DNA of 64,000 bases, from positions 62,001 to 126,000 of the forward strand of contig JACJOC010000095.1 in NCBI GenBank assembly GCA_014695345.1, written 5' to 3'. Positions 1 to 64,000 of this stretch are shown piece by piece. The notes beneath the pieces are model-generated. The model did no database searches and had not been told where the DNA came from. It saw only the letters and a program-made list of their open reading frames with translations. Position 1 is the stretch's first letter. Every line of letters begins with the position of its first letter. Source of the DNA: Cyanobacteria bacterium FACHB-471. Its GTDB lineage: Bacteria > Cyanobacteriota > Cyanobacteriia > Elainellales > Elainellaceae. Made by a program: the position numbers and the translations under genes.

Positions 1-542
1 CCAGACTTGAAGACTTGGGTTGCGGGAAGATTTAACTCGATCGCTCCTGTATCGGGATTTTCTGTCGCGATCAACTGTGTTCCTTGCAGAACTTTAATAG
101 CGGCTGCGCTGCCGACATTCAACCCTGCTACTTTGACATCATTAGGCAAGTAGATTCCTTTGCAAGCCCAATCATCATCGGTTTCTGCTCCTGCGGGCAG
201 GAGGTACATGATCTGATCAAAGGTGGAAGTCGATGTTTTAGACTTGTCACCATAGACGGCGATCGCTTGAGCCGTATCATTGCGGCAAATCGTGTCTTCG
301 CCCGTTTCCATGATGTATTTCTGGTATTGTAAATCCGCAATTTGCTGTTGCACTTGCTCCATCGTCATTCCTTCAGGGGGAGTGTTGGTATCTTGTGCTT
401 GAGTCAAGTTGACTAACGTCTCAGTAATTTGGGTGTAGTCAGGATTTTGATCTAAAGGAGGTGGATCGGCGAGAGCGGGTTGAGCAACGGCGATGTTGAG
501 GAAAAGCATCAATCCAATCAGCAGCAATTTGAACAGTTTCAT
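1..542 (-). CDS. Secreted protein of unknown function (3' end outside window)
   Basis: The reading frame opens at an ATG at 540-542 and runs leftward without a stop to the window edge, so about 180 residues are visible and the C-terminus is missing. Residues 1-25 form a signal peptide (KLFKLL, a hydrophobic core, then ALA before Asp26), so the protein is probably exported. Two cysteines near residues 86 and 127 could form a disulfide bond. I recognise no family. It lies 24 bp after the second CadD-like gene on the same strand and is probably the last visible gene of that operon. That the product is real and exported is well supported; its function is unknown. Confidence 0.75.
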   Translation of the reverse strand, partial: MKLFKLLLIGLMLFLNIAVAQPALADPPPLDQNPDYTQITETLVNLTQAQDTNTPPEGMTMEQVQQQIADLQYQKYIMETGEDTICRNDTAQAIAVYGDKSKTSTSTFDQIMYLLPAGAETDDDWACKGIYLPNDVKVAGLNVGSAAAIKVLQGTQLIATENPDTGAIELNLPATQVFKS

Positions 543-566
543 GGTCAATCTCCTTCGAGTTTAGAA

Positions 567-1229
567 CTAAAACAATGGGGCAGATGTGAACAGTTGATAA
601 GTTTTGCTTTCAAGTAAAATGAACATCCCTAAACCAATCAACACAAACGGGACGATCGCATGGCCATAACGGGTTAGAAGATGAGCGATCGCCGGAAATC
701 GGGCTAAGCGATAAGCAACATAACACCACACTCCAATCAGCACGAAAAAAACGGTAAGAATTAGCAGCAACATGGGCAAATCACAACTGGCAAATAAGGG
801 AACATAGATGCCGATGTTGTCTCCTCCATTGGCGAGGGTGACGGCTGCCACACTGTAGGTTTGCGGGGTGAGTAGCGCTGCCAGTTTAGATGAGGGCGAT
901 CGCTCTGAGGTCGAGCCTGACTGATGCGATAAGGTCTGAACATCGGTATCTGGTTTATCGCGATTGAGAAGCTGACTCACTCCAATGATGATTGGCAGAA
1001 TTCCCAGTAGCCCGATCCATGCTTTTGGAATCAATAATCCACCTATAAAGCCAGGAAGGCTCGCCAAAATCAATACTAAAAACCCTAGATATTGACCTGC
1101 AACAATGTGATAAGGGCGGAGGATTGCATTGACCTGGGCAAAGAAGAGCATCAAGATGATGATGTCGTCAATGTTAGTGGCAGCAAAGACAGCGATGCCT
1201 GTCGTGATGGCTTGTACGATCCAGCCCAT
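567..1229 (-). CDS. CadD-family cadmium resistance/cation transporter (copy 2)
   Basis: This 220-residue integral membrane protein has about six hydrophobic segments. The family signatures are visible: a TNIDD motif at the end of the first segment and ANGGDNIGIYVP after a variable cytoplasmic loop (about residues 90-120). CadD proteins are linked to cadmium resistance in staphylococci; in cyanobacteria the substrate is not known to me. It follows a clear paralogue by 29 bp on the same strand, so the two may form a heteromeric or redundant pair. The loop between the halves differs most between the copies. Family assignment is firm; the substrate is inferred. Confidence 0.85.
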   Translation of the reverse strand: MGWIVQAITTGIAVFAATNIDDIIILMLFFAQVNAILRPYHIVAGQYLGFLVLILASLPGFIGGLLIPKAWIGLLGILPIIIGVSQLLNRDKPDTDVQTLSHQSGSTSERSPSSKLAALLTPQTYSVAAVTLANGGDNIGIYVPLFASCDLPMLLLILTVFFVLIGVWCYVAYRLARFPAIAHLLTRYGHAIVPFVLIGLGMFILLESKTYQLFTSAPLF

Positions 1230-1258
1230 GATGTATTTAGGTATTCATAGTGACTCCT

Positions 1259-1984
1259 TTAATTTTGCTTGAGATTGGTCACCACAACGTTGGGACGTGC
1301 TGCACTGCGAAACAGGTGTAGCCCAAACAGACCACTAATTACTAGCGTCAGCACTGCTAGACCACGATTTTCTAGAGTGTGGCTATCAATCAAAATCAAA
1401 ATTCCTAAGCCAATCAGTACAAACGGAACGAGTTGATTGCCGTAGTCCGTGAGCGATTTGGCGATCGCAGGCACTTGCATTAGGCGATAGGCAGCAAAAC
1501 ACCAAACTCCTACCAGCACAAAGAAAACCGCCAAAATGACTGACAAAGTGAGTCCATTGGTGCTAGCAAATAGGGGGACATAGATGCCGATATTGTCACC
1601 TCCATTCGCAAATGTCACGGCCGCCACGCCATAGGCTTGAGGTGAGAGCAAGCTAGAGTACCAGGAACGCTCAGGCGGCTGTGGCGCTTCGGCTTCTTCA
1701 TCCTCATCCTGAACGGGATTGATTAAACGGCTCAACCCAATCACAATCGGGACAATTCCTAACATGCCAATCCAGGGGCGAGGCAGCACCATACTGCTAA
1801 AGAAGCCGGGGAGACTGATTGCAACCAGTGCCGCAAATCCTAAATATTGCCCTGCAACAATGTGTCGTCGTCGAAACACTGAATTAACTTGAGAAAAGAA
1901 CAGAAGCAGGATCAAAATGTCATCCAGGTTAGTGGCAGTAAATGCTGTAAATCCAGTTGAAATGGCTTTCAGTAACTCATTCAC
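1259..1984 (-). CDS. CadD-family cadmium resistance/cation transporter (copy 1)
   Basis: This 241-residue membrane protein is paralogous to the next gene. Both carry the TNxDDI motif, the HIVAGQYLGF segment and the NGGDNIGIYVPLFAS signature. The central loop (about residues 92-106) is rich in Glu and Asp (DEDEEAEAP), which could bind cations on the cytoplasmic side. A C-terminal extension relative to its partner adds a seventh hydrophobic stretch. It starts 12 bp after the APC transporter gene, so the genes are almost certainly co-transcribed. The family call rests on motifs; the metal or other substrate cannot be read from the sequence. Confidence 0.87.
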   Translation of the reverse strand: MNELLKAISTGFTAFTATNLDDILILLLFFSQVNSVFRRRHIVAGQYLGFAALVAISLPGFFSSMVLPRPWIGMLGIVPIVIGLSRLINPVQDEDEEAEAPQPPERSWYSSLLSPQAYGVAAVTFANGGDNIGIYVPLFASTNGLTLSVILAVFFVLVGVWCFAAYRLMQVPAIAKSLTDYGNQLVPFVLIGLGILILIDSHTLENRGLAVLTLVISGLFGLHLFRSAARPNVVVTNLKQN

Positions 1985-1996
1985 AGATGATAGTCC

Positions 1997-3520
1997 TCAA
2001 TGATCGGGAGGTAAGGGAAACGGGGAAGAGGGTAGCGGACCAGTTCCTGAAGATGGCACCACGACTGGTTCGAAGGCAGTAAATCGTTCATGAATTTCAT
2101 TGATACTGCGCTCCATAATCAAAACTGTGCGAGGAGAGCGAAGGCGCTGAACAACGAACGAACCGCAGGTGATAGCGAGGTAGAGCAAAAATAAGTAGGG
2201 AAACAGGTTGTAGGGGGCTTCAGGAACAGGGAACAGATTGCTTCCCGGAATTCCTACACTGCCCAACACAGGTAAACTCATGAAGCCAACGCCCACCACC
2301 GAAAACACCACATCGCGTGAACGAAGTTTGTTGATCTGCGTCAAATAGACGGGAGCGGCAACAGAAATCAAAATATAAACCGTTAAGAAGCCATAGCTGG
2401 CGATCGCCCCCAGATATCCCATCATTGCGAATAAGGGAATGTGAAAGAGTGACAGCCCCGCAGGCACCAAAAACATCAGCAGCGAACACAGTGAGATTGC
2501 CACATGGGGAGTGCGATTGAAACTATGTGCCTCACCCAACATTGAGGGAAACAGCCCATGACGCGCCATCGTGAAAAACACTCGTGCCGCTGGATTGATG
2601 CTGCCTAACACACAGGCAAAAAAGCTAAACAGGGCACTAAATGCCACTAGATCTCCCAAAAACCCTACACCCACTTGATGGGCAAGAAAACCGAGAGGTT
2701 CTTCTGTGGTAGTGATTGACGTGCCTGTGCTGCTAAATCCTAAGATTTCAATGTAGGCAGTCACAATAAAGAATAGCCCTGCCATAATTGCGCTGCCTAT
2801 CACAGCTCTGGGAATGCTCCGCAGCGGATTTTTTGCTTCATCACCCAGGGAAGTGGCGCTTTCAAATCCAGAAAAGGCAAACAGGACTAGCACTAACCCC
2901 ATCGTCACTCCGCCCGGTGTCGCATCGTGCAAGGTTAACTGCGACCAATCTAGGGCAAAACCCGTGTGTGTCCAAATAATCAACGCCAAAACCAAAATCA
3001 AAACGATAGACGCGCCTTCCATCCACAGCATCGCCATTGCTGAAAGCTGGATGTCCTTGTAAGCGGCATACCAGGCGATCGCTGCTCCCAAAGTTAGCCA
3101 GGTGATTGCAGAAAAATGAATTCCTAAATGCCCCAGCAACATGTCGCTAAAGTTAGCAAAGCCGCACAGCACCGACATTCCAGTAAACAAGTAAGCCAAT
3201 ACCAGACTCCAGCCACATACCACGCCTGCGGTCGGACCCAGCCCCTTGGCAATGTAGGAATAGAGCGAACCCGGTGATGCAGAACGGCTGGCAAACTGGT
3301 TGATATTGATGCTGACAAACAGTAATCCGACCATGCCAATGAGGAGGCTAAGCCAGGTTCCGCTTCCTGCCAAGGCAACAATCAACCCAAGGTTGGATGC
3401 CGGAATCGTAGTTGGAGCAATTACAGCAAAGGATTGTGCCAGCACCTCTCCAAATGGCAGACAGTCAGGCTTTAAGCCATGTGTGCTGCGAGTAGGTTTT
3501 GAGTTTGATTGATGTACCAT
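1997..3520 (-). CDS. APC-superfamily amino acid/amine permease
   Basis: This protein of about 507 residues has the 12-segment pattern of the amino acid-polyamine-organocation superfamily. The first segment carries GxG-type substrate-binding glycines (VALAGSGTW). The conserved FSGFESATSLGDEAKNP stretch after segment 6 is typical of family members that import amino acids or amines. I chose the ATG at 3520 (MVHQSN); a TTG at 3553 would add 11 residues. It is the first gene of the leftward operon with the two CadD-like genes and the secreted protein. The substrate is unknown. Confidence 0.85.
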   Translation of the reverse strand: MVHQSNSKPTRSTHGLKPDCLPFGEVLAQSFAVIAPTTIPASNLGLIVALAGSGTWLSLLIGMVGLLFVSININQFASRSASPGSLYSYIAKGLGPTAGVVCGWSLVLAYLFTGMSVLCGFANFSDMLLGHLGIHFSAITWLTLGAAIAWYAAYKDIQLSAMAMLWMEGASIVLILVLALIIWTHTGFALDWSQLTLHDATPGGVTMGLVLVLFAFSGFESATSLGDEAKNPLRSIPRAVIGSAIMAGLFFIVTAYIEILGFSSTGTSITTTEEPLGFLAHQVGVGFLGDLVAFSALFSFFACVLGSINPAARVFFTMARHGLFPSMLGEAHSFNRTPHVAISLCSLLMFLVPAGLSLFHIPLFAMMGYLGAIASYGFLTVYILISVAAPVYLTQINKLRSRDVVFSVVGVGFMSLPVLGSVGIPGSNLFPVPEAPYNLFPYLFLLYLAITCGSFVVQRLRSPRTVLIMERSINEIHERFTAFEPVVVPSSGTGPLPSSPFPLPPDH

Positions 3521-4092
3521 CAGGCAAGTTCCAGTAGTTTGATGTAAAAACAAAGCGCGATCGCTTCTGCATAAACTGATTGGTTTGCCTCAGCAAGGAT
3601 CCGTTGCGAAGAGCATGAGTTCCAATGTAGAGATAAGCAGGAATAGGATCAAATACTCTTTCTTTTTGAATTGATAAAAGTAATTTATGAACGTTTAAAG
3701 CTCTTGCCTGGAGCAGGTTTGACAATAGCTCAAACAGCGTGAAGTTAATTTTCCATAGCAGTGTTCAATTCTCCGATTTTTACATAGGGAAATAGGTTTA
3801 TCTTTCTTTTTTAGTGAAAAAGTGAAAAGCATAGTTCGCTATTTCTATTGAGAAATAGTGGCGATCGTCTTCTTTTTTGCACTACAAATTCAGATCAAAG
3901 GTAGCTTGGAAACATTTTTCAAACATTAAAATAATTCAGAATTTTGCTGTTGGTATTAAGGCATCCATTTTTTGAGAAAGCTTTGAAGCTACTAGGATTG
4001 CGTTGTAGGAAAGGTTATGGCATTATTTAAAGTACTAAATTTCGATTGATTTACCGGATTTAATGCTTAGAAAGTAAGGCACGTACAGATTG
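3521..4092. promoter_or_regulatory. Divergent intergenic region between APC operon and lysR gene
   Basis: This AT-rich 572-bp gap separates two divergent genes and should hold both promoters. A perfect inverted repeat (arms CTATTTCT / AGAAATAG, 3839-3846 and 3851-3858, 4-base spacer) lies near its middle and could be an operator for the neighbouring LysR protein. No convincing gene was found in it. Confidence 0.4.
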
Positions 4093-5112
4093 ATGACGTT
4101 TGAGCAATTGCGAATTTTTCTGGCTGTCGCAGAACATTTACACTTTACTCGTGCTGCGGAAGAACTCTACATTACTCAGCCTGCCGTCAGTGCCGCTATC
4201 AGTACTTTGGAAAAAGAGTATGGAATACGCCTGTTTCACCGCGTTGGGCGACACATCGAAATTACCGAAGCCGGAAAACTGCTAGAAGCAGAAGCGCAAA
4301 AGATTCTCGACCAGGTAGTTTTAACTGAACGTGGATTGCGAGAACTCAACAGCTTGCAGCGAGGGGAGTTGCGGCTGGGATCAAGTCTCACCGTAGGGAA
4401 CTACTGGTTACCAAAACGAATTACTCAATTCAAGCAAGAATATCCAGGGATTGTGGTCAATTGCACCCTGGCCAACGCCGAGGAAATTTGTGAAGGAACC
4501 GCATCAGGACTGTTTGATTTGGGGCTAGTGAATGGAGAGGTCAAACCCACGTTGCGGAATTTGCTGGAGCAGGAGGAAGTCGGGATCGATCGCCTCCAAA
4601 TTGTGGTCGGAAAAACTCATCCCTGGTACAGCCGCAGCAAAATTGAGGTAGAGGAATTACTCACCACGCAGTGGGTGATGCGAGAGCCGGGTTCTGGTGT
4701 TCAGCAAGTGTTTGAGCAAACCCTGGAGCGATTGGGTATTAAGCCGTTCCAACTCAATGTAGTATTAGTTTTAACCAGCAGTGAAATGGTGAGATCTGTT
4801 GTTGAGGGGGGAATTGGTGCCGCCGCAATTTCAGCCCTAATGGTGCAGAAAGAATTGCAGTTAGGAACGCTACGGGCGATCGCCGTAACTCAACAGAAGG
4901 GAAGCCTGACCACTTTGGACATCGTTCAGCCCGTGTGGAAGCTCAAACATCGGGAACGCTTTCAAAGCCGAGCGGCAGTTGCTTTCGAGCAAATGTTAAT
5001 GAACCAAACTGCTCAAGAGGACGCAGCAGGGGATGACTCAGCGGTAGAAGGCTCGGCAGTAGGTGATCCAACACTAGATGGTCCAGCCGTCGGCAATCCG
5101 GCACTTTGTTGA
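4093..5112 (+). CDS. LysR-family transcriptional regulator
   Basis: This 339-residue regulator has the LysR winged helix-turn-helix at residues 1-60 (MTFEQLRIFLAVAEHLHFTR, then TQPAVSAAI) and an effector-binding domain of two lobes from about residue 90 to 300. A TTG at 4090 is in frame but the ATG at 4093 matches the usual LysR N-terminus. The last 35 or so residues are an acidic low-complexity tail (repeats like SAVGDPTLDGPAVGNP) and overlap the end of the convergent SPFH gene by 100 bp. It resembles regulators of carbon or sulfur assimilation. Its position beside sulfur-type genes makes control of that island plausible but unproven. Confidence 0.9.
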   Translation: MTFEQLRIFLAVAEHLHFTRAAEELYITQPAVSAAISTLEKEYGIRLFHRVGRHIEITEAGKLLEAEAQKILDQVVLTERGLRELNSLQRGELRLGSSLTVGNYWLPKRITQFKQEYPGIVVNCTLANAEEICEGTASGLFDLGLVNGEVKPTLRNLLEQEEVGIDRLQIVVGKTHPWYSRSKIEVEELLTTQWVMREPGSGVQQVFEQTLERLGIKPFQLNVVLVLTSSEMVRSVVEGGIGAAAISALMVQKELQLGTLRAIAVTQQKGSLTTLDIVQPVWKLKHRERFQSRAAVAFEQMLMNQTAQEDAAGDDSAVEGSAVGDPTLDGPAVGNPALC

Positions 5113-5948
5113 ATTAATCGATTCAAATCCAAAAGTTTGGGTCCTTCACTGCCAACAATGAGAGGTAAATTGCCATTCCATTTGGCGATCGCCTGTCTTT
5201 GCAGCATCTCTGGCGTTAAATTTTCCCGCAACAAGCGCTGTGCTTCTGCTTCTCCTTTTGCCAAATTAAGCTGTGCTTCTGCTTCCTGTTTGGCTTTCAG
5301 GGCAACAAATTCTGCCCGCTTGGCTTCTTGTTCAGCAATTTGTTTCGCCTCGACCGCATCTCTAAAGCGATTTGAGAAACGCACATGTACCAAAGAAATA
5401 TCATCTACCGCAATGTGATAAGCCGCTAACCGTTCTGTCAGCAAATCATCAACTTCTGCTTTTACCTCATTTCGTCGAGTCACAATTTCCTCAGCAGTAT
5501 ATTTTGCCATCACCGCTTTAAGGACTTCTTCAACCGCAGGATTAATAATCCGTTCGACGATAGCAACTCTGTCTCCAATTTCCTGAAAAATCACGTTTGC
5601 TTCCGTTGGAACAATATGCCAATTCAACGCTACATCGGTATAAACTTCCTGCAAATCCTTAGAAGAGGCTTCGGCTGAAATCTCCTGATTTTGCACGCGA
5701 ACACTCAACTTCTGCACCGTATTCACAATAGGGATAATCGTGTGCAGCCCTTCATCTAACACCTGGGGCTGAACCTGCCCAAACCGCATCAAAACTCCTC
5801 GTTCTCCCGCGTTCACAATCACAAAAAAACTGGAGAGTAGGACTAAAATGATCAATGCAGCAAATACCTTGCTCGCAACGCTAAGATCTCGCTTTGAGGT
5901 GCGATTAAGCTGAGACGTATTCACCTTATTGAGTGTCTTTAAATCCAT
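5013..5948 (-). CDS. Prohibitin-like SPFH-domain membrane protein
   Basis: An N-terminal transmembrane segment (about residues 25-48) is followed by an SPFH/band-7 domain (AGERGVLMRFGQV onward) and a coiled-coil region rich in Ala, Glu and Lys (AKQIAEQEAKRAEFVALKAK). It matches cyanobacterial prohibitin homologues, which form membrane scaffold rings. The start is set at the ATG at 5948 because AGAGG lies five bases upstream; a TTG at 5963 gives five extra residues. The C-terminal Ser/Pro/Ala repeats overlap the lysR tail on the other strand. It follows the 2OG oxygenase gene closely and is probably co-transcribed with it. Confidence 0.88.
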   Translation of the reverse strand: MDLKTLNKVNTSQLNRTSKRDLSVASKVFAALIILVLLSSFFVIVNAGERGVLMRFGQVQPQVLDEGLHTIIPIVNTVQKLSVRVQNQEISAEASSKDLQEVYTDVALNWHIVPTEANVIFQEIGDRVAIVERIINPAVEEVLKAVMAKYTAEEIVTRRNEVKAEVDDLLTERLAAYHIAVDDISLVHVRFSNRFRDAVEAKQIAEQEAKRAEFVALKAKQEAEAQLNLAKGEAEAQRLLRENLTPEMLQRQAIAKWNGNLPLIVGSEGPKLLDLNRLIQQSAGLPTAGPSSVGSPTAEPSTAESSPAASS

Positions 5949-5964
5949 CTTTACCTCTGCCAAT

Positions 5965-6957
5965 CTATAACACTGCTTGACGCAGTATCGGGAACACTTT
6001 GGACACTTTGTTTAACACGTAATCTCCATAGGTTCCACGAAATTCATGAACGCTAGCTTGGTCCCAACGTTCGTGTTTATCGTCATTTTGATGGAGTGAC
6101 AAATGTTGAATCGGTTTAACTTCGACGCTAAAGTTTGGATCAAAAAAGAAAGGAAAGGAGAGGCGATCGCTACCTGATTGATTCAACACTCGATGCGGTG
6201 TAGAGCGATATAGACCACCCGTCATGCGATCGAGCATATCGCCAATATTACAAATAAAGGTGTTGGGGAGAGGGGGAGCATCGATCCACTGAGCGTTGGA
6301 TTTGATTTGCAATCCACCACAGCTATCCTGTTTGAGAATTGTCAGAATGCCGTAATCGGTGTGTTCTCCAACGCCCCAAAGGGATTGCTTGTCAATAGTT
6401 GAGGGGTTGAACGGATAGTTAAAAATGCGAAATAGAATCAGCGGGTCATAAGTGTAGCGATCGCTAAAATAAGTTTCTTCTAACCCCAGACTGAGGGCAA
6501 TTCCTGTCATCAAGATATGTCCCAGTTGGGTCATAGCATTCATATAGCCCAGCACCATCTGACGCAGCAGCGGAATCGTATCCGGGAATAAATTTGCGCC
6601 ATGCATGGGAATGCCTGACCTCACCAATGGATGAGTCTCATCTAGCTCAGCCCCAAAATAAATTCCTTCTTTCTGGTCGGGTTTGCCAGAGGTTAGTTCA
6701 TCTCCAACCGGGAAATAGCCTCGCCACGCTCGACCACCCAACTCCATACGGATTTGCATCTTGGTGTCGAAATCTTGAGCAAAAAATTGGTGACTGAGTT
6801 CTTCTAAGTCGTGTTGCAACTGCTCTTCTACTCCGTGCTCCGTAATGTAGAAGAAGCCCCAGTCTTGGCAGGCTTGCCGGATTTGCTCAGCAACTAAAAT
6901 GCGATCACCAATTCCAGTGATGAGGGGTTGGATATTAACGACTGGAATCGGAGACAC
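5965..6957 (-). CDS. 2-oxoglutarate/Fe(II) oxygenase, isopenicillin N synthase-like
   Basis: This 330-residue enzyme has the N-terminal DIOX_N region (residues 4-110, QDWGFFYITEHGV) and the double-stranded beta-helix core. The iron ligands are visible as His199 and Asp201 (GEHTDYG) and His255 (STPHRV). Arg265 and Ser267 (DRLSFPFF) would bind 2-oxoglutarate. Such enzymes hydroxylate or desaturate small molecules; the substrate cannot be told from sequence. It is divergent from the AhpD-like gene across a 303-bp region with a TACGG/CCGTA inverted motif shared with other promoters of the sulfur island, so I suspect an organosulfur or similar substrate. Confidence 0.88.
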   Translation of the reverse strand: MSPIPVVNIQPLITGIGDRILVAEQIRQACQDWGFFYITEHGVEEQLQHDLEELSHQFFAQDFDTKMQIRMELGGRAWRGYFPVGDELTSGKPDQKEGIYFGAELDETHPLVRSGIPMHGANLFPDTIPLLRQMVLGYMNAMTQLGHILMTGIALSLGLEETYFSDRYTYDPLILFRIFNYPFNPSTIDKQSLWGVGEHTDYGILTILKQDSCGGLQIKSNAQWIDAPPLPNTFICNIGDMLDRMTGGLYRSTPHRVLNQSGSDRLSFPFFFDPNFSVEVKPIQHLSLHQNDDKHERWDQASVHEFRGTYGDYVLNKVSKVFPILRQAVL

Positions 6958-7260
6958 GGACTACCTACCTCTTTAAGTTCTATTAGCCACATTGATGGCA
7001 TTAGGGCAAAACGCGGTACATCAATCAGACTGCCGTAGATTAATTTTACAGCAGCCAGCCTGCTTGCGCTTTCTGAATAGGTATGCGAATATTTCAAAGT
7101 AAATACGGTATCTCGATTGACTTGCCGTACTTTATTAATCGTATTTTGGACATAAGTTTTTCCAGCTCTGGCACTGTTAATGGCTGTTGATAGCCACGAT
7201 TGGGTCAGCGTTGAACGCGGGTAATGAGAAAAATTGTTCTAACAACCTCAAGGAATTCCT
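6958..7260. promoter_or_regulatory. Divergent promoter region with AArTACGG-N16-CCGTAYTT motif
   Basis: This region separates the leftward oxygenase gene from the rightward AhpD-like gene. An imperfect inverted repeat has arms AAATACGG (7101-7108) and CCGTACTT (7125-7132), separated by 16 bases. The sequence TACGGTATCTC here resembles elements before the DszA-like operon (near 9197) and before ssuA (near 18455). A common regulator is inferred. AAGGAAT just before 7261 is the ribosome binding site of the rightward gene. Confidence 0.45.
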
Positions 7261-7875
7261 ATGTCAAATTCCAGCGATGTCAATGTTTTGGAGCTTTCTA
7301 CAGAGCTGAATGATGCATCTGCATCCTGGTTGGCATTGCCCGATGAAGCAAAGCTGCCGGATGAAATCAAAACTCTGTTTCAGCAACAGCGCGATGCCTA
7401 TGGGTTTGTTCATCCCTATTTCTATGGGTATGCGCTTAATCCTGAGCATTTCTTGCGGTGGTGGCACTACTACGATGCAATTCAACACCGTGCTGGAGGG
7501 TTATCCCATCGAGAGCGGGAGTTAATTGCAGTGGTAGTTTCTGCGACCAATCGGTGTGAATCTTGCGTGTTGACTCACCAGGCTCAGTTGCTATCAGTGA
7601 CGGGCGATCGCGCACTCACCAATGCTGTTGCCAGTGACTATCGCACAGCCCACTTAACCGATCGCGAACATGCCATTCTAGACTTTGCTGTAAAACTCAC
7701 TCGGTTGGACAGTGACTTATCACCCAATGACCTGGAACTGTTACGCGATGAAGGATTATCTGATGAGGCAATCCTAGAAGTGGGTGAAGTTGCTGGACAA
7801 TTCAGCCTTTCCAATCGTTTATCTAAAGCATTTGGTTGGAAGGTAAAACCGGGTCAGCTCAAAATTTTAAATTAG
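7261..7875 (+). CDS. AhpD-like/peroxidase-related carboxymuconolactone decarboxylase-family protein
   Basis: This 204-residue protein belongs to the AhpD-like superfamily. The redox-active motif is present: Cys99 and Cys102 with His106 (CESCVLTHQ), preceded by a Glu in the RERELIAVVV helix. Members reduce peroxides or relay electrons through the CxxC pair; this uncharacterised peroxidase-related subgroup is often found with sulfur- or flavin-dependent monooxygenases. It is a single gene between the divergent oxygenase and an aldo/keto reductase. Its role here may be to remove peroxides made by the neighbouring oxygenases, which is an inference. Confidence 0.85.
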   Translation: MSNSSDVNVLELSTELNDASASWLALPDEAKLPDEIKTLFQQQRDAYGFVHPYFYGYALNPEHFLRWWHYYDAIQHRAGGLSHRERELIAVVVSATNRCESCVLTHQAQLLSVTGDRALTNAVASDYRTAHLTDREHAILDFAVKLTRLDSDLSPNDLELLRDEGLSDEAILEVGEVAGQFSLSNRLSKAFGWKVKPGQLKILN

Positions 7876-8122
7876 TTTCCGTTTCCTATTTCTCCTAAGT
7901 TACAGGCGCAGCAGTGCGTCTGTTTTCTATTCTTCACCTTTTCTGTACCGCCTAGTTATAGAAACTCCTGTCCAAGCAAACTCTATTAAATTAGCTCCTG
8001 CTCCTGTGTAACTCCTGCAACTTTCACAACAGCAATCAAAGTACGATTGCTGGAGTTTGAGCGGTAGGGTATTTAAGTAGAGGAAAGTACACTTACAGTT
8101 GTAGAGAGGATTGGGAGAAGCT

Positions 8123-9154
8123 ATGGAATACAGGCAGCTAGGGGATCTCAAAGTATCTGAGATTTGTCTGGGGACGATGACCTACGGACAGCAGAACACT
8201 GTTGAACAGGCTCATCAACAGTTGGATTATGCGATCGCCCAGGGTGTCAACTTTATTGACACAGCGGAGATGTATCCCATACCACCCCGAGCTGAAACCT
8301 ATGGCGCAACTGAAACTTACATCGGTGAATGGTTAAAGAAACAGAGACGCGATCGCCTGATTATTGCCACTAAAATTGCGGGTCCAGGTCGAGGCATGAA
8401 ATGGATCCGCAACGGGGCAAAGGCGATCGATCGGGAGAACCTCAAACAAGCGGTTGATGAAAGTTTGAAACGGTTGCAGACTGACTACATTGACTTGTAT
8501 CAGATTCACTGGCCCGATCGCTATGTTCCACTGTTTGGGCAATCTGTGTACGATCCTACTCAGGAAAGGGAAACGGTAGCCATTGCCGAGCAGCTATCTG
8601 TATTTGCAGATTTGATTCAAGCAGGCAAGATTCGCCATGTCGGTTTGAGTAATGAAACGCCCTGGGGAGTTTCTCAGTTCAGTCATGCTGCAAAGCAATT
8701 AGGATTGCCCAAAGTGGTGTCAATTCAAAACGCTTACAATTTGCTCAATCGTGTGTTTGATTGGGCGTTAGCAGAAGCCTGTCACTATGAAAATGTAGGA
8801 CTGTTGGCTTACAGTCCGCTGGCGTTTGGGATGCTGTCTGGGAAGTACCTTTCTAAACAACCTGAGAAAGCCAGAATTACACAATTCAAAGGGTTTGGAC
8901 AACGTTATCTCAAAACGAATGTAAAGGAAGCTGTGGTTGCCTACGTTGACATTGCTCAGCGCTATAATCTTACTCCGGCTCAACTGGCGATCGCCTTCGT
9001 GCAAAGCCGTTGGTTTGTCACCAGTACCGTCATTGGCGCAACCACCTTAGAACAGTTGCAGGAAAATTTAGACAGCCTGGAAGTGATTCTGAGTGATGAG
9101 ATATTAGTAGAAATTGAAGCAGTACATCACCGCTATCCCAATCCAGCACCGTAA
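8123..9154 (+). CDS. Aldo/keto reductase, Tas-like
   Basis: This is a 343-residue NADPH-dependent TIM-barrel reductase. The catalytic tetrad region is visible: FIDTAEMYP (Asp and Tyr), TKIAGP (Lys) and QIHWPDRY (His). It has the full length and the long AETYGATETYIGEWL loop of the Tas/YajO-like branch. I chose the ATG at 8123 preceded by GGGAG; a TTG at 8111 would read through that ribosome binding site. The physiological carbonyl substrate is unknown. It could reduce aldehydes released by the nearby monooxygenases. Confidence 0.9.
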   Translation: MEYRQLGDLKVSEICLGTMTYGQQNTVEQAHQQLDYAIAQGVNFIDTAEMYPIPPRAETYGATETYIGEWLKKQRRDRLIIATKIAGPGRGMKWIRNGAKAIDRENLKQAVDESLKRLQTDYIDLYQIHWPDRYVPLFGQSVYDPTQERETVAIAEQLSVFADLIQAGKIRHVGLSNETPWGVSQFSHAAKQLGLPKVVSIQNAYNLLNRVFDWALAEACHYENVGLLAYSPLAFGMLSGKYLSKQPEKARITQFKGFGQRYLKTNVKEAVVAYVDIAQRYNLTPAQLAIAFVQSRWFVTSTVIGATTLEQLQENLDSLEVILSDEILVEIEAVHHRYPNPAP

Positions 9155-9196
9155 GGCTTGATTTTTGACGGTGCTTGTGAAATCATGATGAATTAA

Positions 9197-9222
9197 TACG
9201 GTAAATCTATCAATTTACTGTA
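9197..9222. promoter_or_regulatory. Imperfect palindrome before the DszA-like operon
   Basis: TACGGTAAAT (9197-9206) and ATTTACTGTA (9213-9222) form an inverted repeat matching at 9 of 10 positions around a six-base spacer. It lies just upstream of the flavoprotein gene that starts the operon. The half-site TTACYGTA recurs upstream of ssuA. A regulator operator is inferred from position and symmetry. Confidence 0.5.
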
Positions 9223-9274
9223 GATTGTCGTGGAGCTACAGATTCAGTCCATTGCACGGAATAACATTGGAAGC

Positions 9275-10477
9275 ATGTCATTAGCAGTCGAGCAAGCTGT
9301 AAATTCTCAAAATTCTCAAGCAGTGGACTACCGGGCGATCGCCACATCACTGGCTCAAGAGTTTGCTGCAACTGCCGTTGAGCGGGATGCAAAGGGGGGC
9401 ACGCCCCAAACCGAGCGCGACAAGCTGCGGCAGAGCGGTTTGCTCAGGCTGGTGATTCCCCAGGAATATGGCGGAATTGGCGATCGCTGGACAACGGCTC
9501 TTCAGATTACGCGAGACTTTGCTAAAGTAGATAGCTCCATTGCTCATCTGTTTTCCTATCACCATTTAGGGGTGGCTGCTCCCCACATTTTTGGAACGGC
9601 AGAACAAAAAGAGCGATATTACAAACTTACGGCAGAAAATAACTGGTTCTGGTGTAACGGGTTTAATCCGCTTGACCGTCGTGTCTCACTTACCCCAGAG
9701 GCAGATTACTTCCGGTTAAATGGCATCAAGAGTTTTTGTTCGGGTTCCGTTGATTCCAACCTGATTCCAGTGAGTGCTGTGTTGCCTGGAGTGGAGGGGC
9801 TTGCGATCGCCATTGTCCCTACTGCTCGTGAGGGTGTGACAGTAAATGGTGATTGGGACAACATGGGTCAGCGGCAAACTGACAGTGGCAGCATCACTTT
9901 TGATAATGTGCTTGTTCAACCAGAAGAGATCTTGCGCCCTGATTTAAACAATGGTGTGTTCAAAACCATTCGCTCTTGCTTGACTCAAATCACTTTTGCC
10001 AACATCTATCTCGGCATTGCACTGGGGGCTTTGGAAGCAGCTCAAGCATACACTCGGACGGAGAGCAGAGCGTGGTTGACTTCTGGAGTTGAGCAAGCAA
10101 CACAAGATCCTTACATCTTGCAGCACTACGGTGAGATGTGGGTGAATTTGCAAGCGGCGATCGCTCTGACTGATCAGGCAAATACACAGGTTCAAGCAAC
10201 CTGGGAGCGAGGGGATCAACTCACAGCAGAGGAAAGAGGGAAATGTGCGGTGGCGATCGCTTCTGCCAAGATTCTCGCGACCAAAGTTGGACTGGATGTG
10301 ACAAGCCGCATTTTTGAAGTAATGGGTACTCGCTCAACGGCTTCTAGATATAGGTTCGATCGCTACTGGCGCAACCTTCGCACGTTTACCTTACACGACC
10401 CGGTGGACTACAAAATTCGGGCGATCGGTGACTGGGCACTTAACCAACAGCTTCCTAAGCCTGATTATTACTTATGA
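9275..10477 (+). CDS. Acyl-CoA dehydrogenase-fold flavoprotein, SfnB/DszC-like
   Basis: This protein of about 400 residues has the acyl-CoA dehydrogenase fold: the N-terminal helical domain (LRLVIPQEYGG), the central beta domain and the C-terminal helical bundle (FEVMGTRSTASRYRFDRYWR). The last motif is typical of the SfnB/DszC branch, which handles sulfones or thiophene sulfur with reduced flavin, not acyl-CoA. The ATG at 9275 fits family length; a GTG at 9230 would add 15 residues and neither has a strong ribosome binding site. Its stop overlaps the DszA-like start (ATGA). A role in organosulfur oxidation is well supported by context. Confidence 0.85.
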   Translation: MSLAVEQAVNSQNSQAVDYRAIATSLAQEFAATAVERDAKGGTPQTERDKLRQSGLLRLVIPQEYGGIGDRWTTALQITRDFAKVDSSIAHLFSYHHLGVAAPHIFGTAEQKERYYKLTAENNWFWCNGFNPLDRRVSLTPEADYFRLNGIKSFCSGSVDSNLIPVSAVLPGVEGLAIAIVPTAREGVTVNGDWDNMGQRQTDSGSITFDNVLVQPEEILRPDLNNGVFKTIRSCLTQITFANIYLGIALGALEAAQAYTRTESRAWLTSGVEQATQDPYILQHYGEMWVNLQAAIALTDQANTQVQATWERGDQLTAEERGKCAVAIASAKILATKVGLDVTSRIFEVMGTRSTASRYRFDRYWRNLRTFTLHDPVDYKIRAIGDWALNQQLPKPDYYL

Positions 10478-11808
10478 GTACACTGCATCTGGCTGGGTTC
10501 ATGCATTCCTCTCACGTGGTGTTAAGCCACGCGATTTGGCGGCATCCCCAGACAGAGTTAGGCTTTTTGCAGCCTGAGTTTTATCAAACCATTGCTCAAA
10601 TACTGGAACGTGGCAAGTTTGATCTGGTGTTTTTTGCGGATGCACTAGCACTTCCTGACCAATATGGTAACAGTCCTGAAGTGGGCTTGCAGTATGGCGC
10701 TCAGGGAATGGTGCGGCTCGATCCCATGCTGGTTGCAACGGTGATGGCAACTGTCACTCAACACATTGGGGTAGGGATCACTCGCTCAACTACTTATTAT
10801 CAGCCCTACGATCTGGCGCGGACGTTTGCCACGTTAGATCACTTATCTAACGGGCGAGCCGCCTGGAATGTCGTTACCTCCGGACGAACGGCTGAAGCAA
10901 AAAACTTTGGCGTAGAGCAACATCTAGACCACGATCGCCGCTATGACCGGGCAGATGAGTTTATTCAAGTCACCGCAAAACTGTGGGATAGCTGGCAACC
11001 CGATGCACTGATTCTTGACCAGGAAAGCGGCATTTTTGCCGATCCCAGTAAGGTTAATTACGTCAACCACGAAGGAGAATGGTTTAACGTTCGTGGCCCA
11101 CTAACAGTTCCCCACTCGCCCCAGGGAAAACCTGTGATTATCCAGGCGGGATCATCCGATCGCGGCAAAGATTTTGCCGCAAAGTGGGCAGAAGTGATTT
11201 TTGAGATCAAGCATACGCCTGCTCAGATGAAGGTGTTTTATGACGATATTAAGTCTCGTCTGAGTCAGTTTGGACGACATCCTGATGACTGCAAAATTCT
11301 TCCCACGTTTACACCCTTTGTGGGAGAAACAGAGGCGATCGCCAAAGAAAAACAGTCTTTCCACAATGACTTAATTCATCCCCTTGTTGGACTCTTTACC
11401 CTATCCAGCCATGCCGACTATGATTTCTCTCAACATGACTTACACCAACCTCTGGTGGACATTCCCTTTAAGGGGTTGCGGGGACTGTTGGAAGTCGCTC
11501 AAGAGTTAACGCGATCGCAAAATCTTACCTTAGCCGATGTTGGTCGGCTGTATGGTCAAGGAGTTTTAGCCCCTCAAGTCGCAGGAACTCCCCAACAAAT
11601 TGCCGATTGGATGGAGAACCTATTTCGAGCAAAAGCCTGCGATGGATTTGTGATTTCCCCGGCTCACTTACCCGGAACGTTCACTGAATTTGTGGATTGG
11701 GTTGTACCAGAGCTACAGCAGCGGGGACTGTTTCGCTCTGAATACGCCACCGCCACATTGCGAGAACATTTACAACTGCCCACTGTAAGGCAGCCTGTCG
11801 AGGTATGA
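10474..11808 (+). CDS. FMN-dependent monooxygenase, NtaA/SnaA/DszA family
   Basis: This 444-residue luciferase-like TIM-barrel protein shows hallmark stretches of the NtaA/SnaA/DszA family: FDLVFFADAL, GVGITRSTTYYQPYDLARTF, LDHLSNGRAAWNVVTS and YDRADEFIQV. These enzymes use FMNH2 from a separate reductase and O2, for example to cleave the C-S bond of sulfones in DszA. No flavin reductase gene is seen nearby, so one must be encoded elsewhere. The start overlaps the previous stop and its stop overlaps the next start (ATGA both times), showing tight translational coupling with the MetQ-like lipoprotein. Confidence 0.92.
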   Translation: MSTLHLAGFMHSSHVVLSHAIWRHPQTELGFLQPEFYQTIAQILERGKFDLVFFADALALPDQYGNSPEVGLQYGAQGMVRLDPMLVATVMATVTQHIGVGITRSTTYYQPYDLARTFATLDHLSNGRAAWNVVTSGRTAEAKNFGVEQHLDHDRRYDRADEFIQVTAKLWDSWQPDALILDQESGIFADPSKVNYVNHEGEWFNVRGPLTVPHSPQGKPVIIQAGSSDRGKDFAAKWAEVIFEIKHTPAQMKVFYDDIKSRLSQFGRHPDDCKILPTFTPFVGETEAIAKEKQSFHNDLIHPLVGLFTLSSHADYDFSQHDLHQPLVDIPFKGLRGLLEVAQELTRSQNLTLADVGRLYGQGVLAPQVAGTPQQIADWMENLFRAKACDGFVISPAHLPGTFTEFVDWVVPELQQRGLFRSEYATATLREHLQLPTVRQPVEV

Positions 11809-12695
11809 CCATCATGAAGATCCAGAATGTCCGTCTTTCACTTAGCCGTCGATTTCTTTTAGTTGCAGCAGGCACCTTCGCAGCTACAACTATCATTTCA
11901 AGCTGCACTTCTTCCCAAGAAGTGAGTGAGTCACCTGCGGGTGAATCGCCTGCAGCAGAACAAGCAGAAGGTGGAACGCTAACCGTTGGCGTAAGTCCAG
12001 TTCCCCATGCTCAGATCTTGCAGTATGTCAAAGACAATCTGGCAGAGGAAGCTGGGTTAGAAATTGAGATCGTAGAATTTTCAGACTACGTGCAGCCTAA
12101 TCTGGCACTCAATGACGAGCAAATTGATGCCAACTATTTCCAACATGTTCCATACATGGAAGATTTTGGCGCAGAACGGGGAATTGAAATGGTGGCTGTC
12201 GCACCCGTCCACATTGAGCCACTAGGCATTTACTCGAATGAAATTGAATCTCTAGAACAGGTTCCCGATGGAGCAACGATCGCCATCCCCAATGATGCAA
12301 CCAATTTGGGGCGATCGCTCAAACTCCTAGAAGATCAGGGACTACTCACCTTACGGGAAGGTGCAGGTGTAGAAGCGACGATCCAGGATATTGAAGAGAA
12401 CCCCAAGAACCTTGAATTTGCTGAACTAGAAGCCGCCCAACTACCCCGTGCATTGGAGGACGTAGAACTAGCAATTATCAACGGTAACTATGCCTTGCAA
12501 GCCAACCTATCTCCCAGTGAAGATGCTCTCGCCCTAGAAACTGCCGAGGACAATCCTTACGCTAACGTACTCACCGTCTTACCTGACCGGGAGCAAGATC
12601 CAAACGTGCAGAAGCTAGCTGAATTACTCACTTCAGAAGAAGTGAAACAGTTCATCGAGGAGGAATATCAAGGTTCCGTAATTCCTGCGCTGTGA
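11805..12695 (+). CDS. MetQ/NlpA-family substrate-binding lipoprotein (copy 1)
   Basis: This 296-residue periplasmic binding protein has a lipoprotein signal peptide with basic residues (LSRRFLLVAAG) and a lipobox ending at Cys34 (IISSC). The mature part matches MetQ: QPNLALNDEQIDANYFQH, then IAIPNDATNLGRSLKLL and the closing ADLLTSEEV-like helix. MetQ proteins feed methionine to MetNI. Here the gene is fused into an operon with a DszA-like monooxygenase, so a different organosulfur ligand is possible. A paralogue follows 34 bp downstream. An ATG at 11814 is an alternative start. Confidence 0.9.
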   Translation: MTIMKIQNVRLSLSRRFLLVAAGTFAATTIISSCTSSQEVSESPAGESPAAEQAEGGTLTVGVSPVPHAQILQYVKDNLAEEAGLEIEIVEFSDYVQPNLALNDEQIDANYFQHVPYMEDFGAERGIEMVAVAPVHIEPLGIYSNEIESLEQVPDGATIAIPNDATNLGRSLKLLEDQGLLTLREGAGVEATIQDIEENPKNLEFAELEAAQLPRALEDVELAIINGNYALQANLSPSEDALALETAEDNPYANVLTVLPDREQDPNVQKLAELLTSEEVKQFIEEEYQGSVIPAL

Positions 12696-12729
12696 TTGGC
12701 ATTTTCAGTCATCTACCCTGAACGATTCA

Positions 12730-13626
12730 ATGAGGTTGAACAGGATGAACTCAAAGCAAGGACAATTTAACTTTGTACCCCTCAAACGTCGATTTGTTCT
12801 ATTGGCGGCAGCTTTTACATTAACCACCTTAGTTTCAAGCTGCTCTACTCCTGAAACTACATCCTCTGGGCAAACCACTCAAAGCGAACAGCCTGCTCAA
12901 GATGAAGTGTTGACGGTTGGAGTTACGCCTGTTCCGGCAGGGGAAATTCTGGCATTTGTGCGAGATGAGTTAGCTCCTGAAGCCGGGCTGGAGATTGAAA
13001 TCGTTGAATTTAATGAGTTTAATCAGCCCAACCTGGCTCTCAAGGAAGGCGAGTTAGACGCAAATTACTTTCAGCACATTCCGTTTATGGAAGATTTTGG
13101 TAAGCAGCATGAGATTGATCTGGTGCCGCTCAATGCAATTCACCTGAACCCGGTAGGTGCCTTCTCAAAACGTTTTCAGTCGCTAGATGAACTTCCTGAT
13201 AATGCTACAATCACCGTTCCTAATGATGTCACGAATTTGAATCGTGCCTTGCAGCTTTTAGCAGAGAACGAGCTGATTACGCTGCGAGAGGGAGTTGGAG
13301 AGCTGGCAACCACTAAGGATATTGTTGAGAATCCTAAAAACCTGCAAATTGTTGAAATTGAAGCGCCCTCTCTGGTGCGATCGCTAGATGATGCAGATGT
13401 CTCTATCATTACCGGCAACTTCGTGGTGCAGGCAGGGATGAATACGCGGGAGGATGCGATCGCCCTCGAAAACCCAGAAGGCTCACGCTACGCCGTCCGA
13501 CTAGCCACCCTGCGCGGACAAGAAAACGATCCCCGTATCCAAACCCTCAACGAACTCCTGGTCGATCCCCAAGTGCGCGAATTCATCGAAGAGAAATATG
13601 ATGGAGCTGTCATCCCCGTCTTTTAA
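12730..13626 (+). CDS. MetQ/NlpA-family substrate-binding lipoprotein (copy 2)
   Basis: This is a second MetQ-like lipoprotein (298 residues) with a lipobox at Cys38 (LVSSC) and the same landmarks: NQPNLALKEGELDANYFQH, TITVPNDVTNLNRALQLL and a closing helix LNELLVDPQVREFIEEKYDG. The two copies differ at many places, including the region lining the ligand pocket, so they may bind different substrates and share one MetNI transporter. An ATG at 12745 (MNSKQG) is a possible start as well. It is followed 34 bp later by metN with a GTG start. Confidence 0.9.
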   Translation: MRLNRMNSKQGQFNFVPLKRRFVLLAAAFTLTTLVSSCSTPETTSSGQTTQSEQPAQDEVLTVGVTPVPAGEILAFVRDELAPEAGLEIEIVEFNEFNQPNLALKEGELDANYFQHIPFMEDFGKQHEIDLVPLNAIHLNPVGAFSKRFQSLDELPDNATITVPNDVTNLNRALQLLAENELITLREGVGELATTKDIVENPKNLQIVEIEAPSLVRSLDDADVSIITGNFVVQAGMNTREDAIALENPEGSRYAVRLATLRGQENDPRIQTLNELLVDPQVREFIEEKYDGAVIPVF

Positions 13627-13660
13627 TAGTCTCAATCCCTAACCCCCAATCCCCAAAGCC

Positions 13661-14644
13661 GTGATCAGCATCCGCGACCTATACAAAATCTATACTTACC
13701 AGCAGGGAAAAGGAAAAATCGCTGCCCTGGATGGTATTAGCCTGGAGGTAAAAGCAGGAGAAGTGTTCGGCGTTTTAGGGCAGAGCGGCGCAGGCAAAAG
13801 CACGCTAATCCGCTGTGTCAATTGCCTAGAAAGACCCACCTCTGGCTCAGTGTGGGTAGGGGATGAGGAAATCACTGCTCTGTCAGGTACGAGGCTGCGA
13901 AAAGCCCGTCAGCGGATTGGCATGATCTTTCAGCACTTTAATTTACTCAGTTCCCGTACTGCGGCTGAAAACATTGCTTTTCCTCTGGAATTAATGGGCT
14001 ACAGCCGCCTAAAGCGACGGGCACGAGTAGAAGAATTGCTGGCACTGGTGGGGTTAGAAGGTCGAGGGGATGCTTATCCTGCTCAACTGTCGGGCGGACA
14101 AAAACAACGGGTTGGTATTGCCAGAGCACTGGCAGGTAATCCCAACGTGTTGCTTTGTGATGAAGCGACTTCTGCTTTAGATCCGCAAACTACACGCTCA
14201 ATTCTGGAGCTATTGCGAGACTTGAACCGCCGCATGGGATTAACTATTCTGCTGATTACTCATGAGATGGGCGTGGTGAAGCAGATATGCGATCGCGTTG
14301 CCATCCTTGAAGCGGGAAAAGTGATAGAGCAAGGAACTGTGAGTGAGTTGGCGGCTCAGCCTGATTCCTTTATTGCTAGAGAACTGTTTCCTCAACGGAA
14401 TGGTTTTAAGCCTCGCCCTGGTTCCGTCTTGGTCACGATTGCCTTTCGAGGTGAGACTGCCAACCAGCCACTCATTTCTGATTTGGCAAAACGATTTGAT
14501 GTGGATGTCAACATTATTAGCGGCACTGTGGATACCGTGGGTGGTCAGCGAGTTGGACAACTTCACGTTGAGTTGTCAGGTAAGGATGTCAGCTCAGCGT
14601 TGGACTATCTTCAGGTCCAAGATTTAAGGCATGAGGTGCATTGA
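13661..14644 (+). CDS. metN: Methionine-type ABC transporter ATP-binding protein MetN
   Basis: The 327-residue ATPase has Walker A (GQSGAGKST), signature (LSGGQKQRVGIARAL), Walker B (VLLCDEATSALD) and the switch His (LLITHEMG). After about residue 245 comes the NIL regulatory domain (PGSVLVTIAFRGE onward) that lets methionine inhibit MetNI in known systems. It starts with GTG at 13661, with no clear ribosome binding site. The metI start codon overlaps its stop by one base (TGATG). Whether it carries methionine or another sulfur compound is not visible in sequence. Confidence 0.93.
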   Translation: MISIRDLYKIYTYQQGKGKIAALDGISLEVKAGEVFGVLGQSGAGKSTLIRCVNCLERPTSGSVWVGDEEITALSGTRLRKARQRIGMIFQHFNLLSSRTAAENIAFPLELMGYSRLKRRARVEELLALVGLEGRGDAYPAQLSGGQKQRVGIARALAGNPNVLLCDEATSALDPQTTRSILELLRDLNRRMGLTILLITHEMGVVKQICDRVAILEAGKVIEQGTVSELAAQPDSFIARELFPQRNGFKPRPGSVLVTIAFRGETANQPLISDLAKRFDVDVNIISGTVDTVGGQRVGQLHVELSGKDVSSALDYLQVQDLRHEVH

Positions 14645-15300
14645 TGCTTGATCCCGTGTTGATGGAGAGCCTTTGGCAAGCGACGGTTGAAACTTTCTAC
14701 ATGGTAGGAATTTCAGCCCTATTAGCCGTCCTGTTTGGCTTACCCCTGGGACTGCTACTTGTGATTACTGCTCCTAATCATATCCTGCCAAACTCTGCAA
14801 TTCAGAAGGTTCTGGGGTCGATCGTAAACGTGGGGCGATCGATCCCGTTCATCATTTTACTGGTGGCAATTATTCCGTTTACGCGATTGGTTGTTGGCAC
14901 TACTATCGGCAGCACGGCGGCACTAGTGCCACTCACGATTGCAGCAATTCCTTTTTTTGCTAGAGTCGCTGAAACTGCACTGCTAGAAGTTGATCGCGGC
15001 TTAATTGAAGCAGCACAGTCGATGGGCTGTAATCACTGGCAAATCGTCCTCAAAGTACTAGTTCCTGAAGCTTTGCCTAGCTTAATCTTAGGTATCACCA
15101 TTATGGTGATTAGCCTATTGAGCTATTCGGCAATGGCGGGTGTTGTAGGGGGAGGGGGGTTGGGCGATTTGGCGATTCGCTATGGGTATCAACGGTTTGA
15201 TACAACAGTAATGGTTGTGACGGTGGTATTGCTGATTATTTTGGTGCAGATTGCTCAATATGTAGGCGATCGCCTCGCTATTCGCTTGAGAAAGCGATAG
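14644..15300 (+). CDS. metI: Methionine-type ABC transporter permease MetI
   Basis: This 218-residue inner-membrane permease has five hydrophobic segments and the EAA loop that contacts MetN (EAAQSMGCNHWQIVLKVLVPEALP). Length and pattern match MetI closely (GRSIPFIILLVAIIPFTR near residue 62). I chose the ATG at 14644, which overlaps the metN stop; a TTG at 14641 is less likely. It is the last gene of the rightward operon that began with the SfnB-like flavoprotein. Confidence 0.93.
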   Translation: MLDPVLMESLWQATVETFYMVGISALLAVLFGLPLGLLLVITAPNHILPNSAIQKVLGSIVNVGRSIPFIILLVAIIPFTRLVVGTTIGSTAALVPLTIAAIPFFARVAETALLEVDRGLIEAAQSMGCNHWQIVLKVLVPEALPSLILGITIMVISLLSYSAMAGVVGGGGLGDLAIRYGYQRFDTTVMVVTVVLLIILVQIAQYVGDRLAIRLRKR

Positions 15301-15336
15301 TTTTTGGGGAGTTTCTTGGAGAACAGCCAAACAGCC

Positions 15337-15380
15337 TTGGGGGTTTCCCAAAACCCCCAGCAGGGGACGTGCTCGTCCCC
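15337..15380. repeat. Two adjacent G/C-rich hairpins after metI
   Basis: Hairpin one has stem TGGGGGTTT / AAACCCCCA (15338-15346 and 15351-15359) with a 4-base loop. Hairpin two has a perfect 7-bp stem GGGGACG / CGTCCCC (15363-15369 and 15374-15380) with loop TGCT. There is no T tract, so a simple intrinsic terminator is not obvious. The arrangement looks like a small dispersed intergenic repeat between the convergent metI and ssuB-like genes. Confidence 0.55.
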
Positions 15381-15584
15381 CTCCGCAAGGATCTGTGAAT
15401 TTGTGGAAGAACGCGCTTCGCATCGGTGAGTGGCAAGGGACTAACTTGTAGGTGGTGAAGCAAAGCGGAACCCAACATAGTCCTTGTTGTACTGACAACA
15501 GTTATTCAGCTCTCAACATAAATCTGGTTTGCTGCTAAAACCTCAGATAAAACTCCCATAATTCTCCTCTTTGGTGTGCGTTAT

Positions 15585-16328
15585 CTATACCCCTGTGAGC
15601 GATCGCACCAATGACAAATCCAACTCATTTAACAGTCGCTCTTTCCACTGTTGTAGATGAGTATCTGTGCGTTTGCGAGGACGGGGGAGATCCAAAACAA
15701 ATTCTCGATGGATTCGTCCTGGGTTGCTTCTCATCACAATAATGCGATCGCTTAACACCAGAGCTTCCTCGATATCATGGGTAACAAGTAACATCGTCGG
15801 ACGGTCGTATTCCCAAATGTGCAGCAGATGATCTTGCAATTTAGTGCGGGTAAAGGCATCGAGCGCACTAAACGGCTCATCTAATAGAAGGATTGAAGGT
15901 TGTGTAATCAGGGCACGAGCGATCGCCACTCGCTGAGCCATGCCACCTGAAAGTTGGCGCGGCAGCGCATTCGCAAAGTCAGCTAATCCTACTTTTACCA
16001 GCGTTGTGGCGATCGCTGCTTCACTATCTGCTGCTTGCTCCAGTCCAAACCGGACATTGTCCTTTACAGTTAACCAGGGCATTAACCGGGGTTCCTGAAA
16101 AATCATGCCTACTTCAGGATGAGGATTGGCGATCGGTTCATTGTCAATCCAGACATCCCCTTCACTGGGAAAATCTAGTCCTGATATGATTCGCAGTAGC
16201 GTACTCTTGCCGCAGCCACTTGTTCCCACCAGGCTGACAATTTCCCCAGGATGAACTTCTAAGTTGACTGCGTCTAGCGCCAAAAAACTGTTGTCAAATT
16301 GCTTGTAGACATTTTCGACTCGCAACAT
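15585..16328 (-). CDS. ssuB: Sulfonate/taurine-type ABC transporter ATP-binding protein (SsuB/TauB-like)
   Basis: This 247-residue ATPase has Walker A (GTSGCGKST), a Q-loop (MIFQEPRLMPWLTV), the signature (LSGGMAQRVAIARAL), Walker B (ILLLDEPFSALD) and the switch His (LLVTHDIEEAL). The EPRLMPWLTV segment and the D-rich loop are typical of the nitrate/sulfonate/taurine group. It is the third gene of a leftward operon with the permease and binding protein. Substrate class is inferred from SsuA similarity and the sulfur neighbourhood; nitrate or thiamine precursors are less likely. Confidence 0.88.
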   Translation of the reverse strand: MLRVENVYKQFDNSFLALDAVNLEVHPGEIVSLVGTSGCGKSTLLRIISGLDFPSEGDVWIDNEPIANPHPEVGMIFQEPRLMPWLTVKDNVRFGLEQAADSEAAIATTLVKVGLADFANALPRQLSGGMAQRVAIARALITQPSILLLDEPFSALDAFTRTKLQDHLLHIWEYDRPTMLLVTHDIEEALVLSDRIIVMRSNPGRIHREFVLDLPRPRKRTDTHLQQWKERLLNELDLSLVRSLTGV

Positions 16329-16370
16329 TCCTGGTTCTTCCCCGGATTTATATCACAACCTTTTTTCTGC

Positions 16371-17237
16371 TTAATTCTTTTGGGCTTGCAAACTGTAGGA
16401 GTCTTGCCAACTCACCAACCGTCTGCCGATCGCCACCAATCCTGTATCTGTCAGCTTACCCATGATGGCAAACAGGAGAATGCTAGCAATGATGATGTCT
16501 GGGCGACCCGTCGTTTGACCATCAATTAGGAGAAAGCCCAGCCCTCGACTGGCTCCCATAATTTCAGCCGCCACCACAAACATCCAGCCCAAACCTAAGC
16601 CATTTCGCAAGCCCACGATGTAGGAAGGTAATGTGGCAGGCAAGAAGACTCGCCAGATTAACTGAGCTTGACTAAAGCGATAGACCCGCCCCACCTCTAC
16701 CAGTTTGCGGTCGACCTGCTGAATGCCCGCCATCAGCGTCAGATAAACGGGGAAAAACACACCAACGGCGATCAGAGCAATTTTGGATGTTTCAGCAATT
16801 CCTAGCCACAGAATAAACAAGGGCACCCAGGCTAGTGATGGAATGTTTCTCAATGCCTGAAACAATGGATCGAGCAGTTGATTTGCGACACGCGAGTATC
16901 CAGTCAATGCCCCCAGAATTGTGGCGAGAACTCCACCAATGAGAAATCCTAGAAAAACACGATAGAGCGTGATTCCAATGTGAATCAACAGTTCACCGCT
17001 GAGGGTGAGTGTCCACAAAGTGAGGGCGATCGCAGAGGGTGCAGGCAACAGGTTGGGAGGAAACACACCGATTCGAGACAACAGTTCCCAAACAACCAGT
17101 AACCCAACAGGCAGAATGAAACCCAGCGTCCAGTGTCCTCTTAAACCTAGTCGTCGCCGACGGGACTGAGATCTAGTTCGCTGAACAGGCGCAAGCGTTG
17201 CAGAATTTAGGCGTTTGGGAGGCGACGGATAATTCAT
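16371..17237 (-). CDS. ssuC: Sulfonate-type ABC transporter permease (SsuC-like)
   Basis: This 288-residue permease has about six membrane segments and the EAA-type loop (VEVGRVYRFSQAQLIWRVFL). The sequence GLGWMFVVAAEIMGASRGLG near the end is typical of SsuC/TauC permeases. It has a long basic N-terminal extension (SRRRRLGLRGHW) before the first segment. Its start codon overlaps the ssuA stop (ATGA), and a 42-bp gap separates it from ssuB. Confidence 0.9.
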   Translation of the reverse strand: MNYPSPPKRLNSATLAPVQRTRSQSRRRRLGLRGHWTLGFILPVGLLVVWELLSRIGVFPPNLLPAPSAIALTLWTLTLSGELLIHIGITLYRVFLGFLIGGVLATILGALTGYSRVANQLLDPLFQALRNIPSLAWVPLFILWLGIAETSKIALIAVGVFFPVYLTLMAGIQQVDRKLVEVGRVYRFSQAQLIWRVFLPATLPSYIVGLRNGLGLGWMFVVAAEIMGASRGLGFLLIDGQTTGRPDIIIASILLFAIMGKLTDTGLVAIGRRLVSWQDSYSLQAQKN

Positions 17238-18337
17238 GAGTGTGAGTGCTGCGGGTGATGGACAACTTTCTGGTGACTGATAACTCTCTGGTGACTAGCA
17301 ACCTTTTCAACAAACTGTGGATCGACCAGTTCATCAGCAACCTGATTGACATCAATTGAGCCAGGAATGACACCACTGCTCTTAAGCACATCTCCTGCCG
17401 CAACAATCGTGTCTTTATGCACCTGACCAATCACCGCATTGGATAAATCTGTTCGTTCTAATTGCTTGGTTGCAACTGCATCGCTAAGTTTCGCTTCCTT
17501 CTGCAAAATCGCTTTTAACTCATTTGGATTTTCCAAAGACCACTGCCTTGCCCGTTCATACACTGCCAGCACCCGTTCTACATAATCGGGGTATTGCTGG
17601 GCAAATGCTTCTCTCACATTCAAAAAGCCATAGGTATTTAAGTCAGGATCGCGGAAAAATAAGCGAGAACCCTTTTCTAACTCAGTTTGCGCCATGTGAG
17701 GGTCAAGCCCCGCCCAAGCATCAACATCTCCTCGCTCCAGTGCAGTTTTGCCGTCTGCATGCTGAAGTTGGACAACCTCAATATCCTGTTCTGATAAACC
17801 GACTTGATCCAGTGCCCGCAGTAAGAAAATGTGAGGATCAGTTCCTCGGGTCACCGCAACTTTCCGTCCCTGAAGGTCTTCAACCGTGTTGATATCAGAA
17901 TCAGCCGTTGTTACCAAGGCAGTCCACTCCGGCCTTGAGTAAATGTAAACCGACTTAATCGGATTGCCATTCGCTTTGCCCAGCAAGGCGGCAGCACCAG
18001 CCGTAGAGCCAAAATCAATACTGCGGCTGTTGAGCAATTCTAGGGCTTTGTTGCTGCCCAAACTCTGAACCCACTCAACGCTGACGTTATCTTGAGCTAA
18101 CTCTTCTTCTAGCCAGCCCTTCTCCTTGAGTACCAGGCTCACCGGATTGTAGTAGGCAAAATCGAGCTTGATTGTACCCGGATTGTCTCCAGCGGGAGCA
18201 CTGCAACTGCTCGTCACCAAAATTAGGCTGAACACTAGCGAGAACAGGAACGCAAAGCCAGGAACCTGCTTTGGATTCAGCGATCTAAAGCCTCTCACCC
18301 AACGGGGTATCAGTGTGCGTCTGCTGTTAGCGATCAT
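17234..18337 (-). CDS. ssuA: Aliphatic sulfonate-type substrate-binding lipoprotein (SsuA-like)
   Basis: This 367-residue binding protein has a lipobox at about Cys45 (VTSSC) and SsuA/TauA landmarks (FAYYNPVSLVLKEKGWLEE, SIDFGSTAGAAALLGKANG, GRKVAVTRGTDPHIFLLRAL). The start is placed at the ATG at 18337 because GAGGAAG lies six bases upstream; a TTG at 18352 adds five residues. The C-terminus is a His-rich tail (SHQKVVHHPQHSHS), unusual in this family. It is the first gene of the leftward operon and its promoter region holds TTACYGTA elements. Confidence 0.9.
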   Translation of the reverse strand: MIANSRRTLIPRWVRGFRSLNPKQVPGFAFLFSLVFSLILVTSSCSAPAGDNPGTIKLDFAYYNPVSLVLKEKGWLEEELAQDNVSVEWVQSLGSNKALELLNSRSIDFGSTAGAAALLGKANGNPIKSVYIYSRPEWTALVTTADSDINTVEDLQGRKVAVTRGTDPHIFLLRALDQVGLSEQDIEVVQLQHADGKTALERGDVDAWAGLDPHMAQTELEKGSRLFFRDPDLNTYGFLNVREAFAQQYPDYVERVLAVYERARQWSLENPNELKAILQKEAKLSDAVATKQLERTDLSNAVIGQVHKDTIVAAGDVLKSSGVIPGSIDVNQVADELVDPQFVEKVASHQRVISHQKVVHHPQHSHS

Positions 18338-18670
18338 GGGATACTTCCTCAAAAATAAAACCGACTCAGGGAACAGTCCTTACAAAAAACGCAAAGCTTG
18401 AGGTGAAAAGGCTTAGCCGCTTCACAGGGAATTAGAATAAGTAGAATTTCAAAATTACTGTATCTCTACCGAGTTACCGTAAATTCTTGGAGAATCATTG
18501 CATACTTTTGTAGATGCAGGCAAGATGGAGGCAAAATTTTGCTTAAAGGTTGAGCAATCTGTTGCGTTGATCGGGAGCAGCGTGACGACCTTGACGGAAA
18601 TTGCCGAATGTATGGCATTGTTGGAACTGACAGGCTTATCCCTATCTCCAACTTCTGGTTCTAGCGTTTC
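18338..18670. promoter_or_regulatory. Divergent promoter region of ssu operon and sugar kinase; two TTACYGTA elements
   Basis: TTACTGTA (18455-18462) and TTACCGTA (18474-18481) are direct copies 19 bp apart, about two helical turns, upstream of ssuA. TTACTGTA also occurs in the palindrome at 9197-9222. A small hairpin with GTGAA (18403-18407) and TTCAC (18421-18425) lies in the ssuA leader. No additional gene is seen. Confidence 0.5.
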
Positions 18671-19984
18671 ATGGCACTAGATTACACACCGTCTGATAAC
18701 ACCCCGGCCGGAGTGTCCGGCTCTTATGTGGGCATCGATTTTGGTACTTCAGGCGCACGGGCGATCGCCATCAACACCCACCAACAAATCCAAGCTCAAA
18801 CCAGTTTCCGATTTGAAGATGATCAGGATTTGGCAACGATCTGGCAAACGGCACTGTTCACCCTACTTGAACAGCTTCCTGTAGAAATTCGTCAGCAGCT
18901 AAAGGCGATCGCCATCAATGGCACCTCTTCCACGGTGCTAGTTTGTGATGCTCAGGGAATTCCGCTCGATCAGCCAATTCTCTACAACGATGCGCGTGGA
19001 ATGGCGGTGATGGATCAGGTGAAAACGATCGCCCCGCCCAATCACACCGTAATTAGCGCCACCTCCAGCCTTGCTAAACTGCTATGGTGGGCTACTTGCA
19101 CAGAGGTGCTGTGTGTTTCTTCTGAAGCCTATTTTCTACATCAAGCAGATTGGCTTGCATTTCTGTTGCACGGTCAACTGGGTATCAGTGACTATCACAA
19201 TGCCCTGAAATTAGGATATAACGTAGGTGAGTTACGTTATCCCGACTGGATGCAAGAGTTACCTGTCTCTTTTAAGCTGCCGCAGGTTGTTGCTCCGGGG
19301 ACACCGATTGGAGTGGTAAAAAGGGAAATTGTCACGCAATTCCATTTGCCTGCCGACTGTTTGGTGTGTGCGGGAACGACCGATAGCATTGCTGCCTTTC
19401 TTGCTAGTGGAGTTCAGTTTCCTGGTGAGGCCGTCACATCTCTCGGCTCTACTCTGGTGCTAAAGCTGCTCAGCGAAACTCGTGTGGACGATGCTCGATA
19501 TGGCATTTACAGCCATCGTCTGGGAGATTTGTGGTTAGTGGGTGGCGCATCCAACACAGGCGGAGCCGTACTAAAACAGTTTTTCACTGATGCAGAACTG
19601 AAGCATTTAAGTGAGCAAATTCAACCCGCGCAAGCCAGTTCGCTTGATTACTACCCGCTGCTCACACCTGGCGAACGCTTTCCGATTAACGATCCCCAAC
19701 TTCAACCTCGATTAGACCCTCGACCCGATCGCCCCGTAGAATTTCTGCGCGGTCTGCTAGAAGGTATTGCTCGAATTGAAGCGAGGGGCTATCGGCTGCT
19801 GCAAGAATTAGGCGCAACCCCGCTATCTCAAGTCTATACAGCGGGCGGTGGTGCAAAAAATCTGATTTGGGCTGAGATGCGATCGCGCCACTTACAGGTA
19901 CCTGTCCTTCCCTCTGCCCAAACTGAAGCAGCCTACGGAACTGCACTATTAGCAAGCAGGCAAACGCCATACCTGGACAGGTGA
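18671..19984 (+). CDS. FGGY-family sugar kinase (D-ribulose/xylulose kinase-like)
   Basis: This 437-residue kinase has the FGGY fold: N-terminal phosphate loop (GIDFGTSGARAIAI, residues 22-35), the ILYNDARGM substrate region and C-terminal adenosine-binding motif (TAGGGAKNLIWAEM). It resembles the cyanobacterial and plant XK-1/SePSK group, shown in Synechococcus elongatus to act on D-ribulose. It reads away from the ssu operon and stands alone. Ribulose is the best guess for the substrate, and xylulose is the alternative. Confidence 0.85.
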   Translation: MALDYTPSDNTPAGVSGSYVGIDFGTSGARAIAINTHQQIQAQTSFRFEDDQDLATIWQTALFTLLEQLPVEIRQQLKAIAINGTSSTVLVCDAQGIPLDQPILYNDARGMAVMDQVKTIAPPNHTVISATSSLAKLLWWATCTEVLCVSSEAYFLHQADWLAFLLHGQLGISDYHNALKLGYNVGELRYPDWMQELPVSFKLPQVVAPGTPIGVVKREIVTQFHLPADCLVCAGTTDSIAAFLASGVQFPGEAVTSLGSTLVLKLLSETRVDDARYGIYSHRLGDLWLVGGASNTGGAVLKQFFTDAELKHLSEQIQPAQASSLDYYPLLTPGERFPINDPQLQPRLDPRPDRPVEFLRGLLEGIARIEARGYRLLQELGATPLSQVYTAGGGAKNLIWAEMRSRHLQVPVLPSAQTEAAYGTALLASRQTPYLDR

Positions 19985-19994
19985 AATATTAAAA

Positions 19995-20023
19995 ATCTCC
20001 AAATTCCTTGAGAATTTGGAGAT
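19995..20023 (-). terminator. Rho-independent terminator of fru operon
   Basis: A perfect 12-bp stem (ATCTCCAAATTC, 19995-20006, and its complement at 20012-20023) encloses a 5-base loop. Read leftward it is followed by TTTTTAATATTT, which fits an intrinsic terminator for fruA. Read rightward it also closes the sugar kinase gene but has no T tract. Confidence 0.85.
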
Positions 20024-20054
20024 CCAGGAACTCAGCGATAAGTGATATGTATCT

Positions 20055-21899
20055 TTAGCTTTGTGGTTCAGCTACGGCTGCTTTAGCTTTAGGCTGCCAG
20101 CGCTTAAGTTGAGCGATCGCCACTGCCGTAACTAAGGTGCCAGCAGCGATCGCCACCACATACAGTCCACCTTGAGTCACCGCATTGGGAATCGCCAGTA
20201 CAAAGATGCCGCCATGAGGAGCGCGGAGGGTGCAGCCAAACAGCATCGAGAGTGCCCCGGTAACGGCTGACCCAGCAATGCAGGCAGGCAACACTCGAAC
20301 TGGATCTTTTGCCGCAAATGGAATTGCCCCTTCCGTGATAAACGCAATGCCCAGTACCGTTGCAACCTTGCCTGCATCCTTTTCCTCGTCAGTAAACTGA
20401 CGTTTCGCCAGTAAAGTTCCCAGTGCTAGCCCCAAAGGAGGAGTCATGCCCGCCGCCATCACCGCTGCCATGGGCTCAAACACACTGCTCGCTAACAAAC
20501 CGACTGCAAAGGTATAAGCGGCTTTGTTGACTGGACCGCCCATGTCTACTGCCATCATGCCGCCCAAAATTAAACCGAGAATGACCGCGTTGGTTTGACC
20601 CATGTTTTGTAGAAAAGCGGTGAGTCCATCCAAAATTGCTTTGACGGGCGCTCCAAAGACATAAACTAGCAGTAATCCGACCGCTAAAGTGGAGAGTAGA
20701 GGAATCACCAGAACAGGTTTGAGTCCTTCCAGATTAGCTGGCAAGTTGATCTTATCGCGCACCAGTAAAGCAATATATCCTGCTAAAAAGCCAGAGAGAA
20801 TGCCGCCTAAAAAACCCATTCCGAGATTAGCCGCCAACATGCCGCCAATTAGTCCTGGTGCTAAACCGGGGCGATCGGCGATGGAAAAGGCAATGAAGCC
20901 AGAAAGAACTGGAACAATTAATGCAAAGGCAGACTCACCGCCAATTTGCATTAAAGCAGCGCCAAAACTTCCCTCTTCCGGCTCCAGCCCAAACACAAAC
21001 GACAAAGCAATGATCAAACCACCTGCCACAATTACAGGCAGCATGTAAGATACGCCTGTTAACAAGTGACGATAAGGACCCGATCGCTTCGCACTTCGGT
21101 CTGCTTTTACCTGCTGAACTGACTGTAGATAATCTCTACCATTTCCGCTCGTAGCTTGGACTTCGGGTTCTGGCAAAGTCAGAGCATCATTGATAACTCC
21201 TTTACCTGCCTTCAAAGCCTGTTTTGTTGAGGTTTCATAGACCCGCTTCCCCTTAAACCGGGTCAGATCCACATAGGTATCTGCCGCAATCACCACTGCA
21301 TCCGCCTGTGCGATATCTTCTGGTGTGAGTTGATTTTTTGCCCCAACAGAACCCTGTGTTTCTACCTTAATCTCATGTCCCAACTCCACCGCTGCTTTGC
21401 GTAAAGCCTCAGCCGCCATAAAGGTATGAGCAATTCCAGTTGGGCAAGAGGTAATACCCACTAAATGTTTTAAACCATTAGAAGGTGAGGTTGAGGCAAC
21501 CGAAGTAGCAGCAGATGAAACGGTTGCTGCAACCGGAGGAGCAGGCACATCCACTTCTGATTCTTGCTGTGTTTCTGACTCGTGCTGTGCTTCGGAAACT
21601 GCCTCTTCAATCACTGCTTTGGTACTGCGAATGGTGCGACTGGTAGAAGTCGCATAAACAGGTTTTCCGACAAAGCGAGACGGATCGACGTGAATATCAG
21701 CTCCAATAATGACTAAATCTGCATCGGCGATATCACCTGCCGACAACGGTGTTTTAACTCCTTCAGATCCTTGAGTTTCAACTTTGATGTCATAACCCAT
21801 CACTTCGGCGGTTTTTCGCAGCGCTTCGGCTGCCATAAAGGTGTGAGCAATTCCGGTTGGACAGGCTGTGACAGCCGCAATTCTTTTGATTGTTTTCAT
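20055..21899 (-). CDS. fruA: PTS fructose transporter subunit EIIB'BC (FruA-like)
   Basis: This 614-residue protein carries two EIIB domains and one EIIC domain. Both EIIB copies keep a phospho-acceptor Cys (ACPTGIAHT, Cys13; SCPTGIAHT, Cys152), joined by a Pro/Ala/Ser linker near residues 108-140. From about residue 275 the EIIC domain has some eight or nine membrane segments with the GGPVNKAAYTF and FITEGAIPFAAKDP motifs. It imports fructose and releases fructose 1-phosphate. It is the third gene of a leftward fruB-fruK-fruA operon and ends at a strong terminator. Confidence 0.95.
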   Translation of the reverse strand: MKTIKRIAAVTACPTGIAHTFMAAEALRKTAEVMGYDIKVETQGSEGVKTPLSAGDIADADLVIIGADIHVDPSRFVGKPVYATSTSRTIRSTKAVIEEAVSEAQHESETQQESEVDVPAPPVAATVSSAATSVASTSPSNGLKHLVGITSCPTGIAHTFMAAEALRKAAVELGHEIKVETQGSVGAKNQLTPEDIAQADAVVIAADTYVDLTRFKGKRVYETSTKQALKAGKGVINDALTLPEPEVQATSGNGRDYLQSVQQVKADRSAKRSGPYRHLLTGVSYMLPVIVAGGLIIALSFVFGLEPEEGSFGAALMQIGGESAFALIVPVLSGFIAFSIADRPGLAPGLIGGMLAANLGMGFLGGILSGFLAGYIALLVRDKINLPANLEGLKPVLVIPLLSTLAVGLLLVYVFGAPVKAILDGLTAFLQNMGQTNAVILGLILGGMMAVDMGGPVNKAAYTFAVGLLASSVFEPMAAVMAAGMTPPLGLALGTLLAKRQFTDEEKDAGKVATVLGIAFITEGAIPFAAKDPVRVLPACIAGSAVTGALSMLFGCTLRAPHGGIFVLAIPNAVTQGGLYVVAIAAGTLVTAVAIAQLKRWQPKAKAAVAEPQS

Positions 21900-21928
21900 G
21901 ATTATTAGAAGTTGTTAAATGATGAAAC

Positions 21929-22867
21929 CTACAGAACCTGCACATCAACCTTACTCATGTAAGATTCAACTGTTTCGGGTGGAGGTAGCCGTGGTCCAAC
22001 CTGGCTAAGTGCGCCAATGGAGAAAGCAGTTGCAAGTCGAGCACAGTCTGCTAAAGTGAGTCCGCGCAGCTTACCAGTGATAAAGCCAGATACCATTGCA
22101 TCGCCTGCACCAACGGTGCTGACCACTTCAATTTGAGGTGGTCGGGCGACCACGATCGCCTCTTGTTCTGCGAAAATGGCTCCTTGGGCTCCCATTGAGA
22201 CGACGACAGAGTGAATTCCTTTCTCCAAGAGGGTTTGGGCAGACTGGGCGATCGCCTCTTCCCCTTCCAACGGATAACCGACCAATTCCTGTAACTCATC
22301 AATATTGGGCTTAATTGCGTAAGGCGCAAAGGGAATTGCCTGCCGCAAGCTCTCACCACTAGCATCTAATACAACGGTTTTGTTTTGTGCTTTTAGCTCA
22401 GATACCAGTTTTCCGTAGATATCGCTGGATAGCCCAGCGGGAACGCTGCCCGATAGCACAAACCAGTCGTGGTCTTGGGTTAGAGTGGCGATCGCCTGAC
22501 GCAGCTTAGCAATATCACTTTCTGTCGGTGGCTGTCCCGGGAAGTTAATATCAGTGACTTGTTTTTGAGCAGCATCAATAATCTTGACATTGACGCGAGT
22601 TTTTCCAGGAATGGTAACAAATTGGTTTTGAATACCTTTTTGGGTAAAGAAATGATCGAATAGCTCCGCATTTTCCTTCCCTAAAAAGCCAGAAACGCTG
22701 ACCGAAAAGCCAAAATCGGTGAGAAATGAGGCTACATTTACCCCTTTGCCGCCGGGGTCTGCCTGCTCCCATTCCACCCGATTCACTTCACCTGCCCTGA
22801 AATGGGAAATGGAAGCCGTCTGGTCAACGGCCGGATTAAGAGTAATAGTAGCAATGTTGGAATGCAT
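21929..22867 (-). CDS. fruK: 1-phosphofructokinase
   Basis: This 312-residue PfkB-family kinase converts fructose 1-phosphate to fructose 1,6-bisphosphate. Visible motifs are the N-terminal GGKGVNVA (substrate binding) and the C-terminal VGAGDAMVSGFI with the catalytic Asp. It is full length and lies 18 bp after fruB and 29 bp before fruA, so import and the next metabolic step are made together. No clear ribosome binding site is seen, which fits translational coupling. Confidence 0.94.
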   Translation of the reverse strand: MHSNIATITLNPAVDQTASISHFRAGEVNRVEWEQADPGGKGVNVASFLTDFGFSVSVSGFLGKENAELFDHFFTQKGIQNQFVTIPGKTRVNVKIIDAAQKQVTDINFPGQPPTESDIAKLRQAIATLTQDHDWFVLSGSVPAGLSSDIYGKLVSELKAQNKTVVLDASGESLRQAIPFAPYAIKPNIDELQELVGYPLEGEEAIAQSAQTLLEKGIHSVVVSMGAQGAIFAEQEAIVVARPPQIEVVSTVGAGDAMVSGFITGKLRGLTLADCARLATAFSIGALSQVGPRLPPPETVESYMSKVDVQVL

Positions 22868-22885
22868 AGGAGATGCACAAGGTAA

Positions 22886-25354
22886 TTACACTAAATTGCG
22901 GACTTCCTGGGCGTTGCGGCAGTTCAGCGCCCGTTTTGCTAAGTCCTGAGTTTGAGAAAAAGAAAGGCTGCGAAGTTTGGCTTTGACAGCCGCCACACTG
23001 GGGATGCTGATGCTCAGTTCCGCTACGCCCAACCCTGCCAAGATTGCCGCTCCTTTGGGGTCACCAGCCATGCCGCCGCAGACTCCCACCCATTTACCTG
23101 CCGCCGTTGCTGCCTGTACGGTTTGGTGAATCATTCGCAGCACGGCTGGATGCAGTCCATCTGCCTGTTTTGCTAGGACAGGATGACCGCGATCCATCGC
23201 CAAAACGTATTGCGTCAGATCATTAGTACCGATGGAGAAGAAATCAACTTCTTGAGCAAACTCATTTGCCATTAATACTGCCGAAGGCACTTCGATCATC
23301 ATGCCGATGTCTACCGGCGGTGCGCCGATCGCCACCCGCACTTCTTCCGCAATTTGCTTGGCTGCTTGAAGTTCTTCTAGCGTCGCGATCATGGGAAACA
23401 TGATCTTGACCGAACCCGTTTGAGCAGCCCGATAGATTGCCCGCAGTTGAGGACGGAACAGGTCAGGACGCTGCAAACACAGCCGAATCCCACGCACCCC
23501 CAAAAATGGATTTTCTTCAGACGGCAGGTTCAGATAAGGCACAGACTTATCGCCACCAATATCCAAAGTCCGAATAATTAGTGGCAAACCGTTTAACGCC
23601 TGAGTCATTTGCGTGTAAGCAGCAAACTGCTCCTCTTCTGAAGGAGGCTCCGAACGATTCAAAAATAGAAACTCGGTGCGAAGTAGTCCAACGCCTTCTG
23701 CGCCTGCATTCACTGCCTGTTCTGCTTCAACAGCAGCACCAATATTTGCCACCACTTCCAGCCGATGCCCATCGGTCATAATAGCGGGCTGGAATCGAGC
23801 AAGCTGTTCCTGTTCGCGTAATGCCTGCAAGTCTTGCTGGGCGACTCTGGCGGTCCCCAGGTCAACTTCAGACGGACGGGGATAGAGGTTGCCGCTTTCG
23901 CCATCTAGAATGCAGCGAGTGCCATCAGTTAAGTCAAGGACGGCTGGACCTGCACCAACGAGCGCCGGAATATCAAGCGATCGCGCAATAATCGCACTGT
24001 GTGAAGTTGGTCCACCATAAGCTGTGCAGAAACCCAAAATAAGGGTTGGATCAAGTCCTGCCGTATCTGATGGAGTCAGGTCTTCGGCAATCAAAATCAC
24101 CGGAGCAGAAGGCAACACAGGCTCATCTTCAACCGTATCGGCAAGCAGCCGCAGCACTCGACGCCCTACATCGCGCAAATCGGCTGCTCGACCCACTAGC
24201 AATGGATCTTTAAGCTGTTCTAGCGCACTCGCCCGCTGCTCATAAACCTGTTGCCATGCCCAGGCTGCACTGCGCTGGTCTTTGAGGTGATTCACTACAT
24301 CCGCTAAGAGTTCGGGATCACCCAAAAACTCCTGATGCGCTAAAAAGATAGCTGCTTTACCCGCACCCGATCGCGCTTTTACCTCTTCATACAGGTCTTG
24401 CAGTTGTGCTTTGCCAGTTTCAACGGCTTGCCGCAGTCGAGTTTCTTCTACCACTGGATCTTTTGCCGTATGTTCAAACACGATCTTGCCGCGCTTGAAT
24501 TGGAATAAGGGGGCGATCGCCAACCCCGGTGAAGCTGCAATCCCAGGAACCGCAGGCGACTCAAAGGTTAAAGCTCGTCCTAAAGTAACTGTGGAGGTTT
24601 CCTCCGCTTCCTCTCCCAAACCTGCCTCAATCTCCCGCCTGAGGGACGCCAGTGCTGCATCCTCATCCTTGCCCTGTGCCATTAGGCGAACGGTTTGTCC
24701 TCCTTCCACACCCAGCTTCAGCAACGACACCAAACTTTTGGCATTAGCAGTCTGACTTCCATAGCGCATCTGAATTTCAGATTCAAATTCCTTCGCCGCA
24801 TTCACCAGAACGGTAGCTGGACGGGCATGAAGTCCTGTTTTGCCAGGAATAGTTACATCTACCGTCTTAGCAAAGTCGTTCTTCGCGAGATCCGTCTCCG
24901 TGGCACTTGCCCCATTGCTATTAGAAGTTTGATTGGTCAGGCAAGCAATGATGTCATCGGGATTCGTCGTTTTGGATAACCGCTGAATTGTTGGCTCATC
25001 ATCCAAAACATGAGTCAGGTTAGAGAGAATTTCCAGGTGTTCGTCAGATTTTGCCGCAATCCCCACCACGAGATAGACCTGCTCCCCCGGATTCCACTCC
25101 ACCCCAGCCGGAATTTGCACGACCGAAATGCCCGTTTCTAAAATCAAATCTCGATCTTTGGGCAGCCCATGCGGAATCGCAATCCCGTTTCCCAGATAGG
25201 TATGAGCAACCTTCTCTCGTTCCATCATCGAGCTGATGTATCCCGGCTGCATATTGCCATTCTCAATCAGCAGCTTCCCTGCCTGAGAAATTGCATCTGC
25301 TTTATTAACAGCTTCCGCCTTTATCTTGATACTTTTTTGGCTCAGGTTAATCAT
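22886..25354 (-). CDS. fruB: PTS multiphosphoryl transfer protein, EIIA(Fru)-HPr-EI fusion
   Basis: This 822-residue protein joins three PTS parts. EIIA(Fru) occupies residues 1-145 (His62 in AIPHG), HPr about residues 164-252 (His176 in GKTGLHARPA), and Enzyme I from about 265 to the end (His452 in GGPTSHSAIIAR, PEP-binding DFFSIGTNDLTQY, and CGGMAGDP). One polypeptide can therefore take phosphate from PEP and pass it to FruA. The region near Ser207 is HPr-like (KSLVSLLKLGV), but whether it is regulated by an HPr kinase is unknown. It is the first gene of the operon. Confidence 0.95.
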   Translation of the reverse strand: MINLSQKSIKIKAEAVNKADAISQAGKLLIENGNMQPGYISSMMEREKVAHTYLGNGIAIPHGLPKDRDLILETGISVVQIPAGVEWNPGEQVYLVVGIAAKSDEHLEILSNLTHVLDDEPTIQRLSKTTNPDDIIACLTNQTSNSNGASATETDLAKNDFAKTVDVTIPGKTGLHARPATVLVNAAKEFESEIQMRYGSQTANAKSLVSLLKLGVEGGQTVRLMAQGKDEDAALASLRREIEAGLGEEAEETSTVTLGRALTFESPAVPGIAASPGLAIAPLFQFKRGKIVFEHTAKDPVVEETRLRQAVETGKAQLQDLYEEVKARSGAGKAAIFLAHQEFLGDPELLADVVNHLKDQRSAAWAWQQVYEQRASALEQLKDPLLVGRAADLRDVGRRVLRLLADTVEDEPVLPSAPVILIAEDLTPSDTAGLDPTLILGFCTAYGGPTSHSAIIARSLDIPALVGAGPAVLDLTDGTRCILDGESGNLYPRPSEVDLGTARVAQQDLQALREQEQLARFQPAIMTDGHRLEVVANIGAAVEAEQAVNAGAEGVGLLRTEFLFLNRSEPPSEEEQFAAYTQMTQALNGLPLIIRTLDIGGDKSVPYLNLPSEENPFLGVRGIRLCLQRPDLFRPQLRAIYRAAQTGSVKIMFPMIATLEELQAAKQIAEEVRVAIGAPPVDIGMMIEVPSAVLMANEFAQEVDFFSIGTNDLTQYVLAMDRGHPVLAKQADGLHPAVLRMIHQTVQAATAAGKWVGVCGGMAGDPKGAAILAGLGVAELSISIPSVAAVKAKLRSLSFSQTQDLAKRALNCRNAQEVRNLV

Positions 25355-25943
25355 GTCTTTTCAAAAGTCAGATATTAACGATTTAAGCAAAGCAAGCTTT
25401 TAATAGAATGAGAAAAACCCCTCATTTCTTCTATCTTTAGGAAGAGGATGTGAAGGAATATCTGTTGCTTACAACAAGCTTACAACAATTAGATTATTGA
25501 TACATACATTACTAAACATGGCCGCAAAAAAATATTGATAAATTCATTTCTTAATCTTAAATCAGAAAATATCCTCGACTAAGCGAGATCCCTTCATAGA
25601 TCAAAATAAAACTTTAAGCGCCTTAACACCTGTTTTATAACTCGTGGCAGTGAATTTAGCGCCATTCTAAGTGGATTGTAGAAGGATCGAACTGTGCGAG
25701 GCATACCCTTCCATACCCATTTAGGATTGCTATGTGAAGTTGATTAAACAGAAAAAGGCAACCTCATCATTTGTTGAGCTACGCTAGTATTAACCCAACC
25801 CACAAAAACTACTTAATTTCCTTCCCTACACCTTTCAAAAGCTGGATAAAAAGAAGTTTTTATCGGCAAGAATTTTACTTTTGGCTAACAAACCTGATTA
25901 ACAAAATAGCTGCTTCTCTACTGAACTTTGTGGAGTAAACAAC
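25355..25943. promoter_or_regulatory. Divergent intergenic region between fru operon and ppsA, with 11-bp tandem repeat
   Basis: This AT-rich 589-bp region should hold promoters for both directions. GCTTACAACAA occurs twice in tandem (25467-25477 and 25478-25488), about 110 bp upstream of fruB, and could bind a regulator. GGAG at about 25931 is the ppsA ribosome binding site. No clear fructose repressor (Cra-like) palindrome and no further gene were found. Confidence 0.45.
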
Positions 25944-28475
25944 ATGATTACAACCAGAAAACTAGATATTTTTCCCTTGAATCAAGAGCTAAAAGAACAG
26001 AAATTTGTGCTTTGGTTTGAGCAGGTTGGCATTAGTGATGTACCCCTGGTAGGCGGCAAAAATGCATCTCTGGGAGAGATGATCCAGCAACTCACGCCCA
26101 AGGGAGTGAACGTTCCAACGGGCTTTGCCACAACGGCTCATGCCTTCCGTTATTTCATGGAGAAAGCAAGGCTAAAAGCTCGACTTCAGCGTTTATTGGC
26201 TGACCTGGATGTAGAAAACATCAACAACTTACGGGAACGAGGACGACAAGCCCGCACGTTAATTTTAGACACACCCTTTCCATCGGAGCTAGAGGAGGCG
26301 ATCGTAGATGCCTACGTGCAGCTTTCAGCGCGATATGGCGTTGATATCAAAATGTGTGAAGCATTGAATGGAGCAGAGCGACAGGCTTGCCTTAGTCGCT
26401 ACAGCGGCGTTGATGTAGCTGTCCGCTCCAGTGCAACCGCTGAAGATCTGCCGGATGCAAGCTTTGCCGGACAGCAAGACACTTACCTCAACATCAATGG
26501 CATTAATGGCGTTTTAGAAGCCTGCCATATGTGTTTTGCCTCTCTGTTTACCGATCGCGCCATTTCTTATCGCACAATTAAAAACTTTGACCATTTTGAG
26601 GTTGCTCTATCCGTTGGCGTGCAAAAAATGGTGCGCTCTGATCTAGCATCGGCAGGTGTGATGTTTTCAATCGATACGGAAAGTGGCTTTAAAAATGCGG
26701 CACTTGTCACTGCTGCCTATGGATTAGGTGAAAACGTGGTACAGGGGGTGGTTAACCCAGATGAATACATTGTGTTCAAACCTACGCTGAAACAAGGTTT
26801 TCGCCCAATTCTAGAGAAGCGTCTGGGCAGTAAAGAAATCAAAATGGTGTATGACATTGGTGGCAGCAGACCCACCACAAACCTGCCCGTGCCTAAAGTC
26901 GATCAGGGAAAATATGCTCTGGAAGATGATGAAATTCTGAAGTTGGCAGAATGGGTCTGCATCATTGAAGACCATTACTCCAATGTGCGAGATGCCTACA
27001 GCCCAATGGATGTGGAATGGGCAAAAGACGGCACAACAGGTGAACTGTTTGTCGTGCAGGCTCGTCCCGAAACGGTGCACTCCCAGAAGGGAAGCAATGT
27101 TTTAAAGACCTATAAACTCACGGCAAAACAAAAAGCAGAACCGTTGCTCAGAGGTCGTGCAGTCGGTGAGATGATTGGTCAGGGTAAGGTACGAACCATT
27201 ATTGATATCCGTAAGCTAGATGAGTTTCAGGAAGGAGAAGTGCTGGTAACGACGCGTACTGATCCTGATTGGGAGCCAATTATGAAACGGGCCAGTGCGG
27301 TCATCACGAATCAGGGCGGACGCACCTGTCATGCTGCGATTATTGCGCGGGAATTAGGAATTCCAGCCATTGTAGGCTGTGACAACGCCACTGAAATTCT
27401 CCGAGATGAGCAGGAAGTTACCGTTTCCTGTGCCGATGGGGAGGAAGGGCACGTCTACGACGGCATCCTGCCGTTCGAGATTGAAGAACTCCAGTTAGAT
27501 GACTTGCCGCGTACCCGTACCAAGGTGTTGATGAATGTGGGTAATCCTCATGAAGCGTTTCGGCTATCGCTAATTCCAAATGATGGTGTGGGGTTAGCCC
27601 GAACAGAGTTTATCATTGCCAATCACATTAAAGTGCATCCTTTGGCACTGCTGCATTTCAACCAGCTTAAGGATAAAGCCGCTAAGTGGGAAATTAGTCA
27701 GCTCACCACTCAGTATGAGGAGATGTCAGACTACTTTGTAGACAAATTGGCATCTGGAATTGGTATGTTAGCGGCAGCATTTTATCCCAATCCAGTCGTG
27801 GTGAGAATGTCAGATCTAAAGAGTAATGAGTACGCCAACCTGATCGGAGGGCAGGACTTTGAGCCAGAAGAAGAAAACCCGATGATGGGCTGGCGTGGAG
27901 CATCACGTTACTACGACCCGAAGTATCAGGCTGCTTACGGGCTGGAGTGCAAAGCCTTTAAGCGTGTACGGGATGAAATGGGGTTGACGAATGTGATTCC
28001 AATGATTCCGTTCTGCCGCACTCCAGCAGAGGGGCGTAAAGTTTTGGACGAGATGGCTAAGCACGGACTGGTGCAGGGGGAGAATGGCTTGCAGGTATAC
28101 GTGATGTGTGAATTGCCTAGCAATGTTGAGCTAGCCGATCGCTTCAGTGAAGTGTTTGACGGTTTCTCGATTGGTTCCAATGACCTGACCCAACTCACGT
28201 TAGGACTTGATCGCGACTCAGCCCTCGTGTCTCATTTGTTTGACGAGCGCGATGAAGCGGTGAAACGCAAGCTAGAGCGAGTAATTGCGACGGCAAAACG
28301 GTTTAATCGCAAGATTGGCATCTGCGGACAGGCACCTAGTGACTATCCTGAGTTTGCTCAATTCCTGGTGGAGCAGGGGATTGATTCGATCAGTTTGAAT
28401 CCGGATTCGGTGTTAAAGACATTGTTGGCGATCGCCAAAACCGAAGCATCAATGTCCCAAAGCCAACCCACTTAG
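25944..28475 (+). CDS. ppsA: Phosphoenolpyruvate synthase
   Basis: This 843-residue enzyme converts pyruvate and ATP to PEP, AMP and phosphate. The N-terminal ATP-grasp domain (GGKNASLGEM, VRSSATAEDLPDASFAGQQD) is followed by a swivelling phospho-His domain (GGRTCHAAIIAREL) and a C-terminal PEP/pyruvate domain (FSIGSNDLTQLTLGLDRDS, CGQAPSDYPEFA). Length and domain order fit PpsA rather than pyruvate phosphate dikinase. It is divergent from the fructose PTS operon. Supplying PEP for the PTS is a plausible reason for the pairing. Confidence 0.95.
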   Translation: MITTRKLDIFPLNQELKEQKFVLWFEQVGISDVPLVGGKNASLGEMIQQLTPKGVNVPTGFATTAHAFRYFMEKARLKARLQRLLADLDVENINNLRERGRQARTLILDTPFPSELEEAIVDAYVQLSARYGVDIKMCEALNGAERQACLSRYSGVDVAVRSSATAEDLPDASFAGQQDTYLNINGINGVLEACHMCFASLFTDRAISYRTIKNFDHFEVALSVGVQKMVRSDLASAGVMFSIDTESGFKNAALVTAAYGLGENVVQGVVNPDEYIVFKPTLKQGFRPILEKRLGSKEIKMVYDIGGSRPTTNLPVPKVDQGKYALEDDEILKLAEWVCIIEDHYSNVRDAYSPMDVEWAKDGTTGELFVVQARPETVHSQKGSNVLKTYKLTAKQKAEPLLRGRAVGEMIGQGKVRTIIDIRKLDEFQEGEVLVTTRTDPDWEPIMKRASAVITNQGGRTCHAAIIARELGIPAIVGCDNATEILRDEQEVTVSCADGEEGHVYDGILPFEIEELQLDDLPRTRTKVLMNVGNPHEAFRLSLIPNDGVGLARTEFIIANHIKVHPLALLHFNQLKDKAAKWEISQLTTQYEEMSDYFVDKLASGIGMLAAAFYPNPVVVRMSDLKSNEYANLIGGQDFEPEEENPMMGWRGASRYYDPKYQAAYGLECKAFKRVRDEMGLTNVIPMIPFCRTPAEGRKVLDEMAKHGLVQGENGLQVYVMCELPSNVELADRFSEVFDGFSIGSNDLTQLTLGLDRDSALVSHLFDERDEAVKRKLERVIATAKRFNRKIGICGQAPSDYPEFAQFLVEQGIDSISLNPDSVLKTLLAIAKTEASMSQSQPT

Positions 28476-28533
28476 CCCTACAGTCTCGGAGCGAGTTAAC
28501 TCACAAAACTCGTTCCAAAAATCCGACTTGGTA

Positions 28534-28561
28534 GGCAGAGTTAAAAACTCTGCCTTATTTT
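28534..28561 (+). terminator. Rho-independent terminator of ppsA
   Basis: Stem GGCAGAGTT / AACTCTGCC (28534-28542 and 28546-28554) with an AAA loop is followed by TTATTTT. This is a classic intrinsic terminator 59 bp after the ppsA stop. Confidence 0.9.
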
Positions 28562-28699
28562 GCGTCTCATGCTGATGGAGCACTTTATTCTTAGAATAAT
28601 AGAGTCGAGAGTGTTGTCTATCAGAGGAACCTGGTAAAGGAATCTCCTGTCTTTGAATCTTGACATTTAGCTTAAGATTTCTCATTCTATTCCAGAGAC

Positions 28700-29341
28700 T
28701 TGTCTCACACTACTCCTTTAAAACTTTCGATTGTAGTTAGCAAGGGTCGTAACAGCGTGTTTCTGAATCGTTCTCTGTGGGGTTGCTTGGGCTCAGCAAT
28801 TCTTCTTCTATCCATTCAGCCTTACTCTGCGGCTCAAACTGTAGCTCCTGAGTCAGTAACTTATCAGGCTGCAACTCCTTCTACGACGACGCTAGAGCCA
28901 CAAATTGTAGTACCGGAGCTGTTGCCACCAGACCCCGTCTTTCCAGAAGCTCAAGAAGTGCGACTGGTGCTGAAGTTAGGGGAGCGCCGGGTTTATGTCT
29001 ATCAAGATGATGAGTTAAAAACGACCTATCCAGTGGCGATCGGTAGAGCGGGATGGGAAACTCCAACAGGCAGTTTTGAGGTTTTGCATATGTTACAAGA
29101 CCCAGGATGGACAAATCCGCTCACTGGGGAAACCATGCCACCTGGACCTGAAAATCCACTTGGGGAAAGGTGGATTGCCTTTTGGACAGATGGCAATAAC
29201 TATATTGGTTTTCATGGCACCCCCAATCGCGAAAGTGTAGGGCGTGCAGCTTCGCATGGCTGTATTCGAATGTACAACGAAGATGTTCGTGAGCTATACG
29301 AAATTGTCACTCCTGGAACAGCAGTCATTGTGGAACCGTAG
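28700..29341 (+). CDS. L,D-transpeptidase (YkuD domain), exported
   Basis: This protein of about 213 residues has an N-terminal hydrophobic segment (residues 26-46) that is probably a signal peptide, a Pro/Thr-rich linker and a YkuD domain from about residue 86. The catalytic motif is intact: His172, His186 and Cys188 (FHGTPN and SHGCIRM). Such enzymes make 3-3 crosslinks in peptidoglycan or attach proteins to it. The start is uncertain: TTG at 28700 or GTG at 28757, the latter giving a more typical signal peptide. No ATG is available. It converges with the Thr-Pro repeat gene at a shared terminator. Confidence 0.85.
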   Translation: MSHTTPLKLSIVVSKGRNSVFLNRSLWGCLGSAILLLSIQPYSAAQTVAPESVTYQAATPSTTTLEPQIVVPELLPPDPVFPEAQEVRLVLKLGERRVYVYQDDELKTTYPVAIGRAGWETPTGSFEVLHMLQDPGWTNPLTGETMPPGPENPLGERWIAFWTDGNNYIGFHGTPNRESVGRAASHGCIRMYNEDVRELYEIVTPGTAVIVEP

Positions 29342-29368
29342 ATATAACCACACTGTAAGAGTTAGATC

Positions 29369-29402
29369 AAAAATAAGGGGAGGGTGAACCCCCCTTATTT
29401 TT
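29369..29402. terminator. Bidirectional terminator between L,D-transpeptidase and Thr-Pro repeat genes
   Basis: A perfect 12-bp stem (AAAAATAAGGGG, 29369-29380, with CCCCTTATTTTT, 29391-29402) gives a T tract in both directions. It serves the convergent genes on each side. Confidence 0.88.
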
Positions 29403-29448
29403 TAGTACGATCTAATCGAACTAGTTCTTTACCGGTTCTTACCAGTTC

Positions 29449-29916
29449 TTACCAAAGTGCCCGAGGATTAGAATCTGGGGTTGGCGTTGGGCTAGGAGTC
29501 GGGGTCACCCTAGGTGTGGGAGTTGGGCTAGGAGTTGGGGTCACCCTAGGTGTGGGAGTTGGACTTGGAGTCGGAGTCACTCCGGGTGTGGGAGTTGGAG
29601 TCACTCCGGGTGTGGGAGTTGGAGTCACTCCGGGCGTGGGAGTCGGAGTCACCCTAGGTGTGGGAGTTGGGGTCACCCTAGGTGTGGGAGTTGGACTTGG
29701 AGTCGGAGTCACTCCGGGTGTGGGAGTCGGAGTCGGAGTTGGAGTCGCCCCAGGTGTGGGAGTCGGAGTCGGTAACGTTGGCGAAGGGGTGGGCGTTGGA
29801 GGGGGAGAGTCTTGAGCTTGAGCTAGCTTTAGAGATGTAACGGTTAGGCTAGCAGCAGACAACAAGGTTACCGCAAAAAATAAAAACTTCAGCAAATTGG
29901 ACGACCGCTTATCCAT
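29449..29916 (-). CDS. Secreted Thr-Pro repeat protein
   Basis: This protein of 155 residues has a signal peptide ([14 protein letters not shown] core, AQA before Gln-Asp) and then about 105 residues of repeats built from [13 protein letters not shown] and [10 protein letters not shown] units. It should be an extended, rod-like cell-surface or secreted chain, possibly anchored to or filling the cell wall. The start is set at the ATG at 29916, preceded by GAGGAG; a GTG at 29931 would cover that site. It has no catalytic motif. Repeat copy number is likely to vary between strains. Its convergent neighbour is a peptidoglycan enzyme, which fits an envelope role. Confidence 0.75.
29470..29800. repeat. 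Minisatellite encoding Thr-Pro repeats
   Basis: Near-identical G-rich units of the form GTGTGGGAGTTGGAGTC or GTGTGGGAGTTGG(A/G)GTC, with CACTCCGG or ACCCTAGG variants, repeat about a dozen times. Unit types alternate in blocks, suggesting expansion by slippage or unequal crossing over. The plus-strand frame is also open, as a by-product of the repeat. Confidence 0.85.
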
Positions 29917-30063
29917 GTGTTTTCTCCTCACGGTGTATCGGTGGTTTGGTTGTGCAATTCCCTAAATGAGGGAGCCGTTCTAGCTGCCAACCTCTTTTTC
30001 CCCAGGTTTTGTGGGTAGAGAAGTAAAAGCAAAGCTAACACTCCCGTCAAATGGGTAAAAGGT

Positions 30064-31314
30064 TCATTCTGGAGAACCCGGCAGCCTCAAAGGGGATCGG
30101 TCGCAGGACAGGTTGTCGCCCGCCAAGTCACCATTCTCCCAAATTCCCGTCTTTTGAGATCCATCTACGGATATAAATGTTCCTTGCCCATTACATTTGT
30201 TGGCTTGAAATTCGCCAATGTAGCGATCGCCATTTTCCAGCGTCCAAATTCCCTGTCCCTGGAACTGATCGTCTCGAAACTGACCTACATAGTTGCGACC
30301 ATTTTCGAAAGTAAATGTTCCACAACCGTTCCGTTTCCCGTCCCGAAACTCGCCATCGTAGCGATCGCCATTGGGATACATCATGCTGCCTCTACCATCC
30401 AGAGGGGCAGTATTTGAAAAGCTGCCATAAAAGCGAGTGCCATCTTCATACTCATGGTCGGGCGCTCTATCAGCAAGGGACGGTAACGGTGGCTCATTGC
30501 AGACTAGTGGCGGAAGTTCAGTTACCGTGCGAGTGCGAGGAAAACTAGCGATCGCAGCAATCACCGCCAACCCAACTCCAACTCCTACCAAAATCTCCCA
30601 GGGAATCGAACGCGATCGCCTTGGAGTAGCAACTGGTTGCAGAGCAGCTACTTCTGTCGGTTTTTCAGGAGGTGACTCAACCGGAGCAGGTTTAGATTCA
30701 ACTCCGGGAACTTGGGGAGATATCCAGACTGGTGGAACTTGTTTATGTTTGGGAGGAGAAGACGGTATTGGGGACGGCTGGATGGGTGAGCGATCGCTCT
30801 CTGCCTGAAGCATCACAGCCAACTCTCCTGGTTTAAAGTCACCCTCTAGCGGACAGCGTTTCTGCTGCCGATCAAGGTAGACATATCGACCTTCGACTTT
30901 ATGCAGTTTGGTTGCCTTGCTAATCCGCCAATTTTCTAGACAAGCACCCGTCAGCTGAGCTGCCGTCAAATCAGTAGCTTCTAACTGGGCAGAAGTCAGA
31001 TCAGCCCCATTCAAATTCGCTTCACTCAAATTCGCGCTACTGAGATTGGTCCCGCTTAAATTTGCTTCACTCAAGTTCGCGCCACTTGCATAAGCTCCAT
31101 CCAGCTCCGCGCCGCTCAGATTTGCCCGCTTAAGATTAGCCCCAATCAGACAAACCCGACTGAAGTTTACATGGCTTAAGTCAAATCCACTCAGATCAGC
31201 CTCAAAAAGATAAGCTCTACTCAAATCTGGCTTAACTTCGGGATTTTCGCCTCTCCAACGGTTCCAGGCTTCTACTCCTTGCTGAATCAGGGAGAGGTAA
31301 TCATTGTCTGTCAT
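30064..31314 (-). CDS. Pentapeptide repeat - transmembrane - MORN repeat protein
   Basis: This 416-residue protein has three parts. Residues 31-125 are pentapeptide repeats (A(D/N)LSx units), followed by a short region (RYVYLDRQQKRCPLEGDFKPGE) seen after such repeats in other cyanobacterial proteins. A Pro-rich linker leads to one transmembrane helix (about residues 238-257). Residues 291-400 carry about five MORN repeats (YPNGDRYDGEF, FENGRNYVGQF, LENGDRYIGEF). MORN repeats often contact lipid or proteins. The topology suggests a membrane-tethered scaffold with both repeat blocks on opposite sides. Function is unknown. Confidence 0.85.
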   Translation of the reverse strand: MTDNDYLSLIQQGVEAWNRWRGENPEVKPDLSRAYLFEADLSGFDLSHVNFSRVCLIGANLKRANLSGAELDGAYASGANLSEANLSGTNLSSANLSEANLNGADLTSAQLEATDLTAAQLTGACLENWRISKATKLHKVEGRYVYLDRQQKRCPLEGDFKPGELAVMLQAESDRSPIQPSPIPSSPPKHKQVPPVWISPQVPGVESKPAPVESPPEKPTEVAALQPVATPRRSRSIPWEILVGVGVGLAVIAAIASFPRTRTVTELPPLVCNEPPLPSLADRAPDHEYEDGTRFYGSFSNTAPLDGRGSMMYPNGDRYDGEFRDGKRNGCGTFTFENGRNYVGQFRDDQFQGQGIWTLENGDRYIGEFQANKCNGQGTFISVDGSQKTGIWENGDLAGDNLSCDRSPLRLPGSPE

Positions 31315-31698
31315 GGAGAGTCCCCTTGCACAGCTAGGATAAAAAGCTAAAAAACTTCCCAGGTTACGCTGATCCTACATAGAGGAAAAGCTGCATCGGT
31401 GACAAATTTTACTGCTTTATTTCCCACTCTTACTGACTTTAATGCCACTGATTACCCGTCTCCGACAAAAATCTACTCTACATCCTCAGATTATAAGAAT
31501 GGGATTGCAACTGTGTTGCAATGTCATATATAGAAATTTCAAAAAGTTCATGAGAAACACATCCTACGAACTTCTAAAGCCCACTTACCTTACAACGGAT
31601 AGGATTAAAGCCCTTCACACGAGTTGCCTTTAAAGCGGTGAATGGTAGCACAGCATGGACACGCTACCATTCACACAGAAGCTCTACGAATTAGTCAG
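31315..31698. terminator. Gap with hairpin downstream of VOC gene; no gene
   Basis: A perfect 12-bp inverted repeat (GTGAATGGTAGC, 31638-31649, and its complement at 31663-31674, 13-base loop) lies 25-60 bp after the stop of the leftward VOC gene. It may end that transcript, although the T tract is weak. A 63-codon frame at 31442-31633 has no homologue I recognise and no good ribosome binding site, so it is not called. The rest holds the promoter of no rightward gene that I can see. Confidence 0.5.
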
Positions 31699-32142
31699 CT
31701 AGGAATTCTCCACAGTCCCAGGCTGGTCAAGGTATAGTTCGTGGACAAGCTGCATATCCCAAAAAGACGCCTCAATCTTATGTCCATCAAGATCGCGGAC
31801 AAAACAGCCATAATAGGGTTCTCCGTATTCAGGTCTGCTTCCTGGTGCCCCCTCGTCTACCCCACCTGCTGCTAGAGCCGCCCCATAAAATGCGTGGACA
31901 GAGTCTTTAGTGGGCGCAATAAAACCAAAGTGGGTTCCATTCCCAACTGTTGCACGGTTACCGTCGGTCGGAGTTTGTACCCAAAATTCTGGATACTGCT
32001 TACCATAGGCGACTGCACCTGGATGCTCCATAATGCGCTTGCAGCCTAGTGTGGGCAACACCTGGTCATAAAAGGCGATCGCCCGTTCAAAATCGTTTGT
32101 GCCAATCGAGATGTGTGAAAGAATACTGGGACTATCTTCCAT
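31699..32142 (-). CDS. VOC-family (glyoxalase/dioxygenase fold) protein
   Basis: This 147-residue protein has the paired beta-alpha-beta-beta-beta units of the vicinal oxygen chelate fold (SHISIGTNDFERAIAFYDQV, then YYGCFVRDLDGHKIEASFWD). Candidate metal ligands are His11 in the first unit and Glu near the end (KIEAS), with a Tyr/His pattern in between. Substrate is unknown; glutathione or lactoylglutathione are possible. The ATG at 32142 has GGAGG eight bases upstream; a longer frame to 32223 is unlikely. Confidence 0.8.
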   Translation of the reverse strand: MEDSPSILSHISIGTNDFERAIAFYDQVLPTLGCKRIMEHPGAVAYGKQYPEFWVQTPTDGNRATVGNGTHFGFIAPTKDSVHAFYGAALAAGGVDEGAPGSRPEYGEPYYGCFVRDLDGHKIEASFWDMQLVHELYLDQPGTVENS

Positions 32143-32528
32143 TACCTTATCCTCCATCTGCTGTGCTTTGAAGACGAAAAGGCACACCAAAAAGCAAGCA
32201 CAAAAGTGATGTGCTGACGCCATTCAAGGACTTAACTAAGAGTTCGTAACCGACCCAAAAACAATATCAGTACATCTGTACCACGTCAAGAGCTATGCCT
32301 GTAAACACAAAACTAGGGGCAGCGACTTGAACAGATCGGCTGAAAAGACACAGCCTTACCGCTTCAAGTTTCTACCCCTAAATTACGAATGCTTCGCTTC
32401 TCAGCGTTACGCCGAGAATTCTGAGTCAGCTCTAATAGACGGGCTAGTGCAACAACAAATAAGCCGTTAGTCCGGCATGAGCTTCAAGCCCACCTATCAT
32501 AGATGCTGCACTGTCAGCCCGAATTCTA
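32143..32528. other. Intergenic gap, no gene found
   Basis: This 386-bp region separates the petE 3' end from the VOC gene start on the same strand. An imperfect hairpin (TTCTCaGCG / CGCcGAGAA, near 32399-32419) resembles a small intergenic repeat. No protein gene, tRNA or clear terminator T tract was seen. Confidence 0.4.
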
Positions 32529-32948
32529 CTAGCCCTCTACAGTGATTTTGCCACCCATTCCTGCGCCTCGGTGAGGAGCACAGTAATAGCTGTAATCACC
32601 AGCAGGCATATCGGATGAGAAAGTAACCTCAAACGATTCGCCAGGAGCAAACATCAGCTGTTGATGTGAAAGTTTGGTTGCCAAATCCTTACTGTTAGTG
32701 GGGATGGCTTTGTCATCAAAAACGACGTTATGGGGAGGGAGTTTATTATTAACCCACTTAACGGTATCGCCGCTTTGAACAGTCAAAGTAGACGGCTCAA
32801 ACTTCAGCATGCCGTTGTCAGCGCCCATCTTGATGGTGTGAGTTGCCGCCGATGCGGGAGAAACTACTAGTAGGAAAGTGCTAACAACCAATGCAATTGT
32901 GCAGAGGGCTAGACTTAAACTCCTTGAAACTAGAGCAATCAATTTCAT
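32529..32948 (-). CDS. petE: Plastocyanin
   Basis: This 139-residue precursor has a signal peptide ending ASA near residue 34, then the type I copper protein of about 105 residues. Copper ligands are His73 (PPHNVVF), Cys123 and His126 (YYCAPHRG) and Met131 (GAGM). It carries electrons from cytochrome b6f to photosystem I or oxidase in the thylakoid lumen. It lies downstream of psbV and psbV2 in the same direction, where some cyanobacteria have petJ. Transcription is probably its own, since a 232-bp gap with an inverted repeat precedes it. Copper control by PetR is known elsewhere; whether it holds here is untested. Confidence 0.97.
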
Positions 32949-32978
32949 GGTTACCTCTAGAGGTTTAAATTGAACTTG

Positions 32979-33078
32979 TTGTGAAACTTACACATGTAGA
33001 AGATCTTAGAGTCCGAGCCTCGTCAATTCTTCTCATGAAGGGTAAGCCATAAATGAACTTACTCCATAAGTTTCACAA
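32979..33078. promoter_or_regulatory. Separated 12-bp inverted repeat upstream of petE
   Basis: TTGTGAAACTTA (32979-32990) and TAAGTTTCACAA (33067-33078) are perfect inverted copies 76 bp apart in the petE upstream region. Two operator-like half-sites of this kind could bind a dimeric repressor or form a DNA loop. This is inferred from position only. Confidence 0.4.
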
Positions 33079-33180
33079 TTATCAAATCAGATCTTAGCCC
33101 GAATGTTTACCTTCTAAAGCTTTCCAAAGGTCAATATTAGGTAAATCCAGATTTTTGTGGGACAAATTTGCTGCCCTGCG

Positions 33181-33669
33181 TTAGAAAGAGTCGCTTCCCC
33201 ACCCCGGAGCTTTCTGGGCTGCCCTCAAAATAAAAGCTGCCAGGTTCTCAACTTCTGACTGGGATACCCAACTCTCAGGCATCTGACGGCAGAAGAAGGA
33301 TTCCTCTGTCCCGTCGTAGGTCATCGGTTGTCTGAGAAAAGTGACTAAGCCGTTGATGTTGTCACGCGGAGGCATGGCTCCTCGCAGGGCTTCAATTGAC
33401 AGAGAAACGAGTGGATCTGGCAAAGTTGCCCCACCCACATGGCAGTTTTTGCAGTTTTCCTCAAACAGGCGCTTGCCTTGAGAGAGGTTTTCAGCAGAAA
33501 ACAGTTTGGTCTGCCCTTCGTCCAGGTCAAGAGCGATTGGCTCAGAAACCTTCAGATATCTCACGACATAGGGGTCTAGAGTAGCTGCCTGTGTAGGTAG
33601 GCTCCAAGTAATCAGACCAACACTCACGATTAGCAGAATTAGCAGGTAACGAACTGTAGAAAGCAACAT
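33181..33669 (-). CDS. psbV2: Cytochrome c-550-like protein PsbV2
   Basis: This 162-residue lumenal cytochrome precursor has a signal peptide ending QAA near residue 29 and one heme site (Cys73-Lys-Asn-Cys76-His77). It resembles PsbV along its length (PPRDNINGLVTFLRQPMTYDG) but lacks the His that is the sixth ligand in PsbV. In its place is FFCRQMP, with Cys127. The Thermosynechococcus PsbV2 was reported to use a His/Cys pair, and the Cys is conserved here, so I infer the same ligation. It follows psbV by 138 bp. Its role in photosystem II or elsewhere is not settled. Confidence 0.92.
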   Translation of the reverse strand: MLLSTVRYLLILLIVSVGLITWSLPTQAATLDPYVVRYLKVSEPIALDLDEGQTKLFSAENLSQGKRLFEENCKNCHVGGATLPDPLVSLSIEALRGAMPPRDNINGLVTFLRQPMTYDGTEESFFCRQMPESWVSQSEVENLAAFILRAAQKAPGWGSDSF

Positions 33670-33736
33670 GGCACAGGAATGACCGCTTACGCTTGCAGGC
33701 TTTACCGTAATTGCCTTGGAACATTCTTAAAAGAGA

Positions 33737-33759
33737 GGGGCAGACGTAGAGGCTGCCCC
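33737..33759 (-). terminator. Hairpin after psbV (leftward)
   Basis: GGGGCAG (33737-33743) pairs with CTGCCCC (33753-33759) over a 9-base loop. Read leftward it is followed by TCTCTTTT, so it probably terminates or attenuates psbV transcripts before psbV2. Confidence 0.65.
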
Positions 33760-33807
33760 AAGGAAAAACAAGTTTTTCTAATGGTCGGACAGAGATCTGG
33801 CAGAAAT

Positions 33808-34299
33808 TTAGTAGTAAATTTTGCCGCCGCCCCACTTTTCACCTACAACTTTGGGTTGTAGAAGGATGTGACCTGAAATGGCAACGAGGTCGTCTTCAGT
33901 CAGGTTTCTCATCTTGGGGAAAATGTCTGTGCTTTGAGTGCTGGGGTGCAGTTCGGCAATAGACTCTAACCCGTCATAGGTCGTGGGATCGTGCAAATAA
34001 TCGACCAGAGATTCCAGGTTATCTCGAGGTGGCGATGCCAGCGCTAAAGCTTCTGGATCTAGACCCACATTCGGGTCAGTTTTGGTAACGCCGCCTACGT
34101 GACACTGACCGCAGGCATAGTTAAACAGGCGCTTGCCCTCAGAAACCTGCTCCAGGCTGAGAACAGTCGTTTCTCCTGCTTCGTTTAGTTTGACGGTGCG
34201 GGTGGCTTGGTCGAGTTCAGCGGCGATCGCCCTTCCTGTAAACAATTGAAAAGCGAAAAATACAGTGACCACAACAAGCCAAATGTATCTCTTAAGCAT
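33808..34299 (-). CDS. psbV: Photosystem II cytochrome c-550
   Basis: This 163-residue precursor has a signal peptide ending AIAA before Glu-Leu-Asp. The mature protein has the heme motif Cys63-Gly-Gln-Cys66-His67 and His118 (SIAELHPS), which corresponds to the known sixth ligand His92 of mature PsbV. It ends in the conserved WGGGKIYY. PsbV stabilises the oxygen-evolving complex on the lumenal side of photosystem II. AAGGAGAACC precedes the ATG. It is the first gene of the psbV-psbV2-petE array. Confidence 0.98.
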   Translation of the reverse strand: MLKRYIWLVVVTVFFAFQLFTGRAIAAELDQATRTVKLNEAGETTVLSLEQVSEGKRLFNYACGQCHVGGVTKTDPNVGLDPEALALASPPRDNLESLVDYLHDPTTYDGLESIAELHPSTQSTDIFPKMRNLTEDDLVAISGHILLQPKVVGEKWGGGKIYY

Positions 34300-34605
34300 G
34301 GTTCTCCTTAAACACGTCGCTCAGGTATTAGCAACTCAACACAGCAAGGCTCAATCTCAAGATTGAATCTTTTGGCAAAAATCTGCTGAACAGGCAAGCT
34401 GATTCCTAATGATCAGGATAAAGTTCACAATTAGAACTCAGACTTTTCTCTCCAGCAACTTTAAGTATGATTACTCTTGACATCCTCTAAAACCATTCAG
34501 GCTACAAGTTCCTGAATAGGCAGGATTGAGCTGTCCTAATTCAATATCATGCCACCGATCGGGCGCTTTCCCAAGCCAGATTAGAATTGGAGACATTGCT
34601 TAATC
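34300..34605. promoter_or_regulatory. Upstream region of psbV and 3' region of MOSC gene
   Basis: This 306-bp gap contains the psbV promoter for leftward transcription. A short inverted repeat ATTCAGG / CCTGAAT occurs near 34495-34517 and may end the MOSC transcript. No gene was found. Confidence 0.4.
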
Positions 34606-35352
34606 TCAAAAAGCGCCAATGTCATGAAAGTGCGCCTGTTCCCAGAAGAAATCAGGAGACACTCGCCCCTCGATAACGCCAATGCCCTCATCCTCAAGCG
34701 CCTGTTGTTGCTGTGGCATGTGTTTTGTGATCAGTCCACCGTCTGGGGCAACGATGCGATGAATGGGGAGGCGATCGCCCGCCTTCTTCAAGAAAATTGG
34801 AATTGTGCGGTAATAGCTGCGAGCTAATCCCAGTGCCATCAGCAAGTGAGCTGTGCTAACGACTTTACCGGACTGAATTCTCGTCACAAACTCTGTAAAC
34901 CTGCCTTTGGCATTTTCTGGCAGGGGGGAAAATTGGTATGGACTGATCTGCACTTGATCCCCCACCTTGATCAAGCCATCCCTAACGACCATCCCCAGTA
35001 GCCCGCGTTTGCCTTTTATTCGGGTGGCAAGTCCAGGCTTGAGTTGATTTAACTGAGAACAGGGGTCACAGGGAAACGTAATCCGGATTAAAGCAGACTG
35101 ACCCACCTGTAAAACCTGCCCCGAAGCTAAGGACTCGATTGGTGCATCAATCAGCAAATTTTCTCGTAAATCTCCAGGGTTCAAATCAAATTCAGCAAGG
35201 GTAGGGGTATCTACAAGCAAAATCTGACGGGGGTTGCCGGCGATCGCATAAACATCCCCTTCCACACCCACGCCACGCTTAAGCAGCAACTCTTCACGTT
35301 CAGTAGTTGCTGCTCCTTTATGCTGCTTTGCAAAAAGCTTTACTGCTTTCAC
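34606..35352 (-). CDS. MOSC domain - alkyltransferase-like (ATL) fusion protein
   Basis: This 248-residue protein joins two known modules. Residues 1-140 are MOSC (GVGVEGDVYAIAGNPRQILL, and Cys95 in FPCDPCSQ), a domain that binds sulfur carriers or molybdenum cofactor. Residues 153-233 resemble the DNA-binding C-terminal domain of O6-alkylguanine transferases (GKVVSTAHLLMALGLARSYYR), but the acceptor PCHR motif reads PIHR, so it lacks the methyl-accepting Cys and looks like an ATL protein that flags alkylated bases. It is a single gene on the minus strand facing bcp. The role of the fusion is unknown. Confidence 0.82.
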   Translation of the reverse strand: MKAVKLFAKQHKGAATTEREELLLKRGVGVEGDVYAIAGNPRQILLVDTPTLAEFDLNPGDLRENLLIDAPIESLASGQVLQVGQSALIRITFPCDPCSQLNQLKPGLATRIKGKRGLLGMVVRDGLIKVGDQVQISPYQFSPLPENAKGRFTEFVTRIQSGKVVSTAHLLMALGLARSYYRTIPIFLKKAGDRLPIHRIVAPDGGLITKHMPQQQQALEDEGIGVIEGRVSPDFFWEQAHFHDIGAF

Positions 35353-35506
35353 AGGCTCCTCATAACCTAATTTGGGACTGCAATAGCATAAGGGCTTTTC
35401 TGAAAGCTTGAAGTACGTATTTGCACTGAATCATCCACAGAAGGCTTAAAATCAGAACTGATCCAAATTTGTTTTACCTTCGAACCGACTGCACCAAGGT
35501 GTAAAG

Positions 35507-35977
35507 ATGACCCTAAGCCCCGGCGATCCTGCTCCTGAATTTAGCCTGCCCGACGGAGAAGGTAACAGCGTTAGTCTTTCAGATTTTCGTGGGAAACGAG
35601 TGGTGCTTTACTTCTACCCCCGCGACAACACGCCTGGCTGCACTAAAGAAGCCTGTGGGTTTCGGGATGCCTACCCGGACTATCAGTCCAACGATGTAGT
35701 CGTGCTGGGGATCAGCACCGATGATGCCAAAGCGCATACTAAGTTCACAACTAAATACAACTTGCCGTTTCCGCTGTTGTCAGATGCAGCTGGGCAAGTT
35801 GCCACAATCTACGATAGCTATGGGCTAAAGAAGTTCATGGGTAAGGAATACATGGGCATTAGTCGGAATACGTTTATCATTGGACCGGACGGCAAAATTG
35901 AAAAGATCTACCGCAAAGTCAAGCCAGAAGCTCATGCGGCTGAAATTTTGGCAGATCTAGCTAACGTGTCAGGGTGA
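35507..35977 (+). CDS. bcp: Peroxiredoxin Q/BCP-type
   Basis: This 156-residue thiol peroxidase has the peroxidatic Cys in NTPGCTKEACGF, with a resolving Cys five residues later, as in the atypical two-Cys PrxQ type. The thioredoxin fold and C-terminal RNTFIIGPDGKIEKIYRKVK are complete. It reduces hydrogen and organic peroxides with thioredoxin. It is a single gene; the next gene starts about 60 bp later. Confidence 0.95.
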   Translation: MTLSPGDPAPEFSLPDGEGNSVSLSDFRGKRVVLYFYPRDNTPGCTKEACGFRDAYPDYQSNDVVVLGISTDDAKAHTKFTTKYNLPFPLLSDAAGQVATIYDSYGLKKFMGKEYMGISRNTFIIGPDGKIEKIYRKVKPEAHAAEILADLANVSG

Positions 35978-36038
35978 ATACTTTACCTGTTCCATCTTTA
36001 CTCTCTATGGCGTAGCACTTTTAGTAGCACCATCACTT

Positions 36039-36494
36039 ATGCTTCGGCTGTGGCAAATCATCCAAACCGCTCTGGGCATTATTTTTCGTCACCCGATTAC
36101 GGGCACTAGCATCATTCCTGTGATGCCCGACGGACAAATTGTATTAATTCGACGACGGGATAATGGCTGTTGGGGGCTACCAGGCGGCATTGTCGATTGG
36201 GGAGAAGACATTCCCACGGCAGTGAAGCGAGAACTCGCTGAAGAAACCGGGCTGGAGTTGGTCAAAATCCGCCGTCTGGTCGGCGTTTACTCTGCACCTG
36301 ATCGCGATCCTCGATTTCACTCCATTTGTGTGGTAGTCGAGGCGGAAGTAACAGGCAAAATGTCAATCAAAGATAAGCTAGAAATTCTTGACGTAAGAGC
36401 GTTTCAGCCATCAAGCCTGCCTCAAGGTAAGCTCTCCCACGATCATGACCAGCAATTGCAAGACTATTTCAGCGGCGTGACTACCCTAGCCTGA
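36039..36494 (+). CDS. Nudix hydrolase
   Basis: This 151-residue protein has a full Nudix box (GGIVDWGEDIPTAVKREL followed by AEETGLEL), which binds Mg2+ and hydrolyses X-linked nucleoside diphosphates. The NGCWGLPGG lead-in is typical. The substrate is not predictable from sequence. It lies between bcp and the alpha/beta hydrolase on the same strand. Confidence 0.9.
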   Translation: MLRLWQIIQTALGIIFRHPITGTSIIPVMPDGQIVLIRRRDNGCWGLPGGIVDWGEDIPTAVKRELAEETGLELVKIRRLVGVYSAPDRDPRFHSICVVVEAEVTGKMSIKDKLEILDVRAFQPSSLPQGKLSHDHDQQLQDYFSGVTTLA

Positions 36495-36633
36495 CCAGGT
36501 TGTGTCAGCATCTCAAGATCAACAGCATTTTCTGAAATGACATAGGTTGACTGTTAGAATCACTAACTGGCGGCTCTAACTGGCTATTCCTGACCTGGCT
36601 ATTACCCGTCTAGCTGTTACCTTGTAGTTTAGG

Positions 36634-37446
36634 ATGACCTTACCAATCCGCAACTCCCGTATTCGACTGTCTCAAGGGCAACTGTTTTGGCGCGAAGTGG
36701 GTCAAGGGACGGTATTGGTCTTTCTACACGGCTCTTGGAATGACAGCAGCCAGTGGTTGCCGTTGGTGGAACGTTTGAGCCAAACTTACCATTGCCTAGT
36801 GCCTGATTTGCTGGGGTTTGGAGAATCAGAGCGCCCTGAACTGCATTACTCCGTTGAGCTACAGGTGGAATGTCTGGCGGAGTACCTGGAATCGTTGAAA
36901 TTACGTCAGGTTTACCTGGTTGGGCATTCTCTGGGCGGGTGGATTGCATCCAGCTACGCGCTGCGCTTTCCAGACCAGGTGAAAGGGTTAATATTGCTAG
37001 CGCCAGAGGGAGTACAGCTAGAAGGGAAGGGCGATCGCTGGCATTGGTCACGCTGGCTCACTGGACGACCGCCACTGGCTTATCGGTTCTTACAACTCCT
37101 GTTGCCCTTTGCCAAAGTGTTTGGTTGGCGAGAATGGGTCGAGCGATCGCTCCAGCTTCGCCAAAAACTGATGCGATCGCCTGTTGCCTGCAAACTCTTG
37201 TTTAACCGTCGCGCGTCTGAAATTCGGGCAGAACTATTACCCGAAGACCAAATTTCCTGGCTAAAACTGCCTATCCTGATTTTGCAAGGAGAGCAAGATG
37301 ACGCAGCAGCAATTCGCAGTCATCAAGTCTTTGCCCAAGCTCCCCAAGCAGAGCTAAAAGTAATTTCCAGCTTCGATCCAGACCTATTGCAGACTGAAGC
37401 TAAGGCGATCGCCACCGAAATCCGTAAGTTTGTAGAAACTGCCTGA
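36634..37446 (+). CDS. Alpha/beta hydrolase, catalytic His uncertain
   Basis: This 270-residue protein has the alpha/beta hydrolase core: HGSWNDSSQW oxyanion loop, the nucleophile elbow Ser in GHSLGG (about residue 98) and a likely acid Asp in QGEQDD. The usual C-terminal His position (a GH motif near the end) instead reads VISSFDPDLL, so the triad may be incomplete. It could be a non-catalytic relative or use another His. Function is unknown. The start is the ATG at 36634. Confidence 0.8.
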   Translation: MTLPIRNSRIRLSQGQLFWREVGQGTVLVFLHGSWNDSSQWLPLVERLSQTYHCLVPDLLGFGESERPELHYSVELQVECLAEYLESLKLRQVYLVGHSLGGWIASSYALRFPDQVKGLILLAPEGVQLEGKGDRWHWSRWLTGRPPLAYRFLQLLLPFAKVFGWREWVERSLQLRQKLMRSPVACKLLFNRRASEIRAELLPEDQISWLKLPILILQGEQDDAAAIRSHQVFAQAPQAELKVISSFDPDLLQTEAKAIATEIRKFVETA

Positions 37447-37591
37447 AGCACGCTAATTGCCGATCAAATCATAAATTCTGTAACGTTCATAGTGACGATT
37501 TCAGTCGTAGCAGGCTAAAGCTTGAACTATAAAGTTGAAACTATAAAGTTTGTGCAACTTTCAAGCTAGTCAATTCGCCCATCTCGTCATT

Positions 37592-38542
37592 ATGAGTGTC
37601 TTTGATCGTTCCAACCCAACATCTGTAACATCTCAGTTGAAATTAAACCAAATAATTGCTGCTGGACTGAATCGTCGCTGGTCGTGGAAACACCGTCTGG
37701 GCATCAGTGCTTTGCTGGGAGCGATCGCCTTCATCCTGGTTTTGATCACTCCTGCCCAAGCCATCGAAGTCCAGATTCAGCCTGATAGCCCGCAATTGGG
37801 CGATACCATCGCAGTCATCGTGCAAACCAGTTCAGCTGATGTCGAAGCCCCGACTGTCACCATGAATCAGACGACCTACCCAACCTTCGCGATCGGTAGC
37901 AATCGATTTCGCGCCCTGTTGCCCACCACCCCACTAGATGCACCAGGACGTTATGAAATTCGGGTGAATGGCGAAGGCGACCAGCGCAATTTGGCAGTTT
38001 GGTTGCGCGATCGCTCCTTTCCTACCCAACGCATCACCCTGCGTGGCGGTGGTGTAGAGGGCACCGATTACGAATTTGATCGAGTCGCTGAATTTAAGCA
38101 ACTGGTCACTCCCGAAAAGTTTTGGACGACTCCCTTCATTCGCCCTAATGCGGGTGAAATTACCTCTGGGTATGGAATTCGACGTTACTACAACGGTGTA
38201 TTTGCCCAAGACTACTACCATCGCGGCGTGGATTACGGCGGTGGTACCGGTTCCGCAGCAGTGGCTCCTGCCGCTGGGAGGATTGCCCTTGTGGGGCGCG
38301 AATCTGACGGCTTTCAGCTACACGGCAATACTATTGGGATCGATCATGGACAGGGCGTTGCTAGCATTTTTCTGCACCTAAGCCGGATCGACGTACAAGA
38401 AGGCGACTTTGTACAACCTGGACAGGTGGTTGGAGCTGTCGGGGCAACAGGTGCAGTCACCGGCCCGCATCTACACTGGGGTCTCTACGTTCATGGGTTG
38501 GCTGTTGATCCAGCGCCTTGGCGATACGACGGCTTTGAGTAA
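37592..38542 (+). CDS. M23-family metallopeptidase, exported
   Basis: This 316-residue protein has a hydrophobic N-terminal signal or anchor (about residues 35-55), a beta-rich domain (SPQLGDTIAV, GRYEIRVNG) and a C-terminal peptidase M23 (LytM) domain. Zn ligands are visible in HRGVDYG and HLHW (GPHLHWGLYV). It probably cuts peptidoglycan crosslinks or regulates amidases. I chose the ATG at 37592; a GTG at 37550 is in frame. Confidence 0.9.
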   Translation: MSVFDRSNPTSVTSQLKLNQIIAAGLNRRWSWKHRLGISALLGAIAFILVLITPAQAIEVQIQPDSPQLGDTIAVIVQTSSADVEAPTVTMNQTTYPTFAIGSNRFRALLPTTPLDAPGRYEIRVNGEGDQRNLAVWLRDRSFPTQRITLRGGGVEGTDYEFDRVAEFKQLVTPEKFWTTPFIRPNAGEITSGYGIRRYYNGVFAQDYYHRGVDYGGGTGSAAVAPAAGRIALVGRESDGFQLHGNTIGIDHGQGVASIFLHLSRIDVQEGDFVQPGQVVGAVGATGAVTGPHLHWGLYVHGLAVDPAPWRYDGFE

Positions 38543-38680
38543 TTTCACAGCAGGTCGGAAATAAGATTAGCTTAAGTCGGACTGATTTCGTGCGATTTCC
38601 AAATTCTGGGGCAAACTAAACTCAAGAAGATTGATTGTAAGTTTGTCACCCAAGTGGCGCGGTGGAGCGTAAAAAACTTT

Positions 38681-39247
38681 ATGAGTATCGAAAAAATTGT
38701 TGACCAAGCTCTACAGGATGGTTATCTGACCCCTGCCATGGAAGCAGAAGTTGGGCGCATCTGCGACACCGCCTCTGAGCTGTCGATTGAAGAATACATG
38801 GCGTTGGATCGATTGATGGGAGCTTTGCTGACCGGCGAAGTGGTTGCAGTTCCCCGCAAGCAGTTCATTAACGTAATGGAAGAGTTGGTACTGACGGAAG
38901 CGATCGCCCGCGTCGCCGAAATTGAAGCCACGAGTGATGTCACCCTCGACCTGGGTGATATCGCCGCCTACGCGCTCAACCGCCTGCCGCCGCTCTATGC
39001 CACCACTGAAGAGGGTGCTGACTACCAACGAGGACGGGCAAAAGACGAACTTCAAACGCTGATTGCTCAGCAGGTGAGTGAGGCGATCGCCCGCAACCTA
39101 GATAAACCCGAATTCTTCCCAGAACGGCAAGTGTTGGGCAAAAATGCAGGTGATGAAGTGCTGACTCAAGTCAGTGCTTTGCTGCAAACCTATGCTCCCA
39201 AGTTTGAAGCTGGATCAAAGCCCAGTGGCGATCGGGGCATTGCTTAG
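38681..39247 (+). CDS. Late competence protein ComFB-like
   Basis: This 188-residue protein has the ComFB signature in its middle (DVTLDLGDIAAYALNRLPPL, then ATTEEGADYQRGRA). The zinc cysteines of some homologues are not present in this segment. In cyanobacteria ComFB proteins bind c-di-AMP and affect natural competence; whether this copy does is untested. I placed the start at the ATG at 38681; a GTG 27 bp earlier is possible. A strong hairpin follows. Confidence 0.82.
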   Translation: MSIEKIVDQALQDGYLTPAMEAEVGRICDTASELSIEEYMALDRLMGALLTGEVVAVPRKQFINVMEELVLTEAIARVAEIEATSDVTLDLGDIAAYALNRLPPLYATTEEGADYQRGRAKDELQTLIAQQVSEAIARNLDKPEFFPERQVLGKNAGDEVLTQVSALLQTYAPKFEAGSKPSGDRGIA

Positions 39248-39281
39248 AATTTCGACTAAGAGCTTTGAACTGAATAGCCCT

Positions 39282-39331
39282 AAACTTTAAGCGGAAGTGC
39301 AGCAGAATAGCTACACTTCCGCTTAAAGTTT
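39282..39331 (+). terminator. Strong terminator-like hairpin after comFB gene
   Basis: AAACTTTAAGCGGAAGTG (39282-39299) and its complement (39314-39331) form a perfect 18-bp stem with a 14-base loop. The stem is long and without a T tract, so it may be an RNA-stabilising or processing structure as well as a terminator. Confidence 0.7.
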
Positions 39332-39771
39332 GCGATCGAATCCTCAAAGTCTAGCCTTCGGTAGTCAGCAGTTTTTGCGGTCGAGTATTAGGGGTTTGTC
39401 TGCTTGAATTAGTATGAGGGTGGGGGGGATAGGGCTAAAGCTTCGGCTTTTAAGCCTCTTCAGGCTATACCCTGCCTGTTCTAACTAATTATTTTTGAAT
39501 CAAGTTCTTTAATTCTTCATCAGATCTCTACTGAAAAGCTAGACTCAGTACAGGTTTAATTATCTAATCTAGTAATAGCTAGTCCCCCAAGGATTAAATC
39601 TTGAGATTATAGATTTGCCAAGGCTTCTAGTAATAAATGGATGACGCACTGAGATGAGGCAATGCGATCGCAGCCTCCAGCCCCAACTCCTCTTTCTAGC
39701 CCCTTAAACTTGAAATCAGAATTAAGTGCAAATCCTGGTTTCATAGGAACTAAAACACCACTTACTTTGCC
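39332..39771. other. Long gap upstream of zur, with UUCG hairpin
   Basis: This 440-bp region has no gene I can support. A hairpin with a TTCG loop (39433-39456, GGCTAAAGC / GCTTTtaAGCC) could be a structured RNA or the end of an upstream transcript. The last 100 bp should hold the zur promoter. A Zur-type palindrome was not obvious. Confidence 0.4.
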
Positions 39772-40182
39772 ATGAAAGCCCAACAGCGTACCCGCAGCCA
39801 GGAGCGGATTCTTAACCTGCTTAGAACTTTGAATCGAGCGGCTTCTGCTCAAGATATTTATGTAGAGCTGCGTAGTCGCAACGAAGGAATGGGGCTAGCA
39901 ACGGTCTATCGCTCTTTAGAAGCGCTCAAACTGGAAGGAGTGATTCAGGTTCGCACGTTAGCAACCGGAGAATCGCTTTACAGTTCTATTCAGGAAGACA
40001 AACACCATTTGACCTGTTTGCAGTGCGGGGCATCTATTCCGATTAATGAATGCCCCGTTCACGATCTAGAAGACCAGCTGCACCAGTCTTACCGCTTCAA
40101 AATCTATTACCACACTCTGGAGTTTTTTGGGCTGTGTACTGAATGCCAGCTGGCTCACGCAAGCGATAACACTTCTGACTAA
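39772..40182 (+). CDS. zur: Fur-family regulator, FurB/Zur-type
   Basis: This 136-residue protein is close to cyanobacterial FurB/Zur: [20 protein letters not shown], the DNA-binding helix [20 protein letters not shown], and [12 protein letters not shown]. Structural Zn is held by Cys-X2-Cys pairs (CLQC and CTEC). FurB in Anabaena represses zinc uptake and redox genes. The stop overlaps the end of the convergent SPFH gene by 4 bp. Zinc sensing is inferred from family. Confidence 0.93.
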
Positions 40183-41159
40183 GATCCAAACATCTTTGGC
40201 TCGTCCTTATCTCTATCTCCAATCATGGAGCGCATTCCTTCAACCGTAGCAGGAATGCTGCGTGGGTCCATAAACATAACCTTGCTGCTGCCGCTGGTGC
40301 CGATCTTAGAACCCATGTCGATGTAGTTTTGAGTCATCAAAAACTGAAGTGCTTCATGAGCATTGGGATCAGATTTCAACGTACTCGCGATGACTTGTAA
40401 AGCCTCAGCCGTTGCTTGTGCCCGCAACACTTGCTCTTGGCGTTCTGCTTGTGCTCGTAAAACAATTGTTTTTTGCTGTGCCTCAGCTTCCAAGATGGTT
40501 GCTTTTTGGCGAGCTTCGGCTTCCAAGACGCGGGCCTCAGCACTACCTCTTGCTGAGTTAACGGCTGATTCTCTTTCGCCTTCAGATGTGAGAATGGATG
40601 CCCGCTTGCGCCGCTCCGCCGACATCTGGAGCTCCATCGACTCCTGTACAGCTTTAGAGGGAACAATGTCTCGCAGTTCAACCCGGGTCACTTTAACGCC
40701 CCAGGGGTCAGTTGAGACGTCTAGCTCTCGTAGCAACAGTTCGTTGATTTCAGAGCGAGCGGTAAAGGTTTCATCTAGCTCTAGCTTACCCATCTCGGCG
40801 CGAATCTGAGTTAGTACCAGATTGACCATTGCCGATTGAAGATTCTCGACCTTGTAGTAGGCTTTCTCCAAGTCCATGATACGCCAGTACACGACGGCAT
40901 CAACTGAAATCGAGACGTTGTCACGAGTGATGCACTGCTGCGGCGGAATGTCGATCACCCGCTCACGAATGGTTTGCTGGTAAGCAATGCGATCCAGGAA
41001 AGGAACCGTGAAATTAAGTCCTGGCGAAAGTTTTCTACCGTTGTATCGCCCTAACCGTTCAACTAATGCTTCGTTTCCCTGATTAACGATGCGAACCGAT
41101 TTTGTCAGAACAGTACCACCAAAAACTAAAAATATTAAGAATCCTACCAAGTCACCCAC
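40179..41159 (-). CDS. SPFH/stomatin-like membrane protein (QmcA-like)
   Basis: This protein of about 326 residues has one N-terminal membrane helix ([12 protein letters not shown]), an SPFH domain ([20 protein letters not shown] onward) and an Ala/Glu-rich coiled coil ([20 protein letters not shown]). It forms membrane scaffolds with the NfeD protein encoded 30 bp upstream. The start is set at the GTG at 41159 because GGAGG sits nine bases upstream; a TTG at 41168 is an alternative. The 3' end overlaps zur. Confidence 0.9.
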
Positions 41160-41189
41160 GTTAAACAACCTCCAATTTTTGGGTTTTCA

Positions 41190-41639
41190 TTAGGGAAACT
41201 GCTGAGGCTGTGCCCGCAGCAGGCTTTCTGGCATGACGATAAGTGTGTTGCCCCGACGTTCTACGACGTAGACTCTTTGGTTGGGAGCGATCGCCATTTC
41301 ATCATCTTCGCAACGAGCCTGCCAGGAATTTCCCTCATAAAGTACTCGACCTGTTTGCCCTGGCAGAATTTCTGTGATTGTCTGTGCTTCCGTCGCATCA
41401 GCAATTAACCGATGTTTGCTTTGAGGAATAAAGCGGCGAGACAAGACAGTGAGAATTACAGACAGTGCTAGCCAGAGAACAACCTGAATCCCGAAGTGGG
41501 GCACTACTAGCGCCACCAAGCCGACCACAATGGCGCTGACTCCCATCGTGAATTCCACAAATGCTGTCGGTAAAGTCATCTCCATGATGCAGAGAATTAC
41601 ACCAGCAATCAGCCAAAGAACTGTGGGACTTAGCGACAT
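41190..41639 (-). CDS. NfeD-family membrane protein
   Basis: This 149-residue protein has three or four hydrophobic segments (residues 5-75) and a C-terminal OB-fold domain (GQTGRVLYEGNSWQARCEDD). NfeD proteins pair with SPFH proteins, and this is the classic operon order. The short form here lacks the protease domain of long NfeD proteins. It probably modulates membrane microdomains or the activity of its partner. Confidence 0.9.
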   Translation of the reverse strand: MSLSPTVLWLIAGVILCIMEMTLPTAFVEFTMGVSAIVVGLVALVVPHFGIQVVLWLALSVILTVLSRRFIPQSKHRLIADATEAQTITEILPGQTGRVLYEGNSWQARCEDDEMAIAPNQRVYVVERRGNTLIVMPESLLRAQPQQFP

Positions 41640-41848
41640 ATATTCAGCTCTCGATACACAGGTCTGTCGATATTCAATAACTTCACTGGTAGCAATGGCA
41701 ATTCCGCTATTTCAGCTTCAGAGAATCACTACAGGCTTGATTAGAGTAAGCTTGCCCACATTTCAATCTAACTTAGTGTTTGTTTACATCACAGTGGTGT
41801 CAGCTTATCTTCCGTTTGTTTATACCCACTTTTTATACCAACTTTAAG

Positions 41849-41904
41849 GCTGCATATTTTTGAACCTGCCCCGCGTATGCGAGGCAGGTTCAAAAATATG
41901 CAGC
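41849..41904. repeat. 22-bp inverted repeat (cruciform-like) between nfeD and PP2C genes
   Basis: The arms at 41849-41870 and 41883-41904 are perfect complements (outer part GCTGCATATTTTTGAAC). The 12-base centre can add a CGC-GTAT-GCG tip. AAGCTGCATATTTT recurs at 44947-44960, so this may be one copy of a dispersed intergenic repeat. The surrounding 340-bp gap (41640-41979) is otherwise AT-rich with no gene and should hold the promoters of both divergent genes. Confidence 0.75.
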
Positions 41905-41979
41905 TTCATGTAGAAACGGTATTACATCGTTGCAATGTCAGCTTATCTTTAAGGGTAATTGTTCGTCTTGTTTGAGTGC

Positions 41980-44028
41980 ATGAGCCGTCCCCATTCTTCG
42001 ATTGAATGCCCCAACCCGGAGTGCCTTCATTCCAATAATTCGCTCGGTAGCCGTATCTGCGATCGCTGCCAAACGCCACTGCTCTATAACTACCTATGGG
42101 CAGTCGGGGCAGTAAACCACATCCCGACTGGAACCCGGATAAACGGTAGATATGGCGTGGTGGCTCCTAGAATCTGGCTGGATACGCAGCCGGGGCGATC
42201 GCCCGATGTCCCATCGAGCTTACCTGATGCAGCTTTGCCCTACTTGCACCTATATCCCCAACGGCTTTATGTACCAGGAGTGTTTGGGTTTTGCGCTCTC
42301 AAGGGAGGCGACGTAGCCATGCTGCTGGAGAATGCTCCTATTGACCTGACAGGTAAGCTTTACCCAGCGATCGCCACAGTTTGGTCACGGGGAACAGCGG
42401 TGCGTCAGGTTTACTGGCTGTGGCAAATTCTGCAACTGTGGACTCCACTTCAGGAGATGGGAGTTGCTGCTAGTCTCCTGACTCCAGATAATCTGCGGAT
42501 TGAGGGGTGGCGAGTGCGGCTGCGAGAGCTTTACAGCGATGAGCCAGAGATTGATCAGCTGGATACTACTAAGCCAGACGTGGGTGAGTCAAATACGAGT
42601 GAGCTAGAGACTGCTAAGCCAAATGAGGGGAGGTTAGAATCCACGACAGAGGAGACAGCCAGTCCGCGATCGCTCAAAGAATTGGCAGACGTCTGGTTGA
42701 CTTGGATTGATGACTCACAGGAAGCGTTGATCCAACCCTTACGAAAGATTTGTCAGCAAATGCAGTCTGCTACGTCTAAGGAAGCGGAGGGGGCGATGCA
42801 AAGCAGTTCCCCCTTTGGGGCGATCGCCACTCAACTCAACCAGCTTTTGCTAGAACAGGCAGCTCAGCAGCCCCTCCAGCTCAGCATCGCTGGCGCAACC
42901 TCAACGGGTCCAAAACGGACACACAACGAAGATGCTTGCTATCCAATCACGCTGAATGCGGCTGAACCGCCCCAGTTTAGTGAGCTGCTGCCCCATCTGG
43001 CGATCGTGTGTGACGGCATTGGTGGGCACGCAGGTGGAGAAGTTGCCAGCCAGCTTGCCCTGCGCTCTCTGCAGCTTCAGTTTCGGGCACTGCTGGCTGA
43101 GATTGCTGAGCAGCCAGAACTGATGACTCCAGAGGTTGTGACTCAGCAAATAGAAGCAATCATTCGTGTGGTCAACAACCTAATTGCCGCGCAAAACGAT
43201 ACTCAGGGACGAGAATTGCGTCAGCGCATGGGCACAACCCTGGTGATGGCACTGCAACTGCCCCAGAAAATCGAGACTCCAACTGGTACGAGTAACACCC
43301 ATGAACTTTACCTAGCACATCTGGGAGACAGTCGTGCCTATTGGCTGACTCCGCGCTATTGCCACACGCTCACCGTGGATGATGATGTCGCTACTCGGGA
43401 AGTGCGGATGGGGCGCAGCCTCTACCAAGATGCTTTAAAGCGACCCGATGCTGGAGCCCTGACTCAAGCTTTAGGCACACGGGATGGTGAGTTTCTACAT
43501 CCAGTCGTGCAGCGGTTCGTTCTGGAGGAGGATGGTGTGCTGCTGCTTTGCTCGGATGGGCTGAGCGACCACAATCGAGTTGAGCAGTCGTGGGAGCCAC
43601 TTACTCGCCAGTTGTTTAAGGGAGAGCTTACTCTAGACGAAGCTGTTCAAGCCTGGATCGAGCTCGCCAGCGAGAAAAACGGACACGACAACATTTCTGT
43701 GGTGCTGTTGCAGTGTCAGGTTTCACCTCAGTATCCTCAACCGCTCGAGCCAAAACTGCCACCTGCACCGCTCGTCAGTCAGTCAGAACTGTCAGAATCT
43801 TCCAGAGCATTGCTGTATGGGGACGAAGAAGAATTTGAGTCAGAAACAACCGATTCTGCAACCCGTTCTCGACAGAAGGCGAGTCCGCTGGCGATCGCTT
43901 TTGGGCTTGCCGTCTTAATGTTTCTACTGGGGGTAGCGGGCGTTGCTGCTTGGCGACAAATCAATCCCGGAAGCTTTAACCGAACCTGGGAACGACTGCT
44001 CCAGCCGTCTTCTCAATCCTCCCCTTAA
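41980..44028 (+). CDS. Zn-ribbon, pseudokinase-like and PP2C phosphatase membrane protein
   Basis: This 682-residue protein has a Zn-ribbon (Cys10, 15, 27 and 30), a region of about residues 45-265 that looks like a decayed protein kinase lobe (LLTPDNLRIEGWRVRLREL), a PP2C domain (about 301-570) and a C-terminal membrane helix (about 634-655). PP2C metal sites are intact: RTHNEDAC, VCDGIGGH, GDSR, CSDGLSD and HDNISVV. It is a Ser/Thr phosphatase, resembling PrpJ, a plasma-membrane PP2C needed for heterocyst maturation in Anabaena. The start is the ATG at 41980. Confidence 0.88.
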   Translation: MSRPHSSIECPNPECLHSNNSLGSRICDRCQTPLLYNYLWAVGAVNHIPTGTRINGRYGVVAPRIWLDTQPGRSPDVPSSLPDAALPYLHLYPQRLYVPGVFGFCALKGGDVAMLLENAPIDLTGKLYPAIATVWSRGTAVRQVYWLWQILQLWTPLQEMGVAASLLTPDNLRIEGWRVRLRELYSDEPEIDQLDTTKPDVGESNTSELETAKPNEGRLESTTEETASPRSLKELADVWLTWIDDSQEALIQPLRKICQQMQSATSKEAEGAMQSSSPFGAIATQLNQLLLEQAAQQPLQLSIAGATSTGPKRTHNEDACYPITLNAAEPPQFSELLPHLAIVCDGIGGHAGGEVASQLALRSLQLQFRALLAEIAEQPELMTPEVVTQQIEAIIRVVNNLIAAQNDTQGRELRQRMGTTLVMALQLPQKIETPTGTSNTHELYLAHLGDSRAYWLTPRYCHTLTVDDDVATREVRMGRSLYQDALKRPDAGALTQALGTRDGEFLHPVVQRFVLEEDGVLLLCSDGLSDHNRVEQSWEPLTRQLFKGELTLDEAVQAWIELASEKNGHDNISVVLLQCQVSPQYPQPLEPKLPPAPLVSQSELSESSRALLYGDEEEFESETTDSATRSRQKASPLAIAFGLAVLMFLLGVAGVAAWRQINPGSFNRTWERLLQPSSQSSP

Positions 44029-44253
44029 AGCAGCCCCCCTACATAAATGGTGTGAATCGCTGTACGTCTCTGTCAGGCAGCGATTCCCCGCAAGCAGTCT
44101 ATTGAGTAGTGCTACCCAATGGGACAAGGGGTTTGAGTGCATGTCACCTTATATGCAAAGATAAGGATGAGGAGTCTGATCCAAGGCTGAGGCGAAATGC
44201 GCTGACTCAGACGTAAACATTAGCGACTACTTGAGAGAGAACACCGAAAGTTT

Positions 44254-44481
44254 ATGAAAGTTGGCGATCGCGTTCGCGTAAAAGAATCTGTTACTGTCTA
44301 CCATCACCCCGAACACCGAAACGAGCCTTTTGACATCAATGGGCAAGAAGGCGAAGTAATCGGGATTGCAAGTGAATGGAAAGGTAAGCCTATCAGCGCT
44401 AATTTTCCAATTCATGTCAAGTTTGCAGGCAAACTCAGAGCGCACTTGCGCGAAAGCGAACTGGAGTTGGTTGAGTCATGA
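44254..44481 (+). CDS. ftrV: Ferredoxin-thioredoxin reductase, variable chain
   Basis: This 75-residue protein matches the variable (alpha) subunit of ferredoxin-thioredoxin reductase: MKVGDRVRVKESVTVYHHPE and the FDINGQEGEV SH3-like fold. With the catalytic chain (not in this window) it passes light-driven electrons to thioredoxin. It overlaps the convergent small gene by 6 bp. GAGAGAG upstream of the ATG fits a ribosome binding site. Confidence 0.93.
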   Translation: MKVGDRVRVKESVTVYHHPEHRNEPFDINGQEGEVIGIASEWKGKPISANFPIHVKFAGKLRAHLRESELELVES

Positions 44482-44712
44482 CCGCCTGTTCCAGGCTCGG
44501 TAAAACCAACCCAACAAGTTGAAATCGCCTTGCATCTTGATCAATTCCTGGCGATGCTGGTTTGCTAGCTGCTGATATTCTTCACAATATTCTTCAAACG
44601 CCTGCCGTAAACGAACTTCTTCATAAAAGGTGTAAGTGATGCGGTAGCTAGCAAAAATCTCAATCTCTGGCTGAGCCGCTTGAGGAATCAATAGGGAATG
44701 TTGGTCGGGCAT
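44476..44712 (-). CDS. Conserved cyanobacterial hypothetical protein
   Basis: This 78-residue protein is hydrophilic and aromatic (EEVRLRQAFEEYCEEYQQLA, then LLGWFYRAWNRR). The central part is probably helical. I take it as real because of its length, its ATG and its tight convergent overlap with ftrV. No function can be assigned from sequence. Confidence 0.6.
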   Translation of the reverse strand: MPDQHSLLIPQAAQPEIEIFASYRITYTFYEEVRLRQAFEEYCEEYQQLANQHRQELIKMQGDFNLLGWFYRAWNRRS

Positions 44713-45048
44713 GGGTGCAATCTAGCAATATTTCAGCAACTTAATAGAACACAGTAGCGACTTAGCTCAAGATTAGCGCAAGGAAACGTCCGTAGGTGTG
44801 AGGACGGAGCCTCAGGGTACTGCGCTACCATGGAGCAATCCTAAATGGTTTGTGAAAGTTCCCTAAATAGGCGCTTTCACAGACTATCTCGTTCATAAAT
44901 TAAATAGGACTGCTCATTAATCTGAAGTTAATGCTGTTTCTATTTGAAGCTGCATATTTTGGGACATGTTCTGTGTACGCAGCTACGCTCTAAGACACGC
45001 TGCCCAAAGAGAATTAGATGTGAGCTACGAACTTAACAGGGACTAGCA
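44713..45048. repeat. Gap with dispersed-repeat copy and short inverted repeats
   Basis: This 336-bp gap has the 14-base element AAGCTGCATATTTT (44947-44960), which matches the right arm of the cruciform repeat at 41849-41904 on the opposite strand. TGTGAAAG / CTTTCACA (44851-44858 and 44874-44881) form an 8-bp stem. No gene was found; the CHAD gene promoter should lie at the right end. Confidence 0.45.
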
Positions 45049-46044
45049 ATGAAAACACAGGAAGCTCAAGCAAATGAGACGTTAAAAGATTATGCTCATT
45101 TAGCAATTCAAAAACACTTTAAGAAATCTATAAAACACGAATCAGATGTATTGAAGGGTAGCGATCCAGAACCGCTGCATCAAATGCGAGTGGGAATGCG
45201 CCGCTTAAGGACAGCCCTACAGGTATTTGAACCTGCCTTAGATCTACCGGAAGCAGTAGGCGATCGCCAAATCAAAAAAATCGCTCAATGCTTAGGGGCG
45301 GTTAGAGATCTAGATGTTTTAGAGATAGCACTCAAAGAAAGCTATCGCCCGCAGTTGAAGGGAAAAGAACAGAAGAAATTAGATCAGGTTGTAGAGAGTT
45401 TACAAAAGCAGCGCGATCGCCAATTTAGCCGAATTGAAAAATTATTTGAAAGCCAACAGTACCGCAAATTCAAGCAATCTTTCAAAGGCTGGTTAGAACA
45501 ACCTAGCTATAGGGCGATCGCTCCGCTACCGCTACTGCAAGTTTTGCCAGATCTGTTGTTACCTTTAATCAGTAATTTGTTGCTGCATCCTGGTTGGCTA
45601 TTCAGCACCTGGGTAGAATCTGGTGAAATCAAACTACCGACTTTGCTCGATTCGGAACATATCAACCAACAGCTAGATGAGCAAGCAGAAGTGCTGCACG
45701 ACCTTCGCAAACAGATGAAGCGGGTACGCTATCAAACTGAATTCTTCACCGATTTCTACGAACCTACTTTCATGTTGCGGGTACGAGAATTTCAGGCTGT
45801 GCAGGAAATTTTGGGGGAATTGCAAGATGCTGCTGTCCTCAATGACTTTTTGACCAGTGAACTGCAACTCAACTGGCAAGAACAACTGCCGACACTAGCT
45901 GAGCAGCTTGAAGAAAATCGGATTCGCGCCTGGGCAAATTGGCAGCCCATTCAGCGGCAGTATTTGAATCCCGATTTTCGAGAACAGCTTCGTCAACTGG
46001 TTGCTACGCCCCTAAAGCCATCCCTTCAGCCGGTAAACCACTAA
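45049..46044 (+). CDS. CHAD-domain protein
   Basis: This 331-residue protein carries a CHAD domain (about residues 10-310), an all-helical fold rich in conserved His and basic residues (LHQMRVGMRRLRTAL, LHDLRKQMKRVRYQTEFF, and EILGELQDAAVLNDF). CHAD domains bind polyphosphate granules. No CYTH domain is fused here. The 3' end overlaps the convergent YdcF-like gene by 33 bp. Confidence 0.9.
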   Translation: MKTQEAQANETLKDYAHLAIQKHFKKSIKHESDVLKGSDPEPLHQMRVGMRRLRTALQVFEPALDLPEAVGDRQIKKIAQCLGAVRDLDVLEIALKESYRPQLKGKEQKKLDQVVESLQKQRDRQFSRIEKLFESQQYRKFKQSFKGWLEQPSYRAIAPLPLLQVLPDLLLPLISNLLLHPGWLFSTWVESGEIKLPTLLDSEHINQQLDEQAEVLHDLRKQMKRVRYQTEFFTDFYEPTFMLRVREFQAVQEILGELQDAAVLNDFLTSELQLNWQEQLPTLAEQLEENRIRAWANWQPIQRQYLNPDFREQLRQLVATPLKPSLQPVNH

Positions 46045-46803
46045 ACCCAAGTATTCCTTCAAGGCGCGGGTCGTTTGTTGCAGCGGCTCAGCGTCTGGGA
46101 TCAGGCTTAAGACCAGTCCCTCCGTAGTTTGGCTTGCTTCTTCAGCATTGCGCTCTGTCACTAAAAAGTCAGTAGGTGCGGGGATCGCTTCGATCCCTTG
46201 TTTTTGGAAGATTTTTAGCGATCGCGGCATGTGCATTGCCGAAGTCACCAGCAGCACCCGATTCAAATTGCGCTCCTGCAAAATTTGGCGGACATTAACC
46301 GCATTTTCATAAGTGTTAAGCGAACTAGGGTCCTGTAGAATTGCCGTCGCTGGCACACCCAATGCTTCAACAATTTTTGCCATATCGGCTGACTCTGGTG
46401 GACCGCCATCCTTCCAGTCAATTCGACCACCGCTAAGAATCACAAGGGGTGCCTTGCCTTCCCGGTAGAGTTGTGCGCCATAAAGGGTGCGATCGCCTGC
46501 CTCACTCACATCTACCCAGGGGCGAGGAGGTGTTTCGGGCTTGATCCCGCCGCCCAAGACCACGATCGCATCTGCTGTCGGTAGCCTAAAGGTAGGAATA
46601 TGCTGCCATTCCAGCGATTGCACAAGTTGGTTGGCGACCCAGGTATTGCCCCCAGCTAGCAATAGCACCAGCGCCAAAACGATGTTCAACGCGGCAAGTC
46701 TTGGCTTGCGCCAGAGCAGCACTAAAGCCAGCAGCAGCAGCAAACAGGATAATCCCAACGGGTAAACGAACAGGGGCAGTAGCTTAGATAGGAAAAGGAA
46801 CAT
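46012..46803 (-). CDS. YdcF/ElyC-like (DUF218) membrane protein
   Basis: This 263-residue protein has two N-terminal membrane helices (residues 1-55) and a DUF218 domain (IVVLGGGIKPETPPRPWVDV, VILSGGRIDWKDGGPPESAD, LLVTSAMHMPRSLKIFQKQG). ElyC in E. coli affects peptidoglycan and lipid carrier recycling; YdcF binds SAM. The cellular role here is unknown. It overlaps the CHAD gene end. Confidence 0.88.
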   Translation of the reverse strand: MFLFLSKLLPLFVYPLGLSCLLLLLALVLLWRKPRLAALNIVLALVLLLAGGNTWVANQLVQSLEWQHIPTFRLPTADAIVVLGGGIKPETPPRPWVDVSEAGDRTLYGAQLYREGKAPLVILSGGRIDWKDGGPPESADMAKIVEALGVPATAILQDPSSLNTYENAVNVRQILQERNLNRVLLVTSAMHMPRSLKIFQKQGIEAIPAPTDFLVTERNAEEASQTTEGLVLSLIPDAEPLQQTTRALKEYLGLVVYRLKGWL

Positions 46804-46838
46804 AAAACAGGGAAAGGGAATAAGGGATGAGGGATGAA

Positions 46839-46876
46839 GGGGTAGGAGGGGGGCTTCTCTGCCTCCCTCCTACCCC
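46839..46876. repeat. G-rich hairpin between YdcF-like gene and metB-like gene
   Basis: GGGGTAGGAGGG (46839-46850) and CCCTCCTACCCC (46865-46876) form a perfect 12-bp stem with a 14-base loop. It lies in the short gap between divergent starts, within a purine-rich run from 46809. A regulatory or replication-slippage origin is possible. Confidence 0.6.
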
Positions 46877-46921
46877 CTACCATTTGACCAAACAGTTCAA
46901 CTTTATTCAGAGCAATGTGCC

Positions 46922-48043
46922 ATGCAAATTGAGACGCTAGCAGTTCATGCGGGTCGTCAGGTCGATCCTACGACGGGGGCGATCGCTCCTCCCATTCAGC
47001 TATCAACGACATTTGAGCGAGCAGCAGATGGCAGCTATCCCCAAGGCTATATCTACACCCGCACCAGCAATCCTAACCGAACAGCTCTAGAGCAATGTCT
47101 TGCTGCCTTAGAGGGGGGAACAGTGGCAGCGGCGTTTGCATCCGGGTCTGCGGCAACCATGAGCATCTTTCAAGCGCTTGCTCCCGGTGATCACGTAATT
47201 GCACCCTGTGATGCCTACACCGGAACCACAACATTGCTGAAAACGATGTTTGTCCCTTGGGGACTGTCAGTCACATTCGTAGACATGACCGATCCCACGC
47301 AGGTACAGCAGGCTTTGCAACCCAACACTCGCCTCGTTTGGATTGAAACACCCTCAAATCCGATGCTAAGAGTGACAGATATTGGCAGAGTTGCTGATCT
47401 TGCCCATCAGGTTGGAGCGGTTTGCGCTTGTGACAACACCTGGGCGACTCCAGTTTTGCAACAGCCACTTCAACAAGGGGCTGATTTAGTAATTCACGCA
47501 ACCACCAAATATTTGAGCGGACATAGTGATGTGTTGGGTGGGGCAGTGGTAGCGCAGGCAGAGTCTGAGTTTTTTGACAAAGTTCGGCATATTCAAACTG
47601 CAGGCGGCGCAGTGGCAGCTCCATTCGACTGCTGGCTGACACTCCGAGGGATTCAAACCTTGCCCTGGAGAATGCAGGCGCATTCTCACCATGCCATGCA
47701 GATCGCTCGTTTTCTCAGTCAGCACCCTGCAGTTGAAGCGGTTCACTATCCTGGACTGGAAACGCACTCAGGTCATGCGATCGCCGCTCAACAAATGCGA
47801 AACTTTGGCGGAATGCTCTCGTTTCAGGTTAAAGGCGGCAAACAGCAGGCATTTGCAGTAGCGGCAAAATTGCGTCTCATCACTCGCGCAACCAGTTTGG
47901 GAGGCGTTGAAAGCCTGATCGAACACCGAGCCTCGATCGAAGGGGCAGATACCAAAACCCCTGAAAATTTGCTGCGACTATCGGTCGGTTTGGAAAATAT
48001 TGAAGACCTGATTGAGGATTTGGAGCAGGCGATCGCTAGTTAG
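46922..48043 (+). CDS. metB: Cys/Met-metabolism PLP-dependent enzyme (cystathionine gamma-synthase-like)
   Basis: This 373-residue enzyme has the PLP-binding Lys in ATTKYLSGHSDVLGG, the YTRTSNPNR phosphate-binding region and the C-terminal TSLGGVESLIEHRAS motif. It could make cystathionine or cleave it (gamma-synthase, gamma-lyase or homocysteine-forming variants); sequence alone does not decide. It is unlinked to the sulfur island. Confidence is high in the family, moderate in the name. Confidence 0.85.
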   Translation: MQIETLAVHAGRQVDPTTGAIAPPIQLSTTFERAADGSYPQGYIYTRTSNPNRTALEQCLAALEGGTVAAAFASGSAATMSIFQALAPGDHVIAPCDAYTGTTTLLKTMFVPWGLSVTFVDMTDPTQVQQALQPNTRLVWIETPSNPMLRVTDIGRVADLAHQVGAVCACDNTWATPVLQQPLQQGADLVIHATTKYLSGHSDVLGGAVVAQAESEFFDKVRHIQTAGGAVAAPFDCWLTLRGIQTLPWRMQAHSHHAMQIARFLSQHPAVEAVHYPGLETHSGHAIAAQQMRNFGGMLSFQVKGGKQQAFAVAAKLRLITRATSLGGVESLIEHRASIEGADTKTPENLLRLSVGLENIEDLIEDLEQAIAS

Positions 48044-48132
48044 CAAGAGCAACGTTTTTCAGGGCAAAGCTTTTCTTGTTATAGCCCTCTGCCTCTTATC
48101 TATTTCAGGAGGCAGAGCCTCGCTGTAGGCAT

Positions 48133-48151
48133 CCCCAGGTTCCACCTGGGG
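48133..48151. repeat. GC-rich intergenic hairpin
   Basis: CCCCAGGT (48133-48140) and ACCTGGGG (48144-48151) form a perfect 8-bp stem with loop TCC, preceded by the small palindrome GAGGC-AGA-GCCTC (48109-48121 region). This arrangement resembles the GGGGACG hairpins near 15363 and may be a dispersed element between the convergent metB-like and TPR genes. Confidence 0.55.
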
Positions 48152-48164
48152 ACGGGATTCTCAT

Positions 48165-48953
48165 CTAGAATTCCAAAGGACGGAGCAGCTCATCCAGCCA
48201 GATTTCTACCTGCTGGCGCAAACGCACAGATGGATTGGCGGTAGAGGCAGCAGATTCGGGGAGACAGTCAATCGCCCGTTGGTAGTCAGCCGCAGCACAG
48301 TTCCAATCACCCCAAAGATGGTAAGTGCGTCCTCGCTCAGCATAAATGTGTCCTTCTAGCCGACCCAGGTGTAGCCCCAAGTCAAAGCTTTCAACGGCAC
48401 GATCATACATTTGTAGGTCACGGAAGGTAATGCCCTGATTGATCCAGGCACGGACATTACTAGGGTTTAGCTCAAGCGCCATTTCGTAATCCAAGATTGC
48501 ATCCAGGTACAGCCCTTGGGTGACGTAATAGTTGGCGCGGTTGTTGTAAACGCTGTCTAGGCAAGGATTTAAGTCTAGGGCCGTATCGTAGTCGGCGATC
48601 GCTTCCTCTAACTGACCATTCTGAAAATAAACCAGTCCTCGGTTGTTGTAATCAGTCGCGTTGTCAGGATGGCGCTCAATGAGTTCGTTAAAAATTTCAA
48701 TCGCTCCAAGGCGATCGCCTTGCTGCACCCGATTCATTGCCTGCTGTCGCAAGAGCGTATTGCGATCAGTCTGGCTCAACTCAACCGGCTTACGACTAAC
48801 CACGTTACAAGACCGACGCTGCTTTGGCTGCCAGCGCGTTGGAGTCCGATGAACCGAGCAGGTAGGGCAGGCACTTGCTGTACTGCTCAGGCTGTTTCCA
48901 TTCTTGCAACTTTTGTTTAGACGGCTCAGACGGTTAGAAGGGCGCGTGTTCAT
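48165..48953 (-). CDS. Tetratricopeptide-repeat protein
   Basis: This 262-residue protein has a basic, Cys-containing N-terminal region (residues 1-55) followed by about five TPR units from residue 66 (LGAIEIFNELIERHPDNATD, NNRGLVYFQNGQLEEAIADY, YDTALDLNPCLDSVYNNRAN). TPR proteins serve as scaffolds. No signal peptide is evident. Its partner is unknown. Confidence 0.85.
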   Translation of the reverse strand: MNTRPSNRLSRLNKSCKNGNSLSSTASACPTCSVHRTPTRWQPKQRRSCNVVSRKPVELSQTDRNTLLRQQAMNRVQQGDRLGAIEIFNELIERHPDNATDYNNRGLVYFQNGQLEEAIADYDTALDLNPCLDSVYNNRANYYVTQGLYLDAILDYEMALELNPSNVRAWINQGITFRDLQMYDRAVESFDLGLHLGRLEGHIYAERGRTYHLWGDWNCAAADYQRAIDCLPESAASTANPSVRLRQQVEIWLDELLRPLEF

Positions 48954-49414
48954 TCTATCCTCGGGGTATATAGGCTCAAGAGAGACACGATCAAGCGGAA
49001 CTAAGTCCAGCGTTCTCGGTCTAAGGGGATTTTCAGTAGCGGAGTCTATGGTTTAAGTGTCTTTCGCCTTGGCGTTTGACACATCTATCCATGTGTCACT
49101 TGATAATGTGTCTTAGCGATAGATGTCAGCGTATAAGTACTGAAACCTTCATCCCTGCCTCCAAACGGATTCAGGGAAACATCAAGTGAGCAGAAGCACC
49201 CGTAAGTTAGAGTTAGAGCGGAACTACAAGCAATTCATTCTTCCATTCAGGACTGACCAAGGTCCGTGTAATTTCCGAATCTTTGTAAAAAATTTGCAAA
49301 TCTCGTCATATACCGCCCAATTTTGTAACAGCTTTAGAAGCTGACATGAGCTTATAGAGTCGGACACGGTAGAATGCAAAGGAATTGCAATGCTGCGAGG
49401 GCGCTATTTAGGCT
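48954..49414. promoter_or_regulatory. Divergent region with TGACACAT palindrome
   Basis: In this 461-bp gap between divergent genes, TGACACAT (49077-49084) and ATGTGTCA (49091-49098) form a perfect inverted repeat with a six-base spacer, followed by another AATGTGTC (49105-49112). Such spacing fits a dimeric operator. The downstream AT-rich part holds the promoter of the rightward gene. No gene besides the small frame at 49390 was seen. Confidence 0.45.
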
Positions 49415-49464
49415 ATGACAACTACGACCACCAATCCCAACCCTTCAGATCTCTCTACGAATGA
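49390..49464 (+). CDS. Candidate 24-residue overlapping leader ORF
   Basis: An ATG at 49390 with AAAGGA seven bases upstream opens a 24-codon frame (MLRGRYLGYDNYDHQSQPF...) ending at 49464, overlapping the start of the longer gene at 49415 in another frame. It has the better ribosome binding site of the two. It may be a leader peptide or chance. Confidence 0.3.
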   Translation: MLRGRYLGYDNYDHQSQPFRSLYE

Positions 49465-49879
49465 TTATGTGGTGATTGGTTTAGCCACTTGCTTCATCAA
49501 AGAAGACGCTGAAATTCACCAGGTCAAAGTCGCGGAACCGATTCCTTCGGCAGCACTGGAGGCAATATTGAAGGGAATTCCAACCTCTTATGAGTTAGCC
49601 TGTGCCACCACTTTAGGGTCAGTGTTAGTTGAGGGTGAGCCACAGATGCTAACCAGCTTTCCGGCGGAGGCTCAGTTTTGTGATGAATTTGCTAACCGGG
49701 CGATCGCCGCTGCCCGCACTTATAAAACTCGCCCTGTTGCAACTGAGCACATTCCTCAAGGGACAACTCGACAGGACTTCAATTTTTCCTTAGAGCGCAA
49801 ACGAGTTTTGAATTCTGAGCGCATCATCAAAAGCGAGGATAATGTTAAGCAACACGCTTATACCCATCAGGTTCTTTAA
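49415..49879 (+). CDS. Conserved hypothetical protein
   Basis: This 154-residue soluble protein has a Thr-rich N-terminus and a compact middle (YVVIGLATCFIKEDAEIHQV, LASVL-like and TSFPAEAQFCDEF). There is no signal peptide or membrane segment. I do not recognise a function, although it has the look of a conserved cyanobacterial protein. It ends at a strong shared terminator with psbK. Its ATG lies inside the overlapping leader frame. Confidence 0.75.
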   Translation: MTTTTTNPNPSDLSTNDYVVIGLATCFIKEDAEIHQVKVAEPIPSAALEAILKGIPTSYELACATTLGSVLVEGEPQMLTSFPAEAQFCDEFANRAIAAARTYKTRPVATEHIPQGTTRQDFNFSLERKRVLNSERIIKSEDNVKQHAYTHQVL

Positions 49880-49915
49880 ACCGCATAAAATCTCATAGCT
49901 TGTATTTTGTTTAAA

Positions 49916-49956
49916 AGTTTGAAGCGGCTCTCAACCAGTGAGAGCCGCTTCAAACT
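49916..49956. terminator. Bidirectional terminator between hypothetical gene and psbK
   Basis: AGTTTGAAGCGGCTCTCA (49916-49933) and its complement (49939-49956) form a perfect 18-bp stem with a five-base loop. It sits between convergent genes and serves both. Confidence 0.85.
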
Positions 49957-49986
49957 ATCTAAAGCTTAAATTTGCTTGTTTTGGAA

Positions 49987-50124
49987 TTATCTGAAACCGA
50001 CCGCGGCCTGCCAAACGAAAGCCAGCAGGAAGAAAAAGACGGGAATCACAGGCAAAACATCCACCAGGGGATCAAAAATCGCATAAGCTTCGGGTAACTT
50101 CGCCAACAGCAATGCCGCTTCCAT
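49987..50124 (-). CDS. psbK: Photosystem II reaction centre protein PsbK
   Basis: This 45-residue gene is too short for usual gene lists but is clear: the ATG at 50124 is followed by [20 protein letters not shown], then a membrane helix ([14 protein letters not shown]) and the end AAVGFR. The KLPEAY start of the mature chain is the PsbK hallmark, preceded by a short cleaved leader. It is a small subunit of the photosystem II core near CP43. No tgt gene is next to it, unlike in some cyanobacteria. Confidence 0.95.
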
Positions 50125-50406
50125 AAATAAGCCTACCTCTTCAACACAGATTTCATAATTGCCATGTATCTTAACACAGCTACGTGAGATGTTATCAGTT
50201 CATGTCCTAAATCATTCCTCAAATAAAGCCTAAGTTTTTGGGTTAGGAAGCAGTCAAAATTTCTGTCACTTAACAGGCGCGGAATATATCTAGCGAATTA
50301 GTTTTGTAGGTAGGGCGACATGCTAAAGTCAATGCGTTAGACGGGCACCTTCCCCTGTCTAAGCAAGCATCTCAGCATTTGTCCTATTTACTTTTCATCC
50401 TTGCCC

Positions 50407-51921
50407 ATGCCTCAAAGAGCCAGCGGTATCTTGCTTCACCCAACTTCTCTACCAAGCCGATTTGGTATTGGAGATGTGGGATCAGAAGCCTATCAGTTCG
50501 TTGATTTTCTACACAACAGCAAGCAGCAGATCTGGCAAATCCTGCCTTTGGGGCCGACCGGGCACGGTAACTCTCCTTATATGTCTTACTCGTCAATGGC
50601 GGGTAATCCAATGCTGATCAGCCTAGATTTGCTGCGAGAGCAAAATTTGCTGAGCGAGGACGATTTCGCTAATCTGCCGGAGTTTCCACTGGATCGGGTA
50701 GATTACGATTTGGTGTCTCAGGTTAAAACTCCTCTGCTGTTTCAAGCTGCAGAAAACTTCATTGCGAATGCCTCTGCCGAGCAGCGTCAGGAATTTGATG
50801 CATTCTGCGCTACACGAGGGTTTTGGCTTGACGACTATGCATTCTTCATGGCGCTGAAAGAAGCTCATGACGGCAAGGGGTGGCATCAGTGGGATGAGGC
50901 GATCGCCACTCGTCAACCTGACGCAGTAGAACAATGGCAACAACGGCTAACATCCGAAATCTTCCGCCATAAGTACTGGCAATTTGAGTTTTTCCGCCAG
51001 TGGTCACACCTGAGACAATACGCTAATGAACGCGGCATTACCATCATCGGCGACATGCCTATCTACGTTGCCCATGATAGTGCTGACGTTTGGGCCTATC
51101 CTCAGATTTTTCATCTTGATCCTGAAACCCTAGAACCTGCTTTAATGGCAGGCGTGCCTCCCGACTACTTCAGCGCGACTGGACAGCTTTGGGGTAACCC
51201 GATTTATAACTGGGAAGCAATGCAGGAGCGGGGATTTAAGTGGTGGCTACAGCGCTTTCAGGCAATGCTAGATTATGTTGACCTGACGCGGGTTGACCAC
51301 TTCCGGGGCTTTAGCGCTTATTGGGCGGTTAAGCAGGGTGAAACTACCGCGATCGACGGCGAGTGGGTTGATGCGCCAGGCGAAGAGCTTTTCCAGACGA
51401 TAGAGAGAGAGTTAGGCATCCTGCCCATCCTGGCAGAAGATTTAGGGCTAATTACACCAGACGTAGAAGCACTACGGGATAAGTTTCAGTTCCCAGGGAT
51501 GAAGATTCTTCAGTTTGCCTTTGGTGGTGGACCTGACAATCCCTATTTGCCATTTAATTACGGGCAAAACTATGTGGTTTACACAGGTACTCATGACAAC
51601 AACACAACGGTTGGATGGTATGAGGAACTGCAGGACTACGAGCGCGAAAATCTATTTCGCTATTTAGGCTGCACGAGCTCAGATGGAATTCACTGGGATC
51701 TGATCCGGCTGGCTATGAGTTCTGTCGGCGATCGCGCTATCTTCCCTTTGCAAGACATTTTGGGGCTTGGTTCTGATTCCCGTATGAATAGCCCTGGACA
51801 GCCTGCTGGCAACTGGGAATGGCGCTATCGGTCTGAGGCATTGTGGTCAGGATGGAGCGATCGCCTGCGGATTCTCACCGAAACCTATGGACGTGCCCCC
51901 AGCGAGAAGGCAACGTCATAG
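50407..51921 (+). CDS. malQ: 4-alpha-glucanotransferase
   Basis: This 504-residue GH77 enzyme moves glucan chains between donors and acceptors in glycogen or starch breakdown. Motifs: GILLHPTSLPSRFGIGDVG, WQILPLGPTG, GDMPIYVAHDSADVW, VDHFRGFSAYW (nucleophile Asp region), LAEDLG (acid Glu) and GTHDNNTT. It is full length. The start is the ATG at 50407; a TTG at 50401 adds two residues. A 282-bp gap precedes it. Confidence 0.96.
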   Translation: MPQRASGILLHPTSLPSRFGIGDVGSEAYQFVDFLHNSKQQIWQILPLGPTGHGNSPYMSYSSMAGNPMLISLDLLREQNLLSEDDFANLPEFPLDRVDYDLVSQVKTPLLFQAAENFIANASAEQRQEFDAFCATRGFWLDDYAFFMALKEAHDGKGWHQWDEAIATRQPDAVEQWQQRLTSEIFRHKYWQFEFFRQWSHLRQYANERGITIIGDMPIYVAHDSADVWAYPQIFHLDPETLEPALMAGVPPDYFSATGQLWGNPIYNWEAMQERGFKWWLQRFQAMLDYVDLTRVDHFRGFSAYWAVKQGETTAIDGEWVDAPGEELFQTIERELGILPILAEDLGLITPDVEALRDKFQFPGMKILQFAFGGGPDNPYLPFNYGQNYVVYTGTHDNNTTVGWYEELQDYERENLFRYLGCTSSDGIHWDLIRLAMSSVGDRAIFPLQDILGLGSDSRMNSPGQPAGNWEWRYRSEALWSGWSDRLRILTETYGRAPSEKATS

Positions 51922-51932
51922 TGCTTTGCGTC

Positions 51933-51958
51933 AGTTCTAATTGCAAGTTCTAATTGCA
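51933..51958. repeat. 13-bp tandem repeat after malQ
   Basis: AGTTCTAATTGCA occurs twice in a row (51933-51945 and 51946-51958) in the short gap between the convergent malQ and RodZ-like genes. Confidence 0.7.
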
Positions 51959-51973
51959 ATAGCAGCATCGGTG

Positions 51974-52792
51974 TTACTGCAACGGTGCTGTTGCTGGCAA
52001 ACTTGCTGAATCTTGGCTAGCAGAGAAGGTTACCTCCTCAACATTGCCTGCAGCCCCCATGCTTTCGGGTTTACTGTCATTGTACGAAACTTGAACGCCG
52101 CCCGCGTTGCCAGCCCGCACTGTAAGCTGGCTATCTGCTGTCCAAGTGCGCTCCGTCCCTTCTGGCAAAATTCCCTGAAAGTCTGTTTGCCCGTCTACCT
52201 CAACCCGTAACCAAGACTGCTCAGTCAAAGTAACTGCGACTCGCACAGGTTTATCAGAGGCAGCAGGCGTTGTAGCTTGAGGTGCAGGGCTTGCCGTTGG
52301 AGAGGCTTCAGGGGTGGTCGTCTCAGTCGCAGGAGCCTGAATCACATTATTTGTTTCTGCGCTCACCCAGGAGGCAGAGCGGCTCATCAGGTAGGACAAT
52401 CCGCTTACGGCTGCCACAATCAACAAAACATAAATCAGGTAAAGATGGATCGGACGCAGTTGAGCCGCAGGGGAATTTTTCCAGGAAGGCTGGGTTGTCC
52501 GCAATCCAGAACCCGCTGGAAAAGCATTAGCAACCTCCGCTCCACTCAACCCTAGAGCATCAGCATAGCGCTTGATAAAGCCTCGAATATAGACAGGCTC
52601 AGGCAATTGGTGCAGCTTGCCGTGTTCAATTGCATTTAACAGACGAGCTTGAATTAGCGTTTTTGCAGCGACTTGCTCCAAAGTCAGTAGACGTTCTTCG
52701 CGAGCTTGTCTGAGGTAAGCTCCGATTTCTGATAACTTATCTGACTGATTTTGCTCTGCTTGAGAAACTATATCTTTATTCATAACTTCCAT
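51974..52792 (-). CDS. RodZ-like protein (helix-turn-helix, one membrane helix, DUF4115)
   Basis: This 272-residue protein has an N-terminal XRE-like helix-turn-helix (residues 20-80, IGAYLRQAREERLLTLEQVA), a membrane helix (about 116-135), a Thr/Pro/Ala linker and a C-terminal DUF4115 beta domain (VAVTLTEQSWLRVEVDGQTD). This is the architecture of RodZ, which links MreB to the cell wall machinery. It lies 13 bp after the pseudouridine synthase gene on the same strand. The start may be the ATG at 52792 or at 52783. Confidence 0.85.
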   Translation of the reverse strand: MEVMNKDIVSQAEQNQSDKLSEIGAYLRQAREERLLTLEQVAAKTLIQARLLNAIEHGKLHQLPEPVYIRGFIKRYADALGLSGAEVANAFPAGSGLRTTQPSWKNSPAAQLRPIHLYLIYVLLIVAAVSGLSYLMSRSASWVSAETNNVIQAPATETTTPEASPTASPAPQATTPAASDKPVRVAVTLTEQSWLRVEVDGQTDFQGILPEGTERTWTADSQLTVRAGNAGGVQVSYNDSKPESMGAAGNVEEVTFSASQDSASLPATAPLQ

Positions 52793-52804
52793 ACCCTTCG
52801 ATAT

Positions 52805-53581
52805 CTAGCGACCTACCACTATTGGATTTGGCAACTCTTGCTGGAACTGACTAGCCTGAGTTTTCAGAAAACTGATTTCAGTATCTTGCAGTGGACGATA
52901 CTGCCCGCTGGGCAACTGCTGAAGCTGAATGGAGCCGATCGCAACTCGATGAAGCTGGAGAACTGGAAACCCCAGTTGAGCTGCTACCCGCCGAATTTGT
53001 CGATTTCGTCCTTCTCGTAACACAATTTCCAGGAGTGTTTGAATGTCTTTGTCTGATTCTAAGACTCTAACTTCAGCAGGCAAAGTAAGTCTGTCTGACA
53101 ACATTACGCCCTTTCGCCACGCTTCTAGAGCAGACTCTGGGGGATGACCTTGAACCCAAACATGATAGGTTTTAGGCACCGAGTGCCGAGGATGGGTCAG
53201 GCAAAACGTTACAGTGCCATCATTAGTCAGTAGCAGTGCGCCTGTAGAATCTGCATCTAGCCGCCCCACTGGATACACCTTGTAATCTTGTCTCAACTGG
53301 TGAGGCAGCAGATCAAGAACAGTTTCACGGTTTTGAGGATCGTTGCAGGTCGTCACTACTCCAGCAGGCTTATGTAGCAGCAGGTAAATCAATTCTGGAC
53401 GCGATTCGGGCTGGAGTAATTTACCATCTACCTCGATCCAATCGCGATTGGGATCTGCTTTCTGCCCAAGCTGAACTACGCTCCCGTTAAGCCGAACACG
53501 CCCTTCTAGGATCATCTGCTCAGCCCCCCGTCGTGAGGTGACTCCCCACTGCGCGAGAATTTTTTGCAGTCTTTCATCCAT
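52805..53581 (-). CDS. Pseudouridine synthase, RsuA/RluB/RluE/RluF family
   Basis: This 258-residue enzyme has an N-terminal S4 RNA-binding domain (residues 1-60, LQKILAQWGVTSRRGAEQMI) and a catalytic domain with the nucleophile Asp in VGRLDADSTGALLLTND. It converts a uridine in rRNA to pseudouridine. Which position and rRNA it targets is not certain; RluB-like 23S is more likely than RsuA. It probably shares an operon with the RodZ-like gene. Confidence 0.93.
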   Translation of the reverse strand: MDERLQKILAQWGVTSRRGAEQMILEGRVRLNGSVVQLGQKADPNRDWIEVDGKLLQPESRPELIYLLLHKPAGVVTTCNDPQNRETVLDLLPHQLRQDYKVYPVGRLDADSTGALLLTNDGTVTFCLTHPRHSVPKTYHVWVQGHPPESALEAWRKGVMLSDRLTLPAEVRVLESDKDIQTLLEIVLREGRNRQIRRVAAQLGFPVLQLHRVAIGSIQLQQLPSGQYRPLQDTEISFLKTQASQFQQELPNPIVVGR

Positions 53582-53693
53582 AGGTAGTGTGCCGAATGAA
53601 CAGAGAACTCATTAGTAGGTTAACAGCAAGCCGAAGCCAGCGCGATATGTACAAATATTACAGGAAGTGGAATAGATCCAGAAGCTTTGTTGC

Positions 53694-55118
53694 TTAAGAA
53701 GCTTTATTTTTTGAGGTTGGTTCGGGTTGATGCCAGGGGAGGTAAACCTGTAGCCAAGCTCCTCCTGTATCTGGGTGGTTGCTTGCACTCACTGACCCAG
53801 CGTGAGCTTCTACAATCTGGCGAACAATGGCTAAACCCAGTCCGCTGCTGTTTCGCTCTCCTAGATCAACCTGATCATGACCGGAGTCTTGGGTTGGGTC
53901 GGTTACCGATGTTACATTTGAAACACGGAGTGGGACGCTGTGCGATCGCGACGGATCAGCGCGGTAGAATCGCTCAAATACATAGGACAGAGCATTTTCT
54001 GGAAAACCAGGGCCAGCATCAATTACTTCTAAACGAATTTGTTGATTGGCTACACACCCGTCCGGTTCGGATAAGCCCTGGCTCAGTGCTTCAATTCCTA
54101 CCTGCACCCGAATTTGTTGACGAGGCGGGCTGTATTTGATGCTGTTATCAAGTAGGTTGAACAAAACACGATACATACGCGGCTCGTCAAGCTGCATGAG
54201 CAACCGATCTGGTCCAGAATAGTCTAGCCGCAAATGCTTCTTTCGAGCCAGAGGTTCAAGGTTAGCCCAGGCAGAAAAAATGAGTTCAACTAAATCAGTT
54301 GTTCTGGTTTTAAGGGAAGCCCCTGGAGTGTTCCGATCAATTTGGCCTAAGTCCAGTAAATCTTGAACTAGATTACTGAGGCGAATAGTTTCATTAATTA
54401 ACCGATCGACCCAACCTTTGAGGGGTGGCTCCAATCGAGTTTGAAGTGTCTCAGCGACGAGGCGAATTGAGGTGAGCGGTGTCTTCAACTCATGGGCTAC
54501 ATCCGATGCCCAGCGATCGCGCTGCTGCACCAGAGTAACGGCTTCTTGCCGATTTTCTAGGAAGATGCCAACCTGATCGGCAGGCAAAGGTAATCCGTAA
54601 CCCCGCAGCGCATAAGCTTGCTGCTGTGACAACTTGGATGGATCGGGGCTAACTGGGTAGAAAGTCCAGTCGCTTGTACAAGGATTTTTAGCTTCGCGGG
54701 TTTGCTCGATCAGGTGGTCTAATTCATAGGAGCGAACTAGCTCCAAAAGCAAACGTGGCTTTGATTGCTGGTCTGGAGCCATTGCCAGTAGTTCACGGGC
54801 TTTGACATTGCACCACAGCAATCGGTTTTCATCGTCTACTTGCAGGTAGCCAATCGGAGCTATTTGCAAGATCTGTTTATAAATTTCAACCTGCTGCTCT
54901 AATTGGCAACGGTCTCTCTGGCTGTGGGTGATTGCTAGGGCTAGCTGAGAAGTAGAGGAAAAGGCAGAGGTAGCAATATCAGTCTCTACATCTCCTAAAA
55001 GCTTCTTGAGCCGGACATTGTAGCGCGATCGCTGCCACCTCCAGAGAGCTAACCCAACTATCAATCCTAATAAGAAACACAGGACTCGCACAGCTAACTC
55101 AATTGCAAATAATTGCAA
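53694..55118 (-). CDS. sphS: Sensor histidine kinase, SphS/PhoR-like
   Basis: This 474-residue kinase has one N-terminal membrane helix (residues 8-27), a PAS-like domain (about 83-195, IGYLQVDDENRLLWCN), the phospho-acceptor His209 (DVAHELKTPL), and a catalytic ATPase domain (LFNLLDNSIKYSP, DAGPGFP, SSGLGLAIV). No HAMP domain is seen. The architecture matches SphS, the phosphate sensor of cyanobacteria. The start is TTG at 55118, because no ATG is available before the helix; an internal GTG is possible. Confidence 0.8.
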   Translation of the reverse strand: MQLFAIELAVRVLCFLLGLIVGLALWRWQRSRYNVRLKKLLGDVETDIATSAFSSTSQLALAITHSQRDRCQLEQQVEIYKQILQIAPIGYLQVDDENRLLWCNVKARELLAMAPDQQSKPRLLLELVRSYELDHLIEQTREAKNPCTSDWTFYPVSPDPSKLSQQQAYALRGYGLPLPADQVGIFLENRQEAVTLVQQRDRWASDVAHELKTPLTSIRLVAETLQTRLEPPLKGWVDRLINETIRLSNLVQDLLDLGQIDRNTPGASLKTRTTDLVELIFSAWANLEPLARKKHLRLDYSGPDRLLMQLDEPRMYRVLFNLLDNSIKYSPPRQQIRVQVGIEALSQGLSEPDGCVANQQIRLEVIDAGPGFPENALSYVFERFYRADPSRSHSVPLRVSNVTSVTDPTQDSGHDQVDLGERNSSGLGLAIVRQIVEAHAGSVSASNHPDTGGAWLQVYLPWHQPEPTSKNKAS

Positions 55119-55186
55119 ACGATTGTGGTTAAACCCACAATTAGCTTACTGCGATTTCTTAAGTAGACACTCTACATATCGTGAAT

Positions 55187-55951
55187 CTAACCAAATCGGT
55201 AGCCAAACCCGCGCACAGTCATCAAATATTCTGGATGGCTGGGGTCAACTTCCAACTTCTCACGCAACCAGCGAATGTGGACATCCACCGTCTTGCTATC
55301 TCCCATAAAGTCTGGACCCCAGACTCGCTCAATGAGCTGTTCACGTGACCAGACCCGCCGGGGATGACTCATGAACAGCTCCAAAATCCGAAATTCTTTA
55401 GGGGAAAGACTAATTTCTTCGCCACGTACTGTGACTCGGCACTCCTGTGGATACAGAATAATGTCTTGAAACTTTAGAGTGGTTTCCTCGGGCTGGGGAT
55501 GAGCATGACGATGGCGGCGAAGCAACGCTCGACAGCGAGCAATCAGTTCACGCATTCCAAACGGTTTGGTCAGATAGTCATCTGCACCAACTTCTAAGCC
55601 AACCACACGGTCGGTCTCACTACCCTTGGCGCTCAACATGAGGATAGGGACACTATTGCCTTCATGACGAATCAGACGGCAAAGGTCTAACCCATTCACG
55701 TAAGGCAGCATCAAATCCAAAATGATTAGATCTAAAGATGAAAACTCAGAGTAGCCCCCCTCTTCAGACTTACAGGCGAGATCCAAGGCGCTGCGGCCAT
55801 CTTCCGCAGTCAGCACCTCATACCCTTCCTCACTCAAAGCCAAAGCAACAGTTTCACGAATTAACTCTTCATCCTCAACAACCAAGACCCGCCCTAACCT
55901 GACATCCTGTTGATGAGATCTGGTAGCTTCTAGCGTTAGCATATTCAGCAT
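55187..55951 (-). CDS. sphR: OmpR-family response regulator, SphR/PhoB-like
   Basis: This 254-residue regulator has a receiver domain (phospho-acceptor Asp79 in LIILDLMLPYVNGL, conserved Lys in DDYLTKPFGMRELI) and a winged-helix DNA-binding domain (VRGEEISLSPKEFRILELF, TVDVHIRWLREKLE). It is upstream of the kinase on the same strand with a 68-bp gap and is its probable partner. It resembles SphR, which controls phosphate-starvation genes. An alternative ATG is at 55942. Confidence 0.82.
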   Translation of the reverse strand: MLNMLTLEATRSHQQDVRLGRVLVVEDEELIRETVALALSEEGYEVLTAEDGRSALDLACKSEEGGYSEFSSLDLIILDLMLPYVNGLDLCRLIRHEGNSVPILMLSAKGSETDRVVGLEVGADDYLTKPFGMRELIARCRALLRRHRHAHPQPEETTLKFQDIILYPQECRVTVRGEEISLSPKEFRILELFMSHPRRVWSREQLIERVWGPDFMGDSKTVDVHIRWLREKLEVDPSHPEYLMTVRGFGYRFG

Positions 55952-56083
55952 TTAAGCACTGGTATTTAGGCAGTCCAGATTGATCCTACCAAAATGCCGC
56001 CAGTCTGCTTGATCTGCAAGGGTTAATAATTCCTTTTATTCTGTTACTTGAGTTACATTTCTGCCGATACATTTTCAGAGAAA

Positions 56084-56398
56084 TCAGGCAGTGCGCGACA
56101 GAAATTCGATTTGGGGCAGTAAGGGATCTTTGACAACGCCGATGCCAATGAATCCCCAACGTTTGAGCAGACCGTTCAACTGAGTATTTGGGATCGACTC
56201 TACAGCAAAGCGATCTGCTACTGCTGCACCGTGAGTGTTGAGATAGCTGAGCGCGTCAAAATGTTCTTGAAACATCAGCAAGTATCCGCTGTCAGATTGA
56301 CTAGACTGCTCTTGAGCAGGCGGATTTGTTGGTTTAGGATGGGCAACCAGGTATTGACCATCTACCCTGGAACGAACCAGGTAAAAGACCTGTGACAT
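56084..56398 (-). CDS. Conserved hypothetical protein
   Basis: This 104-residue protein has no signal or membrane segment. It begins MSQVFYLVRSRVDGQYLVA and includes a compact mixed alpha/beta region (LLMFQEHFDALSYLNTHGAA). It appears to be a cyanobacterial protein family that I cannot name. It lies 18 bp after the permease gene on the same strand. Confidence 0.7.
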   Translation of the reverse strand: MSQVFYLVRSRVDGQYLVAHPKPTNPPAQEQSSQSDSGYLLMFQEHFDALSYLNTHGAAVADRFAVESIPNTQLNGLLKRWGFIGIGVVKDPLLPQIEFLSRTA

Positions 56399-56416
56399 AG
56401 TTTTTTTTGCAGCGTG

Positions 56417-57478
56417 CTAGTTAATGTCCTTGAGCTTGATGCGGGGATCAACAACTTTGAGCAGCAAATCTGCCAGCAAGTTGCCCAAGATTAGCATCAC
56501 TGCACCCATCATTAGACTAGCCATGACCAGATAGAGATCTTGAGCAGTAACTGCCTGCAAGATTAACCGTCCCAAGCCAGGCCAATTAAAGTAATTTTCG
56601 GTGATGAATGCGCCACCTAGCAGACTGGCAAACTCGAAGCCCAGTAGTGTAATCAATGGGTTAATTGCGTTGCGAAGTGCATGAACATAGATCACGCGGT
56701 TTTCGGGCAACCCTTTGGCACGAGCAGTCTGAATGTAGTCTTGCCGCAGTACGTCTAACAGTTCTCCTCGTGTGATGCGCTGTAGTCCAGCGAATCCAGT
56801 AATGCTCAATGCGAGGGTTGGCAAGATCAGATGCCAACCAATATCAAGGAGCTTGCCAATAGGGGAAAGGTCAGCGTGATCGATACTAGTCATGCCGCCA
56901 ACTGGAAATAGAGGAGAGGTGAGCTGTGCAAAAAACAGCAGCAGCAAACCGGTGATGATGGTTGGGAAGCCTTGTCCGATGTAGCTAATCACCCGCAGGA
57001 TGCGATCGCTCCTCTTATTCTGATGCACCGCTCCTACAATCCCCAGAGGGATGGCGATCGCCCAAGTGATAATAATCGAGGCGATCGACAGCAGCAGCGT
57101 TGGCGGAATCCGCTCCCACAGGAGTGAAGAAACTGGGCGCTGATAGGCAAAGCTAATCCCAAAGTCTCCCTTAGTCACAATTTGCTTAAGCCACAGAAAA
57201 TACTGCTCGATCGCGGGTCTATCTAACCCAAACTGCGCCTCTAGAGAATTGATTGTTTCCTCCGAAATCTGAGGATTTTGTCGCAGCGTGTCCAGAAAGT
57301 TTCCTGGAGCCAGTTGGATGATAAAAAAGCTCAGAGCTGAGGCCAGCAACAGCGTCAATAGAGCTTGCAGAAGCCGCTTCACAATGTAAGACGTAGTTTC
57401 GCCTGTGATGAAGCGGATGGAGCGATCGCGAAAGGCTTTAAGACGCTGCTGGGCGGGAGGAAATTTAGTGTGAGTCAT
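56417..57478 (-). CDS. DppB-type ABC transporter permease, orphan
   Basis: This 353-residue permease has the six-segment pattern of the dipeptide/nickel permease family (DppB): RLLQALLTLLLASALSFFII, then APGNFLDTLRQNP, and the EAA loop (YIQTARAKGLPENRVIYVHA). A partner permease, ATPase and binding protein are not present within this window, so it must act with subunits encoded elsewhere. I placed the start at the ATG at 57478; a TTG at 57520 is in frame. Confidence 0.88.
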   Translation of the reverse strand: MTHTKFPPAQQRLKAFRDRSIRFITGETTSYIVKRLLQALLTLLLASALSFFIIQLAPGNFLDTLRQNPQISEETINSLEAQFGLDRPAIEQYFLWLKQIVTKGDFGISFAYQRPVSSLLWERIPPTLLLSIASIIITWAIAIPLGIVGAVHQNKRSDRILRVISYIGQGFPTIITGLLLLFFAQLTSPLFPVGGMTSIDHADLSPIGKLLDIGWHLILPTLALSITGFAGLQRITRGELLDVLRQDYIQTARAKGLPENRVIYVHALRNAINPLITLLGFEFASLLGGAFITENYFNWPGLGRLILQAVTAQDLYLVMASLMMGAVMLILGNLLADLLLKVVDPRIKLKDIN

Positions 57479-57546
57479 GCGCTCAAGCTGACGGGGAGAC
57501 GATTCAAGCAAGCTACCCAATCAGGAATTTGACCGGATAGCTGGAT

Positions 57547-58059
57547 TTAGTACTCGACCAGGGTGACGATTGGTACGTTTGGTAGGCGATCGCGTCCACC
57601 CAAAGCCGTTAGCTCGATGATAAAACCAAAACCCACTAATTCGCAGCCAGACTGCTCGATTAACTTTGCCGTTGCAGCCGCTGTGCCACCTGTCGCGATC
57701 AGGTCATCCACAATCAGGATGCGGCTGCCGGGGTGAAAAGCATCTTGGTGTATTTCCAAGCAATCCATCCCATATTCCAGTTCATATTTCACGGAGTGTA
57801 CGGCAGCAGGTAGCTTGCCGGGCTTGCGAACCGGAATGAACCCAATCCCCAGTTTGTAAGCCAATGGAGTGCCAAAGATGAACCCGCGCGACTCCATACC
57901 TGCAATGTAATCGGCTGATAAATCGGCACATTTTTCTGCCAAATGATCGATGGTGTAGCGTAGCCCTTCGGGATCACGAAGCAGAGTTGTAATATCTCGA
58001 AACAAAATGCCGGGCTTAGGAAAGTCTGGAATGTCTCGAATAAGGGATTTTAGATCCAT
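57547..58059 (-). CDS. apt: Adenine phosphoribosyltransferase
   Basis: This 170-residue enzyme makes AMP from adenine and PRPP. It begins [20 protein letters not shown], includes the MESRGFIFG motif and the PRPP-binding site [14 protein letters not shown]. The ATG at 58059 matches the family start; a TTG at 58092 would add 11 residues. It is a single gene, followed by the DppB-type permease. Confidence 0.95.
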
Positions 58060-58297
58060 GAAGCGATGGGGATTTAAGGAAGGAATAGTCAATGTCGTAG
58101 AAATCCTACCACCTACAGCATCCTATCGGTGTTGCTAAGTGGAGAACGCTTTTAGACGTGAAACTTTGGTTTCGTTCAAAATGCTTCTCCTATTCAAGCA
58201 GAATCACCTGGTTAGACGAGCTATATAGATGAGGGCGATCGACTCAAAGGGATCATACTTTGGAACTATCCGATGTTTTGCCTGGGAAGAACACATC

Positions 58298-59143
58298 ATG
58301 AAACCTTTTCAGTTTTTCCTGATTGCGGGAGCGATCGCCGTCTCTGCCACCGTCAGTGGCACCTCCACCGTCTCTTGGAGCAGCGCCAGCAAACCGCAGC
58401 TCAGTGTAGCTAGCTCCTCCCACATCCCAACCAAACCCTCCCTTCAAGCACAAGCGGAAGCAGTGAGTAATTCCTCTGTGACTGTAGCGTCCCGCGTCGG
58501 GTCCTATCCTCGACAAACTTTCGAGTTGGTAGATGAAGCTCAACCCGGCAGCGATTTCTATCGATTTCGTGAGCAGCTCAAGCAGGCAATTCGCGATCGC
58601 GACTCTGCCTTTATTCGCTCGATTATTCCTGCTGGGGGGTTGCCGACGTTTGCAGCAACGACTTTAACCGCAGACGATCTAAACGTAGATAATCCCGATG
58701 CTCCGTTTTGGCAACAGATAGAGAGGGCGATCGCTCCAGGTTGCGTAGTCTATGCGTTAGCTCGTAGTCTCGAAGCGGATGCAGATTCTCAAACCTGGGT
58801 TTGCCCAAATGTGTTTGCCTCAACCTATATTGAGACGGGCGCAGAGATCTTTATTGTGGGTGAGAATGTCAACGTGCGTCAGGCAGCAAGTTCCTCTAGC
58901 CCAGTGATTGACGTTTTATCGAACGAAATTGTCAGGCATGATTCAGAGGTTTGGCTGCGGGGGATATCTGATCAAGAGCGTGCATCACTAGAAACCTTTG
59001 GGGGCTGGCGACCCATTATTACGCCTAACGGACTGCGGGGCTATGTTTCCAGTCGCTACTCCTACACTCCCTCGGGCTACCGAGCGTTGTTTGAGAAGAT
59101 TGGCGGCGAATGGCAGATGACAGTGTTTTTAGAAGGGGATTAG
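58298..59143 (+). CDS. Exported protein with SH3-type domain
   Basis: This 281-residue protein starts with a signal peptide (KPFQFFLIAGAIAVSATVSG). The middle (residues 80-170) has a helical region (SDFYRFREQLKQAIRDRDSA), and the C-terminal half holds an SH3b-like domain (GENVNVRQAASSSSPVIDVL, and GWRPIITPNGLRGYVSSRYS). Such domains bind peptidoglycan or mediate contacts. I chose the ATG at 58298, preceded by GGGAAG, rather than the upstream ATG at 58229. Confidence 0.8.
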   Translation: MKPFQFFLIAGAIAVSATVSGTSTVSWSSASKPQLSVASSSHIPTKPSLQAQAEAVSNSSVTVASRVGSYPRQTFELVDEAQPGSDFYRFREQLKQAIRDRDSAFIRSIIPAGGLPTFAATTLTADDLNVDNPDAPFWQQIERAIAPGCVVYALARSLEADADSQTWVCPNVFASTYIETGAEIFIVGENVNVRQAASSSSPVIDVLSNEIVRHDSEVWLRGISDQERASLETFGGWRPIITPNGLRGYVSSRYSYTPSGYRALFEKIGGEWQMTVFLEGD

Positions 59144-59161
59144 GCAAAACTGGGGGGATGC

Positions 59162-60346
59162 CTAATCTTCCTTGATCCCCGAGAAGTTTTCAAACCAGCC
59201 CCGCTTCCAAAAAAAGTAGACGAGACCAGCAGCGATCGTCCCCATCAGTAGCATTGCCACTGGATAGCCCCAGTACCAGTTCAGTTCTGGCATATTCCAG
59301 GGTGATTTTTCTGTATTAAAGTTCATCCCGTATACCCCAGCAATAAAAGTGAGCGGAATGAAAATACTGGATATAACCGTCAGCAGCTTCATCACCTCGT
59401 TCATGCGGTTGCCGACTGATGAAAGGTACACGTCCATCAAACTTGCTGCCAGTTCTCGGTAAGTTTCTACCATGTCTAGCACCTGAACCGCGTGGTCATA
59501 GCAATCCCTTAGATAAATCAGCACCTCTGGGCTAATCAGGGTACTGCCATCACGAATCAGGGAGTTGATTGCGTCTCGTTGAGGCCAAATCGACCGACGT
59601 AGGGTAAGCAATTCGCGCTTTAAGGCGTAGATTTTTTCGAGTGTTTGACGAGTCGGTCTCATTACAACCTCGTCCTCTAAATCCTCAATTTGTTCGCCAT
59701 AGCGCTCTAAAACGGGAAAGAATCCGTCAATGATCGTGTCGAGCAGGGTGTAAGCCAGATAATCGGCTCCGTGTTTGCGAATGGTGCCTTTGCAGGTACG
59801 AATGCGATCGCGCACCGGGTTGAACGTATCTAGCTCAGGCTCCTCTTGCACCGTCAACAAGTAGTGCGGCCCTAAAATAAAACTGACCTGCTCACTAACA
59901 AAGCCTTTGCCATCGTCGCAGGGCATCACCATTCGGGCAACAATGACCAACTGCTGGTCATACTCTTCTACCTTTGGGCGCTGTGGCACATTGACAACAT
60001 CTTCCAACACCATCGGATGAAGGCTAAACACATCCCCCAACCGCCTCAACACCTCTTCGCTGCCTAACCCTTGCACATCTACCCACGATACTGACTCGGT
60101 ATCTAGATAGGGGGCAGAAGCTTCTGGTGTGGGAAGGTGAACGCGGGTTGCCTTGGTTTCGTTGTAGTCAATCAGGATGATATTGGGAATCGGGGCATCA
60201 TCTTCAATGTTGAGCGTCCCTGGTGCGCTACCTGGTTCGTCGTAAAAGTAATCGACATAGGACGATTCTTCTTCACTAGACGAAGCTGAAACAGCGGGTT
60301 TGGGCGGGTTAGATTTCGAAGATTGCCACGACAGTTTACTGATCAT
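59162..60346 (-). CDS. corA: CorA-family Mg2+/Co2+ transporter
   Basis: This 394-residue channel has a soluble N-terminal funnel domain and two C-terminal membrane helices (FIPLTFIAGVYGMNF, then GYPVAMLLMGTIAAGLVYFF). The selectivity motif GMN is intact (YGMNFN). An acidic linker near residues 30-50 follows the N-terminus. The ATG is at 60346. It converges with the SH3-type gene; 19 bp separate the stop codons. Confidence 0.93.
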   Translation of the reverse strand: MISKLSWQSSKSNPPKPAVSASSSEEESSYVDYFYDEPGSAPGTLNIEDDAPIPNIILIDYNETKATRVHLPTPEASAPYLDTESVSWVDVQGLGSEEVLRRLGDVFSLHPMVLEDVVNVPQRPKVEEYDQQLVIVARMVMPCDDGKGFVSEQVSFILGPHYLLTVQEEPELDTFNPVRDRIRTCKGTIRKHGADYLAYTLLDTIIDGFFPVLERYGEQIEDLEDEVVMRPTRQTLEKIYALKRELLTLRRSIWPQRDAINSLIRDGSTLISPEVLIYLRDCYDHAVQVLDMVETYRELAASLMDVYLSSVGNRMNEVMKLLTVISSIFIPLTFIAGVYGMNFNTEKSPWNMPELNWYWGYPVAMLLMGTIAAGLVYFFWKRGWFENFSGIKED

Positions 60347-60391
60347 GCTGAGTTTGTCCGAGGTGTTTTGATAAAACCAGATAGAAATGGC

Positions 60392-60697
60392 TTAACTCCA
60401 GTCTTCCCGCTGGCTGCCTCGCCCTTTGTAAACTTTGGCGATTTGATGAATCTGGCGAGTTTTTTCGTAGAGCGCAGTTTCGCTAAGCTGCCACTGTTCT
60501 AGCACCTTTTCCAGATCTGCCTGAATGTCACGTGCTCCTGGAAAGCCCCGATAGCGAATGCGGAGCCGGGCAAGTTCTACCAGGTTATAGTCATTGGGTT
60601 CGCCAGCTAAAAGGCTATTGATAATGTCGCGATCGCTTTTATAAAGCGGATGCTGCTGGTCTTTGCTAGCGCTAGTAGAGTCGTTTGAAGAGGCCAT
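60392..60697 (-). CDS. DUF3288-family cyanobacterial protein
   Basis: This 101-residue protein has the DQQHPLYKSDRDIINSLL start that I associate with DUF3288, then a helical body (LVELARLRIRYRGFPGARDI). Function is unknown. It is on the same strand as corA, 45 bp upstream, so an operon is likely. Confidence 0.75.
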   Translation of the reverse strand: MASSNDSTSASKDQQHPLYKSDRDIINSLLAGEPNDYNLVELARLRIRYRGFPGARDIQADLEKVLEQWQLSETALYEKTRQIHQIAKVYKGRGSQREDWS

Positions 60698-60929
60698 AAG
60701 CTAAAAGTCAAAAGGTGCGAACCTTTACAATAAGGTCTTAATCTCATACACAATCTTAAGGCTGTAGATTTTATTTAATGCTTTGATGCCGATTTTTTCG
60801 GAAGACTGGCGATCGCCAAGGGTGCAGTAACAGCTCGACCTCAAGCCAAATGTGAGCAATCCCAAACAAACCGTTGTACTTTAATAAAGTGACTCGTTAT
60901 ACTACGGTGCAACATAGAGGGTTGAGCAA

Positions 60930-61397
60930 ATGTCCTTGCTATTCCTTGTTCCACTGACAGTTACTTTGGGATCAGGCTGTGTATTCAAGGCTGCCAAAGA
61001 TACCTCCACAGAAACTGCGACCGTTGCATTTGCAGTTGGATTGGTTGGTCTGGCTTTCACGCTGATTTTGTCGCCCTGGGAAGTGCAGCTTCCGTTAGTC
61101 GTGCTGCTTTTGGCTAACGTCAAATGGGCGGCTATCCTAGACTTCTTGTTTTCCCGTCGTGAAGATGTGGCTCCTTCCAGTAGAGCTAGGGATGGCAGTG
61201 ATGCTGTAGCATCCACTATTTCGACTTCAGCTGTAGAAACTATTTCAACGATAAAGACGGATGCAGAGCAGAATCCAGCCGAGAAAGTTGTTTTAGGGAA
61301 ATACCGTGGGGCTGTTTGTGAACTGGGTCAGCCAGTAGAGCGATCGCTTCATCAACCTACGGTAGAGCTTCAATATCGAGGAGCCAAAGTCCGCTGA
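60930..61397 (+). CDS. Small membrane protein with C-terminal DUF4278-like repeats
   Basis: This 155-residue protein has two or three N-terminal hydrophobic segments (residues 3-20, 30-47 and 52-70), a Ser/Thr-rich linker and a C-terminal pair of YRG motifs (LGKYRGAVCELG and VELQYRGAKVR), as in DUF4278. The role is unknown. It lies 65 bp before rpsO and may share its transcript. Confidence 0.75.
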   Translation: MSLLFLVPLTVTLGSGCVFKAAKDTSTETATVAFAVGLVGLAFTLILSPWEVQLPLVVLLLANVKWAAILDFLFSRREDVAPSSRARDGSDAVASTISTSAVETISTIKTDAEQNPAEKVVLGKYRGAVCELGQPVERSLHQPTVELQYRGAKVR

Positions 61398-61512
61398 GGC
61401 GACTGAAGTTAAAAATCAGGCGTTCTCTAGTTTTGGGCGCTAACGATTGTAGCGAAAGGCTGTGATAACATGGTTGATTGTATCTGTATTAAAGAGACGG
61501 CTTAACCTAATC

Positions 61513-61782
61513 ATGGCACTGCTGCAAGAGCGCAAACACGAAATCATCAACGAGTACCAAATTCACGAAACCGACACCGGATCGGCAGACGTTCAGGTGG
61601 CAATGCTAACTGAGCGCATTAACAAACTCAGCGCCCACCTCAAAATCAACAAGAAAGACCATGCCTCTCGTCGGGGCTTGCTAAAGATGATCGGTCAGCG
61701 TAAGCGCTTACTTGCCTACATTCTGAAGCAAGACCAGGGACGCTATCGGGCTTTGATTACCCGCCTCGGAATTCGTGGATAG
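61513..61782 (+). CDS. rpsO: 30S ribosomal protein S15
   Basis: This 89-residue protein is S15: [20 protein letters not shown], then [19 protein letters not shown] and the [20 protein letters not shown] region that binds 16S rRNA. The ATG at 61513 matches family length; an earlier in-frame ATG at 61462 is not used. It is followed by the PAM68 gene after 29 bp. Confidence 0.98.
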
Positions 61783-61811
61783 CGCGGACTAAAACCTGAT
61801 AGGAAGAGTGC

Positions 61812-62363
61812 ATGTCTCCTGAACCCCAACCTGATGCTCAATCAGATTCTAAAGATGCTGCGAATGCCGTAAACCGCGATCGCTTACCCTTCGAGCCGAC
61901 CAAGAGCCGCAAAAAGCCTGAAAAGAAAACTCCGACAGCACCAGTCAAACCAGAAAGAAAATCTGACTCTAAAAAGTCGGAGGCTAAAAAGGTGGCTGCT
62001 AAAGCAGTGAAGAGCGATCGCTCGGGTCAAAATACTGCAGCTAGTATGTCCATTCCAGATGCAGTCAGTCGGCGAATGGTACGGCGAATGGCACTATTTT
62101 GCGGCATTCCATCTGCGTTGGGGATCTCAACATTTTTTGTCAGCTACTTCGTCATCACTCACGACCTAGTTGCGTTGCCCAATGCAGCCGTTGTGCTGGT
62201 CAGCATGGGCTTCTTTGGATTAGGTGTGGTTGGGCTAAGCTACGGTGTACTCTCTGCATCGTGGGATGAAGCGATTGCAGGTAGTGCCCTCGGCTGGTCA
62301 GAATTTACAACCAATTTAGGAAGAATGACTGAAGCGTGGCGCTCAGCTGGAAAGAAACCCTAA
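61812..62363 (+). CDS. PAM68-family photosystem II assembly factor
   Basis: This 183-residue protein has a Lys/Pro-rich N-terminal half (residues 1-80) and two membrane helices (GIPSALGISTFFVSYFVI, and VLVSMGFFGLGVVGLSYGVL). It resembles PAM68 of Arabidopsis and Sll0933 of Synechocystis, which help to insert and assemble photosystem II core proteins. The rpsO neighbour links it to protein synthesis. AGGAAGAG precedes the ATG. Confidence 0.88.
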   Translation: MSPEPQPDAQSDSKDAANAVNRDRLPFEPTKSRKKPEKKTPTAPVKPERKSDSKKSEAKKVAAKAVKSDRSGQNTAASMSIPDAVSRRMVRRMALFCGIPSALGISTFFVSYFVITHDLVALPNAAVVLVSMGFFGLGVVGLSYGVLSASWDEAIAGSALGWSEFTTNLGRMTEAWRSAGKKP

Positions 62364-62609
62364 TCGGTATTCTGATTGTGCGGATGCACTTTGATCCCGT
62401 TTGCACCAGAGCAATCTCGCCACGAATGCTTCTGCAATACGTTCTGATTTAACGTAAATTTGTTCCAATTCATTGAGATTCATCAATAGAATTAAGCCAT
62501 ACGTAGCCTAGAGCTAGCTCAGACGTAAAATATCGAAGGCTGAGCTAATCATCTAGCCAAAGGATTTTTGCAAGCTGTTAACCGATAACTCACGTTAAGG
62601 ACTTTTGAC

Positions 62610-63668
62610 ATGATTGTGGTCATGAAGATCGGCACTCCTGAAGCCGAGATATCCCGGCTAGCTGAAGAGCTACAGACCTGGGGACTGTCGCCCGAAAAGA
62701 TTGTTGGCAAGCACAAAACTGTAATTGGGCTGGTCGGCGACACAGTTGACTTAGACCCACTGCAACTCCAGGAAATGAGTGACTGGATTGAGCAAGTTTT
62801 GAGGGTAGAAAAGCCGTTTAAGCGAGTCAGCCGTGAATATCGTCATGGCGAAGCTAGCACCGTTATTGTGTCTACGCCTAATGGACCTGTGGCTTTTGGC
62901 GAACACTCCCCGATCGCTATTGTGGCTGGACCTTGCTCGGTTGAGAACGAAACGATGATCGTTGAGACGGCTCGGAGAGTCAAGGCGGCAGGGGCACAGT
63001 TTTTGCGGGGTGGTGCTTACAAGCCTCGTACTTCACCCTACGCTTTTCAGGGACACGGTGAAAGCGCATTGGGTTTGCTAGCAGCTGCCCGTGATGCAAG
63101 TGGTCTGGGCATCATCACTGAGGTAATGGATACTGCCGATTTAGATAAAGTGGCAGAAATCGCTGATGTGGTGCAAGTGGGTGCCCGAAATATGCAAAAC
63201 TTCTCGCTACTCAAGAAAGTTGGCGCCCAAGATAAACCCGTACTGCTGAAGCGGGGAATGTCTGCCACGATCGAAGAGTGGCTGATGGCAGCAGAATACA
63301 TTTTGGCGGCAGGAAACCCCAATGTGATCTTGTGTGAGCGGGGAATTCGCACGTTCGATCGCCAATATGCTCGCAACACTCTAGATTTATCGGTAATCCC
63401 TGTACTGCGATCGCTGACTCACTTGCCGATCATGATTGATCCAAGCCACGGCACTGGCAGAGCGGAGTATGTGCCCTCAATGGCAATGGCTGCGATCGCG
63501 GCTGGCACTGATTCCTTAATGATTGAAGTTCACCCGAACCCTGCAAAGGCTCTGTCAGATGGGCCTCAATCCTTGACTCCAGATCGATTCGATCGTCTGG
63601 TTCAAGAACTATCCGTAATTGGGAAAGCGGTTGATCGTTGGTCCTTATCTCTTGCGGCTCTGGCATAA
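62610..63668 (+). CDS. aroF: 3-deoxy-7-phosphoheptulonate synthase (DAHP synthase)
   Basis: This 352-residue enzyme condenses PEP and erythrose 4-phosphate, the first step to aromatic amino acids. An N-terminal ferredoxin-like regulatory domain (residues 1-75) precedes a TIM barrel (IAIVAGPCSVENE, GGAYKPRTSPYAFQG, VLLKRGMSATIEEW, IMIDPSHGTGR). This is the type I beta form found in Bacillus and cyanobacteria. AAGG lies about 12 bases before the ATG. It ends at a clear hairpin. Confidence 0.96.
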   Translation: MIVVMKIGTPEAEISRLAEELQTWGLSPEKIVGKHKTVIGLVGDTVDLDPLQLQEMSDWIEQVLRVEKPFKRVSREYRHGEASTVIVSTPNGPVAFGEHSPIAIVAGPCSVENETMIVETARRVKAAGAQFLRGGAYKPRTSPYAFQGHGESALGLLAAARDASGLGIITEVMDTADLDKVAEIADVVQVGARNMQNFSLLKKVGAQDKPVLLKRGMSATIEEWLMAAEYILAAGNPNVILCERGIRTFDRQYARNTLDLSVIPVLRSLTHLPIMIDPSHGTGRAEYVPSMAMAAIAAGTDSLMIEVHPNPAKALSDGPQSLTPDRFDRLVQELSVIGKAVDRWSLSLAALA

Positions 63669-63694
63669 GCTACCTATCTGAAAACGCTACATAA

Positions 63695-63727
63695 AGAAGG
63701 AGTCAGGATAAAATCCTGACTCCTTCT
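63695..63727. terminator. Terminator after aroF
   Basis: AGAAGGAGTCAGGAT (63695-63709) and its complement (63713-63727) form a perfect 15-bp stem with an AAA loop. It lies between the convergent aroF and the right-edge gene and serves both. Confidence 0.88.
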
Positions 63728-63775
63728 CTGTAATAGTTACAGCGGTAATAGAAATATTGCACTATAGTCTCTTAC

Positions 63776-64000
63776 CTAAAATTTTGAGTCGTTCTTATCT
63801 TTAGGCTCGTCCGATCCTTTCTCAACTTGCAGTTGCTCTAGCTCTGCTTCGATGCAATGCAGTAGTTGATTGAGGGCCGGCAATGCTTCTAGTCGATCTG
63901 CTGAGAAACTAGAGCTAGTACGGGCGCGATCGCGAATTTCATTCACCTTAAGCTGAAGCTGTTTGGCAATACCCAAAGCATCTCGTCCCAGATTTGTCAG
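63776..64000 (-). CDS. Hypothetical protein, C-terminal part (5' end outside window)
   Basis: The minus-strand frame runs from the right edge of the window to a stop at 63776 without interruption; about 75 residues are visible and the start is missing. The visible part is helical and charged (LTNLGRDALGIAKQLQLKVN, and LIEAELEQLQVEKGSDEPKD-like tail). A TTG at 63976 is unlikely to be the true start because the frame remains open upstream. I recognise no family. Confidence 0.65.
   Translation of the reverse strand: MTNLGRDALGIAKQLQLKVNEIRDRARTSSSFSADRLEALPALNQLLHCIEAELEQLQVEKGSDEPKDKNDSKF

Follow-up and report, generated by a model that had tools for sequence, protein, structure and literature searches.

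Three promoter regions of a sulfur island in Cyanobacteria bacterium FACHB-471 share a TTACYGTA-type element, which raises the question whether this is one operator and which regulator reads it. The window is the whole stretch of DNA that was analysed, with a length of 64,000 nucleotides. According to the original prediction, the element has the form TACGGTAAAT-N6-ATTTACTGTA at 9197-9222 (site A), TTACTGTA at 18455-18462 plus TTACCGTA at 18474-18481 (region of site B) and AAATACGG-N16-CCGTACTT at 7101-7132 (region of site C). The letters were rechecked, and both letters and coordinates are exact for all three places. The half-sites had been taken to differ in spacing, which proved wrong: the heptamers start 19 bp apart in C (7104/7123), A (9197/9216) and B (18456/18475), and all are TACNGTA with the one exception TGCCGTA. 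Thus, one 26-bp palindrome is present three times. It is an even palindrome, TACNGTA-N12-TACNGTA, whose two halves meet between bases 13 and 14; the consensus is roughly TACSGTAWNTYKR before and YMRANWTACSGTA after the axis. A fourth copy (D), absent from the prediction and the lowest-scoring of the four, starts 60 bp before the ATG of a LysR-family gene. The sites and the genes around them are as follows; all scores were calculated with strings of the own genome excluded, and sites are given without strand.

4033..4058, operator D, TACTAAATTTCGATTGATTTACCGGA, upstream of the LysR gene; score 20.6
4093..5112, plus strand, LysR-family regulator gene (Pfam HTH_1 and LysR_substrate); likely target of operator D
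5965..6957, minus strand, 2-oxoglutarate/Fe(II) dioxygenase family gene (Pfam DIOX_N and 2OG-FeII_Oxy); possible target of C
7012..7037, possible weak second copy beside C, CGCGGTACATCAATCAGACTGCCGTA; score only 7.9, not claimed
7104..7129, operator C, TACGGTATCTCGATTGACTTGCCGTA, between the divergent dioxygenase and CMD-family genes; score 31.1
7261..7875, plus strand, carboxymuconolactone decarboxylase-family gene (Pfam CMD); possible target of C
9197..9222, operator A, TACGGTAAATCTATCAATTTACTGTA, upstream of the desulfurisation operon; score 35.8
9275..10477, plus strand, DszC/SfnB-like flavin monooxygenase gene (NCBIfam DszC 404 bits, SfnB 303 bits, both below cut-off)
10474..11808, plus strand, NtaA/DmoA-family FMN-dependent monooxygenase gene (TIGR03860, 530 bits, above cut-off)
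11805..15300, plus strand, two MetQ/NlpA-like lipoprotein genes, a MetN-like ATPase gene and a MetI-like permease gene (Pfam)
15585..18352, minus strand, ssuB-, ssuC- and ssuA-like transporter genes (Pfam; SsuA family TIGR01728 above cut-off)
18456..18481, operator B, TACTGTATCTCTACCGAGTTACCGTA, between ssuA (minus strand) and an FGGY kinase gene (plus strand); score 32.9

The DszC/SfnB-like gene starts with ATG at 9275; an in-frame GTG is found at 9230, 7 bp past operator A.

Sites were scored with a weight matrix of 26 columns. Its seed were 61 distinct strings picked by eye from 75 of 92 sites, whereby 13 of the 75 were omitted (one each from the genomes G001, G009, G016 and G032, two from G025, three from G008 and four of the eight from the source genome, G000). 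The other four strings of the source genome were used and then removed for scoring the window and the own-genome sites. The next-best place in the window after the four operators scored 7.9, and 200 approximate dinucleotide shuffles of the window gave a top score of 17.6 and a mean maximum of 3.2.

Across the source genome, the matrix built from other genomes' strings gave scores ≥ 17 for 13 of 25 pattern matches. Of these 13 strong sites, 11 lie in the island or near genes of the following kinds: A to D in the island, two sites near an ssu-type operon, and one each at the CRP gene, at a CysA-like/PAP2 pair, at a transporter operon that includes a TauD-like gene, at a rhodanese/mgtC pair and 462 bp ahead of a tauE gene. 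No clear sulfur target was found for the remaining two (C81:188169 and C109:15788). A pattern match with one mismatch at C63:133443 has a matrix score of only 12.7 and is not claimed.

Conservation was analysed in 80 named loci (best 80 of 263), which were chosen by the CRP gene and not by the motif, overlap partially with the other genome set and include near-identical species. TACNGTA pairs at most 40 bp apart have a spacing of 12 in 22 of 31 cases, any other spacing occurring at most twice. Sites scoring at least 16 number 99, of which three are inside long ORFs. Culturable carriers of sites include Oscillatoria sp. PCC 10802 (L170) and Pseudanabaena biceps PCC 7429 (L200). In the same loci, 28 CysA-like genes are found near the tailed CRP gene described below, to which one is adjacent on a Pseudanabaena plasmid. 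A -10 element at a fixed gene-side distance was not found (26 TANNNT versus 29 on the other side; offsets 22-34, 71 sites), hence, a class II activation geometry is unsupported. At the offset centre+14, eight TANNNT stand beside the site versus two on its other side.

The candidate reader is a CysR-like protein of the CRP/FNR family with about 200 residues and a conserved C-terminal W-H-Y-E-I tail. In the source genome, it is encoded at G000:C63:386595-387188, on a contig other than that of the window. Pfam places it in the CRP/FNR family (HTH_Crp_2 4e-17 and Crp 9.2e-13, both above cut-off), while cNMP_binding (4.9e-06, 26.9 bits) is slightly below its cut-off of 27.5. The AlphaFold model of a homologue with 90% identity has a pLDDT of 84.2. 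The nearest fold according to Foldseek is NtcA (2xhk, E 2.8e-14), and the nearest solved sequences are NtcA as well. The recognition helix presumably resembles that of NtcA, whereas the W-H-Y-E-I tail sets the clade of the candidate apart from it.

The operator is present in the promoter of the CRP gene in the source genome. A site (score ≥ 14, within 450 bp) precedes the CRP gene in 16 of 20 genomes with the tailed form versus 0 of 11 with a tailless form; the four tailed promoters without such a site are those of G003, G007, G025 and G042. Within the best 80 of 263 named loci, a site stands before the CRP gene in 45 of the 76 whose tail was recognised, but in none of the four others (45 of 77 and 0 of 3 if L175, which has the tail W-Y-Y-Q-I and no site and was counted as tailless, is taken as tailed). 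Permuted matrices gave a mean of 0.025 and a maximum of 1 per 80 promoters for these loci. Among 195 genomes, the 71 with a tailed CRP among the matches listed hold 214 sites (control 18) and the 124 without one among the matches listed hold 37 (control 24), in statistics which ignore the relatedness of the genomes. Here, ‘tailed’ denotes a listed match that extends to model position 188-190; G091 (internal stop) and G013 (partial gene) are counted among these. Matches were listed down to about E 8e-52, thus a few tailed proteins may be missing. Fourteen of the 71 tailed genomes had no site at two mismatches. Conversely, eight genomes without a tailed CRP among the matches listed hold at least two sites. 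Two of these eight contain relics of the tailed gene, a match with stop codons in G071 and a truncated match in G182; the tail motif is present in the latter relic and absent from the former. No relic was detected at E 1e-12 in the other six, including G147 and G203 with good sites.

Operators of CRP/FNR proteins are typically 14-22 bp long, and about one helical turn separates their half-sites. The element described here has 26 bp and heptamers 19 bp start to start, which is outside this range and argues against the assignment, though not against the fold. Its strongest letters (TACSGTA) lie farther out than the half-sites of the family. For NtcA, which shares family, nearest fold and nearest solved sequences with the candidate, the site is GTA-N8-TAC and therefore shorter, whereas GTA and TAC are 12 bp apart here. 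Taken on the sequence evidence, the sites are probably operators of cyanobacterial sulfur acquisition, and their reader is most likely a dimer of the tailed CRP/FNR protein. The spread and position of the site suggest a relative of NtcA as reader and not the neighbouring LysR protein.

The operator length fits Rrf2 proteins, which bind palindromes of about 25-27 bp, and in Firmicutes one of these proteins, CymR, controls cysteine metabolism. The same islands encode a second, CymR-like Rrf2 protein, which could be the reader. Its gene adjoins the CRP gene in the source genome, CymR is the NCBIfam equivalog that it matches best (below cut-off), and a site lies upstream of 19 of the 35 Rrf2 genes found in the loci selected by the CRP gene (best 80 of 263). 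In a set of 60 genomes, a second Rrf2 was assigned by hand where a second match had roughly E 1e-20 or lower; the 17 genomes with such a match together contain 59 sites (control 19). However, 20 sites (control 12) were counted in the ten genomes that have a tailed CRP but lack a second Rrf2, including seven in G008 and four in G007, whereas six with a second Rrf2 and no tailed CRP hold three (control 8). By this hand-set definition, G007, G008 and G014 have one Rrf2 match each and four, seven and three sites. Operators of the CymR/IscR type are likewise long palindromes, and CymR likewise acts in sulfur metabolism, but the Rrf2 paralogue follows the operator less closely than the tailed CRP does. 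We consider Rrf2 an unlikely reader, by a test which is softer than that for LysR because the second Rrf2 was defined by hand.

It is quite improbable that some other protein travelling with the islands reads the sites, the tailed CRP being no more than a common target. G147, G182 and G203 retain sites without an intact tailed CRP, in agreement with this, but among tailed CRP, LysR and Rrf2, the three regulators compared, the tailed CRP follows the sites most closely, and remains of its gene are found in two of the exceptional genomes.

The LysR protein encoded at 4093, for which none of the 25 NCBIfam families listed (of 56) reached its cut-off, had been proposed as regulator of the three promoters; operator D would then be its autoregulatory site. 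The position of D ahead of its ATG agrees with this, LysR orthologues co-occur with the sites (174 sites in 54 genomes versus 11 in the control), and LysR and CRP genes are found in common islands, e.g. in L241. LysR without a tailed CRP among the matches listed goes with 0.80 sites per genome versus 0.25 with neither (rank test, p = 0.006, relatedness ignored). Co-occurrence and promoter counts nevertheless do not support the proposal. Among the 195 genomes, 27 with a tailed CRP among the matches listed and no LysR orthologue hold 48 sites (control 9), thus LysR is not present wherever the operator set occurs; ten with LysR and no tailed CRP among the matches listed hold eight (control 2). 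Only 3 of 18 LysR promoters have a site, versus 16 of 20 promoters of tailed CRP genes. LysR proteins follow the rule of a T-N11-A core, which is symmetric about a base, whereas the palindrome is symmetric between bases. The LysR-type sulfonate regulators Cbl and SsuR control ssu genes in proteobacteria, but differ in this operator symmetry, and the LysR protein here does not follow the sites on its own. The LysR protein is very unlikely to be the regulator; its gene looks like one more target, via operator D, with a minor role possible. The sites of L027 and L030 were dropped as LysR promoter sites because they lie downstream of the gene, beyond its 3’ end. Of the original interpretation, the shared regulator is supported at sequence level by one element of constant spacing recurring ahead of sulfur genes; the variable spacing and the LysR assignment were not retained.

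With the simple pattern, the genome-wide search found eight sites at up to two mismatches versus three for the reversed control. Sites scoring > 20 number 114 in 67 sequences versus a mean of 0.01 and a maximum of 1 for 100 column-permuted matrices; most loci were selected by motif and some sites are counted doubly, as this count and another of 137 both include overlapping loci (e.g. L113/L159 and L144/L145). Chance matches are a negligible explanation: the loose TACNGTA-N12-TACNGTA pattern (up to three mismatches) is not enriched in the window (13 matches versus 10.6 expected) or genome-wide (25 versus 27 for the reversed control), hence plain pattern counting is weak evidence and the loose counts were rejected as such, but the full-matrix scores, the constant spacing and the recurrence ahead of sulfur genes across many genera speak against chance.

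CysR has been named as a cyanobacterial sulfur regulator since the 1990s. As a putative regulator of sulfur acquisition, the tailed CRP resembles CysR of Synechococcus elongatus PCC 7942 in role and in the neighbourhood of CysA-like genes. No published description of the 26-bp site, or of an operator for CysR, was found in the open-access literature. Passages of one article describe cysR as a global transcriptional regulator for sulfate assimilation and contain no operator for it (PMC12016511). The S. elongatus plasmid pANL bears genes which the title of a reference ties to CysR. Its best matrix score is 7.6, under the whole-plasmid 95% level of permuted matrices (10.0). The matches on pANL are weak and well placed: of 1000 permuted matrices, 43 do as well as its best score at intergenic positions and 9 as well as its third best. 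These diverged places are at 31586, 38745 and 38802 (L240).

In the reading preferred here, a dimer of the tailed CRP/FNR-family protein would read the 26-bp operator, presumably by direct physical binding, and its own gene would be controlled via the operator in its promoter. The putative operators precede genes for transport and cleavage of sulfonates, organosulfur compounds and sulfate. If S. elongatus CysR is a guide, sulfur limitation is the putative signal, and the tailed CRP would respond to it by turning the target genes on, which implies activation as opposed to repression. Beyond that, we see about even chances that the sulfur regulon of much of the cyanobacteria is governed by a distinct, tailed CRP/FNR clade with an unusually long, 26-bp operator, whose outer TACSGTA boxes lie outside the CRP frame and were kept while the centre drifted in some lineages (TACATG-like in Pseudanabaena). 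We know of no binding mode in the CRP/FNR family in which outer boxes beyond the usual frame are read.

With a 26-bp site defined, candidate targets can be named across many genera, as can a candidate regulator with a diagnostic tail. The site would link genes for sulfonate, taurine-type and DszC-like desulfurisation under one control.

Sites A, B and C each consist, when read as heptamers, of a pair of TACNGTA boxes with 12 bases between them, forming an even palindrome of 26 bp; one of the heptamers is TGCCGTA instead. The original prediction, exact in its sequence letters at the three places, had described three arrangements with differing spacing; they are a single element with a constant 12-base gap. 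Simple pattern matching across the window was uninformative (13 matches vs. 10.6 expected). A 26-column weight matrix derived from other genomes set A, B, C and a fourth copy, D, apart: every other window position scored ≤ 7.9, and the highest score in 200 shuffled windows was 17.6. The proposed shared control of the three promoters is supported.

Copies of the palindrome in the window, with matrix scores.
Site D, 4033-4058, upstream of the LysR gene, 20.6
Site C, 7104-7129, flanked by genes of the 2-oxoglutarate dioxygenase and CMD families, 31.1
Site A, 9197-9222, upstream of a DszC/SfnB-like monooxygenase gene, 35.8
Site B, 18456-18481, upstream of ssuACB-like genes and also facing an FGGY kinase gene, 32.9

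Downstream of A, the DszC/SfnB-like gene is accompanied by genes for an FMN monooxygenase of the NtaA/DmoA type and for a MetQQNI-like transporter. The kinase gene facing B is followed by a PTS set (IIB-IIC, PfkB kinase, IIA-HPr-EI fusion; 18671-25354 in all). Two cadmium-resistance-type transporter genes (567-1984) adjoin the island, and a similarly annotated gene occurs in the Pseudanabaena sulfur island of plasmid ABRG53c. The gene at 5013-5963, whose homologues carry prohibitin-family annotations, is recurrent in these islands; among loci chosen by their CRP gene, 9 of 12 such homologues have a site upstream.

Across the source genome, the pattern with ≤ 3 mismatches was found at 25 places (reversed control, 27). 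The matrix, calculated without own-genome strings, was applied to these matches and to selected stretches; 13 of the 25 scored ≥ 17 and the remainder ≤ 12.7.

Strong sites in the source genome.
Four sites, A to D, in the window
Two sites, upstream of an operon that has ssuA-like, SsuD and FMN reductase genes as well as transporter genes
One site, flanked by genes for a CysA-like ATPase and a PAP2 protein
One site, upstream of the CRP-type gene
One site, between rhodanese and mgtC genes
One site, upstream of a transporter operon including a TauD-like gene
One site, 462 bp ahead of a tauE gene, within a short ORF
Two sites without a clear sulfur target, on contigs C81 and C109 (the latter within a short ORF)

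The C81 site (G000:C81:188169; locus L041, 8170) scores 27.1, and the gene downstream has weak TPR matches and no known sulfur link.

In 60 relatives, ≤ 2 mismatches gave 92 sites vs. 53 for the reversed control, unevenly spread (15 vs. 1 in G019, 13 vs. 0 in G031). Genes downstream of sites in other genomes include ssuD, ssuA, tauD, sfnB-like, LLM, cysA, rhodanese, metQ-like, tauE and regulator genes. In 80 named loci, the best 80 of 263 and selected solely by their CRP gene, TACNGTA pairs ≤ 40 bp apart were spaced by 12 in 22 of 31 cases and by any other distance at most twice; 3 of 99 sites lay within long ORFs. On a Pseudanabaena plasmid (L241; 850, 4942, 17458), the palindrome centre is often TACATG-like, not TCGATCGA, while the outer boxes are kept.

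Three candidate readers were compared, namely the LysR protein encoded at 4093, a CRP-type protein (G000:C63:386595-387188) and a second Rrf2 protein adjoining the CRP gene. The CRP-type proteins of 31 genomes carry a C-terminal W-H-Y-E-I-type tail in 20 cases and none in 11; the 450 bp upstream contain a site at 16 of the 20 tailed vs. 0 of the 11 tailless genes. In the named set, a site scoring ≥ 14 precedes 45 of 76 CRP genes with a recognised tail (36 at ≥ 18) and none of the other four, which include one with a variant tail; permuted matrices gave a mean of 0.025 of the 80 promoters.

Co-occurrence was determined in 195 class-wide genomes, with statistics that ignore kinship. Genomes with the tailed CRP (71) hold 214 sites (control 18), those lacking it (124) hold 37 (control 24). 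The tailed CRP and LysR together are accompanied by 166 sites (control 9; 44 genomes) and neither by 29 (control 22; 114 genomes). The larger number of sites where LysR accompanies the tailed CRP is consistent with islands that travel as a unit. Eight genomes have at least two sites and no tailed gene; two of these also keep a remnant of the gene, stop-codon-bearing in one (G071:C43:4496-4690, L286) and truncated in the other (G182:C1:5287255-5287392, L276), and at E 1e-12 no remnant was found in the other six.

Second Rrf2 (CymR-like) genes occur in sulfur islands (L037 6097-6525; L102; L115; L147; plasmid pANL, L240 31647), and at CRP-chosen loci a site precedes 19 of 35 of them; set against Rrf2 in 60 genomes, CRP was also favoured, less sharply and with kinship ignored. 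LysR 4093, the regulator originally proposed, is unsupported, with a site at 3 of 18 LysR promoters, 48 sites (control 9) in 27 genomes having the tailed CRP and no LysR, and 8 (control 2) in the 10 genomes of the reverse kind.

A homologue 90% identical to the tailed protein has a modelled CRP fold (pLDDT 84.2, final 16 residues < 50); Foldseek gave NtcA as the nearest fold, and NtcA also ranked first when the family profile was compared with solved sequences. The leading candidate, and probably the reader, is this CRP-type, CysR-like protein; our reserve is mainly due to the operator, since 26 bp is long for the CRP family.

On pANL, the three best intergenic matches lie at 31586, upstream of the Rrf2 gene, and at 38745 and 38802, upstream of DUF4242, acyl-CoA dehydrogenase and transporter genes. 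Their scores were low, and the top one, 7.6, is below 10.0, the whole-plasmid 95% level of permuted matrices; at intergenic positions, the best score was reached by 43 and the third best by 9 of 1000 permuted matrices. Searches of the open-access literature yielded no description of this 26-bp operator.

A search for a -10 element at constant distance from the site found none, hence control may instead be by repression. Most likely, a CRP-type dimer would bind the palindrome and control sulfur-scavenging genes together with its own gene; by analogy with CysR of S. elongatus, as described in PMC12016511 and PMC8049743, these genes would be switched on in sulfur shortage.
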